Shown here one piece after another: positions 1-32,172 of a stretch of DNA of 32,172 nucleotides. This stretch comes from Lujinxingiaceae bacterium (GTDB lineage: Bacteria > Myxococcota_A > Bradymonadia > Bradymonadales > Bradymonadaceae). Numbering within the stretch: position 1 is the first letter of the stretch; the number at the start of each line of letters is the position of its first letter. The DNA is taken from the NCBI GenBank assembly GCA_013697635.1, contig JACCWM010000158.1, positions 1-32,172 on the forward strand, written 5' to 3'. Position numbers and translations under genes: made by a program. The notes below the pieces were generated by a model. That model saw only the letters and a list, made by a program, of their open reading frames with translations, had not been told where the DNA came from and did not search any database.

Positions 1-355
1 GTGCGTCGACGGCTCCTGTATGCCGGCGCCCGATTGCTCCTCGGACCCTTCACTGTGCCCGTCGACGCACACCTGCCAGAGTGGCCAGTGTGTGCCACCC
101 GATACCGGCCAAAACTGCGATTCCAACGACCCCACAAGCTGTCCAGAAGGTACTTTTTGTGCGACCGAGACGAAGACCTGTCAGGCGCTGGGCGGTGAAA
201 ACGGTTGTGGGTTTTGCAACGCCGACTGCACCTGTCCCGGCAAGCTCACCTGCAACGGCTTTCTTTGCACGGGATGCGTGGCCTTCAGCGCGGACCCTGA
301 TTACAGCTGTCCAGCCGGACAGGTTTGCTTTTTGGATTTTTGCATGGCGTTTTGA
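1..355 (+). CDS. Cys-rich secreted protein, 3' end only
   Basis: The frame is open from the first bases of the window (codons begin at base 2) to a TGA at 353-355, so the 5' part of the gene lies outside. The visible 117 or so residues are packed with cysteine in short spacings (patterns such as CxxxxxCxxGxC and CxxGxxC), with many Asp, Gly, Pro and Thr. This resembles the small disulphide-rich modules common in secreted or surface lipoproteins of Myxococcota-like bacteria. No catalytic motif is visible. An internal ATG at base 20 is not a convincing start because the Cys repeat continues upstream of it. The gene is convergent with the cyclic-nucleotide-binding gene, with only 21 nt between the two stops. 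The exact family is not recognised. Confidence 0.6.
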   Translation, partial: CVDGSCMPAPDCSSDPSLCPSTHTCQSGQCVPPDTGQNCDSNDPTSCPEGTFCATETKTCQALGGENGCGFCNADCTCPGKLTCNGFLCTGCVAFSADPDYSCPAGQVCFLDFCMAF

Positions 356-376
356 AAACGCGGTCGCTGCTCGCCG

Positions 377-856
377 CTACTCGAAGATGTTCGACAGCGC
401 GAAGAAGGCGATCTTCTCGTTGCTCTCGCGAAGCCTGCGCGAGAGGGTATTGACGAAGCTCCACAAAATTTCAAAGGCCAGCTGCTTGTCGCGCTCGAGC
501 AGCCCCATGAACGAGGCGCGGTCGATCTTGCCCAGCATGCAGCTGTCGCCGGCGATGGCGTTGGCGCTGCGCTTGGAGGCGTCTTCGAGCAGCGCCATTT
601 CGCCGAAATAGGAGCCGGCCGTCAGAAAGGCCAGAGCCTCCTCGCCAATTCCGTGGATATCCTTGGAGATGCGGACCTCGCCGTCGAGGATGATGTAGAG
701 GGCATCGCCGACGGAGCCCTCCTCAAAGATGAGGTCGCCCATCTTGGGGCGCTCGATCGAGGTGATCGCCAGCACTTCGTTGAGCGCGCGATCGCCGAGT
801 TTGTGGAAGAGGTCGATGTCGCGAAGAAGCGATATTTCCAAAAATTTCCAACTCAC
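377..856 (-). CDS. Cyclic nucleotide-binding domain protein
   Basis: This is a stand-alone cNMP-binding domain (Crp/PKA regulatory type) of about 159 residues without a DNA-binding or kinase domain. The beta-roll is visible around residues 20-105, and the phosphate-binding cassette (FGEMALL at about 84-90, with the conserved Arg at about 96) looks intact, so cAMP or cGMP binding is plausible. A helical tail follows, with RRLRES near the end. I chose the GTG at 856 because AAGAG lies 7 nt upstream; a GTG at 862 is possible. The open frame extends to 958, but that part overlaps the previous gene. It is the last gene of the twelve-gene motor-like operon, beginning 14 nt after the preceding stop. 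By position it may make the system respond to a cyclic nucleotide; that is inference. Confidence 0.8.
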   Translation of the reverse strand: MSWKFLEISLLRDIDLFHKLGDRALNEVLAITSIERPKMGDLIFEEGSVGDALYIILDGEVRISKDIHGIGEEALAFLTAGSYFGEMALLEDASKRSANAIAGDSCMLGKIDRASFMGLLERDKQLAFEILWSFVNTLSRRLRESNEKIAFFALSNIFE

Positions 857-870
857 GATCACACTCTTGG

Positions 871-1422
871 CTAGAAGGTCAGTCCGAAGACGATCCGGTT
901 GCGATTTTCCACGAGCTCGGGCGGCGGCGTCCAACGCAGGATGCGCGCGCGAAGGCAAGCGATCAAGTTTTGCGAAGCTTCACCCGCTGCGGTGTTGATG
1001 TCAACGCGGGTTACCTTGGCGGCGTCGACCTGCAAGGTCACGGTCAGACGGTAGACCTCCTTGCTGTCGTCACGGCAGGGTTCGAGATCGACCGAGCGGT
1101 CGCGCACCCAGGCTAAGAGGCGCTGGCGCTCGAGCGGATCGATCGGGCGATCGGCCGCCGGAAGCCGCTCGGGTTCGCGTGGTTTGATCTTGGTGGTTGT
1201 GGTCTTGGGCGCGGGCGCTATGGGCTCGAGCACCTCGGGCGGGCACTCGTAGATGATCTGGGGCGGTGTGTGCACGATGCGCTCGACCACGCGCAGCTCT
1301 TGGTCGGAGGCCTCGAGCCCGGCGGGCGGTTCGGCGCAAAAGCGCGCACCAAAGAGTATGCCCACGCCCAGCGCGAGTAAGGTCAGAAACGATTGAAGCG
1401 CGAGATCGCGTTTTCGCTGCAC
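871..1422 (-). CDS. TonB/AgmX-type periplasmic protein, single N-terminal membrane anchor
   Basis: The protein has 183 residues. A basic N-terminus is followed by one hydrophobic segment (about 7-28), then a periplasmic linker rich in Pro, Glu, Thr and Lys (about 53-95), and a C-terminal domain (about 97-183). This domain has the layout of AgmX/PglI or TonB-like C-terminal domains: two cysteines (116 and 156), an alternating hydrophobic strand, the RVDI strand, and a late Arg-Trp-Thr-Pro-Pro segment where the family has W-x-F-P. AgmX domains occur in GltJ of the Myxococcus gliding machinery. The gene starts 9 nt after the vWA-like lipoprotein gene and 14 nt before the cNMP-binding gene, in the motor-like operon. 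It may link the inner-membrane motor to outer components. Domain assignment by eye is moderate. Confidence 0.65.
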   Translation of the reverse strand: MQRKRDLALQSFLTLLALGVGILFGARFCAEPPAGLEASDQELRVVERIVHTPPQIIYECPPEVLEPIAPAPKTTTTKIKPREPERLPAADRPIDPLERQRLLAWVRDRSVDLEPCRDDSKEVYRLTVTLQVDAAKVTRVDINTAAGEASQNLIACLRARILRWTPPPELVENRNRIVFGLTF

Positions 1423-1431
1423 ATCGAACCT

Positions 1432-2424
1432 TTAAAACATCTGGCGGACCTGGTTGCCCACGCCCAGCATCAGCGCTTCGGAGCGCGAGGACATCGCCTG
1501 GCACAAATCGATCATGGTGCCCTTTCCGCCGCCGCTTTGAAGGGCCTGCACGAAAGGCCCGTAGTAGGCCTTGGGCGAGGGCTCCATGACGTCGAGCATC
1601 GTCGCGGGAAAGTCCGGATAGCCTGTGCAGGCGCGCGAGAAGGCGTCGTAGCTGACGCCCTCGGGCGTGACGATCGCCAAATGGAAGATGCGCTTGGTCT
1701 GCACACCGCTGTCGCCGGCGAGCTCGAGCCAGGCAGCGTTCTGCTCGCTGTTTTTGGCCGTGAAGTAGGCGGCCGGTGCCTTACCGTCGAGCTGGCAAGC
1801 TGCATCGGTGGCGGCGCAGGGGCGCTGGCCGGCCGTGAGGTAGACGACGATGAAGCCGTCGGCGGCCTCTTGAAAGTAGGGGCGCGCTTGGGGGTTGGCC
1901 GTTTCCGGCCGATAGATCGCGCGCCGGCCCAGATCGAGGCCAAGCGCAGCGAGGTTTTCGCCGTCGGCGTCGGCGCGATCCTGCAGGTAGCGGTTGCTGT
2001 CATCGTAGGTGTAAAAGGCGATCGCCTCGCCGAAGTTCGAGAACTCTCCGCCTGATTCACCCTCGCCATAGATCAAGGGGACGACGGCCCCGGCGCGGTG
2101 ATAGAGCGGCGCCAGGGCCGCGCTTCGAACGTCGATGTGCTTGAGCGTCAGTGAGCCTATCAGCCCGAGCAAGATGTTGTGGTAGTGCGAGCTGAGGTTG
2201 GCCGAGCCGCGGTCGAGATCGACGAGCACCAACATGTCGACCACCTTGGGGGTGACCACGACGTTGTTGGTGTTGTTGCCGTTGTTGTTGTTGTTGCCGT
2301 CGCGGATGATCGTGCAGCCGGCCATGGCCAAAACCAGCCATGTCGTAAACGCCAAGATGAAGGCCGCCTGCAGGGCGGAAGAGCCAAGGACAGCATGTTT
2401 GAAGGGCGATCGTTGAGCTTTCAT
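1432..2424 (-). CDS. Lipoprotein with degenerate von Willebrand A-like fold
   Basis: The 330-residue protein begins with a hydrophobic segment ending in Leu-Ala-Met-Ala-Gly-Cys, a plausible lipobox with the lipidated Cys near residue 37. An Asn-run linker follows, encoded by a GTT/GCC trinucleotide tract. A vWA-like beginning is then seen: a hydrophobic strand ending in LVLVDLDRGS at about residues 65-74, where active vWA domains have DxSxS. The metal-site spacing is broken, so it is a degenerate MIDAS at best. Further strand/helix alternation runs to the end, with a few Cys (CAATDAAC, CTGY). Its ATG overlaps the stop of the FliF/FliG-like gene (ATGA). The first gene of the operon encodes another lipoprotein with a similar segment. 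Function unknown; it is probably a periplasmic or outer-membrane-attached partner of the motor. Confidence 0.7.
   Translation of the reverse strand: MKAQRSPFKHAVLGSSALQAAFILAFTTWLVLAMAGCTIIRDGNNNNNGNNTNNVVVTPKVVDMLVLVDLDRGSANLSSHYHNILLGLIGSLTLKHIDVRSAALAPLYHRAGAVVPLIYGEGESGGEFSNFGEAIAFYTYDDSNRYLQDRADADGENLAALGLDLGRRAIYRPETANPQARPYFQEAADGFIVVYLTAGQRPCAATDAACQLDGKAPAAYFTAKNSEQNAAWLELAGDSGVQTKRIFHLAIVTPEGVSYDAFSRACTGYPDFPATMLDVMEPSPKAYYGPFVQALQSGGGKGTMIDLCQAMSSRSEALMLGVGNQVRQMF
2263..2296. repeat. GTT trinucleotide tract encoding poly-Asn
   Basis: A nearly pure GTT repeat with two GCC-type interruptions lies in frame inside the vWA-like lipoprotein gene. Read on the minus strand it gives AAC codons, i.e. 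a run of Asn with Gly and Thr just after the lipobox. Such a tract can vary in length by slippage and would then change the length of the linker tethering the protein to the membrane. Confidence 0.8.
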
Positions 2425-4178
2425 TCGGCAGCCTCATTGGATGTGACCGGGTTGGATGATCGTTTGGAGCGAGCGAGCACGCGAGCGTTCATTTGGACGA
2501 CGTCATGGCCGTCGCGACGCAGCATCTCGGCCAAAGTCGTTGTGAAGGCATCGCGCGCCTCGAGAAACTCCGTTCGCCCCACCGGGATGCCCAGCGAGAG
2601 CTCCGAGTTGAGCGCCTGGCGTGTCGAGGGCGCAGCGTTTTGCAGGAGGTGATGGCGGATGTCGTCCTGGGTGGCGCGAAGGAAGTTGGCCAGCGTGGCA
2701 ATCGGCGTGCGGTGCATGGCATCGGCCAACACGTCGGTGGGCACCTCCAAACAGGTCGACTCGATGCAGACCTTGGCAAAGACGGCCTGGGCAACCTCGG
2801 GGCGTTTTTGGCTGAGTTCGCGCAGCACGTCTTCCTGATCGCCCAGTGCAAGCGCGCGCAGCATGTCGATGACGAGCACGGCCTGGCCTTCGGCCTCGCG
2901 GCCGATGTGCGAGAGCTCGTCGGCGGCCTTTCGCACACGCGTGGCCAGATCGATCGCTTGCTGCTTGGTCAACAGCTCGCCCACCCCGGCGCCCAGCATC
3001 AGCTCGCGGCGATCGATGGCCGAGAGCGACTCGAGGTAACGCGCGCGAAGGCTGGTCGGCAACTGATTGATGATATAGGCCTTTTCGGTGACGCCGCAGG
3101 TGTTGAGGATTCGGCGCAAGTTGGGCATCGACAGGCCTTCGAGAAACTCCCAGTCCATGGCGAGGCTGGCGCCGTCGTGCAGCACGCGCACGGCTGTCAG
3201 GCGTGCCCAGCACTCGTCGACCACCTTTTGGGCATCTTCGGCCTTGATCGCGCCCGCCTGGCGAGTGATGTGCTCGCTGACGCGCTCGATATACGGCTTG
3301 AGCGCCGCGTCACCGCGCAGATCGGCCAGGATCTCCGGGCTCAAAAGGCGCACGAGCAGGCCTACGGCCTCGGCGTCTTCTTCCATCCAGCGGCGCAAGA
3401 CCCGATTTTGGATCGCGCGCGAGCTCTTGAACTCGGCGCGAAGCGCGTCGACATCGGGCATGGCCTGAGCGCGCGCGCCTTCGGGCTCTTTGTTGGCCGT
3501 GGCGTCGCCTTTCGATCCATCGGCGGAGCGATCCAGGCGCTTGAGGATCAGCAAGATCAGCGCGCTCAAAATCAGCAGGGTCACAAACAGCGCGATCCAG
3601 GGAAGAAAGTCCAGCCAGCCCGGCTTCTGGGGTGGAGCAGGCTCGCTTGGCGCGGGCGCAGGCGTGGCATCGGGCTGGTGCTGGGGCTCGGGCCGCAGCT
3701 CGGGCTCGGGCGCGCGCCTTGGCGGCTCGGGTACGTAGGGCGGCATCGGGTGCAGTTGGGGCTCGGGAAAATCAAGCGTCTCAGGGCGCACCGTGACCAT
3801 GGGTGCCAGCGAGCTGAGGCGAAACTGCAGCATGCGCGGGATGTTGGTCAAAAAGTTTCGAGGCAGCTTGCTGTCGAGCAGCACGGTGACCTCGAGGTTT
3901 CTGACCGTCACCTCGTAGGACGAAGAGGCCACCGAGTCGAAACCCGGCGCGATGGCACCGATGGCGCGTGGCTGCTCCATGGCGGCCTTGACCTCGACGA
4001 GCTCACAGCGACCAGGGCACAGCCTGGAGAAGAGCGCCTCGATGGTCTGGCGGGCTTCAGCCTCCACGGCGCTGCGCTTGGCATCCATCGCGCCTCGCTC
4101 GGTGGCCGTGAGCTGGGCTAGCGCGCTTGTGGGCACGAAGAGGATCATGAGCAGTGCAAATAAAATGATCCGGTTCAT
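2421..4178 (-). CDS. FliF/FliG-like fusion: periplasmic domain, one TM helix, FliG-like cytoplasmic domain
   Basis: The protein has 585 residues. Residues 1-21 are a signal peptide. Residues 22-140 form a small periplasmic domain whose end (strand LEVTVLLD, helix, strand MVTV, then DFPEP) resembles the last ring-building motif of FliF. Residues 140-187 are Pro/Glu-rich, and 190-212 form one membrane helix. Residues 240-430 are helical and resemble FliG armadillo-type helices only weakly. Residues 435-560 resemble the FliG C-terminal domain: 479-527 align without gaps to the FliG segment that starts at the torque helix (shared LA, LxxA, LxNxxxR-like and terminal EL positions, then P-V and an A-x-x-x-x-L-x-x-x-L helix). 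The order fits FliF joined to FliG. The gene overlaps motB-like by ATGA and the next gene by ATGA. The FliG part is fairly secure; the FliF part is tentative. Confidence 0.7.
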   Translation of the reverse strand: MNRIILFALLMILFVPTSALAQLTATERGAMDAKRSAVEAEARQTIEALFSRLCPGRCELVEVKAAMEQPRAIGAIAPGFDSVASSSYEVTVRNLEVTVLLDSKLPRNFLTNIPRMLQFRLSSLAPMVTVRPETLDFPEPQLHPMPPYVPEPPRRAPEPELRPEPQHQPDATPAPAPSEPAPPQKPGWLDFLPWIALFVTLLILSALILLILKRLDRSADGSKGDATANKEPEGARAQAMPDVDALRAEFKSSRAIQNRVLRRWMEEDAEAVGLLVRLLSPEILADLRGDAALKPYIERVSEHITRQAGAIKAEDAQKVVDECWARLTAVRVLHDGASLAMDWEFLEGLSMPNLRRILNTCGVTEKAYIINQLPTSLRARYLESLSAIDRRELMLGAGVGELLTKQQAIDLATRVRKAADELSHIGREAEGQAVLVIDMLRALALGDQEDVLRELSQKRPEVAQAVFAKVCIESTCLEVPTDVLADAMHRTPIATLANFLRATQDDIRHHLLQNAAPSTRQALNSELSLGIPVGRTEFLEARDAFTTTLAEMLRRDGHDVVQMNARVLARSKRSSNPVTSNEAAE

Positions 4179-4990
4179 GGCCGGTTCTCCTCAATGGGCG
4201 GTGTCGGCTGTAGGGCTGGCGTGGGCACGTGGGCTGCGCGCTCGACGGCCTGGATCTTTTCGAGCAAATCGCTGTCGAGCGCGTCGATGCGGATGACGAC
4301 GCGCCGGTTGGCCGCGCGCACCACGTCGAGTTCGGCGGCGCTGAGCTGGGCGATGCGGGCGCGGTCGCTCAGATCGATGTCGGTCGCCGCCCGCGTGTCG
4401 GCAAAGCCCTGCACGCTCATGCGCCGGCGGTCGAGCCCGGCCGCGGTGAGGCGCTCCATGACGTGAATGGCGCGGCTCGTGGAGAGGTCCCAGTTGGAGC
4501 GAAAGCGTCGCGAGCCGATCGGCACGTCGTCGGTGTAGCCCTCGATCACCAGGCCATAGCGCGACTCGAGATCGTTGACCAGGTGGCCCTCGATCGGGGC
4601 AAAGACCTCGTGGGCGCTGGCGCGAAGCTCGGCCTCACCGGATTCGAAGAGAAAAGCGTTGGAGAACTCGATCTTGAGGCCATCGTCGTCGATCTGGGTG
4701 CGCACCTCGCCGCCCAACTGGCGCACGTCGATGACCTTGTCGATCTTCTCTTTGACCTCCTGCAGGTTGCCAGTCTTCTGGCCGGTGAGCGCGGAGACAA
4801 GCAGATCGTACTTGGTCTGAGCGATCGTCGAGATCGAGAGCAACAAGATCATGAAGGTCAAAATGATCGTCATCATGTCGGCGTAGCTGACCATCCAGCC
4901 CGCCCGATGCGAGCTGTGCTCGATGGCAAAAGCATTGTGGCCAAACATCGAGCCCTTGCGCTTGGCTGGCGACGACGCGGCGCTCCTCAT
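4175..4990 (-). CDS. MotB-like stator protein with OmpA peptidoglycan-binding domain
   Basis: The protein has 271 residues. It carries the MotB plug and helix: W32, then SYADMMT with the ion-binding aspartate at D38, in one membrane helix (about 33-56). A periplasmic OmpA-like domain spans about 110-236, with GYTDD (151-155), an N-x-x-L-S-x-x-R-A motif (167-175) and NRRVVIRI (228-235) for peptidoglycan attachment. A Pro-rich tail follows. In flagellar stators, MotB D32 carries the proton or sodium ion and the OmpA domain anchors the unit to the wall; the same role is expected here. The gene overlaps the motA-like gene upstream and the FliF/FliG-like gene downstream by ATGA, which implies translational coupling and stoichiometric assembly. 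No flagellar structural gene is nearby, so I give no motB symbol. Confidence 0.92.
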   Translation of the reverse strand: MRSAASSPAKRKGSMFGHNAFAIEHSSHRAGWMVSYADMMTIILTFMILLLSISTIAQTKYDLLVSALTGQKTGNLQEVKEKIDKVIDVRQLGGEVRTQIDDDGLKIEFSNAFLFESGEAELRASAHEVFAPIEGHLVNDLESRYGLVIEGYTDDVPIGSRRFRSNWDLSTSRAIHVMERLTAAGLDRRRMSVQGFADTRAATDIDLSDRARIAQLSAAELDVVRAANRRVVIRIDALDSDLLEKIQAVERAAHVPTPALQPTPPIEENRP

Positions 4991-5769
4991 GATTGCCTGC
5001 CTGCGCTGAGTCCATCGGTGCCCGAGCCGGCGTGCGTGGAGGCGACGCCAAAGACTTGCTCGACCTCATGGATTGGGCGTCGGCGAGCGAGCTTGAGCAT
5101 GCCCTCGACGATCAGTGAGAGATTTTCGGCGCGCTGGTTGCCCCGGTCGGCGACGATGCGTGAGAGCGGCAGATACAAAAGGTGAGCGAGCATCAGGCCA
5201 TAAAAGGTGGTTAAGAGCGCAATCGCCATGCCCGGGCCGAGCTTCTCGAAGTCGCGCATGTTGGCGAGCAATTGAATCAGGCCGATGACCGTACCGATCA
5301 TGCCCATGGCCGGGGCAAAGTCGCCAAGACTTGCGAGCACGCGCTCGCTGACGCGAAAGCTCTCCAGATCGCGCCTTCCAAGGATCATCGAGTCAACCTC
5401 GATCTCCACGGCGTCGGTCTGCTGGATGACGAGGCGCCCGACGTGGCGAAAGAGCGGATCGGCTTCGGCCTCCAGAATCGCCGAGGCCGCCACACCGCGA
5501 TCGCGGCGCACTTCGCGGCCAAAGGCTACGAGGTTTCGCGCCAGGCGCTCGCGGTCGCGCTCCGGGTTGTGAAAGAGCGTGCGGGCAAAGCCTTTGACGG
5601 CCAGCCAAAGCGAGCCGAAGGGATAGGTCAAGATCGTCAGGCCAATCGGCACGCCGATGAGCAAAATGGCCGAGTAAAGATTCCAAAACCCGGAGAACTC
5701 CGCCGTCATGTACTGGAACGCCAACAAAAACGATCCCACCACAATCAAAGCGCCAATTACGATGTGCAT
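4987..5769 (-). CDS. MotA/PomA-like stator protein
   Basis: The protein has 260 residues with four hydrophobic segments (about 2-21, 31-56, 147-170, 180-205), the MotA topology. A large cytoplasmic loop (about 60-145) contains the Arg/Glu-rich RRDRGV...EAE segment, corresponding to the part of MotA that contacts FliG. The third and fourth helices carry the strong MotA/PomA signature: APAMGMIGTVIGLI (152-165), then GPGMAIALLTTFYGLMLAH (178-196). These helices line the ion path together with MotB. An AGGT ribosome-binding site lies 8 nt upstream of the ATG. It follows the TPR lipoprotein gene after a 67-nt gap, the largest in the operon, and overlaps the motB-like gene by ATGA. The FliG-like partner encoded two genes later suggests that this stator drives it. 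Confidence 0.92.
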   Translation of the reverse strand: MHIVIGALIVVGSFLLAFQYMTAEFSGFWNLYSAILLIGVPIGLTILTYPFGSLWLAVKGFARTLFHNPERDRERLARNLVAFGREVRRDRGVAASAILEAEADPLFRHVGRLVIQQTDAVEIEVDSMILGRRDLESFRVSERVLASLGDFAPAMGMIGTVIGLIQLLANMRDFEKLGPGMAIALLTTFYGLMLAHLLYLPLSRIVADRGNQRAENLSLIVEGMLKLARRRPIHEVEQVFGVASTHAGSGTDGLSAGRQS

Positions 5770-5836
5770 CTATTTTACCTGCGGATGAACGGTTTACCAC
5801 TTGAGGAGTAGAGAGGTGCGATGGACCAAAGCGTGC

Positions 5837-6595
5837 TCAGCGGTCGAGGCCCTTGAGGGCGTCGATGACCTGACGGTTGTCAGGGTCAATCTGCAAGACT
5901 TGTTCCCAGGTTTCTCGCGCGAGCTCGGGTCGGCCAAGTTTCATCCATAATGTACCCTTCATCGAGAGAATTCTCACGTCATTTGGATAAGCCTTCTCGA
6001 GATCGGCGATCTTGACCATGGCCAGCTCGTGGTTGCCGCCTCGAAAGAGCTTTTGCACCTCCTCGGTGCCCAGCAAATAGCTCGGACGCGTGGGAGCGGG
6101 CCGGCTCTCGAGGTTGCCCATCGGGTCGGCCGGACCGGGGTTGGCGACCTGGTTGCCGTCGGCGTCGAGCTCGGCGCCGGGCTCGACGCCGCCGTGTTGG
6201 TTGCGCCCGGTCTGATCGTTGACGTTGCGGCCGCGGTGGTAGACACCCTCGCGCTCCATGTCCGGGTTGGTGCGGCGCATATGCTCGAGCAGCTGCTTGT
6301 CGGCCGAGGTGAGCTTGTGCGTCTCGCTGGCCAGGCCGGGCGTATTCTTGAGCGGGATGCGCACCTCGTAGCCTGTGGCCACCTCGGGAAACTCGATCTC
6401 CCAGTCGCGCTCACCATCGCTCATGCGCACGACATAGCGCTGCACGGGCACGGAGCCATCGCCGCGGTACTCGGGCGCCGAGGTGGCCGCGCTGGGCACG
6501 ATGATCGTCGTGGGCGCGTTTTGTTTGGCGCAGCCAAAGAGCAAGGCCGTGGCCAAGAGGGCGAGCGCTGCGCTGATGTGTGTCATAGGCTTCAT
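5837..6595 (-). CDS. TPR lipoprotein
   Basis: The protein has 252 residues with a lipoprotein signal (hydrophobic stretch ending in Leu-Leu-Phe-Gly-Cys at residues 18-22). After a short strand-rich part (about 50-90) there is an Asn/Gly/Asp-rich, probably disordered region (about 105-165). The C-terminal 80 residues form two or more tetratricopeptide-like helix pairs (AMVKIADLEKAYPND, then ARETWEQVLQIDPDN, with the typical P-D-N ends). TPR lipoproteins commonly act as assembly factors or scaffolds for outer-membrane complexes. The gene lies 20 nt after the CsgG/FlgO-like gene and 67 nt before the motA-like gene. A pilotin- or scaffold-like role for the envelope part of the motor is inference. 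Confidence 0.8.
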   Translation of the reverse strand: MKPMTHISAALALLATALLFGCAKQNAPTTIIVPSAATSAPEYRGDGSVPVQRYVVRMSDGERDWEIEFPEVATGYEVRIPLKNTPGLASETHKLTSADKQLLEHMRRTNPDMEREGVYHRGRNVNDQTGRNQHGGVEPGAELDADGNQVANPGPADPMGNLESRPAPTRPSYLLGTEEVQKLFRGGNHELAMVKIADLEKAYPNDVRILSMKGTLWMKLGRPELARETWEQVLQIDPDNRQVIDALKGLDR

Positions 6596-6615
6596 GGTCG
6601 TCGACCTGCTAAGTG

Positions 6616-7815
6616 TTACCAGTTAAAAGAGATTCGTCCCTTGGCGCCCATGCCGCCCAGATCGCTGCTGTCGAACTCGACGGGCATGAAGTAGAAGACG
6701 CTGACGCCCGCGCCGAGTCGAAACTGCATGATGATGTCCAGTCCCCACTCCGCAAAAAACGAATTGCCCTCGGTGCCGGCGACGAAGCCGCCGATCGTGG
6801 GGCCGGTGCGGTAGGTGGGATCGTTGAGGTTGGCCTCAAAAATCTCCCACTGCAGCGTGCCCGAGATAAACGAGCCGAGCAGGGCGTTGCCCCCGAGATT
6901 GGCGAAGGCCTCGCCGCCCACGCCGAACAAAAAGCGGCGATTCTCGCCGAACTTCTCATAGAGTCTGTAGCCCAACGAGGCACCGGAGATGCCGCCCAGG
7001 GGAGAGTCGTAGGGGATGTAGGCCGCGCCGCCGTAGAGGATGTGGCCGTAGTAGGGCCGCGCGTCGATCTTGCGCTCGAGCTCCTTGAGCCGCTCGGCGC
7101 GCGACATGACCCGGTCTCCGGAGCGCAGGATCGCCGCCGTGGAAGCATCGGAGCGATAAGTCTCGGTCCACAAGATCGCACCGTCGCGGGCGCGAAAGAT
7201 CTCGACCTGCAATGCGACGATGTTCGCGCCGGGGAAAAACGACAGGCGCGCGTCCAGGTAGGTGAGCGCGCCCAGGTTGGAGGCCTCGCGCACGAGATCC
7301 TCCTGGCGCGTCAGACCCAACGAGACTACCCAGGTGTCGTCCTCGACGCGTGAGCGAAGCGCCCGACACGCCGCGCAGCGCTTCATGGTGAGTTGAGTAT
7401 TGTTGGACAAAGCCGAGATCAACGTGCCTTCGACGATGTCCCCAAACTGCGCGCTCAGGTTGGGCGTGAGGCTGACATTTCGAACCGCCGCAGGCGAGAT
7501 CACGCTGGCATTGAGCTTGCTGACGTCGGCGACGACCTCGTCGATCATCTCTTCGACGAGTTGATAGATGTGGATGGCCCCCTCGCCACTTTGGATCTGG
7601 CGAAAGGTCGACTCGGAGATCTGGTTGTAGCGCCCCTGATCGTCGCGCGCCGGTCGGTCGCGGCGCACCGGATCCTCGGCGCCAGGCGCGTCGGGCACGG
7701 CGGTCGGCACGCCGCCCGCTTCCTGGGCAGCGAGCGGCCCGGCGCGGAGCAGCGAGACGGCCAGCAGGAGCGCGAGCACGGGGCCCACGTTGAATAGGAA
7801 GGGTTTCATGGTCAT
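6616..7815 (-). CDS. CsgG/FlgO-like protein with C-terminal outer-membrane barrel
   Basis: The protein has 399 residues: a signal peptide ending near Ala-Ala|Gln at residue 30, an Asp/Arg/Pro-rich linker, then an alpha/beta domain (about 70-225). The end of that domain resembles CsgG/FlgO-type proteins: a strand beginning GALTYLDARLSF, then VALQVEIFRARDGAILWTET, where these families have a residue class like v-D-a-x-T-G-e-i-l-W. A CxxC pair is at 147-150. Residues about 258-399 are aromatic/glycine-rich alternating strands ending in Phe-Asn-Trp, as expected for an outer-membrane beta-barrel. The family call is by eye. The start could be the ATG at 7815 or 7809; I chose 7815 for its GAG 5 nt upstream. 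It lies 23 nt after the previous stop and 20 nt before the TPR gene. FlgO-type proteins accompany outer-membrane rings in Vibrio flagella, which fits the motor context. Confidence 0.65.
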   Translation of the reverse strand: MTMKPFLFNVGPVLALLLAVSLLRAGPLAAQEAGGVPTAVPDAPGAEDPVRRDRPARDDQGRYNQISESTFRQIQSGEGAIHIYQLVEEMIDEVVADVSKLNASVISPAAVRNVSLTPNLSAQFGDIVEGTLISALSNNTQLTMKRCAACRALRSRVEDDTWVVSLGLTRQEDLVREASNLGALTYLDARLSFFPGANIVALQVEIFRARDGAILWTETYRSDASTAAILRSGDRVMSRAERLKELERKIDARPYYGHILYGGAAYIPYDSPLGGISGASLGYRLYEKFGENRRFLFGVGGEAFANLGGNALLGSFISGTLQWEIFEANLNDPTYRTGPTIGGFVAGTEGNSFFAEWGLDIIMQFRLGAGVSVFYFMPVEFDSSDLGGMGAKGRISFNW

Positions 7816-7838
7816 CGGCACTCGTCGTTGCTGCTGCA

Positions 7839-8810
7839 TCAAAATGCCCATCCAAAGAGCCACTCGACGCCCCATAAGGCTTCGCTGCTCATCCACTGGT
7901 TGAGGCCGCGTCGGGTCTCGGGATTGTAGTTGCCGGCCGCGTAGCGGGCCTGATTGTACACCAGATAGCCGTATTCGAAGCCAAGTCGTGTATGGCCGCC
8001 GAACTCGAACTGCATGTCGATGCCCGCTGCGCCGCGCACGACGTGGTACTCGGTCGAAAGCGACTGGCTTCCGTAGCCGCCGCCGTAGCCATAGTAGTCC
8101 TGGCCAAAGCTACCCCAGCCCGCCATCACGCCGGCCGACAGGTACGGAGAAAACCACGACTCCATGGGAAAGACCGTGGCCGAGGCGCCAAGGAAATAGG
8201 CCTCATGGTAGCCTTCGATGCCGATGAGCTCGGTGTCGGAATACTGGTAGATATACTCGTCGTGGTAGAGAAATGTCGTTTCGACGCGCAAAAGGCCGGC
8301 GAATGTGTAGCCCGCGACGGCCCCGTAGCCCAGCATCGAGAGCTTGACGTCCAGGCCCCAGGGATCGCTCAGACGCGGGATTTGCTCGATTCTGCGCTCG
8401 TTGTAAAATTGCGCAAGATCCTCGACGTACTTCTCCTCTTTGAGGACCGCCACGCGTCGATTGAGCCTCGAGCGCGCCTTGATCCGCTCAATTCGGCAAC
8501 GCCGGTCAAGCCCGCACTGATCGTCGGCCGACTCATCGAGCACCTGAGCGCTCGACGTGCCCTGCTGCGCACTGGCGGACGTGCGATCGCTGCCGGATCG
8601 CAGCTTTTCGTCGACACAGATCTGATCGCGGCAGGCAAAGCCTGCCTGGCAATCCTGGTGACGTGTGCAGCTGATCTGGTTGTTGGCGTTTGCATTGGGA
8701 AAGAGCAGGGACATGCATGTCTGCGCGCTCGCTGCGCCAGGCCAGGCCAGGCATACGACAAGCGCAAACAGTGAAAGCAGTGCCGACAGCTGGCGCGGGC
8801 GAACGTTCAT
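7839..8810 (-). CDS. Outer-membrane beta-barrel protein with N-terminal Cys motif
   Basis: The protein has 323 residues. A signal peptide ends at about Ala-Ser-Ala|Gln (residue 29). A short Cys-rich module follows (ISCTRHQDCQAGFACRDQIC, about 46-65), of the same style as the Cys-rich proteins at both ends of the window. A charged helical stretch (about 70-140) with repeated Arg/Glu precedes a barrel-like domain (about 150-323) made of alternating strands rich in Tyr, Gly and Phe (YYGYGGGYG) and ending in Trp-Ala-Phe. These are the marks of an outer-membrane beta-barrel. The ATG overlaps the preceding stop (ATGA). The link to the motor is by operon membership. The family is not recognised beyond that. 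Confidence 0.7.
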   Translation of the reverse strand: MNVRPRQLSALLSLFALVVCLAWPGAASAQTCMSLLFPNANANNQISCTRHQDCQAGFACRDQICVDEKLRSGSDRTSASAQQGTSSAQVLDESADDQCGLDRRCRIERIKARSRLNRRVAVLKEEKYVEDLAQFYNERRIEQIPRLSDPWGLDVKLSMLGYGAVAGYTFAGLLRVETTFLYHDEYIYQYSDTELIGIEGYHEAYFLGASATVFPMESWFSPYLSAGVMAGWGSFGQDYYGYGGGYGSQSLSTEYHVVRGAAGIDMQFEFGGHTRLGFEYGYLVYNQARYAAGNYNPETRRGLNQWMSSEALWGVEWLFGWAF

Positions 8811-10768
8811 GGCCTGGCTCCCGCCGACTCAGGCTCGGTAAAAAACGATGGCCAATTCGCTGGCTGCACTTCGTCGCGAGGCACGAGCGCCAGTGAAAAC
8901 ACCGGCGAAAGCGTAGGCTCGATCGGCGGCTCGAACTGGGCGAGCTGGCGCGCGTTGAGCTGAACCGTACCGAGCACCAGAGGCGCGGCGTCGGTGGCGC
9001 CGACGCGCTCGGCGTAGCCGCGCGGATGATCGTCGAGCATGGCGCTGGCCAGCCGGTAGAGCTCGACGAGCGCCGGGCGTGCCAGCGATTCGTTGGTCTC
9101 GCGCAAAAATCCCTGGGTCTGAGCGACGATGATGCGCAGCCACTTTTGGCGGCGAACGCGCGCCCTGGGCGTCTCGCCCCACTCGGCCATCACCGGCAGC
9201 ATCAGGCGCAAGGCGCGCGCGAGCTCGGCATCGGCGTGGGCAAAAAACGACGAGCGACGATGTTGGGGCACGACATCGAGCAGCTTGTCCGGGCGGGCTG
9301 TGATTTTTGCGACATTTTCGACGAAGACACGCTCGTTGTCGTCAAGAAACGCCGAGAGGGCCAGCAGTGCGTAGAATCGTGGATGCTCGCGTGCGTCGGT
9401 TTGGCGCGCGAGCAACCAGCGCGCCGCGGCTGCCGCATTCTCCGGGCGTCCGCGATCGAGTGAGACTGCGGCAAACTCTTCAACACGCCCAAAGGTCTTG
9501 TTTCGAGGGCCCATCTCCTCGAGCAGCTCGATCGTGCGCGCCTCGAAGGGGTAATCGGCGATCGTCTGCAAGACCTCGGCGTAGAGTCCGCGCATGAACG
9601 GATCGGCCTCGTAGGGGCGATCGCGAAAGGCTGCCATCGCCAGGGCAAGGAAGCGATCTTCGAGGCCGACGCGGCGCAAGCTGAGCGCACCGTAGTAGGC
9701 ATAAGGGCTGAAAAATCGCGACGTTTGCGGCGGCACCTTCTCGGTGAGCGCCGCTGCGTCCTCCCAAAGCGCTGCGTTCATCAACAAACGCAGCCGCAGA
9801 TAGCGCGAGCCCCAGTGGTTGTCATCCGAGAGGCCCAGCGCTTCGGCGCGCGCGAGGTGGCCAAGAGCATCGCTTGGCCGCTCGAGCTTTGCGAGCAGCA
9901 CGCCGTGCAAAAGCTCCATGCGCGAGCGCTCACCAGAATCGACGAGTTCAACGACTTCATAGCGGCTTGCAGCCTCGAGGTGAGCGAGCGCCTCGCGGTG
10001 GAGGGCGGCGATCTTCTCCGGGTCGGCGCCGTCGTCGCGCTCGAGTTTGCGCGCCTCGCTCCAGAGCAGCTGGGCGCCGTGAACCCGCGTGTGCCACAGC
10101 AGCCTGGTCAGGCTCTCGCCGCCCTGATCGTCGGAGAGCGCGCGGCCGGCCGCGAGCACAGCCTCGACGGCGCTGATCTCGAGAGCGACCCAGTCCTGGG
10201 CCACCACACCATCGCTTGGGGCGGCCGTGACCGACTCGGCCAACGACTTTCGCAGCTCATCGCAGCCGGAGTCGGCCGCCAGAGGCGCAGGCAGCTCGTC
10301 GACCCAGGACTCGTCCTCGGGAAGCCAGTAAATGTAGCCGGGTGGCAGGTGATCGGCGACGCGGTCGAAGAAATCTGGATGATGCAGCCGGGCGAAGATC
10401 GTGTCTCGCCCCCAGGTACCCGTGCGCGCGGTGAGGGCCTGGCCGAGCATGCGCTCGCGACGAGCATCCTCGAGCACGAGGCCGGCATAGACCACACGCG
10501 CGAGCGGGTCTTGCAGGCCCAGATCCTCGGGATTTGCGACCTTGCGGCAATTGATCAGCGCAACCCAGCCCTCGGCGACCGAGGTCCAGTCATCGCCCGA
10601 TGCGGTGTGGCGCTCCATGGCCACGCGCTGCTCAAAGGCTGCGAGCTTTCGCTCGTAGAGCAGCTCAAAGCGTGCATCTTGCGGCAAGCTCGCATGGCTG
10701 TAGGTGACACAACCCGTGCTCAAGGCCGCCGCAGCCACAAGGAGTCGAACGCTCCAATGATTGGTCAT
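8807..10768 (-). CDS. Large helical-repeat (TPR-like) lipoprotein
   Basis: The protein has 653 residues. The signal ends in Leu-Ser-Thr-Gly-Cys (about residue 20), a good lipobox. The rest is almost wholly alpha-helical, with repeated Ala/Leu/Arg/Glu helix pairs such as LREALAHLEAASRYE-like and SDALGHLARAEALG-like segments, typical of a TPR or Sel1-like solenoid; no catalytic residues stand out. I use the ATG at 10,768, which overlaps the upstream stop (ATGA), rather than the longer frame to 10,810. The last codons overlap the next start. A large periplasmic solenoid lipoprotein is a plausible scaffold between the inner-membrane motor and the outer-membrane barrels. No specific family is recognised. 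Confidence 0.75.
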   Translation of the reverse strand: MTNHWSVRLLVAAAALSTGCVTYSHASLPQDARFELLYERKLAAFEQRVAMERHTASGDDWTSVAEGWVALINCRKVANPEDLGLQDPLARVVYAGLVLEDARRERMLGQALTARTGTWGRDTIFARLHHPDFFDRVADHLPPGYIYWLPEDESWVDELPAPLAADSGCDELRKSLAESVTAAPSDGVVAQDWVALEISAVEAVLAAGRALSDDQGGESLTRLLWHTRVHGAQLLWSEARKLERDDGADPEKIAALHREALAHLEAASRYEVVELVDSGERSRMELLHGVLLAKLERPSDALGHLARAEALGLSDDNHWGSRYLRLRLLMNAALWEDAAALTEKVPPQTSRFFSPYAYYGALSLRRVGLEDRFLALAMAAFRDRPYEADPFMRGLYAEVLQTIADYPFEARTIELLEEMGPRNKTFGRVEEFAAVSLDRGRPENAAAAARWLLARQTDAREHPRFYALLALSAFLDDNERVFVENVAKITARPDKLLDVVPQHRRSSFFAHADAELARALRLMLPVMAEWGETPRARVRRQKWLRIIVAQTQGFLRETNESLARPALVELYRLASAMLDDHPRGYAERVGATDAAPLVLGTVQLNARQLAQFEPPIEPTLSPVFSLALVPRDEVQPANWPSFFTEPESAGARP

Positions 10769-11424
10769 GGGCCGGCCTCTGGGACGGCCGCAAGCCCGCC
10801 ATAGGACCACCCCAGGCCGAGAAACGGCGCGAATCCAAAGCTCGGTACCCAGCCTCGGTCACGTCGTTCCATTTGTGCGGTCAAATTGAGGTCCAACTTC
10901 ACCTGAATGCCCCACTTGAAGTGGTTGAGCAGCGAAAGCCCGGTCAACACCGTGGGCAATACACGTTGACCAGCAAAGGCCGTGCCGGCGTGCAGCGTAA
11001 TTTGCGGATCGAAATGCACGACAAAGGTGTCAAAGGCCAGGATCTTGCCGTAACCAAACGAGTAGCGCAGCCCGGCCGTGGTCAGATAATTCTGCGCTCG
11101 CGCGTCCGGCGTCAGCCCGGCGCGCTCACGAATACTGTCGCCCGCTCCGCTCAAGCGCGTATAAAGCCAGACAAGGCGAAGCTCAGCGCCAAGCTGTTCA
11201 TTGAAGTAGTAGCCCAGATCCAGGCCCGCGCCCAGAGTGTTGTATAGGTCGTTTCGAACGTGGGTGACGCCCACCAGATGCATCGTGACATGGCCCTCTT
11301 TGGTGCCGAATCGTTTTTGCACCGTCGGCCGATTGGGCGGCGTGTCCTCGCGCTCGGCGGCCAGCCCGAGTGGCGCAGCGAGCAAGCCCAGGCAGAGCGT
11401 CAGTAGGGGCGCAAAGCTCTTCAT
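10765..11424 (-). CDS. Outer-membrane beta-barrel protein, myxobacterial type
   Basis: The protein has 219 residues: a signal peptide ending near Leu-Gly-Leu-Ala-Ala (about 23), then a short linker and a compact eight-strand-like barrel. The segment VGVTHVRNDLYNTLGAGLDL, followed by YYFNEQLGAELR, resembles the small outer-membrane barrel family found in many copies in Myxococcota (strand with N-x-L, then the D-L-x-Y-Y-F-x-E-x-L-G motif). The open frame runs up to 11,502, but the ATG at 11,424 overlaps the upstream stop (ATGA) and directly precedes the signal sequence. Both neighbours are lipoproteins of the motor-like operon. This is probably one of the outer-membrane components of the assembly. 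Confidence 0.75.
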   Translation of the reverse strand: MKSFAPLLTLCLGLLAAPLGLAAEREDTPPNRPTVQKRFGTKEGHVTMHLVGVTHVRNDLYNTLGAGLDLGYYFNEQLGAELRLVWLYTRLSGAGDSIRERAGLTPDARAQNYLTTAGLRYSFGYGKILAFDTFVVHFDPQITLHAGTAFAGQRVLPTVLTGLSLLNHFKWGIQVKLDLNLTAQMERRDRGWVPSFGFAPFLGLGWSYGGLAAVPEAGP

Positions 11425-13064
11425 CGCGTCCACTGGCATACCTGACTTTGCTGCCAGTTGTCGTAATCGACACCGGAGCGCGTGCGGTAGGGGCCATCGC
11501 AAAAACGCTCGCAGATCTCGACGACAACCACAACGCGCTGGCGGCGGTACTCGACGTGTGCAACGAATTCCTGGGGCTCGAGTTCGACGCGATAGTCTAG
11601 CGCGCCGTCGCCAGGCCAGTGGTAAACGCTGCCCGAGGCGCGCACTGCGAGGCCCGAGATGACCAGGTGAGAGATTTGGGGGGTGGCATCACAGATCTTG
11701 AAGAATTGCGGGCGGGTTGCGCCCTCCGGGCGGCGAATCGGCACCTGCGTGAAACGGTCGTGGTCCATCGTGCGAAAAGGCACGTTGTAGGTGGCGAAAG
11801 CCTTCAAATCGGCCAGAAACGACTCGTCCTCAATCGGGCGCCAACCCGTCGACCACTCCCAGGGCGCGAGACCCATCAAAGTGTTCGAGCCGATCAGCCA
11901 GCTATAGGGCACGAGCTCGTCGGTCTGATACATCTGGTTGGCAAAATCGTAGAGCTGCAAGATCAGCCGCTCGCTGGGCGGAAGTTCCATATTGTTCAAG
12001 TAGACGAGCACCACGCGCACACGCTCAGGCGCAAAGCGCGCTGCCGCATTCTTGATGTCTTCGGCCATCTTCGAGACCGGATAGTCCTGGCGTGCACGCT
12101 GGGTGCAGCCGTCGGTCGAATCCCCCGTGTCGGCCGAGATCGGCGTGTAAATGCCGGCTCGCACGACATTGGAGCCGCGCGCGTTCAGGCTTGCCGAGGC
12201 TGTTCCAACAATCTTGTCGGTGACCTGCTTGCAGCGCTGAGCGTTGCTGATCTGTAAATCGACCAAGAAGAGGTACACCGTTGCATGCGTTTGCTCCGGC
12301 GGAACGTAGTCTTGAGATTCCCAGAAGAGCTCAGCCGAGGGCTTGAAGGGCACCTTGACGATCACGCCGGCGTTGTCGTCGCGTTTGGGCCTGGCGGCCA
12401 CGCACCAGGCGCCCGAGGTCCAGCCCTCGGCAAGAGCGCTGCGCGCTCCCAGCTCCAGCCAATTCGATCGTGGCTCGGCGCATGGATCGGTGTCGCTTCC
12501 ACGGCCGACGAGCTGCCACTGGTAGCCGCGCTTGAGCGGGATCTTGTTGTCGGCAAACCAGTCCTGCCGGCGCGCATCGAGCCTGCTGTTGTTCTCGACG
12601 GCGATCGGACGCACGCCGAAGGTCTGGTGAGCCTGATGACGGCGCGCCTCGCTACCAGGAAACACGCCGTGGCGCGCATGGACCGAGCGGATCGGTGCAA
12701 GATCCGAGGGGAAATTATAGCGCCCCGGCAACTGGTACTGAAAGCAGACGTAATTTCTGTCACAGGGGTAGGGCTCCGCAGCATAGGGTGCTTTGGACAG
12801 ATCGAGGCGCACGAAGTCAAAATTGAGGTAGATCTCAAATTCTATGTCTTCGAGTGCGGCCTCGTCGCGAAGCCGCCATGACAGAAAAGTCATGTCCTCT
12901 TGATGCGAGTAGACCACATCCAGGCCGCGAATGGCGTGCGGGCCACGCTCAAATTCGACGAACGCACACCCATAAACGGCGCACAATATGAGCAGAACAC
13001 TGGGCCAAAAGGCGCAGCGGACCGATGTACTTGTGCGGATCGGCTGTGGGGACGTTTGTGGCAT
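11421..13064 (-). CDS. Large lipoprotein with vWA-like segment, first gene of the motor-like operon
   Basis: The protein has 547 residues, starting at the ATG at 13,064, which lies about 26 nt after the predicted transcription start. The frame is open to 13,286, but that part is non-coding in character and includes tandem repeats. A hydrophobic segment ends in Ala-Val-Tyr-Gly-Cys, a possible lipobox with an unusual Tyr at position -2. The middle has several Cys (CDRNYVC, ARPK, DPCAEPR), and around residue 270 a hydrophobic strand VYLFLVDLQISN, similar to the LVLVDLDRGS strand of the vWA-like lipoprotein near the other end of the operon. It is followed by helix/strand alternation to VRVVLVYLNNMEL. 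The C-terminus has more strands and three Cys. Its stop overlaps the next ATG. Function unknown. Confidence 0.7.
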   Translation of the reverse strand: MPQTSPQPIRTSTSVRCAFWPSVLLILCAVYGCAFVEFERGPHAIRGLDVVYSHQEDMTFLSWRLRDEAALEDIEFEIYLNFDFVRLDLSKAPYAAEPYPCDRNYVCFQYQLPGRYNFPSDLAPIRSVHARHGVFPGSEARRHQAHQTFGVRPIAVENNSRLDARRQDWFADNKIPLKRGYQWQLVGRGSDTDPCAEPRSNWLELGARSALAEGWTSGAWCVAARPKRDDNAGVIVKVPFKPSAELFWESQDYVPPEQTHATVYLFLVDLQISNAQRCKQVTDKIVGTASASLNARGSNVVRAGIYTPISADTGDSTDGCTQRARQDYPVSKMAEDIKNAAARFAPERVRVVLVYLNNMELPPSERLILQLYDFANQMYQTDELVPYSWLIGSNTLMGLAPWEWSTGWRPIEDESFLADLKAFATYNVPFRTMDHDRFTQVPIRRPEGATRPQFFKICDATPQISHLVISGLAVRASGSVYHWPGDGALDYRVELEPQEFVAHVEYRRQRVVVVVEICERFCDGPYRTRSGVDYDNWQQSQVCQWTR

Positions 13065-13097
13065 AGACTCGTCGATGGCATGAAGCGTGCGGCCGTG

Positions 13098-13126
13098 ATT
13101 ATCGACTGCCTGAGGTAGGTTTGCAA
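13098..13126 (-). promoter_or_regulatory. Sigma70-type promoter of the motor-like operon
   Basis: On the minus strand a -35 box TTGCAA (13,126-13,121; 4 of 6 to consensus) and a -10 box GATAAT (13,103-13,098; 5 of 6) are separated by exactly 17 bp. Transcription would begin near 13,090, about 26 nt before the ATG at 13,064. It is placed correctly to drive the twelve-gene unit. Prediction by eye only. Confidence 0.5.
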
Positions 13127-13227
13127 AGTGTTTGCCATGCCCGCATTTCTTTGCGAACGCAAGGCAGGGCAGGCGCGGGTGCGCGCGTTGCGCAGGCGGG
13201 CAAAACTCCGGTGCTGGCAAAGCGCCG

Positions 13228-13276
13228 CCTGGGGTATTTGAAACGGAGCCTGGGGTATTTGAAACGGAGCCTGGGG
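13228..13276. repeat. Tandem 21-bp repeat upstream of the motor-like operon
   Basis: A 21-bp unit (CCTGGGGTATTTGAAACGGAG) occurs twice in perfect tandem (13,228-13,248 and 13,249-13,269), followed by the first 7 bases of a third copy. It lies in the 260-nt gap between the operon promoter and the stop of the TM2-domain gene. The partial third copy forms one arm of the hairpin at 13,269-13,292. It could be a protein-binding site or a duplication of the terminator region. Confidence 0.8.
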
Positions 13277-13292
13277 GCTTGTTCACCCAGGC
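13269..13292 (-). terminator. Possible terminator hairpin after the TM2-domain gene
   Basis: Arms GCCTGGG (13,269-13,275) and CCCAGGC (13,286-13,292) form a perfect 7-bp stem with a 10-nt loop, about 33 nt beyond the stop at 13,325. On the minus strand it is followed by TCCGTTTC, a weak T-rich tail, so termination is possible but not strong. Confidence 0.4.
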
Positions 13293-13324
13293 GGAGGTGG
13301 GGTTTTGCGGGATTTAATTGCGGA

Positions 13325-14668
13325 TCAGCCGTGCTTGCGGTTGATCCGCTCGGCGACGACGACGGCGTCGACGATCGACCAGATATGTACAACCCAGCCG
13401 AGCAGCACGAACCACAGCAAGAAGCAAAGGACCATCATGATGATGCCCTTGCTGACCTCACCGTTGTAGATCTGGCCGGTGCCGCACAGGATCAGGCTGA
13501 GCAAAAGGGCCATGCCCGGTTGGTGCTCGGGTTGTTCGATATGGCTGTCACAGGCGAGCACGAAGTCGCCCTTGTGGGTTGCGGCCAGGGCCGTGGTGGG
13601 CCCGGCGTAGCCAAAGCCGTAGTCGTCTCGCGCCGGGGTCAATGGGCTGGAGACGTGCTCGTAGCCTGTGCACGAGACGACCGTGGGGCGCGCATCGGGC
13701 AGCGGCTTGGGCTCGCAGCGCGCCGTCGTGCTGACGACCAGCGGGCTCGAGCCGCAGCGATCCAGGCTGGCATCGGGTGTGGCATAGCGACTGGTCACAC
13801 CAAAGAAGAGGTCTTCGCGCGGGGCGGTCTGCGTGCGCGCTCGCTGCTGCTGCTGGGCCGGCTGCTGATACCAGGGCTGCTGCTGGGTTTGCTGCTGCGG
13901 GTGGTGGTGCTGCGGGTGAGGCTGTTGTTGCTGGGGATCGGGCTGGGCAAAGCGTGGTTGCTGATGGAGTGGTTGGTGATGGAGTGGTTGGTGATGGAGT
14001 GGTTGGTGATGGGGGGCGTGCAGCGCTGAGGCATTGGGCGCGTTGTCGCCATCCTGGCCAAAGGCCGTATAGCCGTGGTGGTGGCGTGCGTTGGGGTTGC
14101 CCAGTTGAGCATCGTGGCCCTCGGCCTGGACGGGTGGGCTGTGGGCGGCGATCGCGGCGCGTGGCTCCATGCGCCGCGGTGGCGGGGCATAGGCCGGGGT
14201 GTCATCGCTGGTGGCGGCGTTGGGATTGACAAAGCTGCGCGTTGCGCCGCTTTGGGCCACCGCCGGGCTTTGGAACGCGGGCGGCAGCGCCGAGTTTTGC
14301 GGCTGGGGCAGCGGAGGCGCAGCCGGCTGCATGTTCGGCTGCAAACGCGGCGGGCTCTGGGGCGCCGGCGCCACCCTCTGGGGCTGGTGCGAGCTGGGCA
14401 ATGGCTCAGGGCTGTGTGCGCTCAACGTCTCGAAGCGCTCGCGCGAGAGCGCCGCCGCTACCTCGCCCTGGTTGGGCACGCGGTAGTAGAGGTTGCCCTC
14501 GGCGTCGCTGTCAAGCTCGAGCACACCCTCCTCGAGCAAGAGATTGAGCAGGCGATTGGCTTCGCGACTGGGAATGCCCAGATAATAGGCGACCGAGGCC
14601 GTCGTGATCCGGGCGTCCGTCTCGAAGGCCAATTTTAGAATTGCTTGTTCAAATCGTTGAACTTCCAT
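13325..14668 (-). CDS. Winged-helix / TM2-domain membrane protein with His/Gln/Pro repeats
   Basis: The protein has 447 residues from the ATG at 14,668, which has AGGGTGG 8 nt upstream. The first 75 residues look like a winged helix-turn-helix (helices FEQAILKLAFETD, TTASVAYYLGIPSREANRLLNLL, then a wing). Residues about 80-300 are low-complexity Pro/Gln/His/Ala, with a four-fold 15-bp DNA repeat giving HHQPL units. Residues about 300-370 contain paired Cys (CGSSP, CEPK, SCTG). The C-terminal 65 residues are two membrane helices around a polar turn (LLSLILCGTGQIYNGEVSKG, then hydrophobic), as in TM2 domains, ending in Asn-Arg-Lys. A winged helix joined to a TM2 domain suggests a membrane-tethered regulator or scaffold. 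Target unknown. It is transcribed towards the motor operon. Confidence 0.75.
   Translation of the reverse strand: MEVQRFEQAILKLAFETDARITTASVAYYLGIPSREANRLLNLLLEEGVLELDSDAEGNLYYRVPNQGEVAAALSRERFETLSAHSPEPLPSSHQPQRVAPAPQSPPRLQPNMQPAAPPLPQPQNSALPPAFQSPAVAQSGATRSFVNPNAATSDDTPAYAPPPRRMEPRAAIAAHSPPVQAEGHDAQLGNPNARHHHGYTAFGQDGDNAPNASALHAPHHQPLHHQPLHHQPLHQQPRFAQPDPQQQQPHPQHHHPQQQTQQQPWYQQPAQQQQRARTQTAPREDLFFGVTSRYATPDASLDRCGSSPLVVSTTARCEPKPLPDARPTVVSCTGYEHVSSPLTPARDDYGFGYAGPTTALAATHKGDFVLACDSHIEQPEHQPGMALLLSLILCGTGQIYNGEVSKGIIMMVLCFLLWFVLLGWVVHIWSIVDAVVVAERINRKHG
13956..14015. repeat. Four in-frame 15-bp repeats (HHQPL units)
   Basis: The unit GGTTGGTGATGGAGT occurs four times in tandem from 13,956 to 14,015. 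The two middle copies (13,971-13,985 and 13,986-14,000) are identical; the first has one change and the last ends in GGGGG. Read on the minus strand it encodes repeated His-His-Gln-Pro-Leu. Being a multiple of three, copy-number change keeps the frame. Confidence 0.85.
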
Positions 14669-14894
14669 ATGGCGCCACCCTTCTTCCGTTACCACTTCAC
14701 CCAACGACTGCGGTCAACCAGTCGCCCTATGCGGTGCATCCGTCTAGTCACCTAACAATGGTACCGATTGGGATTGTTCCCAACAAGCACAGCCGCGAGG
14801 TGCACACCGTGTGTGCCGAGGCGTGCTCGCCGGCTGCATTCTTTGACGCAGCCAAGGACCAAAATGTTTCGAGAAAATCTCTCATTTCTATATA

Positions 14895-15548
14895 TCACAG
14901 CTGTGGTGCAAGCACGACCACTTGTTTACTGAAGCTAAGCAAGCCCTGCGTGATTTCAATCATCCCGCTGGGCTCAAAGCGCGCGGGCAAACCGTAGGCC
15001 AGAAAGGCGTCGACGGGGCGAATCGGCAGCGTGCAGCGCGCGCTGGCGTAGTGAATCGGCACGATCTGGGCCGGCTGCAGGCGCCGAGACCACTCGTCGG
15101 CCTGGGCGGCGCCGATCGTAAAGAAGCCGCCCACGGGCACAAAGAGCACGTCGATTAGGCCAAGCGCCTCGATGATCGCCGACTCCGGGCTTTGGCCCAC
15201 ATCGGAGAGGTGCACGAGCACCAGGCCATCGACGTCGATGCGCACGATGTCGACCGATCCGCCCCGGCGGCGCCCGCCGTACTCGTCGTGGGCAACCGGC
15301 AGCCGGCTAACCCGAAAGGGCCCGGCCACGCCTTGCTCGATCACCTGGGGCCGGGGGCTGGGCAGGGTGTCGATCGCGCAGTGATCGACGTGGCTGTGGC
15401 TGCAAACGACAAAGTCGGCGCGATGGGGGATCGGCGCGTAGGCCAGGCGACCCTCGAAGCCGCCGGCGTTGTAGGGATCGAGCAGCAAGGTGGTGCCGTC
15501 GCCGGCCGTCAACAAGAGGCTCGCGTGTCCGAGAAAGCCTATCTGCAT
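14895..15548 (-). CDS. MBL-fold metal-dependent hydrolase (UlaG/UPF0173-like)
   Basis: The protein has 217 residues from the ATG at 15,548 (GGAA about 9 nt upstream). It begins with the typical strand MQIGFLGHASLLL and carries the metallo-beta-lactamase motif SHSHVDH (HxHxDH) near residue 52, a strand DGLVLVHLSDVG where the family has a metal-ligand Asp, and IPIHY near the end for a further His. This is the layout of single-domain metallo-beta-lactamase-like hydrolases such as UlaG and UPF0173 members, which bind one or two divalent metals. The substrate cannot be told. The open frame extends to 15,788, but it overlaps the Hsp20 gene and the hairpin at 15,576-15,611, which supports the shorter start. 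It follows the two Hsp20 genes on the same strand. Confidence 0.85.
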   Translation of the reverse strand: MQIGFLGHASLLLTAGDGTTLLLDPYNAGGFEGRLAYAPIPHRADFVVCSHSHVDHCAIDTLPSPRPQVIEQGVAGPFRVSRLPVAHDEYGGRRRGGSVDIVRIDVDGLVLVHLSDVGQSPESAIIEALGLIDVLFVPVGGFFTIGAAQADEWSRRLQPAQIVPIHYASARCTLPIRPVDAFLAYGLPARFEPSGMIEITQGLLSFSKQVVVLAPQL

Positions 15549-15575
15549 CGCAAAATTTCCGGGGATAAAACGCAT

Positions 15576-15611
15576 GGAGACGATCGCCGCGCTTTGCGCG
15601 TGATCGTCTCC
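15576..15611 (-). terminator. Terminator hairpin after the Hsp20 gene
   Basis: Arms GGAGACGATC (15,576-15,585) and GATCGTCTCC (15,602-15,611) pair over 10 bp and enclose a second paired segment CGCGC/GCGCG around a TTT loop. On the minus strand the hairpin is followed by ATGCGTTTTATC, a short T-run. It lies 53 nt beyond the Hsp20 stop, consistent with an intrinsic terminator or a read-through regulator ahead of the MBL gene. Confidence 0.6.
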
Positions 15612-15663
15612 ACTATCCCACGATCGTGCTCGGGGGCCAAGCGAGCGGCTCGAGCCTGGTGGA

Positions 15664-16092
15664 TCAGCTCGTCTTGACCTTGACCTGGTGGCGCTTCTTG
15701 CTGGCGCTCTTGGGAAGGTGAACGTGCAAGACCCCCTCCTTGAGCTTGGCCTGGACCTTTGCAGCGTCGATGCCCGCGCCCAAGACAAGCGTGCGCCGAT
15801 ACTCCACGATCTCGTCTTGCTGTCCGTTTTGGCCGCTCTTCTTGCCCTTGCCGTTGCCGTTGCCGGTCTTGTTGTTTTGAGCGAGTTGAGGCGTCCAGGT
15901 GCCGTAGAAGGTGAGGCGCTCCTCGGCGAAGTTGACCTCGAGGCTCTTCGGATCGACGCCGGGCATGTCGGCGATCACGAGCAACTCCTCGTCATTCTCA
16001 CAGATATCAACCGCTGGAATCATCACCTCAGGGTGGCCTTGGGTGAAAAGAGCAGTGGGATTGAGGCGAACAGGTACGTTTTGCAGGGCCAT
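15664..16092 (-). CDS. Small heat-shock protein, Hsp20/alpha-crystallin family
   Basis: The protein has 142 residues from the ATG at 16,092, with a strong GAGGAG 4 nt upstream (the frame also offers an ATG at 16,104 that would skip this site). After a short N-terminal arm (ALQNVPVRLNP) comes the alpha-crystallin domain: ADMPGVDPKSLEV, then a middle linker with an inserted low-complexity Asn/Gly/Lys run (NNKTGNGNGKGKKSGQNG), then EYRRTLVLGAGID and the A-x-x-x-x-G-V-L motif (AKLKEGVLHVHLPK). A Lys-rich tail follows, lacking a clear I-x-I/V motif. Such proteins hold unfolding proteins in an ATP-independent manner. It is the second of two adjacent hsp20 genes, 48 nt after the first. The insertion in the domain is unusual. 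Confidence 0.93.
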   Translation of the reverse strand: MALQNVPVRLNPTALFTQGHPEVMIPAVDICENDEELLVIADMPGVDPKSLEVNFAEERLTFYGTWTPQLAQNNKTGNGNGKGKKSGQNGQQDEIVEYRRTLVLGAGIDAAKVQAKLKEGVLHVHLPKSASKKRHQVKVKTS

Positions 16093-16140
16093 TTTGCTCC
16101 TCAAAAAATTAAGATGCGGGGTTTACAAGGCGTCGAAAAA

Positions 16141-16662
16141 TTAGCGGGTCTTGACCGAGATCTGGCGAGGCTTGCTCTCTTTGGTCTTCTCGATCTCGAT
16201 CGTGAGAAGTCCGTGCTTGAGCTCGGCCGTGGCCTTGGAGGCCTCGACCTTGGCCGGCAGCGTGAAGCTGCGCGTGAACTGCATGGGCATGCGCTCGCGC
16301 CGATGCACCGAGTAACCCTTGGGGACATCGTCCTTGCGCTCGCCACGGATGGTCAGCGTCTGATCGTTGACCATCACGTCGAGATCCTTTTCGCTGATCC
16401 CGGGCACCTCGGCCTGAATGAGAAACGAGGAGCCGGTGTCGTAGAGGTAGCAGCGCGGACCGGCGGCCAACCCCATCTCCAGCCCACTCAAGGCGCTCAG
16501 TTGGCCCATGTTCATCGCACCGGCGCCGATCGAGCCCATGCCCATCTCCTCAAAAACGCGGTTGAGGCGGCGGCGAAACACCTCGATCATCTCCATCGGG
16601 TTGTCGAATCCACCACCACTCCAGGGCGCCATTTCATTGCGTTCGTTCCAGCGTGTCAGCAT
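16141..16662 (-). CDS. Small heat-shock protein, Hsp20/alpha-crystallin family
   Basis: The protein has 173 residues from the ATG at 16,662, with AAGGAG 7-8 nt upstream. A Met/Gly-rich N-terminal arm contains the MEMIEVFRRRLNRVFEEMG helix typical of class-A Hsp20 proteins. The alpha-crystallin domain then reads LIQAEVPGISEKDLDVMV, TIRGERK, YSVHRRERM, FTRSFTLPAKVE, with the family's A-x-L-K-x-G-L-L motif (AELKHGLLTIEIEK). It ends with Pro-Arg-Gln-Ile-Ser-Val, resembling the C-terminal I-x-V assembly motif. It is upstream of, and probably co-transcribed with, the second hsp20 gene; the two differ in sequence, so they may form mixed oligomers. The 196-nt upstream gap has a TTGAAA near 16,834 but no clear sigma32 -10 box. 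Confidence 0.93.
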   Translation of the reverse strand: MLTRWNERNEMAPWSGGGFDNPMEMIEVFRRRLNRVFEEMGMGSIGAGAMNMGQLSALSGLEMGLAAGPRCYLYDTGSSFLIQAEVPGISEKDLDVMVNDQTLTIRGERKDDVPKGYSVHRRERMPMQFTRSFTLPAKVEASKATAELKHGLLTIEIEKTKESKPRQISVKTR

Positions 16663-16858
16663 GGGCTTGCTCCTTGACCATCGATTGTGTCTGCACACCC
16701 AACAAACCAGGCCAGAGAACGACGCGCGACTGCCCCGGACCGGGGTGTACGACGAATGAGTACGGCTTGACATTGACCGCGAACAAATACGCACGTCCCC
16801 TGAGGCGGCAAGGCAAAATGAGAAGTTTTTTTCAATGCTGGGGCAACGCACAGCCGAT

Positions 16859-17521
16859 CTAGCTGGCCATCACCCGCATAAACCATGCAGCGAGCGCCAT
16901 GCGCTCGAGCGTCTCGAGCGCGTCGAGCTGCGTGGCCAAAAGTGCCGGGGGCGATAGATGCGTGGCGTCAACCGATCGGGTGGCGCCGTCAACATGGCGC
17001 GCGATGATCTGATCTTCGCTGCGCTCGGCCGTCCAGCTTTGTTTGGCCGTGTAGTTCGGGCGCAGCGACCACTGATTGACCGTGCTGTCCTCGGTGCGCT
17101 CAAAGAGGCCGAGCAATTGGGCATTGCGGTCGAAGACCGCCCAGCCGCGCTCGACCTTTTCGATGCGAAGTCGGCCGGGCAACTCGAAGACCTCCGGGCT
17201 GACCGCCCGAAAGCGAGCGGTCGTGGCGCGATCGACGCTCTCCAGGCTGACGCTGTGCTCGGGCTCCCCGGCGCTCGTGTGCCAGCGCACAAAACCCTGG
17301 GTGCGAAAATCTTCGCTGTAGATCTTCCACGTGTTGCGCCGCGAGCGCAGCTTGAGTACGGCCTTTCCGCTGGCATCGGTGACGACGACGCGCTTGCCGC
17401 CACCGCTGACCACCGGATCGACGGCGTGGTGCGCGCTGAGCTCACCGGCGCGCGAGCAGCCGCCAACGAGCGGTGAGAGAATGGCGAGCAGGCAGACCAG
17501 GGTGAGGGCGCGACGTAACAT
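16859..17521 (-). CDS. Lipoprotein of unknown function next to nusB
   Basis: The protein has 220 residues with a clean lipoprotein signal ending in Leu-Val-Gly-Gly-Cys (residue 22). The mature part alternates short strands (VVVTDASGKAVLKLRSR, WKIYSED, GRLRIEKVERGWAVFD, QLLGLFER) and ends in an alpha-helix (about 190-215). Gly-Lys/Arg turns suggest a small beta-rich domain. No catalytic motif or known family is recognised. Its ATG is 6 nt after the nusB stop, so it ends the riboflavin/nusB transcript. Nothing in the sequence links it to riboflavin; it may be attached to the unit only by position. Confidence 0.8.
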   Translation of the reverse strand: MLRRALTLVCLLAILSPLVGGCSRAGELSAHHAVDPVVSGGGKRVVVTDASGKAVLKLRSRRNTWKIYSEDFRTQGFVRWHTSAGEPEHSVSLESVDRATTARFRAVSPEVFELPGRLRIEKVERGWAVFDRNAQLLGLFERTEDSTVNQWSLRPNYTAKQSWTAERSEDQIIARHVDGATRSVDATHLSPPALLATQLDALETLERMALAAWFMRVMAS

Positions 17522-17527
17522 CGTTTC

Positions 17528-17959
17528 TCAGTTGATGGGGATAGCGTGATTCTTGCAGAACTGATCGAGCAGTCCGTTGACGAAGGCCGGCGTGGACTTG
17601 TCGCCGTACAGCTTGGCCAGCTCGATGCAGGCGTTGATCGTGATGATCGGCGGGATCTCACGAAGAAGGATCTCGGCTGCGCCCAGGCGCAGCAGGTTGC
17701 GATCGACGGCCGCCATGCGATCGAGGCGCCACCTGGGGCTCAGGGCCTGGATCTCGGCGTTGAGTGTGTCGAGCTGCTCGTAGGCGCCCGTGACGCGCTC
17801 GGTGACGAGATCCCAGCACTGTGCGGCGTCGGGCACGAACTCCTCGGCGATCGCCAGGGAGCTGGCCAAGACGGCCTGGGGCGAACGCTTGGAGATGTCG
17901 GTTGCATAGAGCATCCACAGCACAATGCGCCGGGCATTTTTGTTGCGCTCACTCGTCAC
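17528..17959 (-). CDS. nusB: Transcription antitermination protein NusB
   Basis: The protein has 143 residues, normal for NusB. The all-helical family signature is clear: NARRIVLWMLYATD at the N-terminus, then WRLDRMAAVDRNLLRLGAAEIL, IPPIITINACIELAKLYG and FVNGLLDQFCK near the end. NusB binds boxA RNA together with S10 (NusE) and is needed for rRNA antitermination. The start is a GTG at 17,959 overlapping the ribH stop (GTGA), so the genes are translationally coupled. ribH-nusB adjacency is widespread in bacteria. The lipoprotein gene follows after 6 nt. Confidence 0.96.
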   Translation of the reverse strand: MTSERNKNARRIVLWMLYATDISKRSPQAVLASSLAIAEEFVPDAAQCWDLVTERVTGAYEQLDTLNAEIQALSPRWRLDRMAAVDRNLLRLGAAEILLREIPPIITINACIELAKLYGDKSTPAFVNGLLDQFCKNHAIPIN

Positions 17960-18429
17960 AGTTGTTCGATCTCCGAGAACAGGTTGGCCATCTCGATGGC
18001 CGCCATGGCCGCTTCGGCGCCCTTGTTGCCAGCCTTGGAGCCGCTGCGCTCGATCGCCTGCTCAATCGTATCGCAGGTGATCACGCCAAAGGCCACCGGC
18101 ACGCCCGTTTCCATTCCAACGCCGGCAATACCCTTGGCCGCCTCCGAGGCGATAAAATCAAAGTGCGGCGTCGAGCCGCGGATCAACACGCCCAGACAAA
18201 GCACGGCGTCGAGCTCGACCGACTTGAGCAGGCGCGCGCTGGCCTGGGCCAACTCATAGCTGCCCGGAACCCGCACCACGATGATGTCGCGATCCTCGGC
18301 ACCGTGGCGAACCAGGGTATCGATCGCGCCAGCGACCAGCTGCTCGGAGAAAATGCTGTTCCAGCGGCTGGCCACGATTCCAAAACGCTTGCCCTCCGCA
18401 CTAAAATTTCCCTCGATTATTCGGGCCAT
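17956..18429 (-). CDS. ribH: 6,7-dimethyl-8-ribityllumazine synthase
   Basis: The protein has 157 residues, the normal length for RibH. It condenses 3,4-dihydroxy-2-butanone 4-phosphate with 5-amino-6-ribitylaminouracil to give the lumazine precursor of riboflavin. Family motifs are present: FGIVASRWN (substrate-binding aromatic position occupied by Trp), VPGSYEL, the GVLIRGSTPHFDFI stretch with the catalytic His, and FGVITCDTIEQAIERSG with the C-terminal loop. The ATG has AAGGAC 7 nt upstream. Unlike in the usual operon it is separated from ribB by an ATPase gene, and may have its own promoter at 18,515-18,543. nusB follows with an overlap. Confidence 0.97.
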   Translation of the reverse strand: MARIIEGNFSAEGKRFGIVASRWNSIFSEQLVAGAIDTLVRHGAEDRDIIVVRVPGSYELAQASARLLKSVELDAVLCLGVLIRGSTPHFDFIASEAAKGIAGVGMETGVPVAFGVITCDTIEQAIERSGSKAGNKGAEAAMAAIEMANLFSEIEQL

Positions 18430-18475
18430 CGACCACGTCCTTATTTTGAGCGTTCAATTTGCCAGCATTTTGACG

Positions 18476-18507
18476 ACCTAAGGTGGCGCGTCTGCACCAC
18501 CTTAGGT
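18476..18507. other. Strong inverted repeat in the ribH leader
   Basis: Arms ACCTAAGGTGG (18,476-18,486) and CCACCTTAGGT (18,497-18,507) are perfectly complementary over 11 bp with a 10-nt loop. The element lies between the stop of the ATPase gene (18,652) and ribH (18,429). No T-run follows on either strand, so it is not a classical terminator; it could be an operator, an RNA hairpin in the ribH leader, or the scar of an insertion. Confidence 0.7.
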
Positions 18508-18514
18508 GACGCCT

Positions 18515-18543
18515 TATGTATTCGAGCCGCAGGCAAATGGCAA
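18515..18543 (-). promoter_or_regulatory. Possible ribH promoter
   Basis: On the minus strand TTGCCA (18,543-18,538; 5 of 6 to the -35 consensus) is followed after 17 bp by TACATA (18,520-18,515; 3 of 6 to the -10 consensus). Initiation near 18,508 would put the hairpin at the very 5' end of the ribH transcript. Weak -10, so only a candidate. Confidence 0.3.
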
Positions 18544-18651
18544 CAGGCTTGCTCGCAAGCCCGCGCTCTCGGAGCCGGCGCTCGAGCGCGTGGTCGTGCC
18601 GGTCGTGAGTCCATGGCGAAGAGGGTCTACCTCGACTTGACGCCCTATGCC

Positions 18652-20067
18652 TCACGATCCGAGAAGATCCTCGGGTGTGGCCAGATGGACTGAGTCTTCG
18701 TCTCGGGCGTAGGCCTCGAGTTCTGCGGTGAATCCCGACTTGGAGGCGATGAGGAATTGGCGCCTGGCATTGCGACCATAGGTGGTCTTCGCGGCGTCGG
18801 CGCGCAAATCGTCGAGCACATTCATACCCACCGGCGAGCTCCACCATTTGCATTCTCCAAAGAGCACCGTGCCGTCGAGCAGCGTCGCGGCGATGTCAAT
18901 ATCGTAGTCGGCGCCCCAGATCTTGCCAACCTCCCGGCAGGGAATACCCAGCCTTTCGGCCCCGTGACGAGCTACGTATTGATGGGCGATCCATTCAAAG
19001 ATCTCGCCCATATAGCCGTCAAATGCCGGCCGGACGGCGTGTTCATAAACTTCTCGGGCGTGTCCGGTCGCGATGGCGGAAATGTTGGGCAAACAAAAGT
19101 GGTACCAGAATGCCAGAAACGGGTCGGCGAGGTAGTAGCGACGATTGCGGGCCCTGGGAGAGGCATCGAGAGAGCGAACCACGCGGATGAGTCGCAGCGA
19201 TTCGAGCTTAGTAATATAAGGGGCGAGCGTGCTTCCATCGCCAATCTCGGGAGTACGGCCGACGATCTCACCTGTGGTCGTGCAGCCGGTGCCAATGGCC
19301 TGGAGAATCGTGGCATAACGCGCAGGCGAAGACAGCTCGGCCCGCAGGACGTTGAAAGCCTCGTTGGCAAGAGGAGCGCCCGGCTCAAAGATCAGCTCGC
19401 GGATGTTTTCGGCGAGGGAGACGGTCGGATCGCACAATTGAAGATAATAGGGCAGACCGCCAAAGACACCGTACGCAGCTAACTGATCGATGGACGAAAG
19501 GTTCGGAAAGAATCCCGCGGCATCGCGTATTGGGAGCGGTTCCACATCGATCTCCAGCGTCTGGCGACCGCGCAATGGGTTGCGCTCCCCGAGAAGCTCC
19601 TCCATGAAGGAGATCTTGGAGCCACAAAGGACCAAGTTCAGCCTGATGCCCTGGGCAACGACGCGATCAAAGACTTTCTGGACAATCGACGGCAATCCTT
19701 CGACGCTCTCGCAGATGTAGGGAAACTCGTCGAGGATGAGCGTGAGACCAGGGATTCGATGGTGAGCGAGCTCCGCCGTATAACTCAGCAGCGACTCCCA
19801 GTGCTCGATTCCCGAGAGGATCGGATCGGACTCGCCAAGTGCTGCGGCGATCGCTTCTTTGAGAAGGAGGAGATTCATTGACCCGACGACTTCGGTCGCC
19901 TGATAATACACGCTGGCCCGCCCACGGGTAACATGGGTCAAAAGCGTCGATTTGCCCACCCGTCGTCGGCCATACACGACAATTAGAGAGGGACGGTCCT
20001 TGTCCAATTCCCGACGCAGTGAGGTGATCTCCTGGTCGCGACCAATCAGCTGGCGGGCTGCCGTCAT
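18652..20067 (-). CDS. AAA-type ATPase with DUF234-like C-terminal domain
   Basis: The protein has 471 residues from the ATG at 20,067 (GGAG 6 nt upstream). The N-terminal half is a P-loop ATPase of the archaeal-type/DUF234 group: Walker A GRRRVGKST (about 33-41), Walker B LTLILDEF with D113 and E114, and an N-L-V-L-C-G-S sensor strand. A winged-helix part follows (about 240-310). The C-terminal part includes D391, E405 and K407 in a D-x(13)-E-x-K arrangement (GECKWW), like PD-(D/E)xK nuclease-type cores found in DUF234. These genes are often sporadic and associated with mobile or defence regions; the role is unknown. It interrupts ribB-ribH, has its own repeat-bearing upstream region and a less GC-biased base composition than its neighbours, suggesting acquisition by transfer. 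Confidence 0.88.
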   Translation of the reverse strand: MTAARQLIGRDQEITSLRRELDKDRPSLIVVYGRRRVGKSTLLTHVTRGRASVYYQATEVVGSMNLLLLKEAIAAALGESDPILSGIEHWESLLSYTAELAHHRIPGLTLILDEFPYICESVEGLPSIVQKVFDRVVAQGIRLNLVLCGSKISFMEELLGERNPLRGRQTLEIDVEPLPIRDAAGFFPNLSSIDQLAAYGVFGGLPYYLQLCDPTVSLAENIRELIFEPGAPLANEAFNVLRAELSSPARYATILQAIGTGCTTTGEIVGRTPEIGDGSTLAPYITKLESLRLIRVVRSLDASPRARNRRYYLADPFLAFWYHFCLPNISAIATGHAREVYEHAVRPAFDGYMGEIFEWIAHQYVARHGAERLGIPCREVGKIWGADYDIDIAATLLDGTVLFGECKWWSSPVGMNVLDDLRADAAKTTYGRNARRQFLIASKSGFTAELEAYARDEDSVHLATPEDLLGS

Positions 20068-20102
20068 TGTCGCTCCGTTGGTGACTGATGATGAAGAATC
20101 AC

Positions 20103-20147
20103 GATTATGATAATCTGGATTATCATAATCTGGATTATCATAATCAT
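20103..20147. repeat. Three 15-bp palindromic repeats upstream of the ATPase gene
   Basis: Three tandem 15-bp units each begin with a 13-bp palindrome GATTATnATAATC (20,103-20,115, 20,118-20,130, 20,133-20,145) followed by two bases. The centre base is G in the first and C in the others. They lie 36-80 nt upstream of the ATPase start, and each contains -10-like GATAAT on a strand. They look like operator sites for autoregulation or like iteron-type binding sites. In the longer reading frame they would encode an implausible repeated Asp-Tyr-Asx-Asn peptide. Confidence 0.85.
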
Positions 20148-20179
20148 GATCATGGACTCTCACAAGCCTTCGCACTCAG

Positions 20180-20204
20180 AAACCCGGCTGGCTGCAACGG
20201 GTTT
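20180..20204. terminator. Possible hairpin after ribB
   Basis: Arms AAACCCG (20,180-20,186) and CGGGTTT (20,198-20,204) pair over 7 bp with an 11-nt loop, 56 nt beyond the ribB stop. On the minus strand only the arm's own TTT follows; on the plus strand GGATTTT follows. It could be a weak terminator that separates ribB from the ATPase gene. Confidence 0.35.
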
Positions 20205-20259
20205 GGATTTTCTGACGAGAGCGGAGAAATGACAGTTTCCGACATCAACGATCGGTCTG

Positions 20260-21402
20260 TTATGGGATCGCGACCTGGTCGACGATCTCGATGCCGTAGC
20301 CCTCGGCGCCGACGATCTTCTTGGGCTCGTTGGTGAGCACGCGAATCTTGCCGCAGCCGGCGTTCTTGAGGATCTGGGCGCCGATGCCCAGCGAGCGCAG
20401 GATTTGCTGGGGTTGGTTGATCTCGAGGGCGCGACGCGCGGCGGCGGCGTCCTCGCTGGACGGCGCGTTGAGGTGGCGGCGCACGAGATCGAGGGCGCTG
20501 GTCTCGGGCTTGTCGAGGTAGACGATCACGCCGGTGCCCTCGCTGGCGATTGCGGCCATGGTGCGCCCGACCTGCTGTGTGCAGGGGCTGCTCAGGCGCG
20601 TAAAGGCGTCGAAGGTGTCGCAGCGCGGCTGCACGCGCACCAGCGTGGGCGTTTGGGGCTCGGGCGTGCCGCAGATAAAGCACAGGTGTTGGGCGTCGTC
20701 GACGAGGCTGCGGATGACCTGGACGCGCCAAGAGCCCGGGTACTCGGTCGGGAGCGCGGCATCCTCGATCACCTCGATGAGGGTCTCGCGCTGCAGGCGG
20801 TAGGTGATGATGTCGGAGACCGAGAGTAGGATCAGCCCGTGGGTCTCGGCGAAGGCGCGCAGATCGGGCAGACGGGCCATGGTGCCGTCGGGGTTCATGA
20901 TCTCGCAGATCACGCCCGAGGGTTTGAGCCCGGCCATGCGTGCCAGATCGACGCTGCCCTCGGTCTGGCCGGTGCGCACGAGCACGCCGCCTCGGCGCGC
21001 GCGAAGCGGAAAGATATGGCCGGGCTTGACGATGTCCTGGGGGCGAGTCTCGTCGGCCACGGCCACGCGGATGGTGTGGGCGCGGTCGGCCGCCGAGATC
21101 CCGGTGGTCACGCCGGTGGCCGCCTCGATGCTCACGGTAAAGGCTGTGCCAAAGGGGCTGGTGTTGCTGTCGACCATCATCGGGATGCCCAGCTTGTCGA
21201 TGCGCTCGCCGGTCATCGTCATGCAGATCAAGCCGCGCCCGTAGGTCGCCATGAAGTTGATCGCCTCGGGCGTGACGCGCTCGGCGGCCATGACCAGGTC
21301 GCCCTCGTTCTCGCGCTCTTCGGCATCGATAAGGATGACGAGCTCTCCACGGCCAATGGCCGCGATGGCCTGCTCGACGCGCTCGATGATTTCGCTGTTC
21401 AT
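20260..21402 (-). CDS. ribB: 3,4-dihydroxy-2-butanone 4-phosphate synthase with degenerate GTP cyclohydrolase II-like domain (RibBX type)
   Basis: The protein has 380 residues, the RibBA length. Residues 1-205 are a complete DHBP synthase, which converts ribulose 5-phosphate to the four-carbon riboflavin precursor: acidic loop RENEGD (30-35), [30 protein letters not shown], and [10 protein letters not shown]. Residues 210-380 are related to GTP cyclohydrolase II but damaged. Of the three zinc cysteines (C-x10-C-x-C), only C261 and C274 remain while the middle one is S272; the E-G-R-G-I-G-L motif is replaced by KPETSALDL, and the catalytic Asp/Arg region reads QPQQI. The fold end ([17 protein letters not shown]) is kept. 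This matches RibBX proteins, in which only the RibB half is active. A real GTP cyclohydrolase II should be encoded elsewhere. Confidence 0.93.
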
Positions 21403-21424
21403 GATTCTACTCCCTTAGACGTGC

Positions 21425-22069
21425 TTACGGCTTGGCTGAGCCAAAACCGGCATTTTGCAACATGTCCCAGTCGACGCCGCCCTCCGGGGCGACGAACTTC
21501 TTGACGTACTTTCCGAGCACGTCGGCTTCCAAGTTGACGCGCCGGCCTGGCGCATGGTCGCCGAGATTGGTCTTTTGGGCCGTAAACGGAATGATCGCAA
21601 GCCCAAAACGCTCGTTGCGCACCCAGTTGAGCGTCAGGCTGACCCCGTCAACGGTGATCGAGCCCTTGTCGATGAGATACTGCGCCACGCTCTGCGGCGC
21701 CTCGATCTCGAGCAGCCAGGTGTTCTTTTCGCGCGTGCGCGCGCGCAGGATGCCGACGCCGTCGACATGGCCGAGCACCATGTGTCCGCCGAGTCGGTCG
21801 CCCATGCGCAGGGCCCGCTCGAGGTGAACCCGGTCGCCGACCTTGCGATCGCCGAGCGTGGTTTTTCGAAGCGTCTCCGGGCTGGCATCGACGCTAAAGC
21901 TAGCCTTTGCCAGATCGGTCACCGTCAAACAGGCGCCGTCGACGGCGATGCTCTCACCGAGCTCGATCGTGGCGATCTCGAAGCCTGTGGTGATCGTCAC
22001 GGTCCAATTCTCTGCGCTCTGGCGAAGGCTTGCAATGGTGCCGATATCGGCGACAAGGCCGGTGAACAT
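21425..22069 (-). CDS. ribE: Riboflavin synthase, alpha subunit
   Basis: The protein has 214 residues, the normal length. It begins with the hallmark MFTGLV and shows the two tandem lumazine-binding halves: first half GESIAVDGACLTV and ...HMVLGHVDG, second half KGSITVDGVSLTL and IIPFTAQKTNL. It dismutates two 6,7-dimethyl-8-ribityllumazine molecules to riboflavin. It lies between ribD (14 nt upstream) and the RibBX gene (22 nt downstream) in the conserved order. The symbol ribE follows the delta-proteobacterial and Bacillus-like usage; in E. coli the same enzyme is called RibC or RibE. Confidence 0.97.
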   Translation of the reverse strand: MFTGLVADIGTIASLRQSAENWTVTITTGFEIATIELGESIAVDGACLTVTDLAKASFSVDASPETLRKTTLGDRKVGDRVHLERALRMGDRLGGHMVLGHVDGVGILRARTREKNTWLLEIEAPQSVAQYLIDKGSITVDGVSLTLNWVRNERFGLAIIPFTAQKTNLGDHAPGRRVNLEADVLGKYVKKFVAPEGGVDWDMLQNAGFGSAKP

Positions 22070-22083
22070 GATCGAGCTCCTTA

Positions 22084-23241
22084 TCAGGGCGAGCCAGGCT
22101 TTCGAGGCGTCAGATCGCGCAGGGCGTTGGGTACGTCTCCCCAGATCAGCACGTCATCACCCAAAAGGGCGATCTGGCGCTGTTCGAGGTCGATCACATC
22201 GGCCATCGTCGCCGCACCGAGTCCGGCAATGGGCGAGGGGGCATCGGCGCCGCCAATCAGCCTCGGGGCGATGAAGGCGTAGACGCGATCGACCAGTCGG
22301 CGCTCGAGCAGGGAGCCGACGAGCGCTCCGCCGCCCTCGACGAGCACGCTCAAGACGTCGCGTTGTCCGAGCGCCTCGAGCACGGCGCGCTCGTCGAGCC
22401 AGCCGCGCTTGTCGGTCGCCACGAGGGCGACCTCGACGCCTTCGCCTCTGCGGGCTGCGACGCGCTCGGCGTCGAGCCCCTCGGCGGCGAAGATCAGGAT
22501 CTTGGTGCTCGCGTTGGCGGTGTCAAAGACGCGCGACGTCGGCGAGGACTCCAGGCGCGCATCGAGCACGACGCGCATCGGGTCGCGGCCGGCTTCGAGG
22601 CGACAGTTCAGGCGTGGATCGTCTTTCTTCAGGGTCGTGGTTCCGACCATGATCGCGTCGTAGGTGTTGCGAAGCGTCTGGACGTGGTCGCGCGAGGCCT
22701 CGCCGGAGATCCAGGCCGAGTCGCCCGAGCGGGTGCCGATCTTGCCGTCGAGGCTCATCGCGTACTTGACCGAGACAAAGGGCAGGCCGGTGGCGATATG
22801 CTTGAAGAAGGGCGCGTTGAGCTGGCGGCTCTGCTGCTCGAGCACGCCGCAGACCACCTCGATGCCGGCCTCGCGCAGCACGGTGACGCCGCGGCCGCTG
22901 ACGCGTGGATTGGTGTCGATCGTGCCGATGACCACGCGGCGAATGCCGGAGGCGAGCACGGCGTTGGTGCAAGGCGGCGTGCGGTTGAAGTGGCTGCAGG
23001 GCTCGAGGTTGACGTAGAGCTCGCACTCGCTGCCGGGCACACTCAGATTGCGAAGCGCGGCGACCTCGGCGTGATCACTGCCAGCGCGCGCGTGAAAGCC
23101 TTCGGCGACGATCTGCTCGCCATGCACGATCACGCAGCCCACGGCCGGGTTGGGTCGCGTTCGACCCAGGCCACATCGCGCAAGCTCGAGGGCGCGGGCC
23201 ATGAAGCGCTCGTCGCGCTTTGCTGCAGGCTGGGTACTCAT
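22084..23241 (-). CDS. ribD: Riboflavin biosynthesis bifunctional deaminase/reductase RibD
   Basis: The protein has 385 residues, typical of fused RibD. The N-terminal zinc deaminase (about 1-145) has NPAVGCVIV, the HAEVAAL motif, and LEPCSHFNRTPPC (the usual G before RTPPC is Asn here). The C-terminal reductase (about 150-385) has VKYAMSLDGKI, SGEASRDHVQTLR, DAIMVGTTTL and VEGGGALVG. It deaminates and then reduces the pyrimidine intermediate of riboflavin synthesis. I use the ATG at 23,241 (AAGG 9 nt upstream); a GTG at 23,247 overlapping the nrdR stop is an alternative two codons longer. Confidence 0.96.
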   Translation of the reverse strand: MSTQPAAKRDERFMARALELARCGLGRTRPNPAVGCVIVHGEQIVAEGFHARAGSDHAEVAALRNLSVPGSECELYVNLEPCSHFNRTPPCTNAVLASGIRRVVIGTIDTNPRVSGRGVTVLREAGIEVVCGVLEQQSRQLNAPFFKHIATGLPFVSVKYAMSLDGKIGTRSGDSAWISGEASRDHVQTLRNTYDAIMVGTTTLKKDDPRLNCRLEAGRDPMRVVLDARLESSPTSRVFDTANASTKILIFAAEGLDAERVAARRGEGVEVALVATDKRGWLDERAVLEALGQRDVLSVLVEGGGALVGSLLERRLVDRVYAFIAPRLIGGADAPSPIAGLGAATMADVIDLEQRQIALLGDDVLIWGDVPNALRDLTPRKPGSP

Positions 23242-23246
23242 GAGCA

Positions 23247-23753
23247 CTAACCTTCGTCTTCTTCATCGGGCGGTGTTGGCGCGTCGGCCTCGGGATGGGC
23301 GTCCGAGCGGCCCATCGCCTTGAGTTCTTGGAGGAACTCTTCGATGTCACTGAAGCCGCGATACACGCTGGCGAAGCGAATATAGGCGACCGGGTCGAGA
23401 TGGCGCAACTGCGTGGTGATCGCCGAGCCGACCCAATCGCTGGAGACCTCGCGCAGGCCAAGCTCGAGCATCTGCTCCTCGATGCGGTCGACGACCTGAT
23501 CGATCTGCTCGAGCGAGATCGGGCGCTTGCTGCAGGCCAGGCGTATGCCACGGCGAATCTTCTGGCGGTCGTAGTCCTCGAGGCTGCCGGCTTGTTTGAC
23601 GATCTGGGGGAAGGCCTCCTCGATGTGCTCATAGGTGGTGAACCGGCGATCGCAGTGCAAACACTCTCGCCGCCGGCGGATCGCCTCGCCGCCCTTGGAA
23701 TGGCGCGAGTCGACGACCTTGTCTTCCATGTGGCCGCAAAAAGGACAACGCAT
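23247..23753 (-). CDS. nrdR: Transcriptional repressor NrdR
   Basis: The protein has 168 residues, about the normal length. The N-terminal zinc ribbon (C3, C6, C31, C34) starts with the hallmark MRCPFCG and carries RRRRECLHCDRRFTTYE. An ATP-cone follows (about 49-140: VKQAGSLEDYDRQKIRRGIRLA, then the helical bundle and YIRFASVYRGF). NrdR senses dATP/ATP and represses ribonucleotide reductase genes at NrdR boxes. The ATG overlaps the preceding stop by one base (TGATG), and its own TAG touches ribD. nrdR next to ribD is a widespread arrangement. The acidic tail (EEDEG) is unremarkable. Confidence 0.97.
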   Translation of the reverse strand: MRCPFCGHMEDKVVDSRHSKGGEAIRRRRECLHCDRRFTTYEHIEEAFPQIVKQAGSLEDYDRQKIRRGIRLACSKRPISLEQIDQVVDRIEEQMLELGLREVSSDWVGSAITTQLRHLDPVAYIRFASVYRGFSDIEEFLQELKAMGRSDAHPEADAPTPPDEEDEG

Positions 23754-24475
23754 CAGCGATTGTTCTCGTTTTTCTCGATCTCGGCGATGCGATGCACACG
23801 GCGCTGGTGGCGGCCGTCATCGCCGGGCTCAAAGGCGGTATTCAAGAAAGCCTGCAAACACGAAAAGGCCATCTCGGGCCCAATCATGCGGCTTCCCATG
23901 CACAAGACGTTGGCGTCGTTGTGTTGGCGCGCGAGGGCGGCGCTGACCGGCTCGCTGACCATCGCCGCGCGCAGGCCGCGCACCTTGTTGGCCGCGATCG
24001 ACATGCCGATGCCCGATCCACAGGTCAAGACGCCAAAGCGCGCCTCCTCGAGGGCAATTTTGCGGCCCAAAAGCTCGGCAAAATCCGGATAGTCGACCGG
24101 GTGGCTCTCCGTGGGGCCCAGATCGAGCACGCTGTAGTCGCGGGCCTTGAGCCAGCGAATCAGCTCACTTTTGAGGCCGACGCCGGCGTGATCGCTTGCC
24201 AGGGCGACATCAAAGCTCTCGGAGGCTTCCGAGGGCTCGTGGGAGCGAAGAGGCTCGATGAGCGCGACCAGATCGCCCACCGTGGCGATCTTCTCCAGGG
24301 AGGCCTCGGCGATCTCGCCCAGCGCAAAGACCTCTTCGACTCGCCAGACCAAGTTGACGATATCGAGGCTGTTCGCACCCAGATCGTCGACAAAGTGATC
24401 GCTCAAGCGGATCTCGCGGTCGGAGATCTCGAGGATCTCAGCCACGACACGAATGACTTCAGTCTCGGTGGACAT
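23753..24475 (-). CDS. Acyl carrier protein-ribose-5-phosphate isomerase B fusion
   Basis: A single 240-residue frame from the ATG at 24,475 encodes two unrelated complete domains. Residues 1-76 are an acyl carrier protein: VAEIL, DHFVDDLGANSLDIV with S36 as the phosphopantetheine attachment site, and the TVGDLVALI end. A 12-residue linker rich in Ser/Glu follows. Residues 88-234 are RpiB: ASDHAGVGLK, DLGP, DYPDFA, the CGSGIG active-site Cys (C152), NKVRGLRAA, NDANVLCMGSRMIG. RpiB interconverts ribose and ribulose 5-phosphates, the latter being the RibB substrate. I know no common ACP-RpiB fusion. In related genomes acpP-fabF-rpiB are consecutive, so loss of fabF could have joined them. The gene overlaps nrdR by one base. 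Confidence 0.9.
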   Translation of the reverse strand: MSTETEVIRVVAEILEISDREIRLSDHFVDDLGANSLDIVNLVWRVEEVFALGEIAEASLEKIATVGDLVALIEPLRSHEPSEASESFDVALASDHAGVGLKSELIRWLKARDYSVLDLGPTESHPVDYPDFAELLGRKIALEEARFGVLTCGSGIGMSIAANKVRGLRAAMVSEPVSAALARQHNDANVLCMGSRMIGPEMAFSCLQAFLNTAFEPGDDGRHQRRVHRIAEIEKNENNR

Positions 24476-24529
24476 CGCAGGCGTTTCCTGAGGGTGGCGG
24501 GCGCCGAGTGCTCGGGGACAAAACACATG

Positions 24530-24553
24530 CGGCGCCGCAGGTGCGCGGCGCCG
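24530..24553 (-). terminator. Terminator hairpin after rpmF
   Basis: Two CGGCGCCG arms (24,530-24,537 and 24,546-24,553) form an 8-bp all-GC stem with an 8-nt loop. On the minus strand the stem is followed within about 6 nt by TTTT (CATGTGTTTTGTCC). It lies in the 143-nt gap between rpmF and the ACP-RpiB gene and is likely to terminate or attenuate the yceD-rpmF transcript. Confidence 0.5.
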
Positions 24554-24618
24554 ATGCAACGAAGTTCTCACCGCCCAGATCAAACGTGCAAGCCGCCGGC
24601 TTCAAGGCCAGCGAGCCG

Positions 24619-24807
24619 TCAGACCTGCTCCCAAACCTCGACGACCTGCTCCTCGCGATACTGACCGCACTCGGCGCATGCGCGATGAGGGCGGCGCGGC
24701 GCATAGCAGTTGTCGCAGCGCTGAGTGAGCACGGGCTTGGTGATGTCGTGGTTAGCCCGGCGTGAGCGGGTCTTGGCCTGTGATTTTCTCTTTTTTGGTA
24801 CAGCCAT
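24619..24807 (-). CDS. rpmF: 50S ribosomal protein L32
   Basis: The protein has 62 residues, the normal length for L32. The N-terminus MAVPKKRKSQAKTRSRRAN is the family hallmark. A zinc-ribbon with two CxxC-like pairs follows (CDNC, then CAEC), so this is the zinc-binding (C+) form. An AGGAGG ribosome-binding site lies 6 nt upstream of the ATG. It follows yceD after an 83-nt gap, the usual pairing. In most relatives plsX and fab genes follow; here the ACP-RpiB gene comes next after a terminator-like hairpin. Confidence 0.98.
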   Translation of the reverse strand: MAVPKKRKSQAKTRSRRANHDITKPVLTQRCDNCYAPRRPHRACAECGQYREEQVVEVWEQV

Positions 24808-24890
24808 GGTGTGCCTCCTATTGGTGCCAGTTCAAACGAGCGAAAGCATCCACGGGTATCCAACGAATTCAAGGGATGCTTCGAAGTTTC

Positions 24891-25481
24891 TTAGTTTACA
24901 TCTTTGTCCGAGCCGGGGTCAGCCAGCTTGACGTTTCTCAGGGCCGTCCAGCGAAGGTCGACTTGAGCCTCTTCATTGGATGCCACGGCTTCTTCACCGA
25001 TATTGCGTTCATAAGCTTCATCGCACTGCTCGCTGATCTCGGGCGAACACAGTGCAAAGTTTGGAAGTTCGAGCAGAACCGCTTCGCGAATGATCGGGCG
25101 AAGATCGATGAGGTCGCCCTCATAGTAGCTGACGTCGAGATCTTCGGGTGAAAGCTCGATCTCGGCGTCTTCTTCGTAGGCCTTTCGCCACGAGGGGCGG
25201 GACATCAACACAAATTCCACTTCTGCGTCAAGGTCAATCGGCCGAAGCTCCAAGCAACGCCCGCAGTTGAACTCGAATTGAGCGCGCATCGTGCCCTTCA
25301 GGCGAATCGTGGTGTCGATAAGCGAGGCATCGAGCTCCATGACGAAATCTGCGCCCTCAACCAGCGAATAATCACTGTCGGTGCCCTCGAACAGCCAACT
25401 CATCTGTTCGCCTGATCCGCGAAGCGCGATGTGCAACGGTTTGCCGTGAAAGCCGAGTAGATCAAGTTCGAAGGTGTTCAT
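24891..25481 (-). CDS. yceD: DUF177/YceD family protein
   Basis: The protein has 196 residues, typical of YceD. The family marks are present: the first Cys pair CGRCL (about residue 75), a hydrophobic-acidic central strand set, DLRPIIREAVLLELPNFALC with the second Cys, then C...  downstream and the C-terminal DLRWTALRNV segment. YceD lies before rpmF across bacteria and has been linked to 23S rRNA processing or accumulation; the exact mechanism is not settled. It begins the housekeeping transcription unit and is preceded by a candidate promoter at 25,535-25,563. The N-terminal region is acidic and unremarkable. Confidence 0.93.
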   Translation of the reverse strand: MNTFELDLLGFHGKPLHIALRGSGEQMSWLFEGTDSDYSLVEGADFVMELDASLIDTTIRLKGTMRAQFEFNCGRCLELRPIDLDAEVEFVLMSRPSWRKAYEEDAEIELSPEDLDVSYYEGDLIDLRPIIREAVLLELPNFALCSPEISEQCDEAYERNIGEEAVASNEEAQVDLRWTALRNVKLADPGSDKDVN

Positions 25482-25534
25482 ATCATTTGGCTCGAGGGTT
25501 AGGCGGGCGCTTGCTTGAGGAAAAAGCGGGGCGA

Positions 25535-25563
25535 AACCTACAGTCCCGTGCGACCCGAGTCAA
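25535..25563 (-). promoter_or_regulatory. Possible promoter of the yceD-rpmF unit
   Basis: On the minus strand TTGACT (25,563-25,558; 5 of 6 to -35) is followed after 17 bp by TAGGTT (25,540-25,535; 3 of 6 to -10). Initiation near 25,528 would give a leader of about 46 nt before yceD. The 286-nt gap to the divergent gene shows no FMN-riboswitch-like conserved segments. Confidence 0.35.
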
Positions 25564-25687
25564 TATATGCTGTCAGGGTTTTGCAGTGCGCCGGCAAAGG
25601 GTCGCTGGCGCAGATCAGAACATCGCTACAAAACGCCCAACGTGCAGCGCTTATTTCGCCATGGGGCCATGGGAAAGTCATGCGTGT

Positions 25688-25717
25688 TTGACTAAAGTGG
25701 CGCGATGCGCGTCTAGT
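25688..25717 (+). promoter_or_regulatory. Possible promoter of the divergent lipoprotein gene
   Basis: TTGACT (25,688-25,693; 5 of 6 to -35) is followed after 18 bp by TCTAGT (25,712-25,717; 4 of 6 to -10). Initiation near 25,724 gives a leader of about 44 nt to the ATG at 25,768. Confidence 0.4.
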
Positions 25718-25767
25718 GAGCGTGACAAATTGAGTGACGGTTTTTAGCGATGCTCCAAAGGATGGCG

Positions 25768-26844
25768 ATGACGACCAGGAATTTAAAAATAAGAGCAGCG
25801 CTCGTTGGGCTCGGGCTGATTGCGACGAGCTGCGGGCCGATGCAGCCCCACGAATACACGACGAGCGTGGCCGGTGCCTACGATACGACCTCACGCTACG
25901 ACATGGGCGCGGCCTCGGGCATGCTGCAGAGCAGCGCGAGCTCCTGGAGCTCGCCGGAGGTGGCGATCGTCAAGTCGATCATCGACACCGTGCGCAGCTC
26001 CTTTGGTCAGGACGCGGCCAACGGCGTCTCCAACTACTATGGCGAGACGCTGCAACGCGATGTTCGCGGCTACCTGTTGGCCGAGTCGCCACCCTGGGCG
26101 ATGAATATCTCCGAGCAACTCGGCCGCGTCGACGATCAACTCAAGACCGTCGACATCCAGGGCAGCTGGCTGGTCGCCGAGAAACAGGGCGGCCAATACG
26201 AGGTCACACAGATCTGGAGTGGCATCTCGGTGTTCAAAAACCCCAGTTGTCGCTCGGGAGGCAGCCTGCTCTGTGAACAATTCCATTTCTCCACCGAGAG
26301 CCTGCTCGAAGCGGAGTATCCGATCGAGATCATCAGCTCGCGCGCCGGCGCCATTGCCAGCGGCCAGGCGCTCGTTGTCGACGCGCATCAGGTGGAGTTC
26401 AATTATGGGCGCCTCGGGCTCTACATGCTGATCAACCAGTTGCTTCCCAATCGCGCCGACGAGGGCGGCATCGGCGTGCGCGATGTCGCGCTGGCCGCGG
26501 TCAACTGCCGCGGTTTGGCCGGCCGCCTCGCCGGCGACGACGACGTGCTCGGCTGGGAGTTTGGTGGCACGCGCATTGGACTGAGTTTGAGCCAGCTCGT
26601 GGGAAGCTGCGAGGAGGGCGTCTTCGGCTCGGTCAACCGCTTCGTCGACAACTTTAATCTGCCACTGAAGATGGATCTGAGCGGAAGCGCACAGATGGTC
26701 GACACGACGCGTGATGGCAAGATCAACCGGCTGGACAATGGCCAGCTCAGCGGAGCGATGAACCTCGCCAGCGGGCGCTCCAATGCGCGCGAGGGCGATG
26801 TCAGCGGCGAGTTCACCGCTTATCGCGTGGGCAGCTTCAATTAA
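25768..26844 (+). CDS. Lipoprotein of unknown function
   Basis: The protein has 358 residues. The start at 25,768 is chosen because AAAGG lies 6 nt upstream; the frame has earlier ATGs at 25,750 and 25,762 that would place the ribosome site inside the gene. The signal ends in Ile-Ala-Thr-Ser-Cys (about residue 22), a good lipobox. The mature protein begins with a Ser/Thr-rich helical stretch, then alternating strands (SWLVAEKQGGQYEVTQIW, YPIEIISSRAGAIASGQALVVD), a Cys pair (CRSGGSLLC, about 166-174) and a repeat of amphipathic strands towards the end, finishing with a lipid-binding-like beta-rich domain. No family is recognised. A 33-nt gap separates it from the LEA14-like lipoprotein gene, with which it is probably co-transcribed. 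Confidence 0.8.
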   Translation: MTTRNLKIRAALVGLGLIATSCGPMQPHEYTTSVAGAYDTTSRYDMGAASGMLQSSASSWSSPEVAIVKSIIDTVRSSFGQDAANGVSNYYGETLQRDVRGYLLAESPPWAMNISEQLGRVDDQLKTVDIQGSWLVAEKQGGQYEVTQIWSGISVFKNPSCRSGGSLLCEQFHFSTESLLEAEYPIEIISSRAGAIASGQALVVDAHQVEFNYGRLGLYMLINQLLPNRADEGGIGVRDVALAAVNCRGLAGRLAGDDDVLGWEFGGTRIGLSLSQLVGSCEEGVFGSVNRFVDNFNLPLKMDLSGSAQMVDTTRDGKINRLDNGQLSGAMNLASGRSNAREGDVSGEFTAYRVGSFN

Positions 26845-26877
26845 ACATCCCTGGCGCCAAGCCCGAGAGAGGAAGGT

Positions 26878-27345
26878 ATGCAAAAATCACGTACGATAAA
26901 GTCGGCCCTGGCAGCAGGGTTGATGCTGCTGATGGCAACGAGCTTGATGTATGGCTGCGCCGCGCCGACGGTCAAGCTCGATGACGTCTTGCTGCAGCGC
27001 CTGACCACCGAGCGCATTGAGGTTGGCATGATCCTCGATTTGTTCAATCCCAACGATTTTGGGATGCCGCTGGAAACGATCGATTGGGGTCTGCGCTTGT
27101 TTCAAAGCCCCTTTGCCAATGGTATCGCCAAGTTTGGGCGTCAGATCCCGGCTCGCCAGAGCTCACGCGTCGAGGTGCCACTCGGCGTGCGCTTTGCCGA
27201 CGTCGCCTCCAGTGTGCAACAGGTCGTGTCGAGCCGAACGATCCCCTGGAACATCGGTGGCACGTGTAATTTCCGACTGCCCACCGGCCCGCTGGCGATC
27301 GGTTATCAGAACGCCGGCTCCTGGCAAAATCCGCTGTATCGCTGA
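26878..27345 (+). CDS. LEA14/WHy-like lipoprotein
   Basis: The protein has 155 residues with a lipoprotein signal ending in Leu-Met-Tyr-Gly-Cys (about residue 27). The mature part has the LEA type 2 / water-stress-and-hypersensitive-response (WHy) layout: PTVKLDDVLL, a long strand ending in the diagnostic N-P-N-D-F-G-M-P-L (about 58-66), then IDWGLRLFQSPFANGIA, polar IPARQSSRVEVPLGV and a final strand. These small beta-sandwich domains are common as lipoproteins in Myxococcota-like bacteria and are thought to protect or sort hydrophobic molecules; no activity can be deduced. A strong AGGAAGG ribosome site lies upstream. The stop is 3 nt from the stop of the convergent outer-membrane protein gene. 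Confidence 0.82.
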   Translation: MQKSRTIKSALAAGLMLLMATSLMYGCAAPTVKLDDVLLQRLTTERIEVGMILDLFNPNDFGMPLETIDWGLRLFQSPFANGIAKFGRQIPARQSSRVEVPLGVRFADVASSVQQVVSSRTIPWNIGGTCNFRLPTGPLAIGYQNAGSWQNPLYR

Positions 27346-27348
27346 GCG

Positions 27349-28356
27349 CTACAGCGTCATGCGCACCTGGGCGAGCACGGCGTGGCCGATCGCGCCCGCC
27401 GGGTCGCGCGTCCATTCATAGTGCAGCGCCGGGACCAGGCGGTGGTCGAGCACGTAGAGGTTGAGGCCGCTTCGCACCCGATGCTGCGAGCCGCCCACGA
27501 CGAGGTTGACCCAGTCGTGGCCGACCACCGGCTCGATGGTCAAGCCCTGGTCGATCTCGCCAAAACGGTAGGCTGCCGCGACAAAGGTGGCGGCAGGCTG
27601 GCCGTTGTACGCCCGATCCGGGGGGATCAGGACCTCGGCATGCAAATAGTAGGGCCCGCTCTCAAAGACCGCGGCCAGGTCGATGAGGCGATCGTGGCGC
27701 AAGAAGAAGGGATCGGTGGGCTCAACGGGGCGCGACTCGCCGACGCGATCGGCATAGCCGACGTGAATGGCCAGACCCAGCGCCAGCGCCACCCTTGCGC
27801 GCGCGCTGAGCAGCTGGCCGCCGCCTACTTCGACGATGCGGCCAAACGGGCTGAAGACGCCCAACTGCAGCGATCCCGTGACGTCACCAAACTGGTGCTC
27901 AAAGCTCGATTCGACGCCCGCCGCGCGTCGCGGCACCAGGCCCGCGAGCAGCGAGCGGGTGGGGAAGCGCTTTTGGGCCGAGCGAATGACATAGTCCTCG
28001 GAGGTGGGAACCTTGAAGTAGCCCGCGCGCAACTGCCAGAAACTGGTCAGGTTCAAGACGGTGAGCAAATCGAGCAATTGAGCTGCTCCCGAGGCGGCCT
28101 CGTATTGCAAGAACACGCGTCCAAGGCCCTTGTAATCGGCACGCAGGTTGAGCCTTGCCATGGAGATGTAGGGGCCGTTGTCGCGTGGATGGTCGTCGGT
28201 GACAAGCGCCCAGCCCGTTTCGGCGAGCGCGCCGATGTCGAGGCGAAGCTCTTCGTCGTCGAGCACACGGTAGGCGTAAGCCTGGTGGGCGGGAAATACA
28301 GTCGCGGCCACAAGAATCCACAGGCCAAGAAAGCTTGCATACGACGGTCGAAACAT
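27349..28356 (-). CDS. Porin-like outer-membrane protein
   Basis: The protein has 335 residues from the ATG at 28,356 (GGAGG 7 nt upstream), preceded by the hemF stop region. A signal peptide ends near Ala-Tyr-Ala (about 29). The remainder alternates aromatic/glycine strands and polar turns, e.g. GPYISMARLNLRADY, LRAGYFKVPTSEDYVIRSAQKRF and GHDWVNLVVGG, with a final strand ending in Thr-Leu. The segment LRAGYFKVPTSEDY...R...F resembles phosphate-selective porin O/P (OprP-like) proteins, where a G-x-F-K-x-P motif is typical. A sugar or anion porin is possible. It is downstream of hemF with an ATG 17 nt after the hemF coding end; the link to heme is positional. Confidence 0.72.
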   Translation of the reverse strand: MFRPSYASFLGLWILVAATVFPAHQAYAYRVLDDEELRLDIGALAETGWALVTDDHPRDNGPYISMARLNLRADYKGLGRVFLQYEAASGAAQLLDLLTVLNLTSFWQLRAGYFKVPTSEDYVIRSAQKRFPTRSLLAGLVPRRAAGVESSFEHQFGDVTGSLQLGVFSPFGRIVEVGGGQLLSARARVALALGLAIHVGYADRVGESRPVEPTDPFFLRHDRLIDLAAVFESGPYYLHAEVLIPPDRAYNGQPAATFVAAAYRFGEIDQGLTIEPVVGHDWVNLVVGGSQHRVRSGLNLYVLDHRLVPALHYEWTRDPAGAIGHAVLAQVRMTL

Positions 28357-28373
28357 CGGTCCTCCAAGAAAGA

Positions 28374-29297
28374 TCAAGCCCACGATCGGGGGGTGCGCAA
28401 TACGTCGAGCAGGCGCGCCTCTTCACTCTCGGGTGCCGGGCTGTGATCGTATTCCCAGCGCGCGGTCAGCGGCAGAGACATCAAGATGCTCTCGATGCGC
28501 CCGTCGGTGCGAAGTCCGAACTTGGTGCCACGGTCGTAGACGAGGTTGAACTCGACGTAGCGCCCGCGGCGTAGCTGTTGCCACTCTTTGTGCGTGGGAT
28601 TAAAGGGCAGCCCATGGCGTTGCTCGACGATCGGCATATAGGAGGGTAAAAACGCCTGCGCGCAGTCCGATACGAAGTCAAAGAGGGCGTCGGGGTCTTC
28701 GCCGTGCTGGTTGTCAAAGAAGATGCCGCCTAGGCCGCGTGATTCCTTGCGATGAGGGATGTAGAAGTAGTCGTCGCATTGGGCCTTGAAGCGCGCGTAG
28801 TAGCTTGGATCGTGGCGATCGCAGACCGTGCGGTAGCTCTGGTGAAAGTGGCGCGCGTCGTCTTCGAACAGGTACGACGGTGTCAGATCGCAGCCGCCGC
28901 CAAACCACCAGGAGCCCGGCTGCGAGCCGTCGCCGCGCTCGAAGTAGCGATAGTTCGCGTGCACGGTCGGCGCCATGGGGTTGTGCGGGTGAAAGACCAG
29001 GCTGATTCCGGTGGCATAAAACGACAGATCACCGACCTCGCGCCCGCCGCCCATCTGGGCTGCGGCCTCGGCGCTGAGCTCACCCATGACCACCGAGACG
29101 CCCACGCCGGCCTTTTCAAAGACGTTGCCGTCTTGGAGCACGCGGCTTCGACCGCCGCCACCGCCGGGGCGCTGCCAGCAATCCTCGCGAAAGGACTGGC
29201 CGTCAAGCGCCTCGATCGCCTGGCAAATCGTGTCCTGGACGCCGTGCACCAGCGCTTCCATGCGCTGGCGCATGGGCATCGTTTCGAGAGTCGTCAT
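28374..29297 (-). CDS. hemF: Oxygen-dependent coproporphyrinogen III oxidase
   Basis: The protein has 307 residues, the usual HemF length, from the ATG at 29,297 (AGGAC 9 nt upstream); the frame is open much further upstream but overlaps the unknown gene. Motifs: HANYRYFE, WWFGGGCDLTPSYLFEDDARHFHQ, PHRKESRGLGGIFFDN, NPTHKEWQQLRRGRYVEFNLVYDRGTKFGL, ending in an Arg-Trp-Glu-Tyr-Asp-His motif. It carries out the oxidative decarboxylation of two propionate side chains to protoporphyrinogen IX in aerobic heme synthesis. The presence of this O2-dependent form (not HemN) points to an aerobic lifestyle. A 17-nt gap separates it from the following porin-like gene; the unknown membrane protein gene precedes it by 14 nt. 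Confidence 0.97.
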   Translation of the reverse strand: MTTLETMPMRQRMEALVHGVQDTICQAIEALDGQSFREDCWQRPGGGGGRSRVLQDGNVFEKAGVGVSVVMGELSAEAAAQMGGGREVGDLSFYATGISLVFHPHNPMAPTVHANYRYFERGDGSQPGSWWFGGGCDLTPSYLFEDDARHFHQSYRTVCDRHDPSYYARFKAQCDDYFYIPHRKESRGLGGIFFDNQHGEDPDALFDFVSDCAQAFLPSYMPIVEQRHGLPFNPTHKEWQQLRRGRYVEFNLVYDRGTKFGLRTDGRIESILMSLPLTARWEYDHSPAPESEEARLLDVLRTPRSWA

Positions 29298-29311
29298 GGA
29301 GTTTGTCCTGG

Positions 29312-30505
29312 CTAGAGCACGCCGCCCTGGCGAAGTTTTCGAAGCTCCTCTTGCACGCGGTAAGTGGCGACTTCGATCTGGCGAGTGTGGTCGACGTAAT
29401 TGGGAGCGCGCCCGGCAAAAAAGGCGTGCTGATTGAGGTAGATCAAGTAGCCGGCCATGGCAACGTTGCCGTTGCGCGCAAAGTCGTGAATGCGCTCGAT
29501 CGCATTGTAGACGTTGGCGCCGGCCTGATAGGCCAGCGCGTTGGCCGTGAGCAGGGCGTGGTCGATGAGCACGTCGGCGCATACGCCCCAGCTGCGCGCA
29601 GCCCAGGGCCGCTCGCGGCGCAGGGCATCGATACGCGCGGCCTCCTCGGCCCATCGGCGCTGGCCATCGTAGAGGTGATGATAAAACGCCGGGTTGCCCG
29701 TGGCCGTGTCCGCATAAAATCCGTAAAAGGATGCAAGGCAGGTGTCGAGCTCGCCCTTGAGGCCGCGAAGCCGGCGCATCTTCCACCACTTTTGCACGCC
29801 ATCAGCGAGGTTGCCGGCAAAGAGCATCTGCAAGACGCCGCCGACGTCGACGCTGGTGATCTTGTCCAGATCGACCTCGCCGCTGGCCTGGTCAAAGCCC
29901 GGAAGCACGAGGCCGCCTGTGGAGGTGGGCGCGCGGTGCTCGCGCAGGCGCTGGCGCTCGTCGAGGCTGGTTTGCAAGAGCTGGCCGAGCTCGCGGGCGA
30001 TGGTTTGAAGCGGCGCTTCGTCCGCTGGGGCGCGTCTGGCGAGCGCCTGGCTTGCCGGTTGGGCAAGCAGCGCGCCCGTTTGCTGGGGCAGCGGCAGCAG
30101 TTTTTGCGCGCGCAGCTCGAGCGTGGGCAGCGCGCGCCGATTGCCGGCGCGGCGGTGCTCGTCGAAAAACTCCTGGATCGCCGAGAGCGTGTCGGCCACA
30201 TACTCGTTGTAGGAGCCGTGTTGGCGCACGAGATCCTCGAGGTTGCCCAGGGCGCGCTCAAGTTCCTGGGCGCCGGTGGGCAGCAGGCCCTGGTGGCCCA
30301 TGATCTCGAGGGCGTAGTCGCTCACGCCCAGATCCCAGAAGACGTCGAAGACCGCCAGCGGCTGGCCGGCGATCGCGCGCTTGGTGAGCACGGCCTTTTG
30401 CAAGGCCTCGCGCTGGTGGCTTCGCCGCCAGGTGGCCGCAGCACTCGCCCCGCCGCCGGTGGCCAGAACAAAGAGCGTTATGATGATGATTGTGACGGGA
30501 TCCAT
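29312..30505 (-). CDS. Membrane-anchored protein of unknown function
   Basis: The protein has 397 residues. It starts with a hydrophobic segment (about 4-25, VTIIIITLFVLATGGGASAAA) and is otherwise strongly helical, with coiled-coil-like heptads (LERALGNLEDLVRQHGSYNE, LQTIARELGQLLQTSLDERQRLR), a Pro/Ala linker around 140-165, and a second helical block (about 250-397) with aromatics and a Trp-Trp-Lys motif. No known family is recognised. The ATG has no clear ribosome-binding site, so the start is uncertain. It lies upstream of hemF with 14 nt between, so it is probably co-transcribed; no heme-binding motif is visible. Its size and architecture suggest a membrane-tethered scaffold. Confidence 0.65.
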   Translation of the reverse strand: MDPVTIIIITLFVLATGGGASAAATWRRSHQREALQKAVLTKRAIAGQPLAVFDVFWDLGVSDYALEIMGHQGLLPTGAQELERALGNLEDLVRQHGSYNEYVADTLSAIQEFFDEHRRAGNRRALPTLELRAQKLLPLPQQTGALLAQPASQALARRAPADEAPLQTIARELGQLLQTSLDERQRLREHRAPTSTGGLVLPGFDQASGEVDLDKITSVDVGGVLQMLFAGNLADGVQKWWKMRRLRGLKGELDTCLASFYGFYADTATGNPAFYHHLYDGQRRWAEEAARIDALRRERPWAARSWGVCADVLIDHALLTANALAYQAGANVYNAIERIHDFARNGNVAMAGYLIYLNQHAFFAGRAPNYVDHTRQIEVATYRVQEELRKLRQGGVL

Positions 30506-30718
30506 TCAGGACAAAGGGCGATTGACGCCGTCTCGGGGACCGATCATGATCCAGTTTCGTTGGGGCTGGGCCTGAACCTGTGGTAGACGCCTCGCCGGTG
30601 CTTGTTCTCGCGACCTTTCTCGGCCAACCGTGGCTGACACCTGTACTCGTCTCTTTATTTCATGACCAGCTTGTATCCGCATCGAAGTCGCCCACTCTTG
30701 ACCTCTGGTAGGTCGCGC

Positions 30719-31723
30719 GTGGCATGGAAGCTCGTGGCCCTGGTGTTCGTCGTGGCCTTGGTCTGGGGCTGTGCGAGTTTTCGCCCGACCAGTCCGGTGT
30801 GTCTGGCCGGCGCCCATCTCGACGCCTACGGGCGCTGCCAGGTTCAGCAAGCGCCCGGCCACCATATTCCTTTTCGCGCGGGACACAAAGTCAAGGTGAT
30901 GCAGGGCTTTCACGGCTATGTCAGCCACAAGGAAGATCTGGCCTTCTCGGTCGATTTTGGCTGCGAGTTGGGCACGCCGATTGTCGCTTCGCGCCGCGCC
31001 GTGGTCTGGGCCGTGCGCAAGGACTCCAACTCGGGCTGCGCCGACCAATCCTGCGTCGACCAGGCCAACTACGTGATCCTCGATCACGGCGACGGCAGCT
31101 ACTCGGAGTACTACCACCTGCTCCACCACGGCGTCACCGTCAAAGAGGGTGAGCACGTGTGCGCCGGGCAAGTCATCGGCTTGTGTGGCAATACGGGTTT
31201 TTCCAGCGGCCCCCACCTGCACTTTGCCGTCTCCGATGCCGCGCGCCACACGATCCCGGTCCAGTTCCAAGAACTCGGCCGCGACAATTTCGGCTACGTC
31301 GTGCCCGACACCGCCTACACCTCCCAAAACGAGCGCCAGGTCCACTGCGGCAAGACGCGCTACTCGGATTTGTCGCGCGATGCCTTCGTTCATCAGGGTG
31401 TTTTGCTTCGCGATGCGATTCCAGGTGTGATTGTAAAAGATCGGCGTACGATGACGATCGCGGGCACCTACTACGGGGATCACACCCATGTGGCCGTGCA
31501 TCGCAAACCCGCGAGCAGCGGGCGTTGGGTCGAGCACTGTGTTCCGGTTGATCCAAAGGGACGCTTTCTGGTCACGATCAACTGGCCGCAGGCGAGCTTT
31601 CCCAACGGGTTTTACTGGCTGATGATCACGGGCAGCGACAAGAACTGCGCGTCACCGGGCTGGGCATGGTCGTACAAGGTACGGGTCGATGGCGACCAGA
31701 ATCAAACACCAAAAGTGAGATAG
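30719..31723 (+). CDS. M23 family metallopeptidase lipoprotein
   Basis: The protein has 334 residues from a GTG at 30,719, preceded by GGTAGG at a good spacing. An ATG at 30,662 gives 353 residues, but its first 19 codons are rare for this genome and there is no ribosome site. A hydrophobic signal ends in Val-Trp-Gly-Cys (lipobox with Trp at -2). The LytM/M23 core follows: H70 and D79 (HKEDLAFSVDFG), GTPIVASRRAVV, YYHLLHH, GQVIGLCGNTG, and SSGPHLHF with H166 and H168, giving the H, D, H-x-H zinc set. It probably cleaves or binds peptidoglycan at the outer envelope. The C-terminal third (about 190-334) has paired Cys and beta-strands of no known family. It is divergent from the hemF group. Confidence 0.85.
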   Translation: MAWKLVALVFVVALVWGCASFRPTSPVCLAGAHLDAYGRCQVQQAPGHHIPFRAGHKVKVMQGFHGYVSHKEDLAFSVDFGCELGTPIVASRRAVVWAVRKDSNSGCADQSCVDQANYVILDHGDGSYSEYYHLLHHGVTVKEGEHVCAGQVIGLCGNTGFSSGPHLHFAVSDAARHTIPVQFQELGRDNFGYVVPDTAYTSQNERQVHCGKTRYSDLSRDAFVHQGVLLRDAIPGVIVKDRRTMTIAGTYYGDHTHVAVHRKPASSGRWVEHCVPVDPKGRFLVTINWPQASFPNGFYWLMITGSDKNCASPGWAWSYKVRVDGDQNQTPKVR

Positions 31724-31741
31724 CGGACCCTCGAGGGTCCG
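31724..31741. other. Perfect 18-bp palindrome between two plus-strand genes
   Basis: CGGACCCTCGAGGGTCCG is perfectly self-complementary and begins on the base after the M23 stop (TAG 31,721-31,723). It is followed by ATTTGGAGC, not a T-run. It lies 14 nt before the ATG of the Cys-rich lipoprotein gene, so as RNA it would form a hairpin next to that gene's ribosome site. It could slow termination or affect translation of the downstream gene. Confidence 0.75.
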
Positions 31742-31755
31742 ATTTGGAGCAACAC

Positions 31756-32136
31756 ATGCGCGTAATTCTTTGGATCGCAGCAATCTGTATGGCTTTCGCA
31801 GTGTTCAGCTGTGGCGGCGACGAGGCCGACAACCTCGGTGTCGGAGCCCAGTGTCAAACGGTCGACGACTGCGGCGATGCCCAGCAATGTCTGACGCAGT
31901 TCAAGGGCGGCTATTGCGGCCTCAGTGACTGTGAATCTCACGACGATTGCCCGGGTGCCTCGTCGTGTGTCACCCACGGTGATGGAAAGAACTATTGCTT
32001 TCGTCACTGCCTGGACAAGGCCGAGTGCAACGCCAACCGTGCCGTCGAAAACGAGGCCAACTGCTCCTCGAGCGCCAACTTGCTCGGCGGCGTCAAGGAC
32101 GTCAAGGTCTGCATTCCGCCCTCGAGCTCGAACTGA
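31756..32136 (+). CDS. Small Cys-rich lipoprotein
   Basis: The protein has 126 residues from the ATG at 31,756 (GGAG 8 nt upstream). A hydrophobic signal ends in Ala-Val-Phe-Ser-Cys (about residue 19), a possible lipobox. The mature protein has many Cys in short modules: CQTVDDCGDAQQC, YCGLSDCESHDDC, CVTHGDGKNYCFRHC, and two more near the end. This QC-x-x-x-DDC type pattern is also seen in the partial gene at the start of the window and in the barrel protein at 7,839. Such modules are common in surface lipoproteins of Myxococcota-like bacteria; function unknown. The final 36 nt of the window after its stop show no start of another gene. Confidence 0.8.
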   Translation: MRVILWIAAICMAFAVFSCGGDEADNLGVGAQCQTVDDCGDAQQCLTQFKGGYCGLSDCESHDDCPGASSCVTHGDGKNYCFRHCLDKAECNANRAVENEANCSSSANLLGGVKDVKVCIPPSSSN

Positions 32137-32172
32137 GCCGATGAACCGCGAGCAGAGCGCGCTCAATTGCAA

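Follow-up and report, generated by a model that had tools for sequence, protein, structure and literature searches.

What does a set of flagellar motor genes do when it lies apart from any flagellar gene cluster? The question is raised by a co-directional gene block in a 32,172-nucleotide stretch of DNA from a Lujinxingiaceae bacterium, the whole of which is called the window here. A preliminary description read the block as an operon of twelve genes, and the open reading frames g1-g12 were all located, every one on the minus strand. Four-base overlaps occur at six junctions (g1/g2, g2/g3, g3/g4, g7/g8, g8/g9 and g9/g10), and the other junctions are slight overlaps or gaps of 9-67 nt. The longest reading frame of g3 begins at 10,810, and a start at 10,768 yields its overlap with g2. 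The compact co-directional block therefore stands, but only g1-g11 (871-13,064) form the conserved unit, with g12 outside it. The 5' border was placed at g1 because the upstream genes change among relatives. The promoter proposed at 13,098-13,126 is not usable as evidence, being one of three sites found against a chance expectation of 2.1 +/- 1.3. The minus strand holds most genes of the window.

The arrangement of g1-g11 is far beyond chance: in ten other loci, which come from two families of a single class (Bradymonadia-type), all eleven genes are found again with order and orientation unchanged and with protein identities of about 23-72%. The search for the same gene order in relatives, proposed at the outset, thus recovered the block. 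Throughout that class, genomes with g9 also have an operon-type MotA (g7, E < 1e-117), except for a single one truncated by the end of a contig; the MotA matches ranked next reach only 1e-31. A shorter block, with parts of g2-g10 in order, occurs in three genomes of another Myxococcota class. None of the homologues lies in a flagellar cluster; the opposite finding had been set beforehand as a possible refutation. The block is not uniformly conserved, g4 ranking among its least conserved members. A match in genome G047 at 2e-6, confined to the linker and the membrane part (positions 146-228), was rejected as chance. The gene g12 (377-856, minus strand) was correctly named as a cyclic-nucleotide-binding-domain protein (cNMP_binding 8.2e-19), and it is adjacent to g11 here. 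In relatives, g12 either lies 1.3-3 kb from the block behind intervening genes, in some cases with reversed orientation, or was not found in the neighbourhood. It is no fixed neighbour of g1-g11, and its suggested role as the output of the motor finds no support.

The stator is encoded by g7 (4987-5769) and g8 (4175-4990), both on the minus strand, and their identification as MotA- and MotB-like proteins is borne out by profile matches. g7 matches MotA_ExbB at 1.1e-19 and a PomA model at 4.8e-29, and against solved structures it matches PomA at E 2e-28 and TolQ at 2.7e-4. g8 matches MotB_plug (1.2e-12) and OmpA (6.8e-12), and consists of a transmembrane helix with an invariant Asp38, a plug and an OmpA peptidoglycan-binding domain. 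Being closer to MotA/PomA than to TolQ/ExbB, and having the MotB plug and OmpA domain, the pair is, as judged from sequence, a stator of the flagellar class (FIT, PMC12505986) and not of the TolQ/ExbB class. In the tree, the g7 lineage groups as a separate clade next to the flagellar MotAs found in the same bacteria and class, and the operon MotA largely retains the basic R88-R89 pair in its torque loop.

Other envelope systems share parts of this plan. Tol-Pal and ExbBD-TonB also use a motor of the MotA/TolQ/ExbB superfamily to act on the outer membrane, whereas the operon stator is flagellar-class, with an OmpA domain and a FliG partner. The GldLM motor of the T9SS/Gld system is comparable in concept, as a 5:2-type motor that drives components of the outer membrane, but no GldL- or GldM-type match was present among the family hits of the operon, and its envelope set is different. 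Zorya ZorAB is likewise a MotAB-like complex outside flagella, and g8 matches ZorB models (68 bits); in contrast to Zorya, g7 has no ZorA match and the operon has a FliG partner. Zorya proteins other than ZorB (ZorA, ZorC/D) gave no match in the operon.

The FliG partner is g9 (2421-4178, minus strand), a predicted rotor subunit. Its single chain comprises a signal peptide, a periplasmic domain like RBM3 of FliF (residues 24-138; 3765-4109), a transmembrane helix (residues 189-220; 3519-3614) and the middle and C-terminal (torque) domains of FliG (residues 341-560; 2499-3158). Taken by itself, the window protein narrowly exceeds the FliG_C cut-off (23.7 bits against 23.3), and 11 of 13 members of the g9 family match; a profile of the FliG middle and C-terminal domains matches g9 at E 1.5e-6. 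In the structure model, the FliG part matches 3ajc with a Z of 14.6, aligns with all 89 of the 89 FliG_C residues of 1qc7 at 2.0 A, and fits the MotAB-bound FliG_C 8ucs_H at 2.1 A. The predicted model also has the RBM3 fold adjoining the membrane helix, matching the FliF S-ring 8z5v with a Z of 11.2 (97 residues, 2.8 A), a score that magnetosome-type ferredoxin-like domains nearly equal on g9 (Z about 10). Profile comparison of g9 with FliF by hhalign gave weak local matches (P 0.04), the two short segments of which map to the two RBM3 halves, and a Pfam profile search found no YscJ_FliF (RBM1/2) domain in g9. On the model, then, g9 is a natural FliF-FliG fusion, with the FliF part recognised at the level of fold and the FliG part by both profile and fold. 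The FliF/FliG-like chain of the preliminary description holds in that sense, its FliG similarity having survived profile searches.

Taken with g7 and g8, this fusion would form a motor of few parts. The MotA/MotB stator would be tied to peptidoglycan through the OmpA domain of MotB, and the prediction is that the MotA ring, as it turns, pushes against FliG_C of g9. The FliG part would be joined covalently, through one membrane helix, to a periplasmic ring-building domain of the FliF RBM3 type, such that g9 alone might serve as a minimal rotor, an inner-membrane ring and torque ring in one. This rotor would have no RBM1, RBM2, beta-collar, export gate, rod or FliM/FliN switch. In flagellar motors, with their FliF/FliG rotor and MotAB/PomAB stator, the stator class, the FliG middle and C-terminal domains, the RBM3-type domain and the inner-membrane topology are the same. 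The operon differs in that FliF and FliG are one chain linked to outer-membrane proteins, without RBM1, RBM2, the beta-collar, the FliM-binding motif, export apparatus, rod, hook or filament. The motif in question, EHPQ of the FliG middle domain, is kept in aligned flagellar FliGs and absent from g9, which fits a rotor without a switch complex. In real flagellar motors, engineered FliF-FliG fusions have been shown to assemble and to turn (PMC10128058), and a natural fusion is therefore mechanically plausible. Those fusions also combine both proteins in one chain able to rotate, as is predicted for g9, but they are laboratory constructs inside complete flagella, whereas g9 is natural and outside flagella.

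A dedicated, non-flagellar, ion-driven core of stator and rotor that spans the envelope is probably encoded here, a judgement that concerns the core and not its output. Profile, structure, synteny and tree results all support the ion-driven, envelope-spanning motor with a flagellar-type stator that was originally proposed. The residues of g9 allow for another possibility, in which g9 is a fixed adaptor whose FliG domains recruit and unplug MotAB and act as a docking surface only, while force reaches the outer membrane in a Ton- or Tol-like manner through MotB, g6 or g11. Several classical FliG torque residues are out of register in the g9 alignment: D288 is lost and R281 is shifted by one, although a Glu is kept at the D289 position in the aligned operon proteins, and the K264 position is Arg in most of the family and Gln in some. 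The operon also has a weakly TonB/AgmX-like linker in g11, and Ton, Tol and Agl have been described without a rotor ring (PMC9389320). Against this, a complete FliG_C and an RBM3-type domain in one chain exceed what docking needs, and MotA still belongs with the flagellar stators and not with TolQ. The fixed adaptor is therefore considered unlikely, and g9 is taken in what follows as a putative rotor.

Whether the operon belongs to a flagellum, or did so once, was addressed in the genome and its relatives. Within the block, no rod, hook or filament gene was found by Pfam match and no export apparatus gene is present. In the genome, which is 99.5% complete, family searches found no flagellar-type FlhA, FliF, FliM/N, FliG or MotA outside the g1-g11 locus, and it is on these searches that the absence of flagellar genes is based; FliG_C is confined to g9. 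The claim that export genes are missing holds for the window, but elsewhere the genome has a single SctV/FlhA-type (FHIPEP) gene, whose isolated setting matches that of the non-flagellar copy in a flagellated relative, G001. There is also one weak, SctJ-like YscJ_FliF match (2.4e-19, against about 1e-62 in flagellated relatives) and one FliMN_C gene of the SctQ type. Such single SctV-, SctJ- and SctQ-type genes could suggest that the operon is an accessory motor for dispersed type III secretion genes, but they lie elsewhere and are also found in relatives without the operon (G002, G004 and G009), making this association highly unlikely.

The expectation that genomes with the operon lack flagella applies to this genome, as far as tested, but three relatives (G001, G008 and G015) have both, and flagellar FliG accompanies the operon in G054-G056. 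Lujinxingia vulgaris TMQ2, by contrast, carries the operon but no flagellar FliG. Because three relatives carry a flagellum plus the operon, the operon is not a flagellar cluster, nor is it what remains of one. Descent from a lost flagellum by degeneration would account for parts homologous to those of the flagellar motor, yet it is scarcely credible given this coexistence, a block without export, rod, hook or filament genes, eleven intact genes whose order is kept across two families, and an operon MotA clade that stands apart from the flagellar MotAs of the same class.

The proposed rotor would have a set of envelope partners, most of them without a known family. The block opens with g1 (11,421-13,064), a predicted lipoprotein of 547 residues with an invariant Cys33 and no known family. 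It is followed by g2 (10,765-11,424), an outer-membrane beta-barrel that matches OMP_b-brl at 1.5e-4 and OMP_myx_plus with 55.9 bits (cut-off 60), by g3 (8807-10,768), a large predicted lipoprotein of no known family, and by g4 (7839-8810), a secreted protein with a Cys-rich N-terminal stretch and, as inferred from sequence, a barrel-like C-terminal part. Two more predicted lipoproteins are g6 (5837-6595), with an invariant Cys22 and a C-terminal TPR (TPR_2 4.8e-5), and g10 (1432-2424), with an invariant Cys37 and no known family. A reading of g1 and g10 by eye as von Willebrand-type, CglB-like proteins was rejected after structure-profile searches found nothing, and the two proteins do not match each other. 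In the AlphaFold model of g5 (6616-7851), a periplasmic domain of the LpoB/TolB-N type (LpoB, Z 12.7 over 112-251) precedes an eight-stranded outer-membrane barrel (NspA, Z 17.8 over 278-426). Identity within the g5 family is 44-62%; its profile matched no solved structure, such that the fold comes from the model alone and the suggested likeness to CsgG/FlgO is upheld at that level and no further. The matches of g2 and g5 agree with the outer-membrane barrels anticipated earlier. Last is g11 (871-1422), with an N-terminal transmembrane helix, a Pro-rich periplasmic linker and a C-terminus weakly like the AgmX/PglI tail; its assignment to the TonB/AgmX type finds a match in 5 of 12 family members, but the best E is just 0.003. 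All of these genes are on the minus strand. The periplasmic ring would pass its motion to g5, the barrels g2 and g4, the lipoproteins g1, g3, g6 and g10 and the transmembrane linker g11.

What the motion would accomplish at the outer membrane is the more tentative part of the proposal. The output may be movement of a surface or adhesion structure, for surface translocation, a reading that falls somewhat short of an even chance. The same motor core could instead drive trans-envelope transport or outer-membrane remodelling, such as export of a polymer or protein, which differs from movement in output alone. This second output is suggested by the CsgG/LpoB-like domain on a barrel, by the several barrels and lipoproteins, and by the distribution of the operon, which occurs whether or not a genome has a flagellum and is separate from the Agl-Glt-like gliding candidate. 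Among the neighbourhoods compared, however, no gene for an exported substrate, a protease or a polymer accompanies the operon at every locus, and this output is held as a rather doubtful though serious option. Gliding, the output first put forward, is possible but unsupported: this genome contains a distinct Agl-Glt-like cluster, and the operon appears to be missing from the genomes tentatively assigned to two gliding genera of Bradymonadales.

The likeness to the Agl-Glt machine of Myxococcus extends to an ion-driven motor with trans-envelope TPR proteins, barrels and a TonB-like linker, and the similar architecture and proton-channel motor (PMC3169522) might suggest that the operon is a variant of it. 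The Agl motor, however, is of the TolQ/ExbD type, one TolQ-type and two ExbD/TolR-type proteins, without FliF, FliG or an OmpA-type MotB. A TolQ-type AglR with two ExbD/TolR-type partners is not in the operon but elsewhere in the genome. No protein of g1-g11 matches the NCBIfam Glt models, although that library does detect GltE- and GltG-like proteins in the separate cluster. An Agl-Glt variant is accordingly most improbable.

The stator lineage of the operon lies beside, and not within, the local flagellar stators. Bradymonadia, together with some other Myxococcota, could possess a rotary envelope machine of a class of its own, its flagellar-class stator turning a single-chain FliF-FliG rotor ring and this ring driving an outer-membrane assembly and not a filament; the case for such a class is evenly balanced. 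In open-access papers, a set that takes in few subscription papers and no bioRxiv-only preprints, no description was found of non-flagellar FliG, natural FliF-FliG fusions or Myxococcota FliG, and a genome survey relied on FliG, MotA and MotB as markers specific to the flagellum (PMC3459982). If the proposal is true, a non-flagellar FliF-FliG fusion with its own MotAB would show that rotor and stator can function as a module even where export, rod, hook, filament and switch are missing. Structural studies would then gain a reduced motor, the driving of FliG by MotA could be tested in a natural setting, and the origin of the flagellum would have a point of comparison. The host belongs to a group of predatory bacteria, and the operon is a testable new candidate for a force generator in such organisms.

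Twelve minus-strand open reading frames (g1 to g12) lie between positions 13064 and 377 of the window, as described previously for a twelve-gene operon, but only g1-g11 form the conserved unit. Comparison of each protein with homologous loci by tblastn showed that the order and direction of g1-g11 are kept in ten other loci (L023-L026, L029-L032, L058 and L059, with g1 of L025 cut by a contig end), within which neighbouring genes mostly overlap or nearly touch. Five more loci from the same family are consistent with this order as far as their contigs reach, and G364, G405 and G380, three genomes from a different class, retain parts of the g2 to g10 block in order. Both flanks of the g1-g11 block carry genes that differ from genome to genome. 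The cyclic-nucleotide-binding-domain gene, g12, is placed outside the unit because in relatives it is either separated from the block by 1.3-3 kb that include other genes, or not found in the vicinity. Directly upstream of g1 is a gene (13325-14704) whose product is TM2-like and has a long stretch rich in Gln, His and Pro; this gene stays upstream of g1 in several relatives, not in all. Riboflavin and housekeeping genes (ribD, ribE, ribBA, ribH, nusB and nrdR) and two Hsp20 genes are found upstream on the same strand (15664-24583).

The stator proteins are of the flagellar type. Against solved structures, g7 matches PomA/MotA at 2e-28 and TolQ at 2.7e-4, and g8 combines a MotB plug with an OmpA domain and has an invariant Asp38 in its membrane helix. 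In a maximum-likelihood tree the operon MotAs group together (92/88), next to a group of flagellar MotAs from the same class (94/91), both groups having moderate support (under 95); the six TolQ/ExbB-like proteins of the host genome (100/100) stand apart from both. A Tol/Ton-class stator was ruled out for the operon.

The rotor-like component is g9, a predicted FliF-FliG chain. The earlier proposal of a FliG-like domain holds in profile searches, where the match spans the middle and C-terminal domains of FliG (1.5e-6) and 11 of 13 g9 family members match FliG_C. The AlphaFold model (mean pLDDT 77) places an alpha-beta-beta-alpha-beta domain at residues 25-135 and a long helix at residues 189-220, beyond which it shows helical repeats. 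Foldseek searches with this model rank FliG first and FliF S-rings next, and VIA-align gives a Z of 14.6 for the middle and C-terminal domains of FliG, with 89 of 89 FliG_C residues at 2.0 A, and a Z of 11.2 for FliF RBM3 (97 residues, 2.8 A). The FliF assignment rests on fold and chain position, because other ferredoxin-like domains, such as those of MamB and MamM, score close to FliF; the g9 profile gives weak local matches to eight FliF proteins of relatives (P 0.04). Aligned to the FliGs of flagella in its own class, g9 lacks the FliM-binding EHPQ motif and keeps the torque residues in part only, with residue roles taken partly from PMC12505986 and partly from general background. Engineered FliF-FliG fusions function in real motors (PMC10128058). 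The periplasmic domain of g9 has a CPGRC motif (4005-4019) that might form a disulfide; the motif is conserved within the window's family and absent in G364. FliG_C is also matched weakly, at E 5e-12 to 5e-9, by short open reading frames outside flagellar FliG and the g9 family (G054:C37:2741-2998, G055:C5:8920-9168 and G053:C537:4859-5167).

Most of the remaining genes encode candidate envelope proteins. In the model predicted for g5, an eight-stranded barrel follows a domain of LpoB/TolB-N type, a fold class shared with CsgG and FlgO; g2 is a barrel, and g4 probably is. Lipoprotein signals were recognized by eye in g1, g3, g6 and g10, and the lipoprotein Cys is invariant across alignments of g1, g6 and g10. 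The g11 protein carries a membrane helix and a weakly AgmX-type tail.

The lack of flagellar genes noted earlier for the operon extends to the host genome (6.21 Mb, 213 contigs, 99.45% complete, with the window in contig C167) for the families searched. FliG_C occurs in g9 only, and FlhA/SctV, YscJ_FliF and FliMN_C occur once each, at type III secretion-like scores; four flagellated relatives (G001, G008, G013 and G015) have extra copies. These single SctV/FlhA-, SctJ- and SctQ-type genes are scattered over contigs (L057, C180:5034-7256; L078, C187:5454-5972; and C142:36970-37161), and the SctV gene neighbourhood is kept in G001. The operon as a flagellar relic was rejected, given that G001, G008 and G015 carry it beside a flagellum; G013 has a flagellum without the operon, and G002, G004 and G009 have neither. 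Identity with the flagellum, type III secretion, Agl-Glt or Zorya was tested, and none fits.

Of the 21 genomes in the window's family, 14 carry a member of the g9 family. The window's family includes Lujinxingia vulgaris TMQ2, which places the host within or close to the Bradymonadales. The g9 family also occurs in all three genomes of a second family of the window's class and, outside that class, in G364, G405 and G380, with no convincing match among the remaining Myxococcota genomes sampled. The genomes with g9 are also those with operon-type MotA, whose matches (E below 1e-117) are well separated from the next ones, which are flagellar (1e-31). A stator survey sorts flagellar and generic transporters into two groups (PMC12505986), and the sections consulted of gliding and 5:2 motor reviews make no mention of a FliG-bearing non-flagellar motor. 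The operon is best placed among ion-driven stator machines, as a novel variant, and there is a real chance that it is a new class.

Gliding, suggested in the preliminary description as a possible output, found no support. Flagellar movement and gliding have been described for Persicimonas, weak gliding for Bradymonas and gliding for Lujinxingia (PMC7188933). Gliding does not cleanly track the operon, because only Lujinxingia of the three genera has it (Persicimonas and Bradymonas were inferred to be G013 and G002). The host genome also holds a second gliding candidate, an Agl-Glt core-like cluster separate from the operon (L146, C26:32000-45000), in which a TolQ-like and two ExbD-like proteins have GltE-like (87 bits) and GltG-like (111 bits) neighbours. 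The cluster runs from a large TPR protein through the GltE-like, TolQ-like and two ExbD-like proteins to the GltG-like protein, which has an AgmX tail, and then a polysaccharide-export protein.

Follow-up and report, generated by a model that had tools for sequence, protein, structure and literature searches.

The acyl carrier protein (ACP) of bacterial type II fatty acid synthesis (FAS-II), AcpP, is a four-helix protein that carries a serine where helix II begins, and RpiB is an oligomeric ribose-5-phosphate isomerase. Enterococcus faecalis has an atypical ACP, AcpB, that is tied to exogenous fatty acids, and acyl-AcpB is a substrate of PlsX (available part of PMC6509188). Loss of FabB/F and FabI/L is reported for 13 Bradymonadales genomes, and almost all strains except FA350 are reported to be without key steps to ribose 5-phosphate (available part of PMC7460792). 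An ACP-RpiB fusion was not found in the available part of that account of incomplete FAS-II in Bradymonabacteria, and a literature search over texts that were available in part found no work on such a fusion.

The window, a 32,172-nucleotide contig of a Lujinxingiaceae bacterium (JACCWM010000158.1, assembly GCA_013697635.1), carries an open reading frame in which an ACP and an RpiB are joined. Both families are known; their combination in one protein is new. The fused ACP shares the fold and the serine of AcpP and descended in place from an operon acpP; in a tree, the fused ACPs group with AcpP, apart from specialised ACPs (support 97/91). Unlike AcpP, it is covalently joined to RpiB, scores below the AcpP equivalog cut-off (TIGR00517, NCBIfam, 56.2 to 58.9 bits against 70.45), has W44/R45, an extra loop residue and no Asp35, and belongs to a genome without FabF. 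The other half is like RpiB in passing the equivalog cut-off (TIGR01120, NCBIfam, 153.4 bits against 138.65), in its intact active-site set and in its fold (Foldseek matches to 3he8 and 2vvr with a target TM of 0.95–0.97, 0.97 for 3he8). It is unlike RpiB in having an N-terminal ACP domain and in the decay of the active site in three relatives where the ACP persists. E. faecalis AcpB resembles the fused ACP in being atypical, and shows that such an ACP can serve PlsX and exogenous fatty acids; it differs in being free-standing, in supplementing AcpA and in its intact FAS-II (available part of PMC6509188).

The acp::rpiB open reading frame

The locations of the fusion and of neighbouring genes are shown in Table 1. 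The plus strand of positions 23753–24475 is also open, but its frame is meaningless and the coding frame is that of the minus strand. A Shine-Dalgarno-like AGGAAA lies about 9 nt before the ATG, and the N-terminal MST is kept in most family homologues.

A first-pass annotation had described this frame as an ACP with an intact GANSLD serine site and a complete RpiB with the CGSGIG motif, joined in frame by a 12-residue linker. The description holds in each part. The product matches both Pfam families above cut-off (PP-binding, PF00550, 36.7 bits against 20.8; LacAB_rpiB, PF02502, 172.6 bits against 24.7), both motifs are present as claimed, the linker is of the expected length, and homologues that align over both domains are found in 22 further genomes with 38%–63% identity. 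With this conservation, the frame is more than the chance product that the first-pass annotation had considered as one possibility.

AlphaFold2, given the window protein aligned with 12 proteins of fetched loci, predicts two confident domains (mean pLDDT 90.4, pTM 0.63). The ACP helices are at residues 3–15, 36–50, 57–60 and 66–78, and linker residues 80–84 have a pLDDT <50. The ACP half also matches solved ACP structures (Foldseek). The active-site residues of the RpiB half are D95, H96, Y129, C152, H185, N186, R222, H223 and R226; the set (D, H, Y, C, G, S/T, H, N, R, H, R) was aligned to E. coli RpiB.

Table 1. Positions of the fusion gene, its parts and its neighbours in the window
Feature	Positions	Strand	Remarks and basis
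acp::rpiB fusion CDS	23753..24475	-	240 aa, ATG at 24475, stop at 23753
ACP domain, residues 1-76, four-helix	24248..24475	-	PF00550 above cut-off, AlphaFold2 helices, Foldseek
Ser36, predicted phosphopantetheine attachment site, AGC in GANSLD	24368..24370	-	Ser in 23/23 fusions and DNA
Linker, about residues 77-88	24212..24247	-	low pLDDT; poor conservation among relatives
RpiB domain, residues 89-240, active-site set intact	23756..24211	-	Pfam, NCBIfam, alignment, Foldseek
rpmF (L32), upstream neighbour, one edge of the fab deletion	24619..24807	-	Pfam, synteny
yceD	24891..25481	-	Pfam, synteny
nrdR, downstream neighbour	23247..23753	-	Pfam, synteny
ribD	22084..23247	-	profile match
ribE, riboflavin synthase, lumazine-binding	21425..22069	-	profile match
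ribBA	20260..21402	-	profile match

Distribution and origin of the fusion

The class sample consists of 57 genomes in families f1–f7; f1 (in Bradymonadales, probably the family Bradymonadaceae, 21 genomes) is the family of the window. The same domain pair, which the first-pass annotation proposed to look for in sequence databases, is found in 23 of the 57, i.e. 17/21 in f1, 5/5 in f2 and 1/1 in f6. It is absent from all f3, f4, f5 and f7 genomes of this sample, f3 and f7 being the families that keep fabF. Three f1 genomes without the fusion (G003, G007 and G015) have no ACP part, and in a fourth (G008) the locus is cut by a contig end. A wider contig scan of the best 80 of 572 relatives shows three fusions (L048–L050), which probably correspond to G018, G002 and G020. 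In a phylum sample (377 genomes taken from a larger set), there was no further full-length fusion among the matches listed, where weak fusions may be missed, but only the unfused G137. On plasmids (tblastn), no place covered 80% of the fusion query, and the five matches listed were RpiB-sized.

Synteny was mapped in 30 fetched loci and the window. The outgroup order is yceD-rpmF-plsX-fabH-acpP-fabF-rpiB-nrdR-rib. The segment acpP-fabF-rpiB is present in all nine fetched outgroup loci (families f3/f7); rpmF-plsX lies upstream in six of them, and neither gene was found within the fetched stretch in the other three. In the one locus checked, L151, FabH (TIGR00747, 322.5 bits, cut-off 292.1) separates plsX from acpP. 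Fusion genomes display the order yceD-rpmF-[acp::rpiB]-(nrdR)-rib, with yceD-rpmF-[acp::rpiB] in the window and in the ten f1/f2 fusion loci checked (11/11). In the f6 locus, the fusion is accompanied by the rib genes, with neither yceD nor rpmF found alongside. The order in three f4 loci and in B. sediminis is yceD-rpmF-rpiB, with no ACP.

FabF is above cut-off in 15/57 genomes, all in f3/f7 and none with the fusion. The AcpP equivalog is passed in 16/57, i.e. these 15 and the f6 fusion genome G031 (84.6 bits), which is the only fusion to pass TIGR00517. The window genome (6.2 Mb, 99.45% complete) shows no FabF above cut-off, and its KS matches are all in large multidomain open reading frames or a thiolase. 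The FabF results agree with the published losses in Bradymonadales.

The unfused locus in G137, a member of another class, has the order rpmF-acpP-TAA-GAGGTCCCG-ATG-rpiB (L174:7834–8490, minus strand, G137:C36). Here acpP and rpiB share one frame and are separated by one TAA stop and 9 nt; no plsX, fabH or fabF match was found in the 16 kb around the pair. G137 shows an independently reached state just before fusion.

It had been proposed in the first-pass annotation that acpP-fabF-rpiB is the usual order in relatives and that deletion of fabF could have made the fusion. The order and the origin by deletion stand, supported by the outgroup operon and the G137 intermediate. The proposed extent does not, since plsX and fabH are lost from the site too, in an event no younger than the order Bradymonadales; judged from synteny, the deletion took more than fabF and happened earlier than proposed. 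The ancestral operon lost the fab genes that flanked acpP, which placed acpP beside rpiB. The stop codon of acpP would then have been lost, fusing the two open reading frames no later than the origin of Bradymonadales; for this second step the unfused in-frame intermediate is known from the other class.

A candidate role for the ACP half

The fusion is probably a scar of FAS-II loss that was turned to use, by way of fab deletion and stop loss, with selection on both halves, independent action of the two, and the ACP serving as a general carrier, most likely with PlsX.

A second acpP elsewhere in the genome, for which the first-pass annotation suggested a search, was not found above the AcpP cut-off in the window genome. 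There is one other free-standing ACP (C110:19943, 23.5 bits), beside a FAAL-PKS and a serine-palmitoyltransferase-like gene. This C110 pair was rejected as a second acpP, as it is a specialised FAAL-PKS cluster with an AcpK-like ACP and not FAS-II. With FAS-II lost, the fused ACP is a candidate for the only remaining AcpP-type carrier, and the need for an ACP beyond fatty acid synthesis is thereby testable in cultured bacteria.

PlsX (PF02504) is found in 38/57 class genomes. An AcpP-type carrier (E ≤ 1e-8) is present in 37 of these 38, the exception being G008, whose locus runs into a contig end; of the 19 genomes without PlsX, 4 have such a carrier (Fisher 2.6e-9 over 57 genomes, relatedness ignored). 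Within f1, PlsX occurs in 13/17 fusion genomes and 0/3 fusionless ones (Fisher 0.03, relatedness ignored; G008 was left out, as a contig end lies 9 bases from the start of its RpiB). Since PlsX is confined to carrier genomes (37/38), the best guess from these co-occurrences is that the ACP half supplies PlsX. One family member, G005, passes the PlsX equivalog cut-off (271 against 243.4), and its PlsX adjoins a phosphatidate phosphatase-like gene. The PlsX-APP1 pair is conserved; PlsX is not beside the fusion in f1, and no tie to rpiB was seen in the PlsX neighbourhood. Four fusion genomes in two lineages (G001, G006, G009 and G012) have no detectable PlsX; thus PlsX is not the whole story.

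The ACP would be charged with phosphopantetheine by the PPTase of the genome (PF01648 at C125:56850, a 307-aa frame; another PPTase lies within a megasynthase) and would carry acyl groups for general use in a cell that has no FAS-II. It would most likely exchange acyl chains with PlsX (acyl-ACP + Pi -> acyl-phosphate), and phospholipids would result from scavenged or megasynthase-made fatty acids.

LipB is another user of acyl-ACP. That the ACP half serves LipB (lipoate synthesis), a PfaA-like megasynthase or some regulatory partner (SpoT, for example), and not PlsX, is unlikely but retains some weight: LipB is found in 20/21 f1 genomes, the megasynthase is conserved, and PlsX is undetected in the four fusion genomes named above. 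However, the fusionless G003 and G007 have both LipB and the megasynthase too, and the megasynthase carries its own ACPs. LipB was rejected as a discriminator, being found with and without the fusion. Lipid A synthesis was also set aside as the job of the ACP; LpxA is above cut-off in 0/21 f1 genomes, so this use is unlikely here.

The C110 cluster (L047:5295–13483, G000:C110) consists of a FAAL-ACP-KS-AT PKS, two SDR reductases, the AcpK-like ACP and the serine-palmitoyltransferase-like gene; related ACPs are found in G003, G007 and G010. A 3664-aa PfaA-like megasynthase is encoded beside a carboxyltransferase gene (L128:6350–17344, minus strand, G000:C32). Its domains are a FabK-type reductase, KS, AT, two ACPs, a second KS, KR, DH and PPTase, and its score with the PfaA model, 971.9 bits, is under the cut-off of 1010.1. 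Similar frames of 3000–4100 aa with a PPTase occur in other f1 genomes. The megasynthase may replace FAS-II in this group, which is reported to be without complete fatty acid synthesis.

Twelve genomes, those of f5 and of the f4 genus g23, show no AcpP-type carrier (E ≤ 1e-8), no convincing FabF, no PlsX and, except for G048, no PPTase match. These are apparently ACP-free bacteria.

Selection on the two halves and their separate losses

Ser36, D31 and E47 are each kept in 23/23 fusions. When compared with nine outgroup AcpPs, the fused ACPs display derived residues W44 (20/23), R45 (21/23) and L59 (21/23), and one extra loop residue (22/23). Asp35, just before the serine, is invariant in the nine outgroup AcpPs and is replaced by T, S or N in all 23 fusions. 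The dN/dS values (NG86, nine pairs) are 0.14–0.39 for the ACP and 0.06–0.18 for RpiB; of the ten genome pairs taken, G001–G012 gave no ACP value, with synonymous sites saturated. The sequences show purifying selection on both halves; the ACP kept its serine and evolved a surface of its own (W44/R45 and the extra loop residue). That the ACP survives only as a passive relic, with acyl carriage lost, is quite improbable. The ACP does evolve somewhat faster than RpiB in most pairs, Asp35 is gone throughout and B. sediminis survives without the ACP half; against this are the invariant serine, D31 and E47, the dN/dS well below 1, and the ACP that outlasts the isomerase site in three genomes.

A tree was made from NrdR, RibD, RibE and RibBA (31 rows, 31/57 genomes). 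Families f1, f2, f4 and f6 form one clade (100/100), and the fusion families f1, f2 and f6 are grouped weakly (85/59). B. sediminis (FA350, G007, L134) is inside f1 as the sister of G010 (100/100); its locus is yceD-rpmF-rpiB-nrdR and the ACP is absent. As B. sediminis is nested in the fusion clade, the ACP half was lost secondarily. The f6 ACP is nearest to ordinary AcpP in the ACP tree, which has too few columns to judge an independent f6 fusion.

Losses are also found on the other side. The RpiB active-site set is intact in 20/23 fusions, including the window protein, and is degenerate in three f2 genomes, G022, G023 and G025 (L148, L153 and L147), all of which own RpiA and keep the ACP serine. 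In these three, ACP identity (56%–67%) exceeds RpiB identity (37%–52%). RpiA is absent in 21/21 f1 genomes and present in 4/5 f2 genomes, among them G021, where the RpiB site is intact (RpiA presence versus degenerate site, Fisher 0.002, relatedness ignored). The RpiB of the three genomes may have changed its substrate rather than lost activity. In f1, RpiB is the only family of ribose-5-phosphate isomerase found by sequence search, and the RpiB half would there interconvert ribulose 5-phosphate and ribose 5-phosphate. The fused RpiB may explain the published ribose 5-phosphate gap, FA350 being a cultured strain of B. sediminis with RpiB unfused.

The two halves are thus not retained or lost together, and these one-sided losses argue against coupling as the reason for the persistence of the fusion. 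The first-pass annotation had proposed that the fusion would attach an acyl or phosphopantetheine arm to a pentose-phosphate enzyme whose product feeds the adjacent RibB. Regulation or localisation of the isomerase by the state of the ACP, linking lipid status, pentose-phosphate flux and riboflavin synthesis, is very improbable, although an effect of this kind may, with low probability, exist in the window protein itself. The fusion does persist across an order (23 genomes) and riboflavin genes adjoin it, but either half has been lost, or has decayed, in genomes that keep the other, the linker shows disorder and little conservation, and the rib genes are adjacent even where acpP and rpiB are separate. 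The relatives with one half lost suggest that the two halves keep separate functions, and the preferred reading, a scar of FAS-II loss turned to use, would have the two act independently, several ACPs standing on flexible arms around one oligomeric isomerase core. An assembly or sequencing error at the join, named in the first-pass annotation as what would undo its reading, is hardly conceivable and is excluded by conservation of the same join in 23 genomes, among them two with single-contig chromosomes (G005 and G010) and that of the named isolate L. vulgaris TMQ2 (Lujinxingia vulgaris, G018). Nor is the fusion an accident of one strain.

The locus gives a clean history of fusion by operon decay, from an intact operon through an in-frame unfused intermediate to a fusion and its reversal from either side. 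A persistent fusion need not imply functional coupling, contrary to the usual inference from fusions. Bradymonadales are bacterial predators. It is possible, though tentative, that in this order without FAS-II the acyl-ACP chemistry that is left, namely phospholipid synthesis by way of PlsX, takes place on a carrier mounted on an isomerase oligomer, and that in one branch the isomerase is a non-catalytic scaffold.

A promoter/terminator scan of positions 24400–25900 gave no signal above chance. Between rpmF and the fusion is a 10-pair GC-rich stem with a T-rich tail (24530–24553, minus strand); such sites occur at chance frequency. Downstream of ribBA, an ATPase_2/DUF234 protein is encoded (18652–20175, minus strand), the C-terminus of which has a weak Mrr-type nuclease match.
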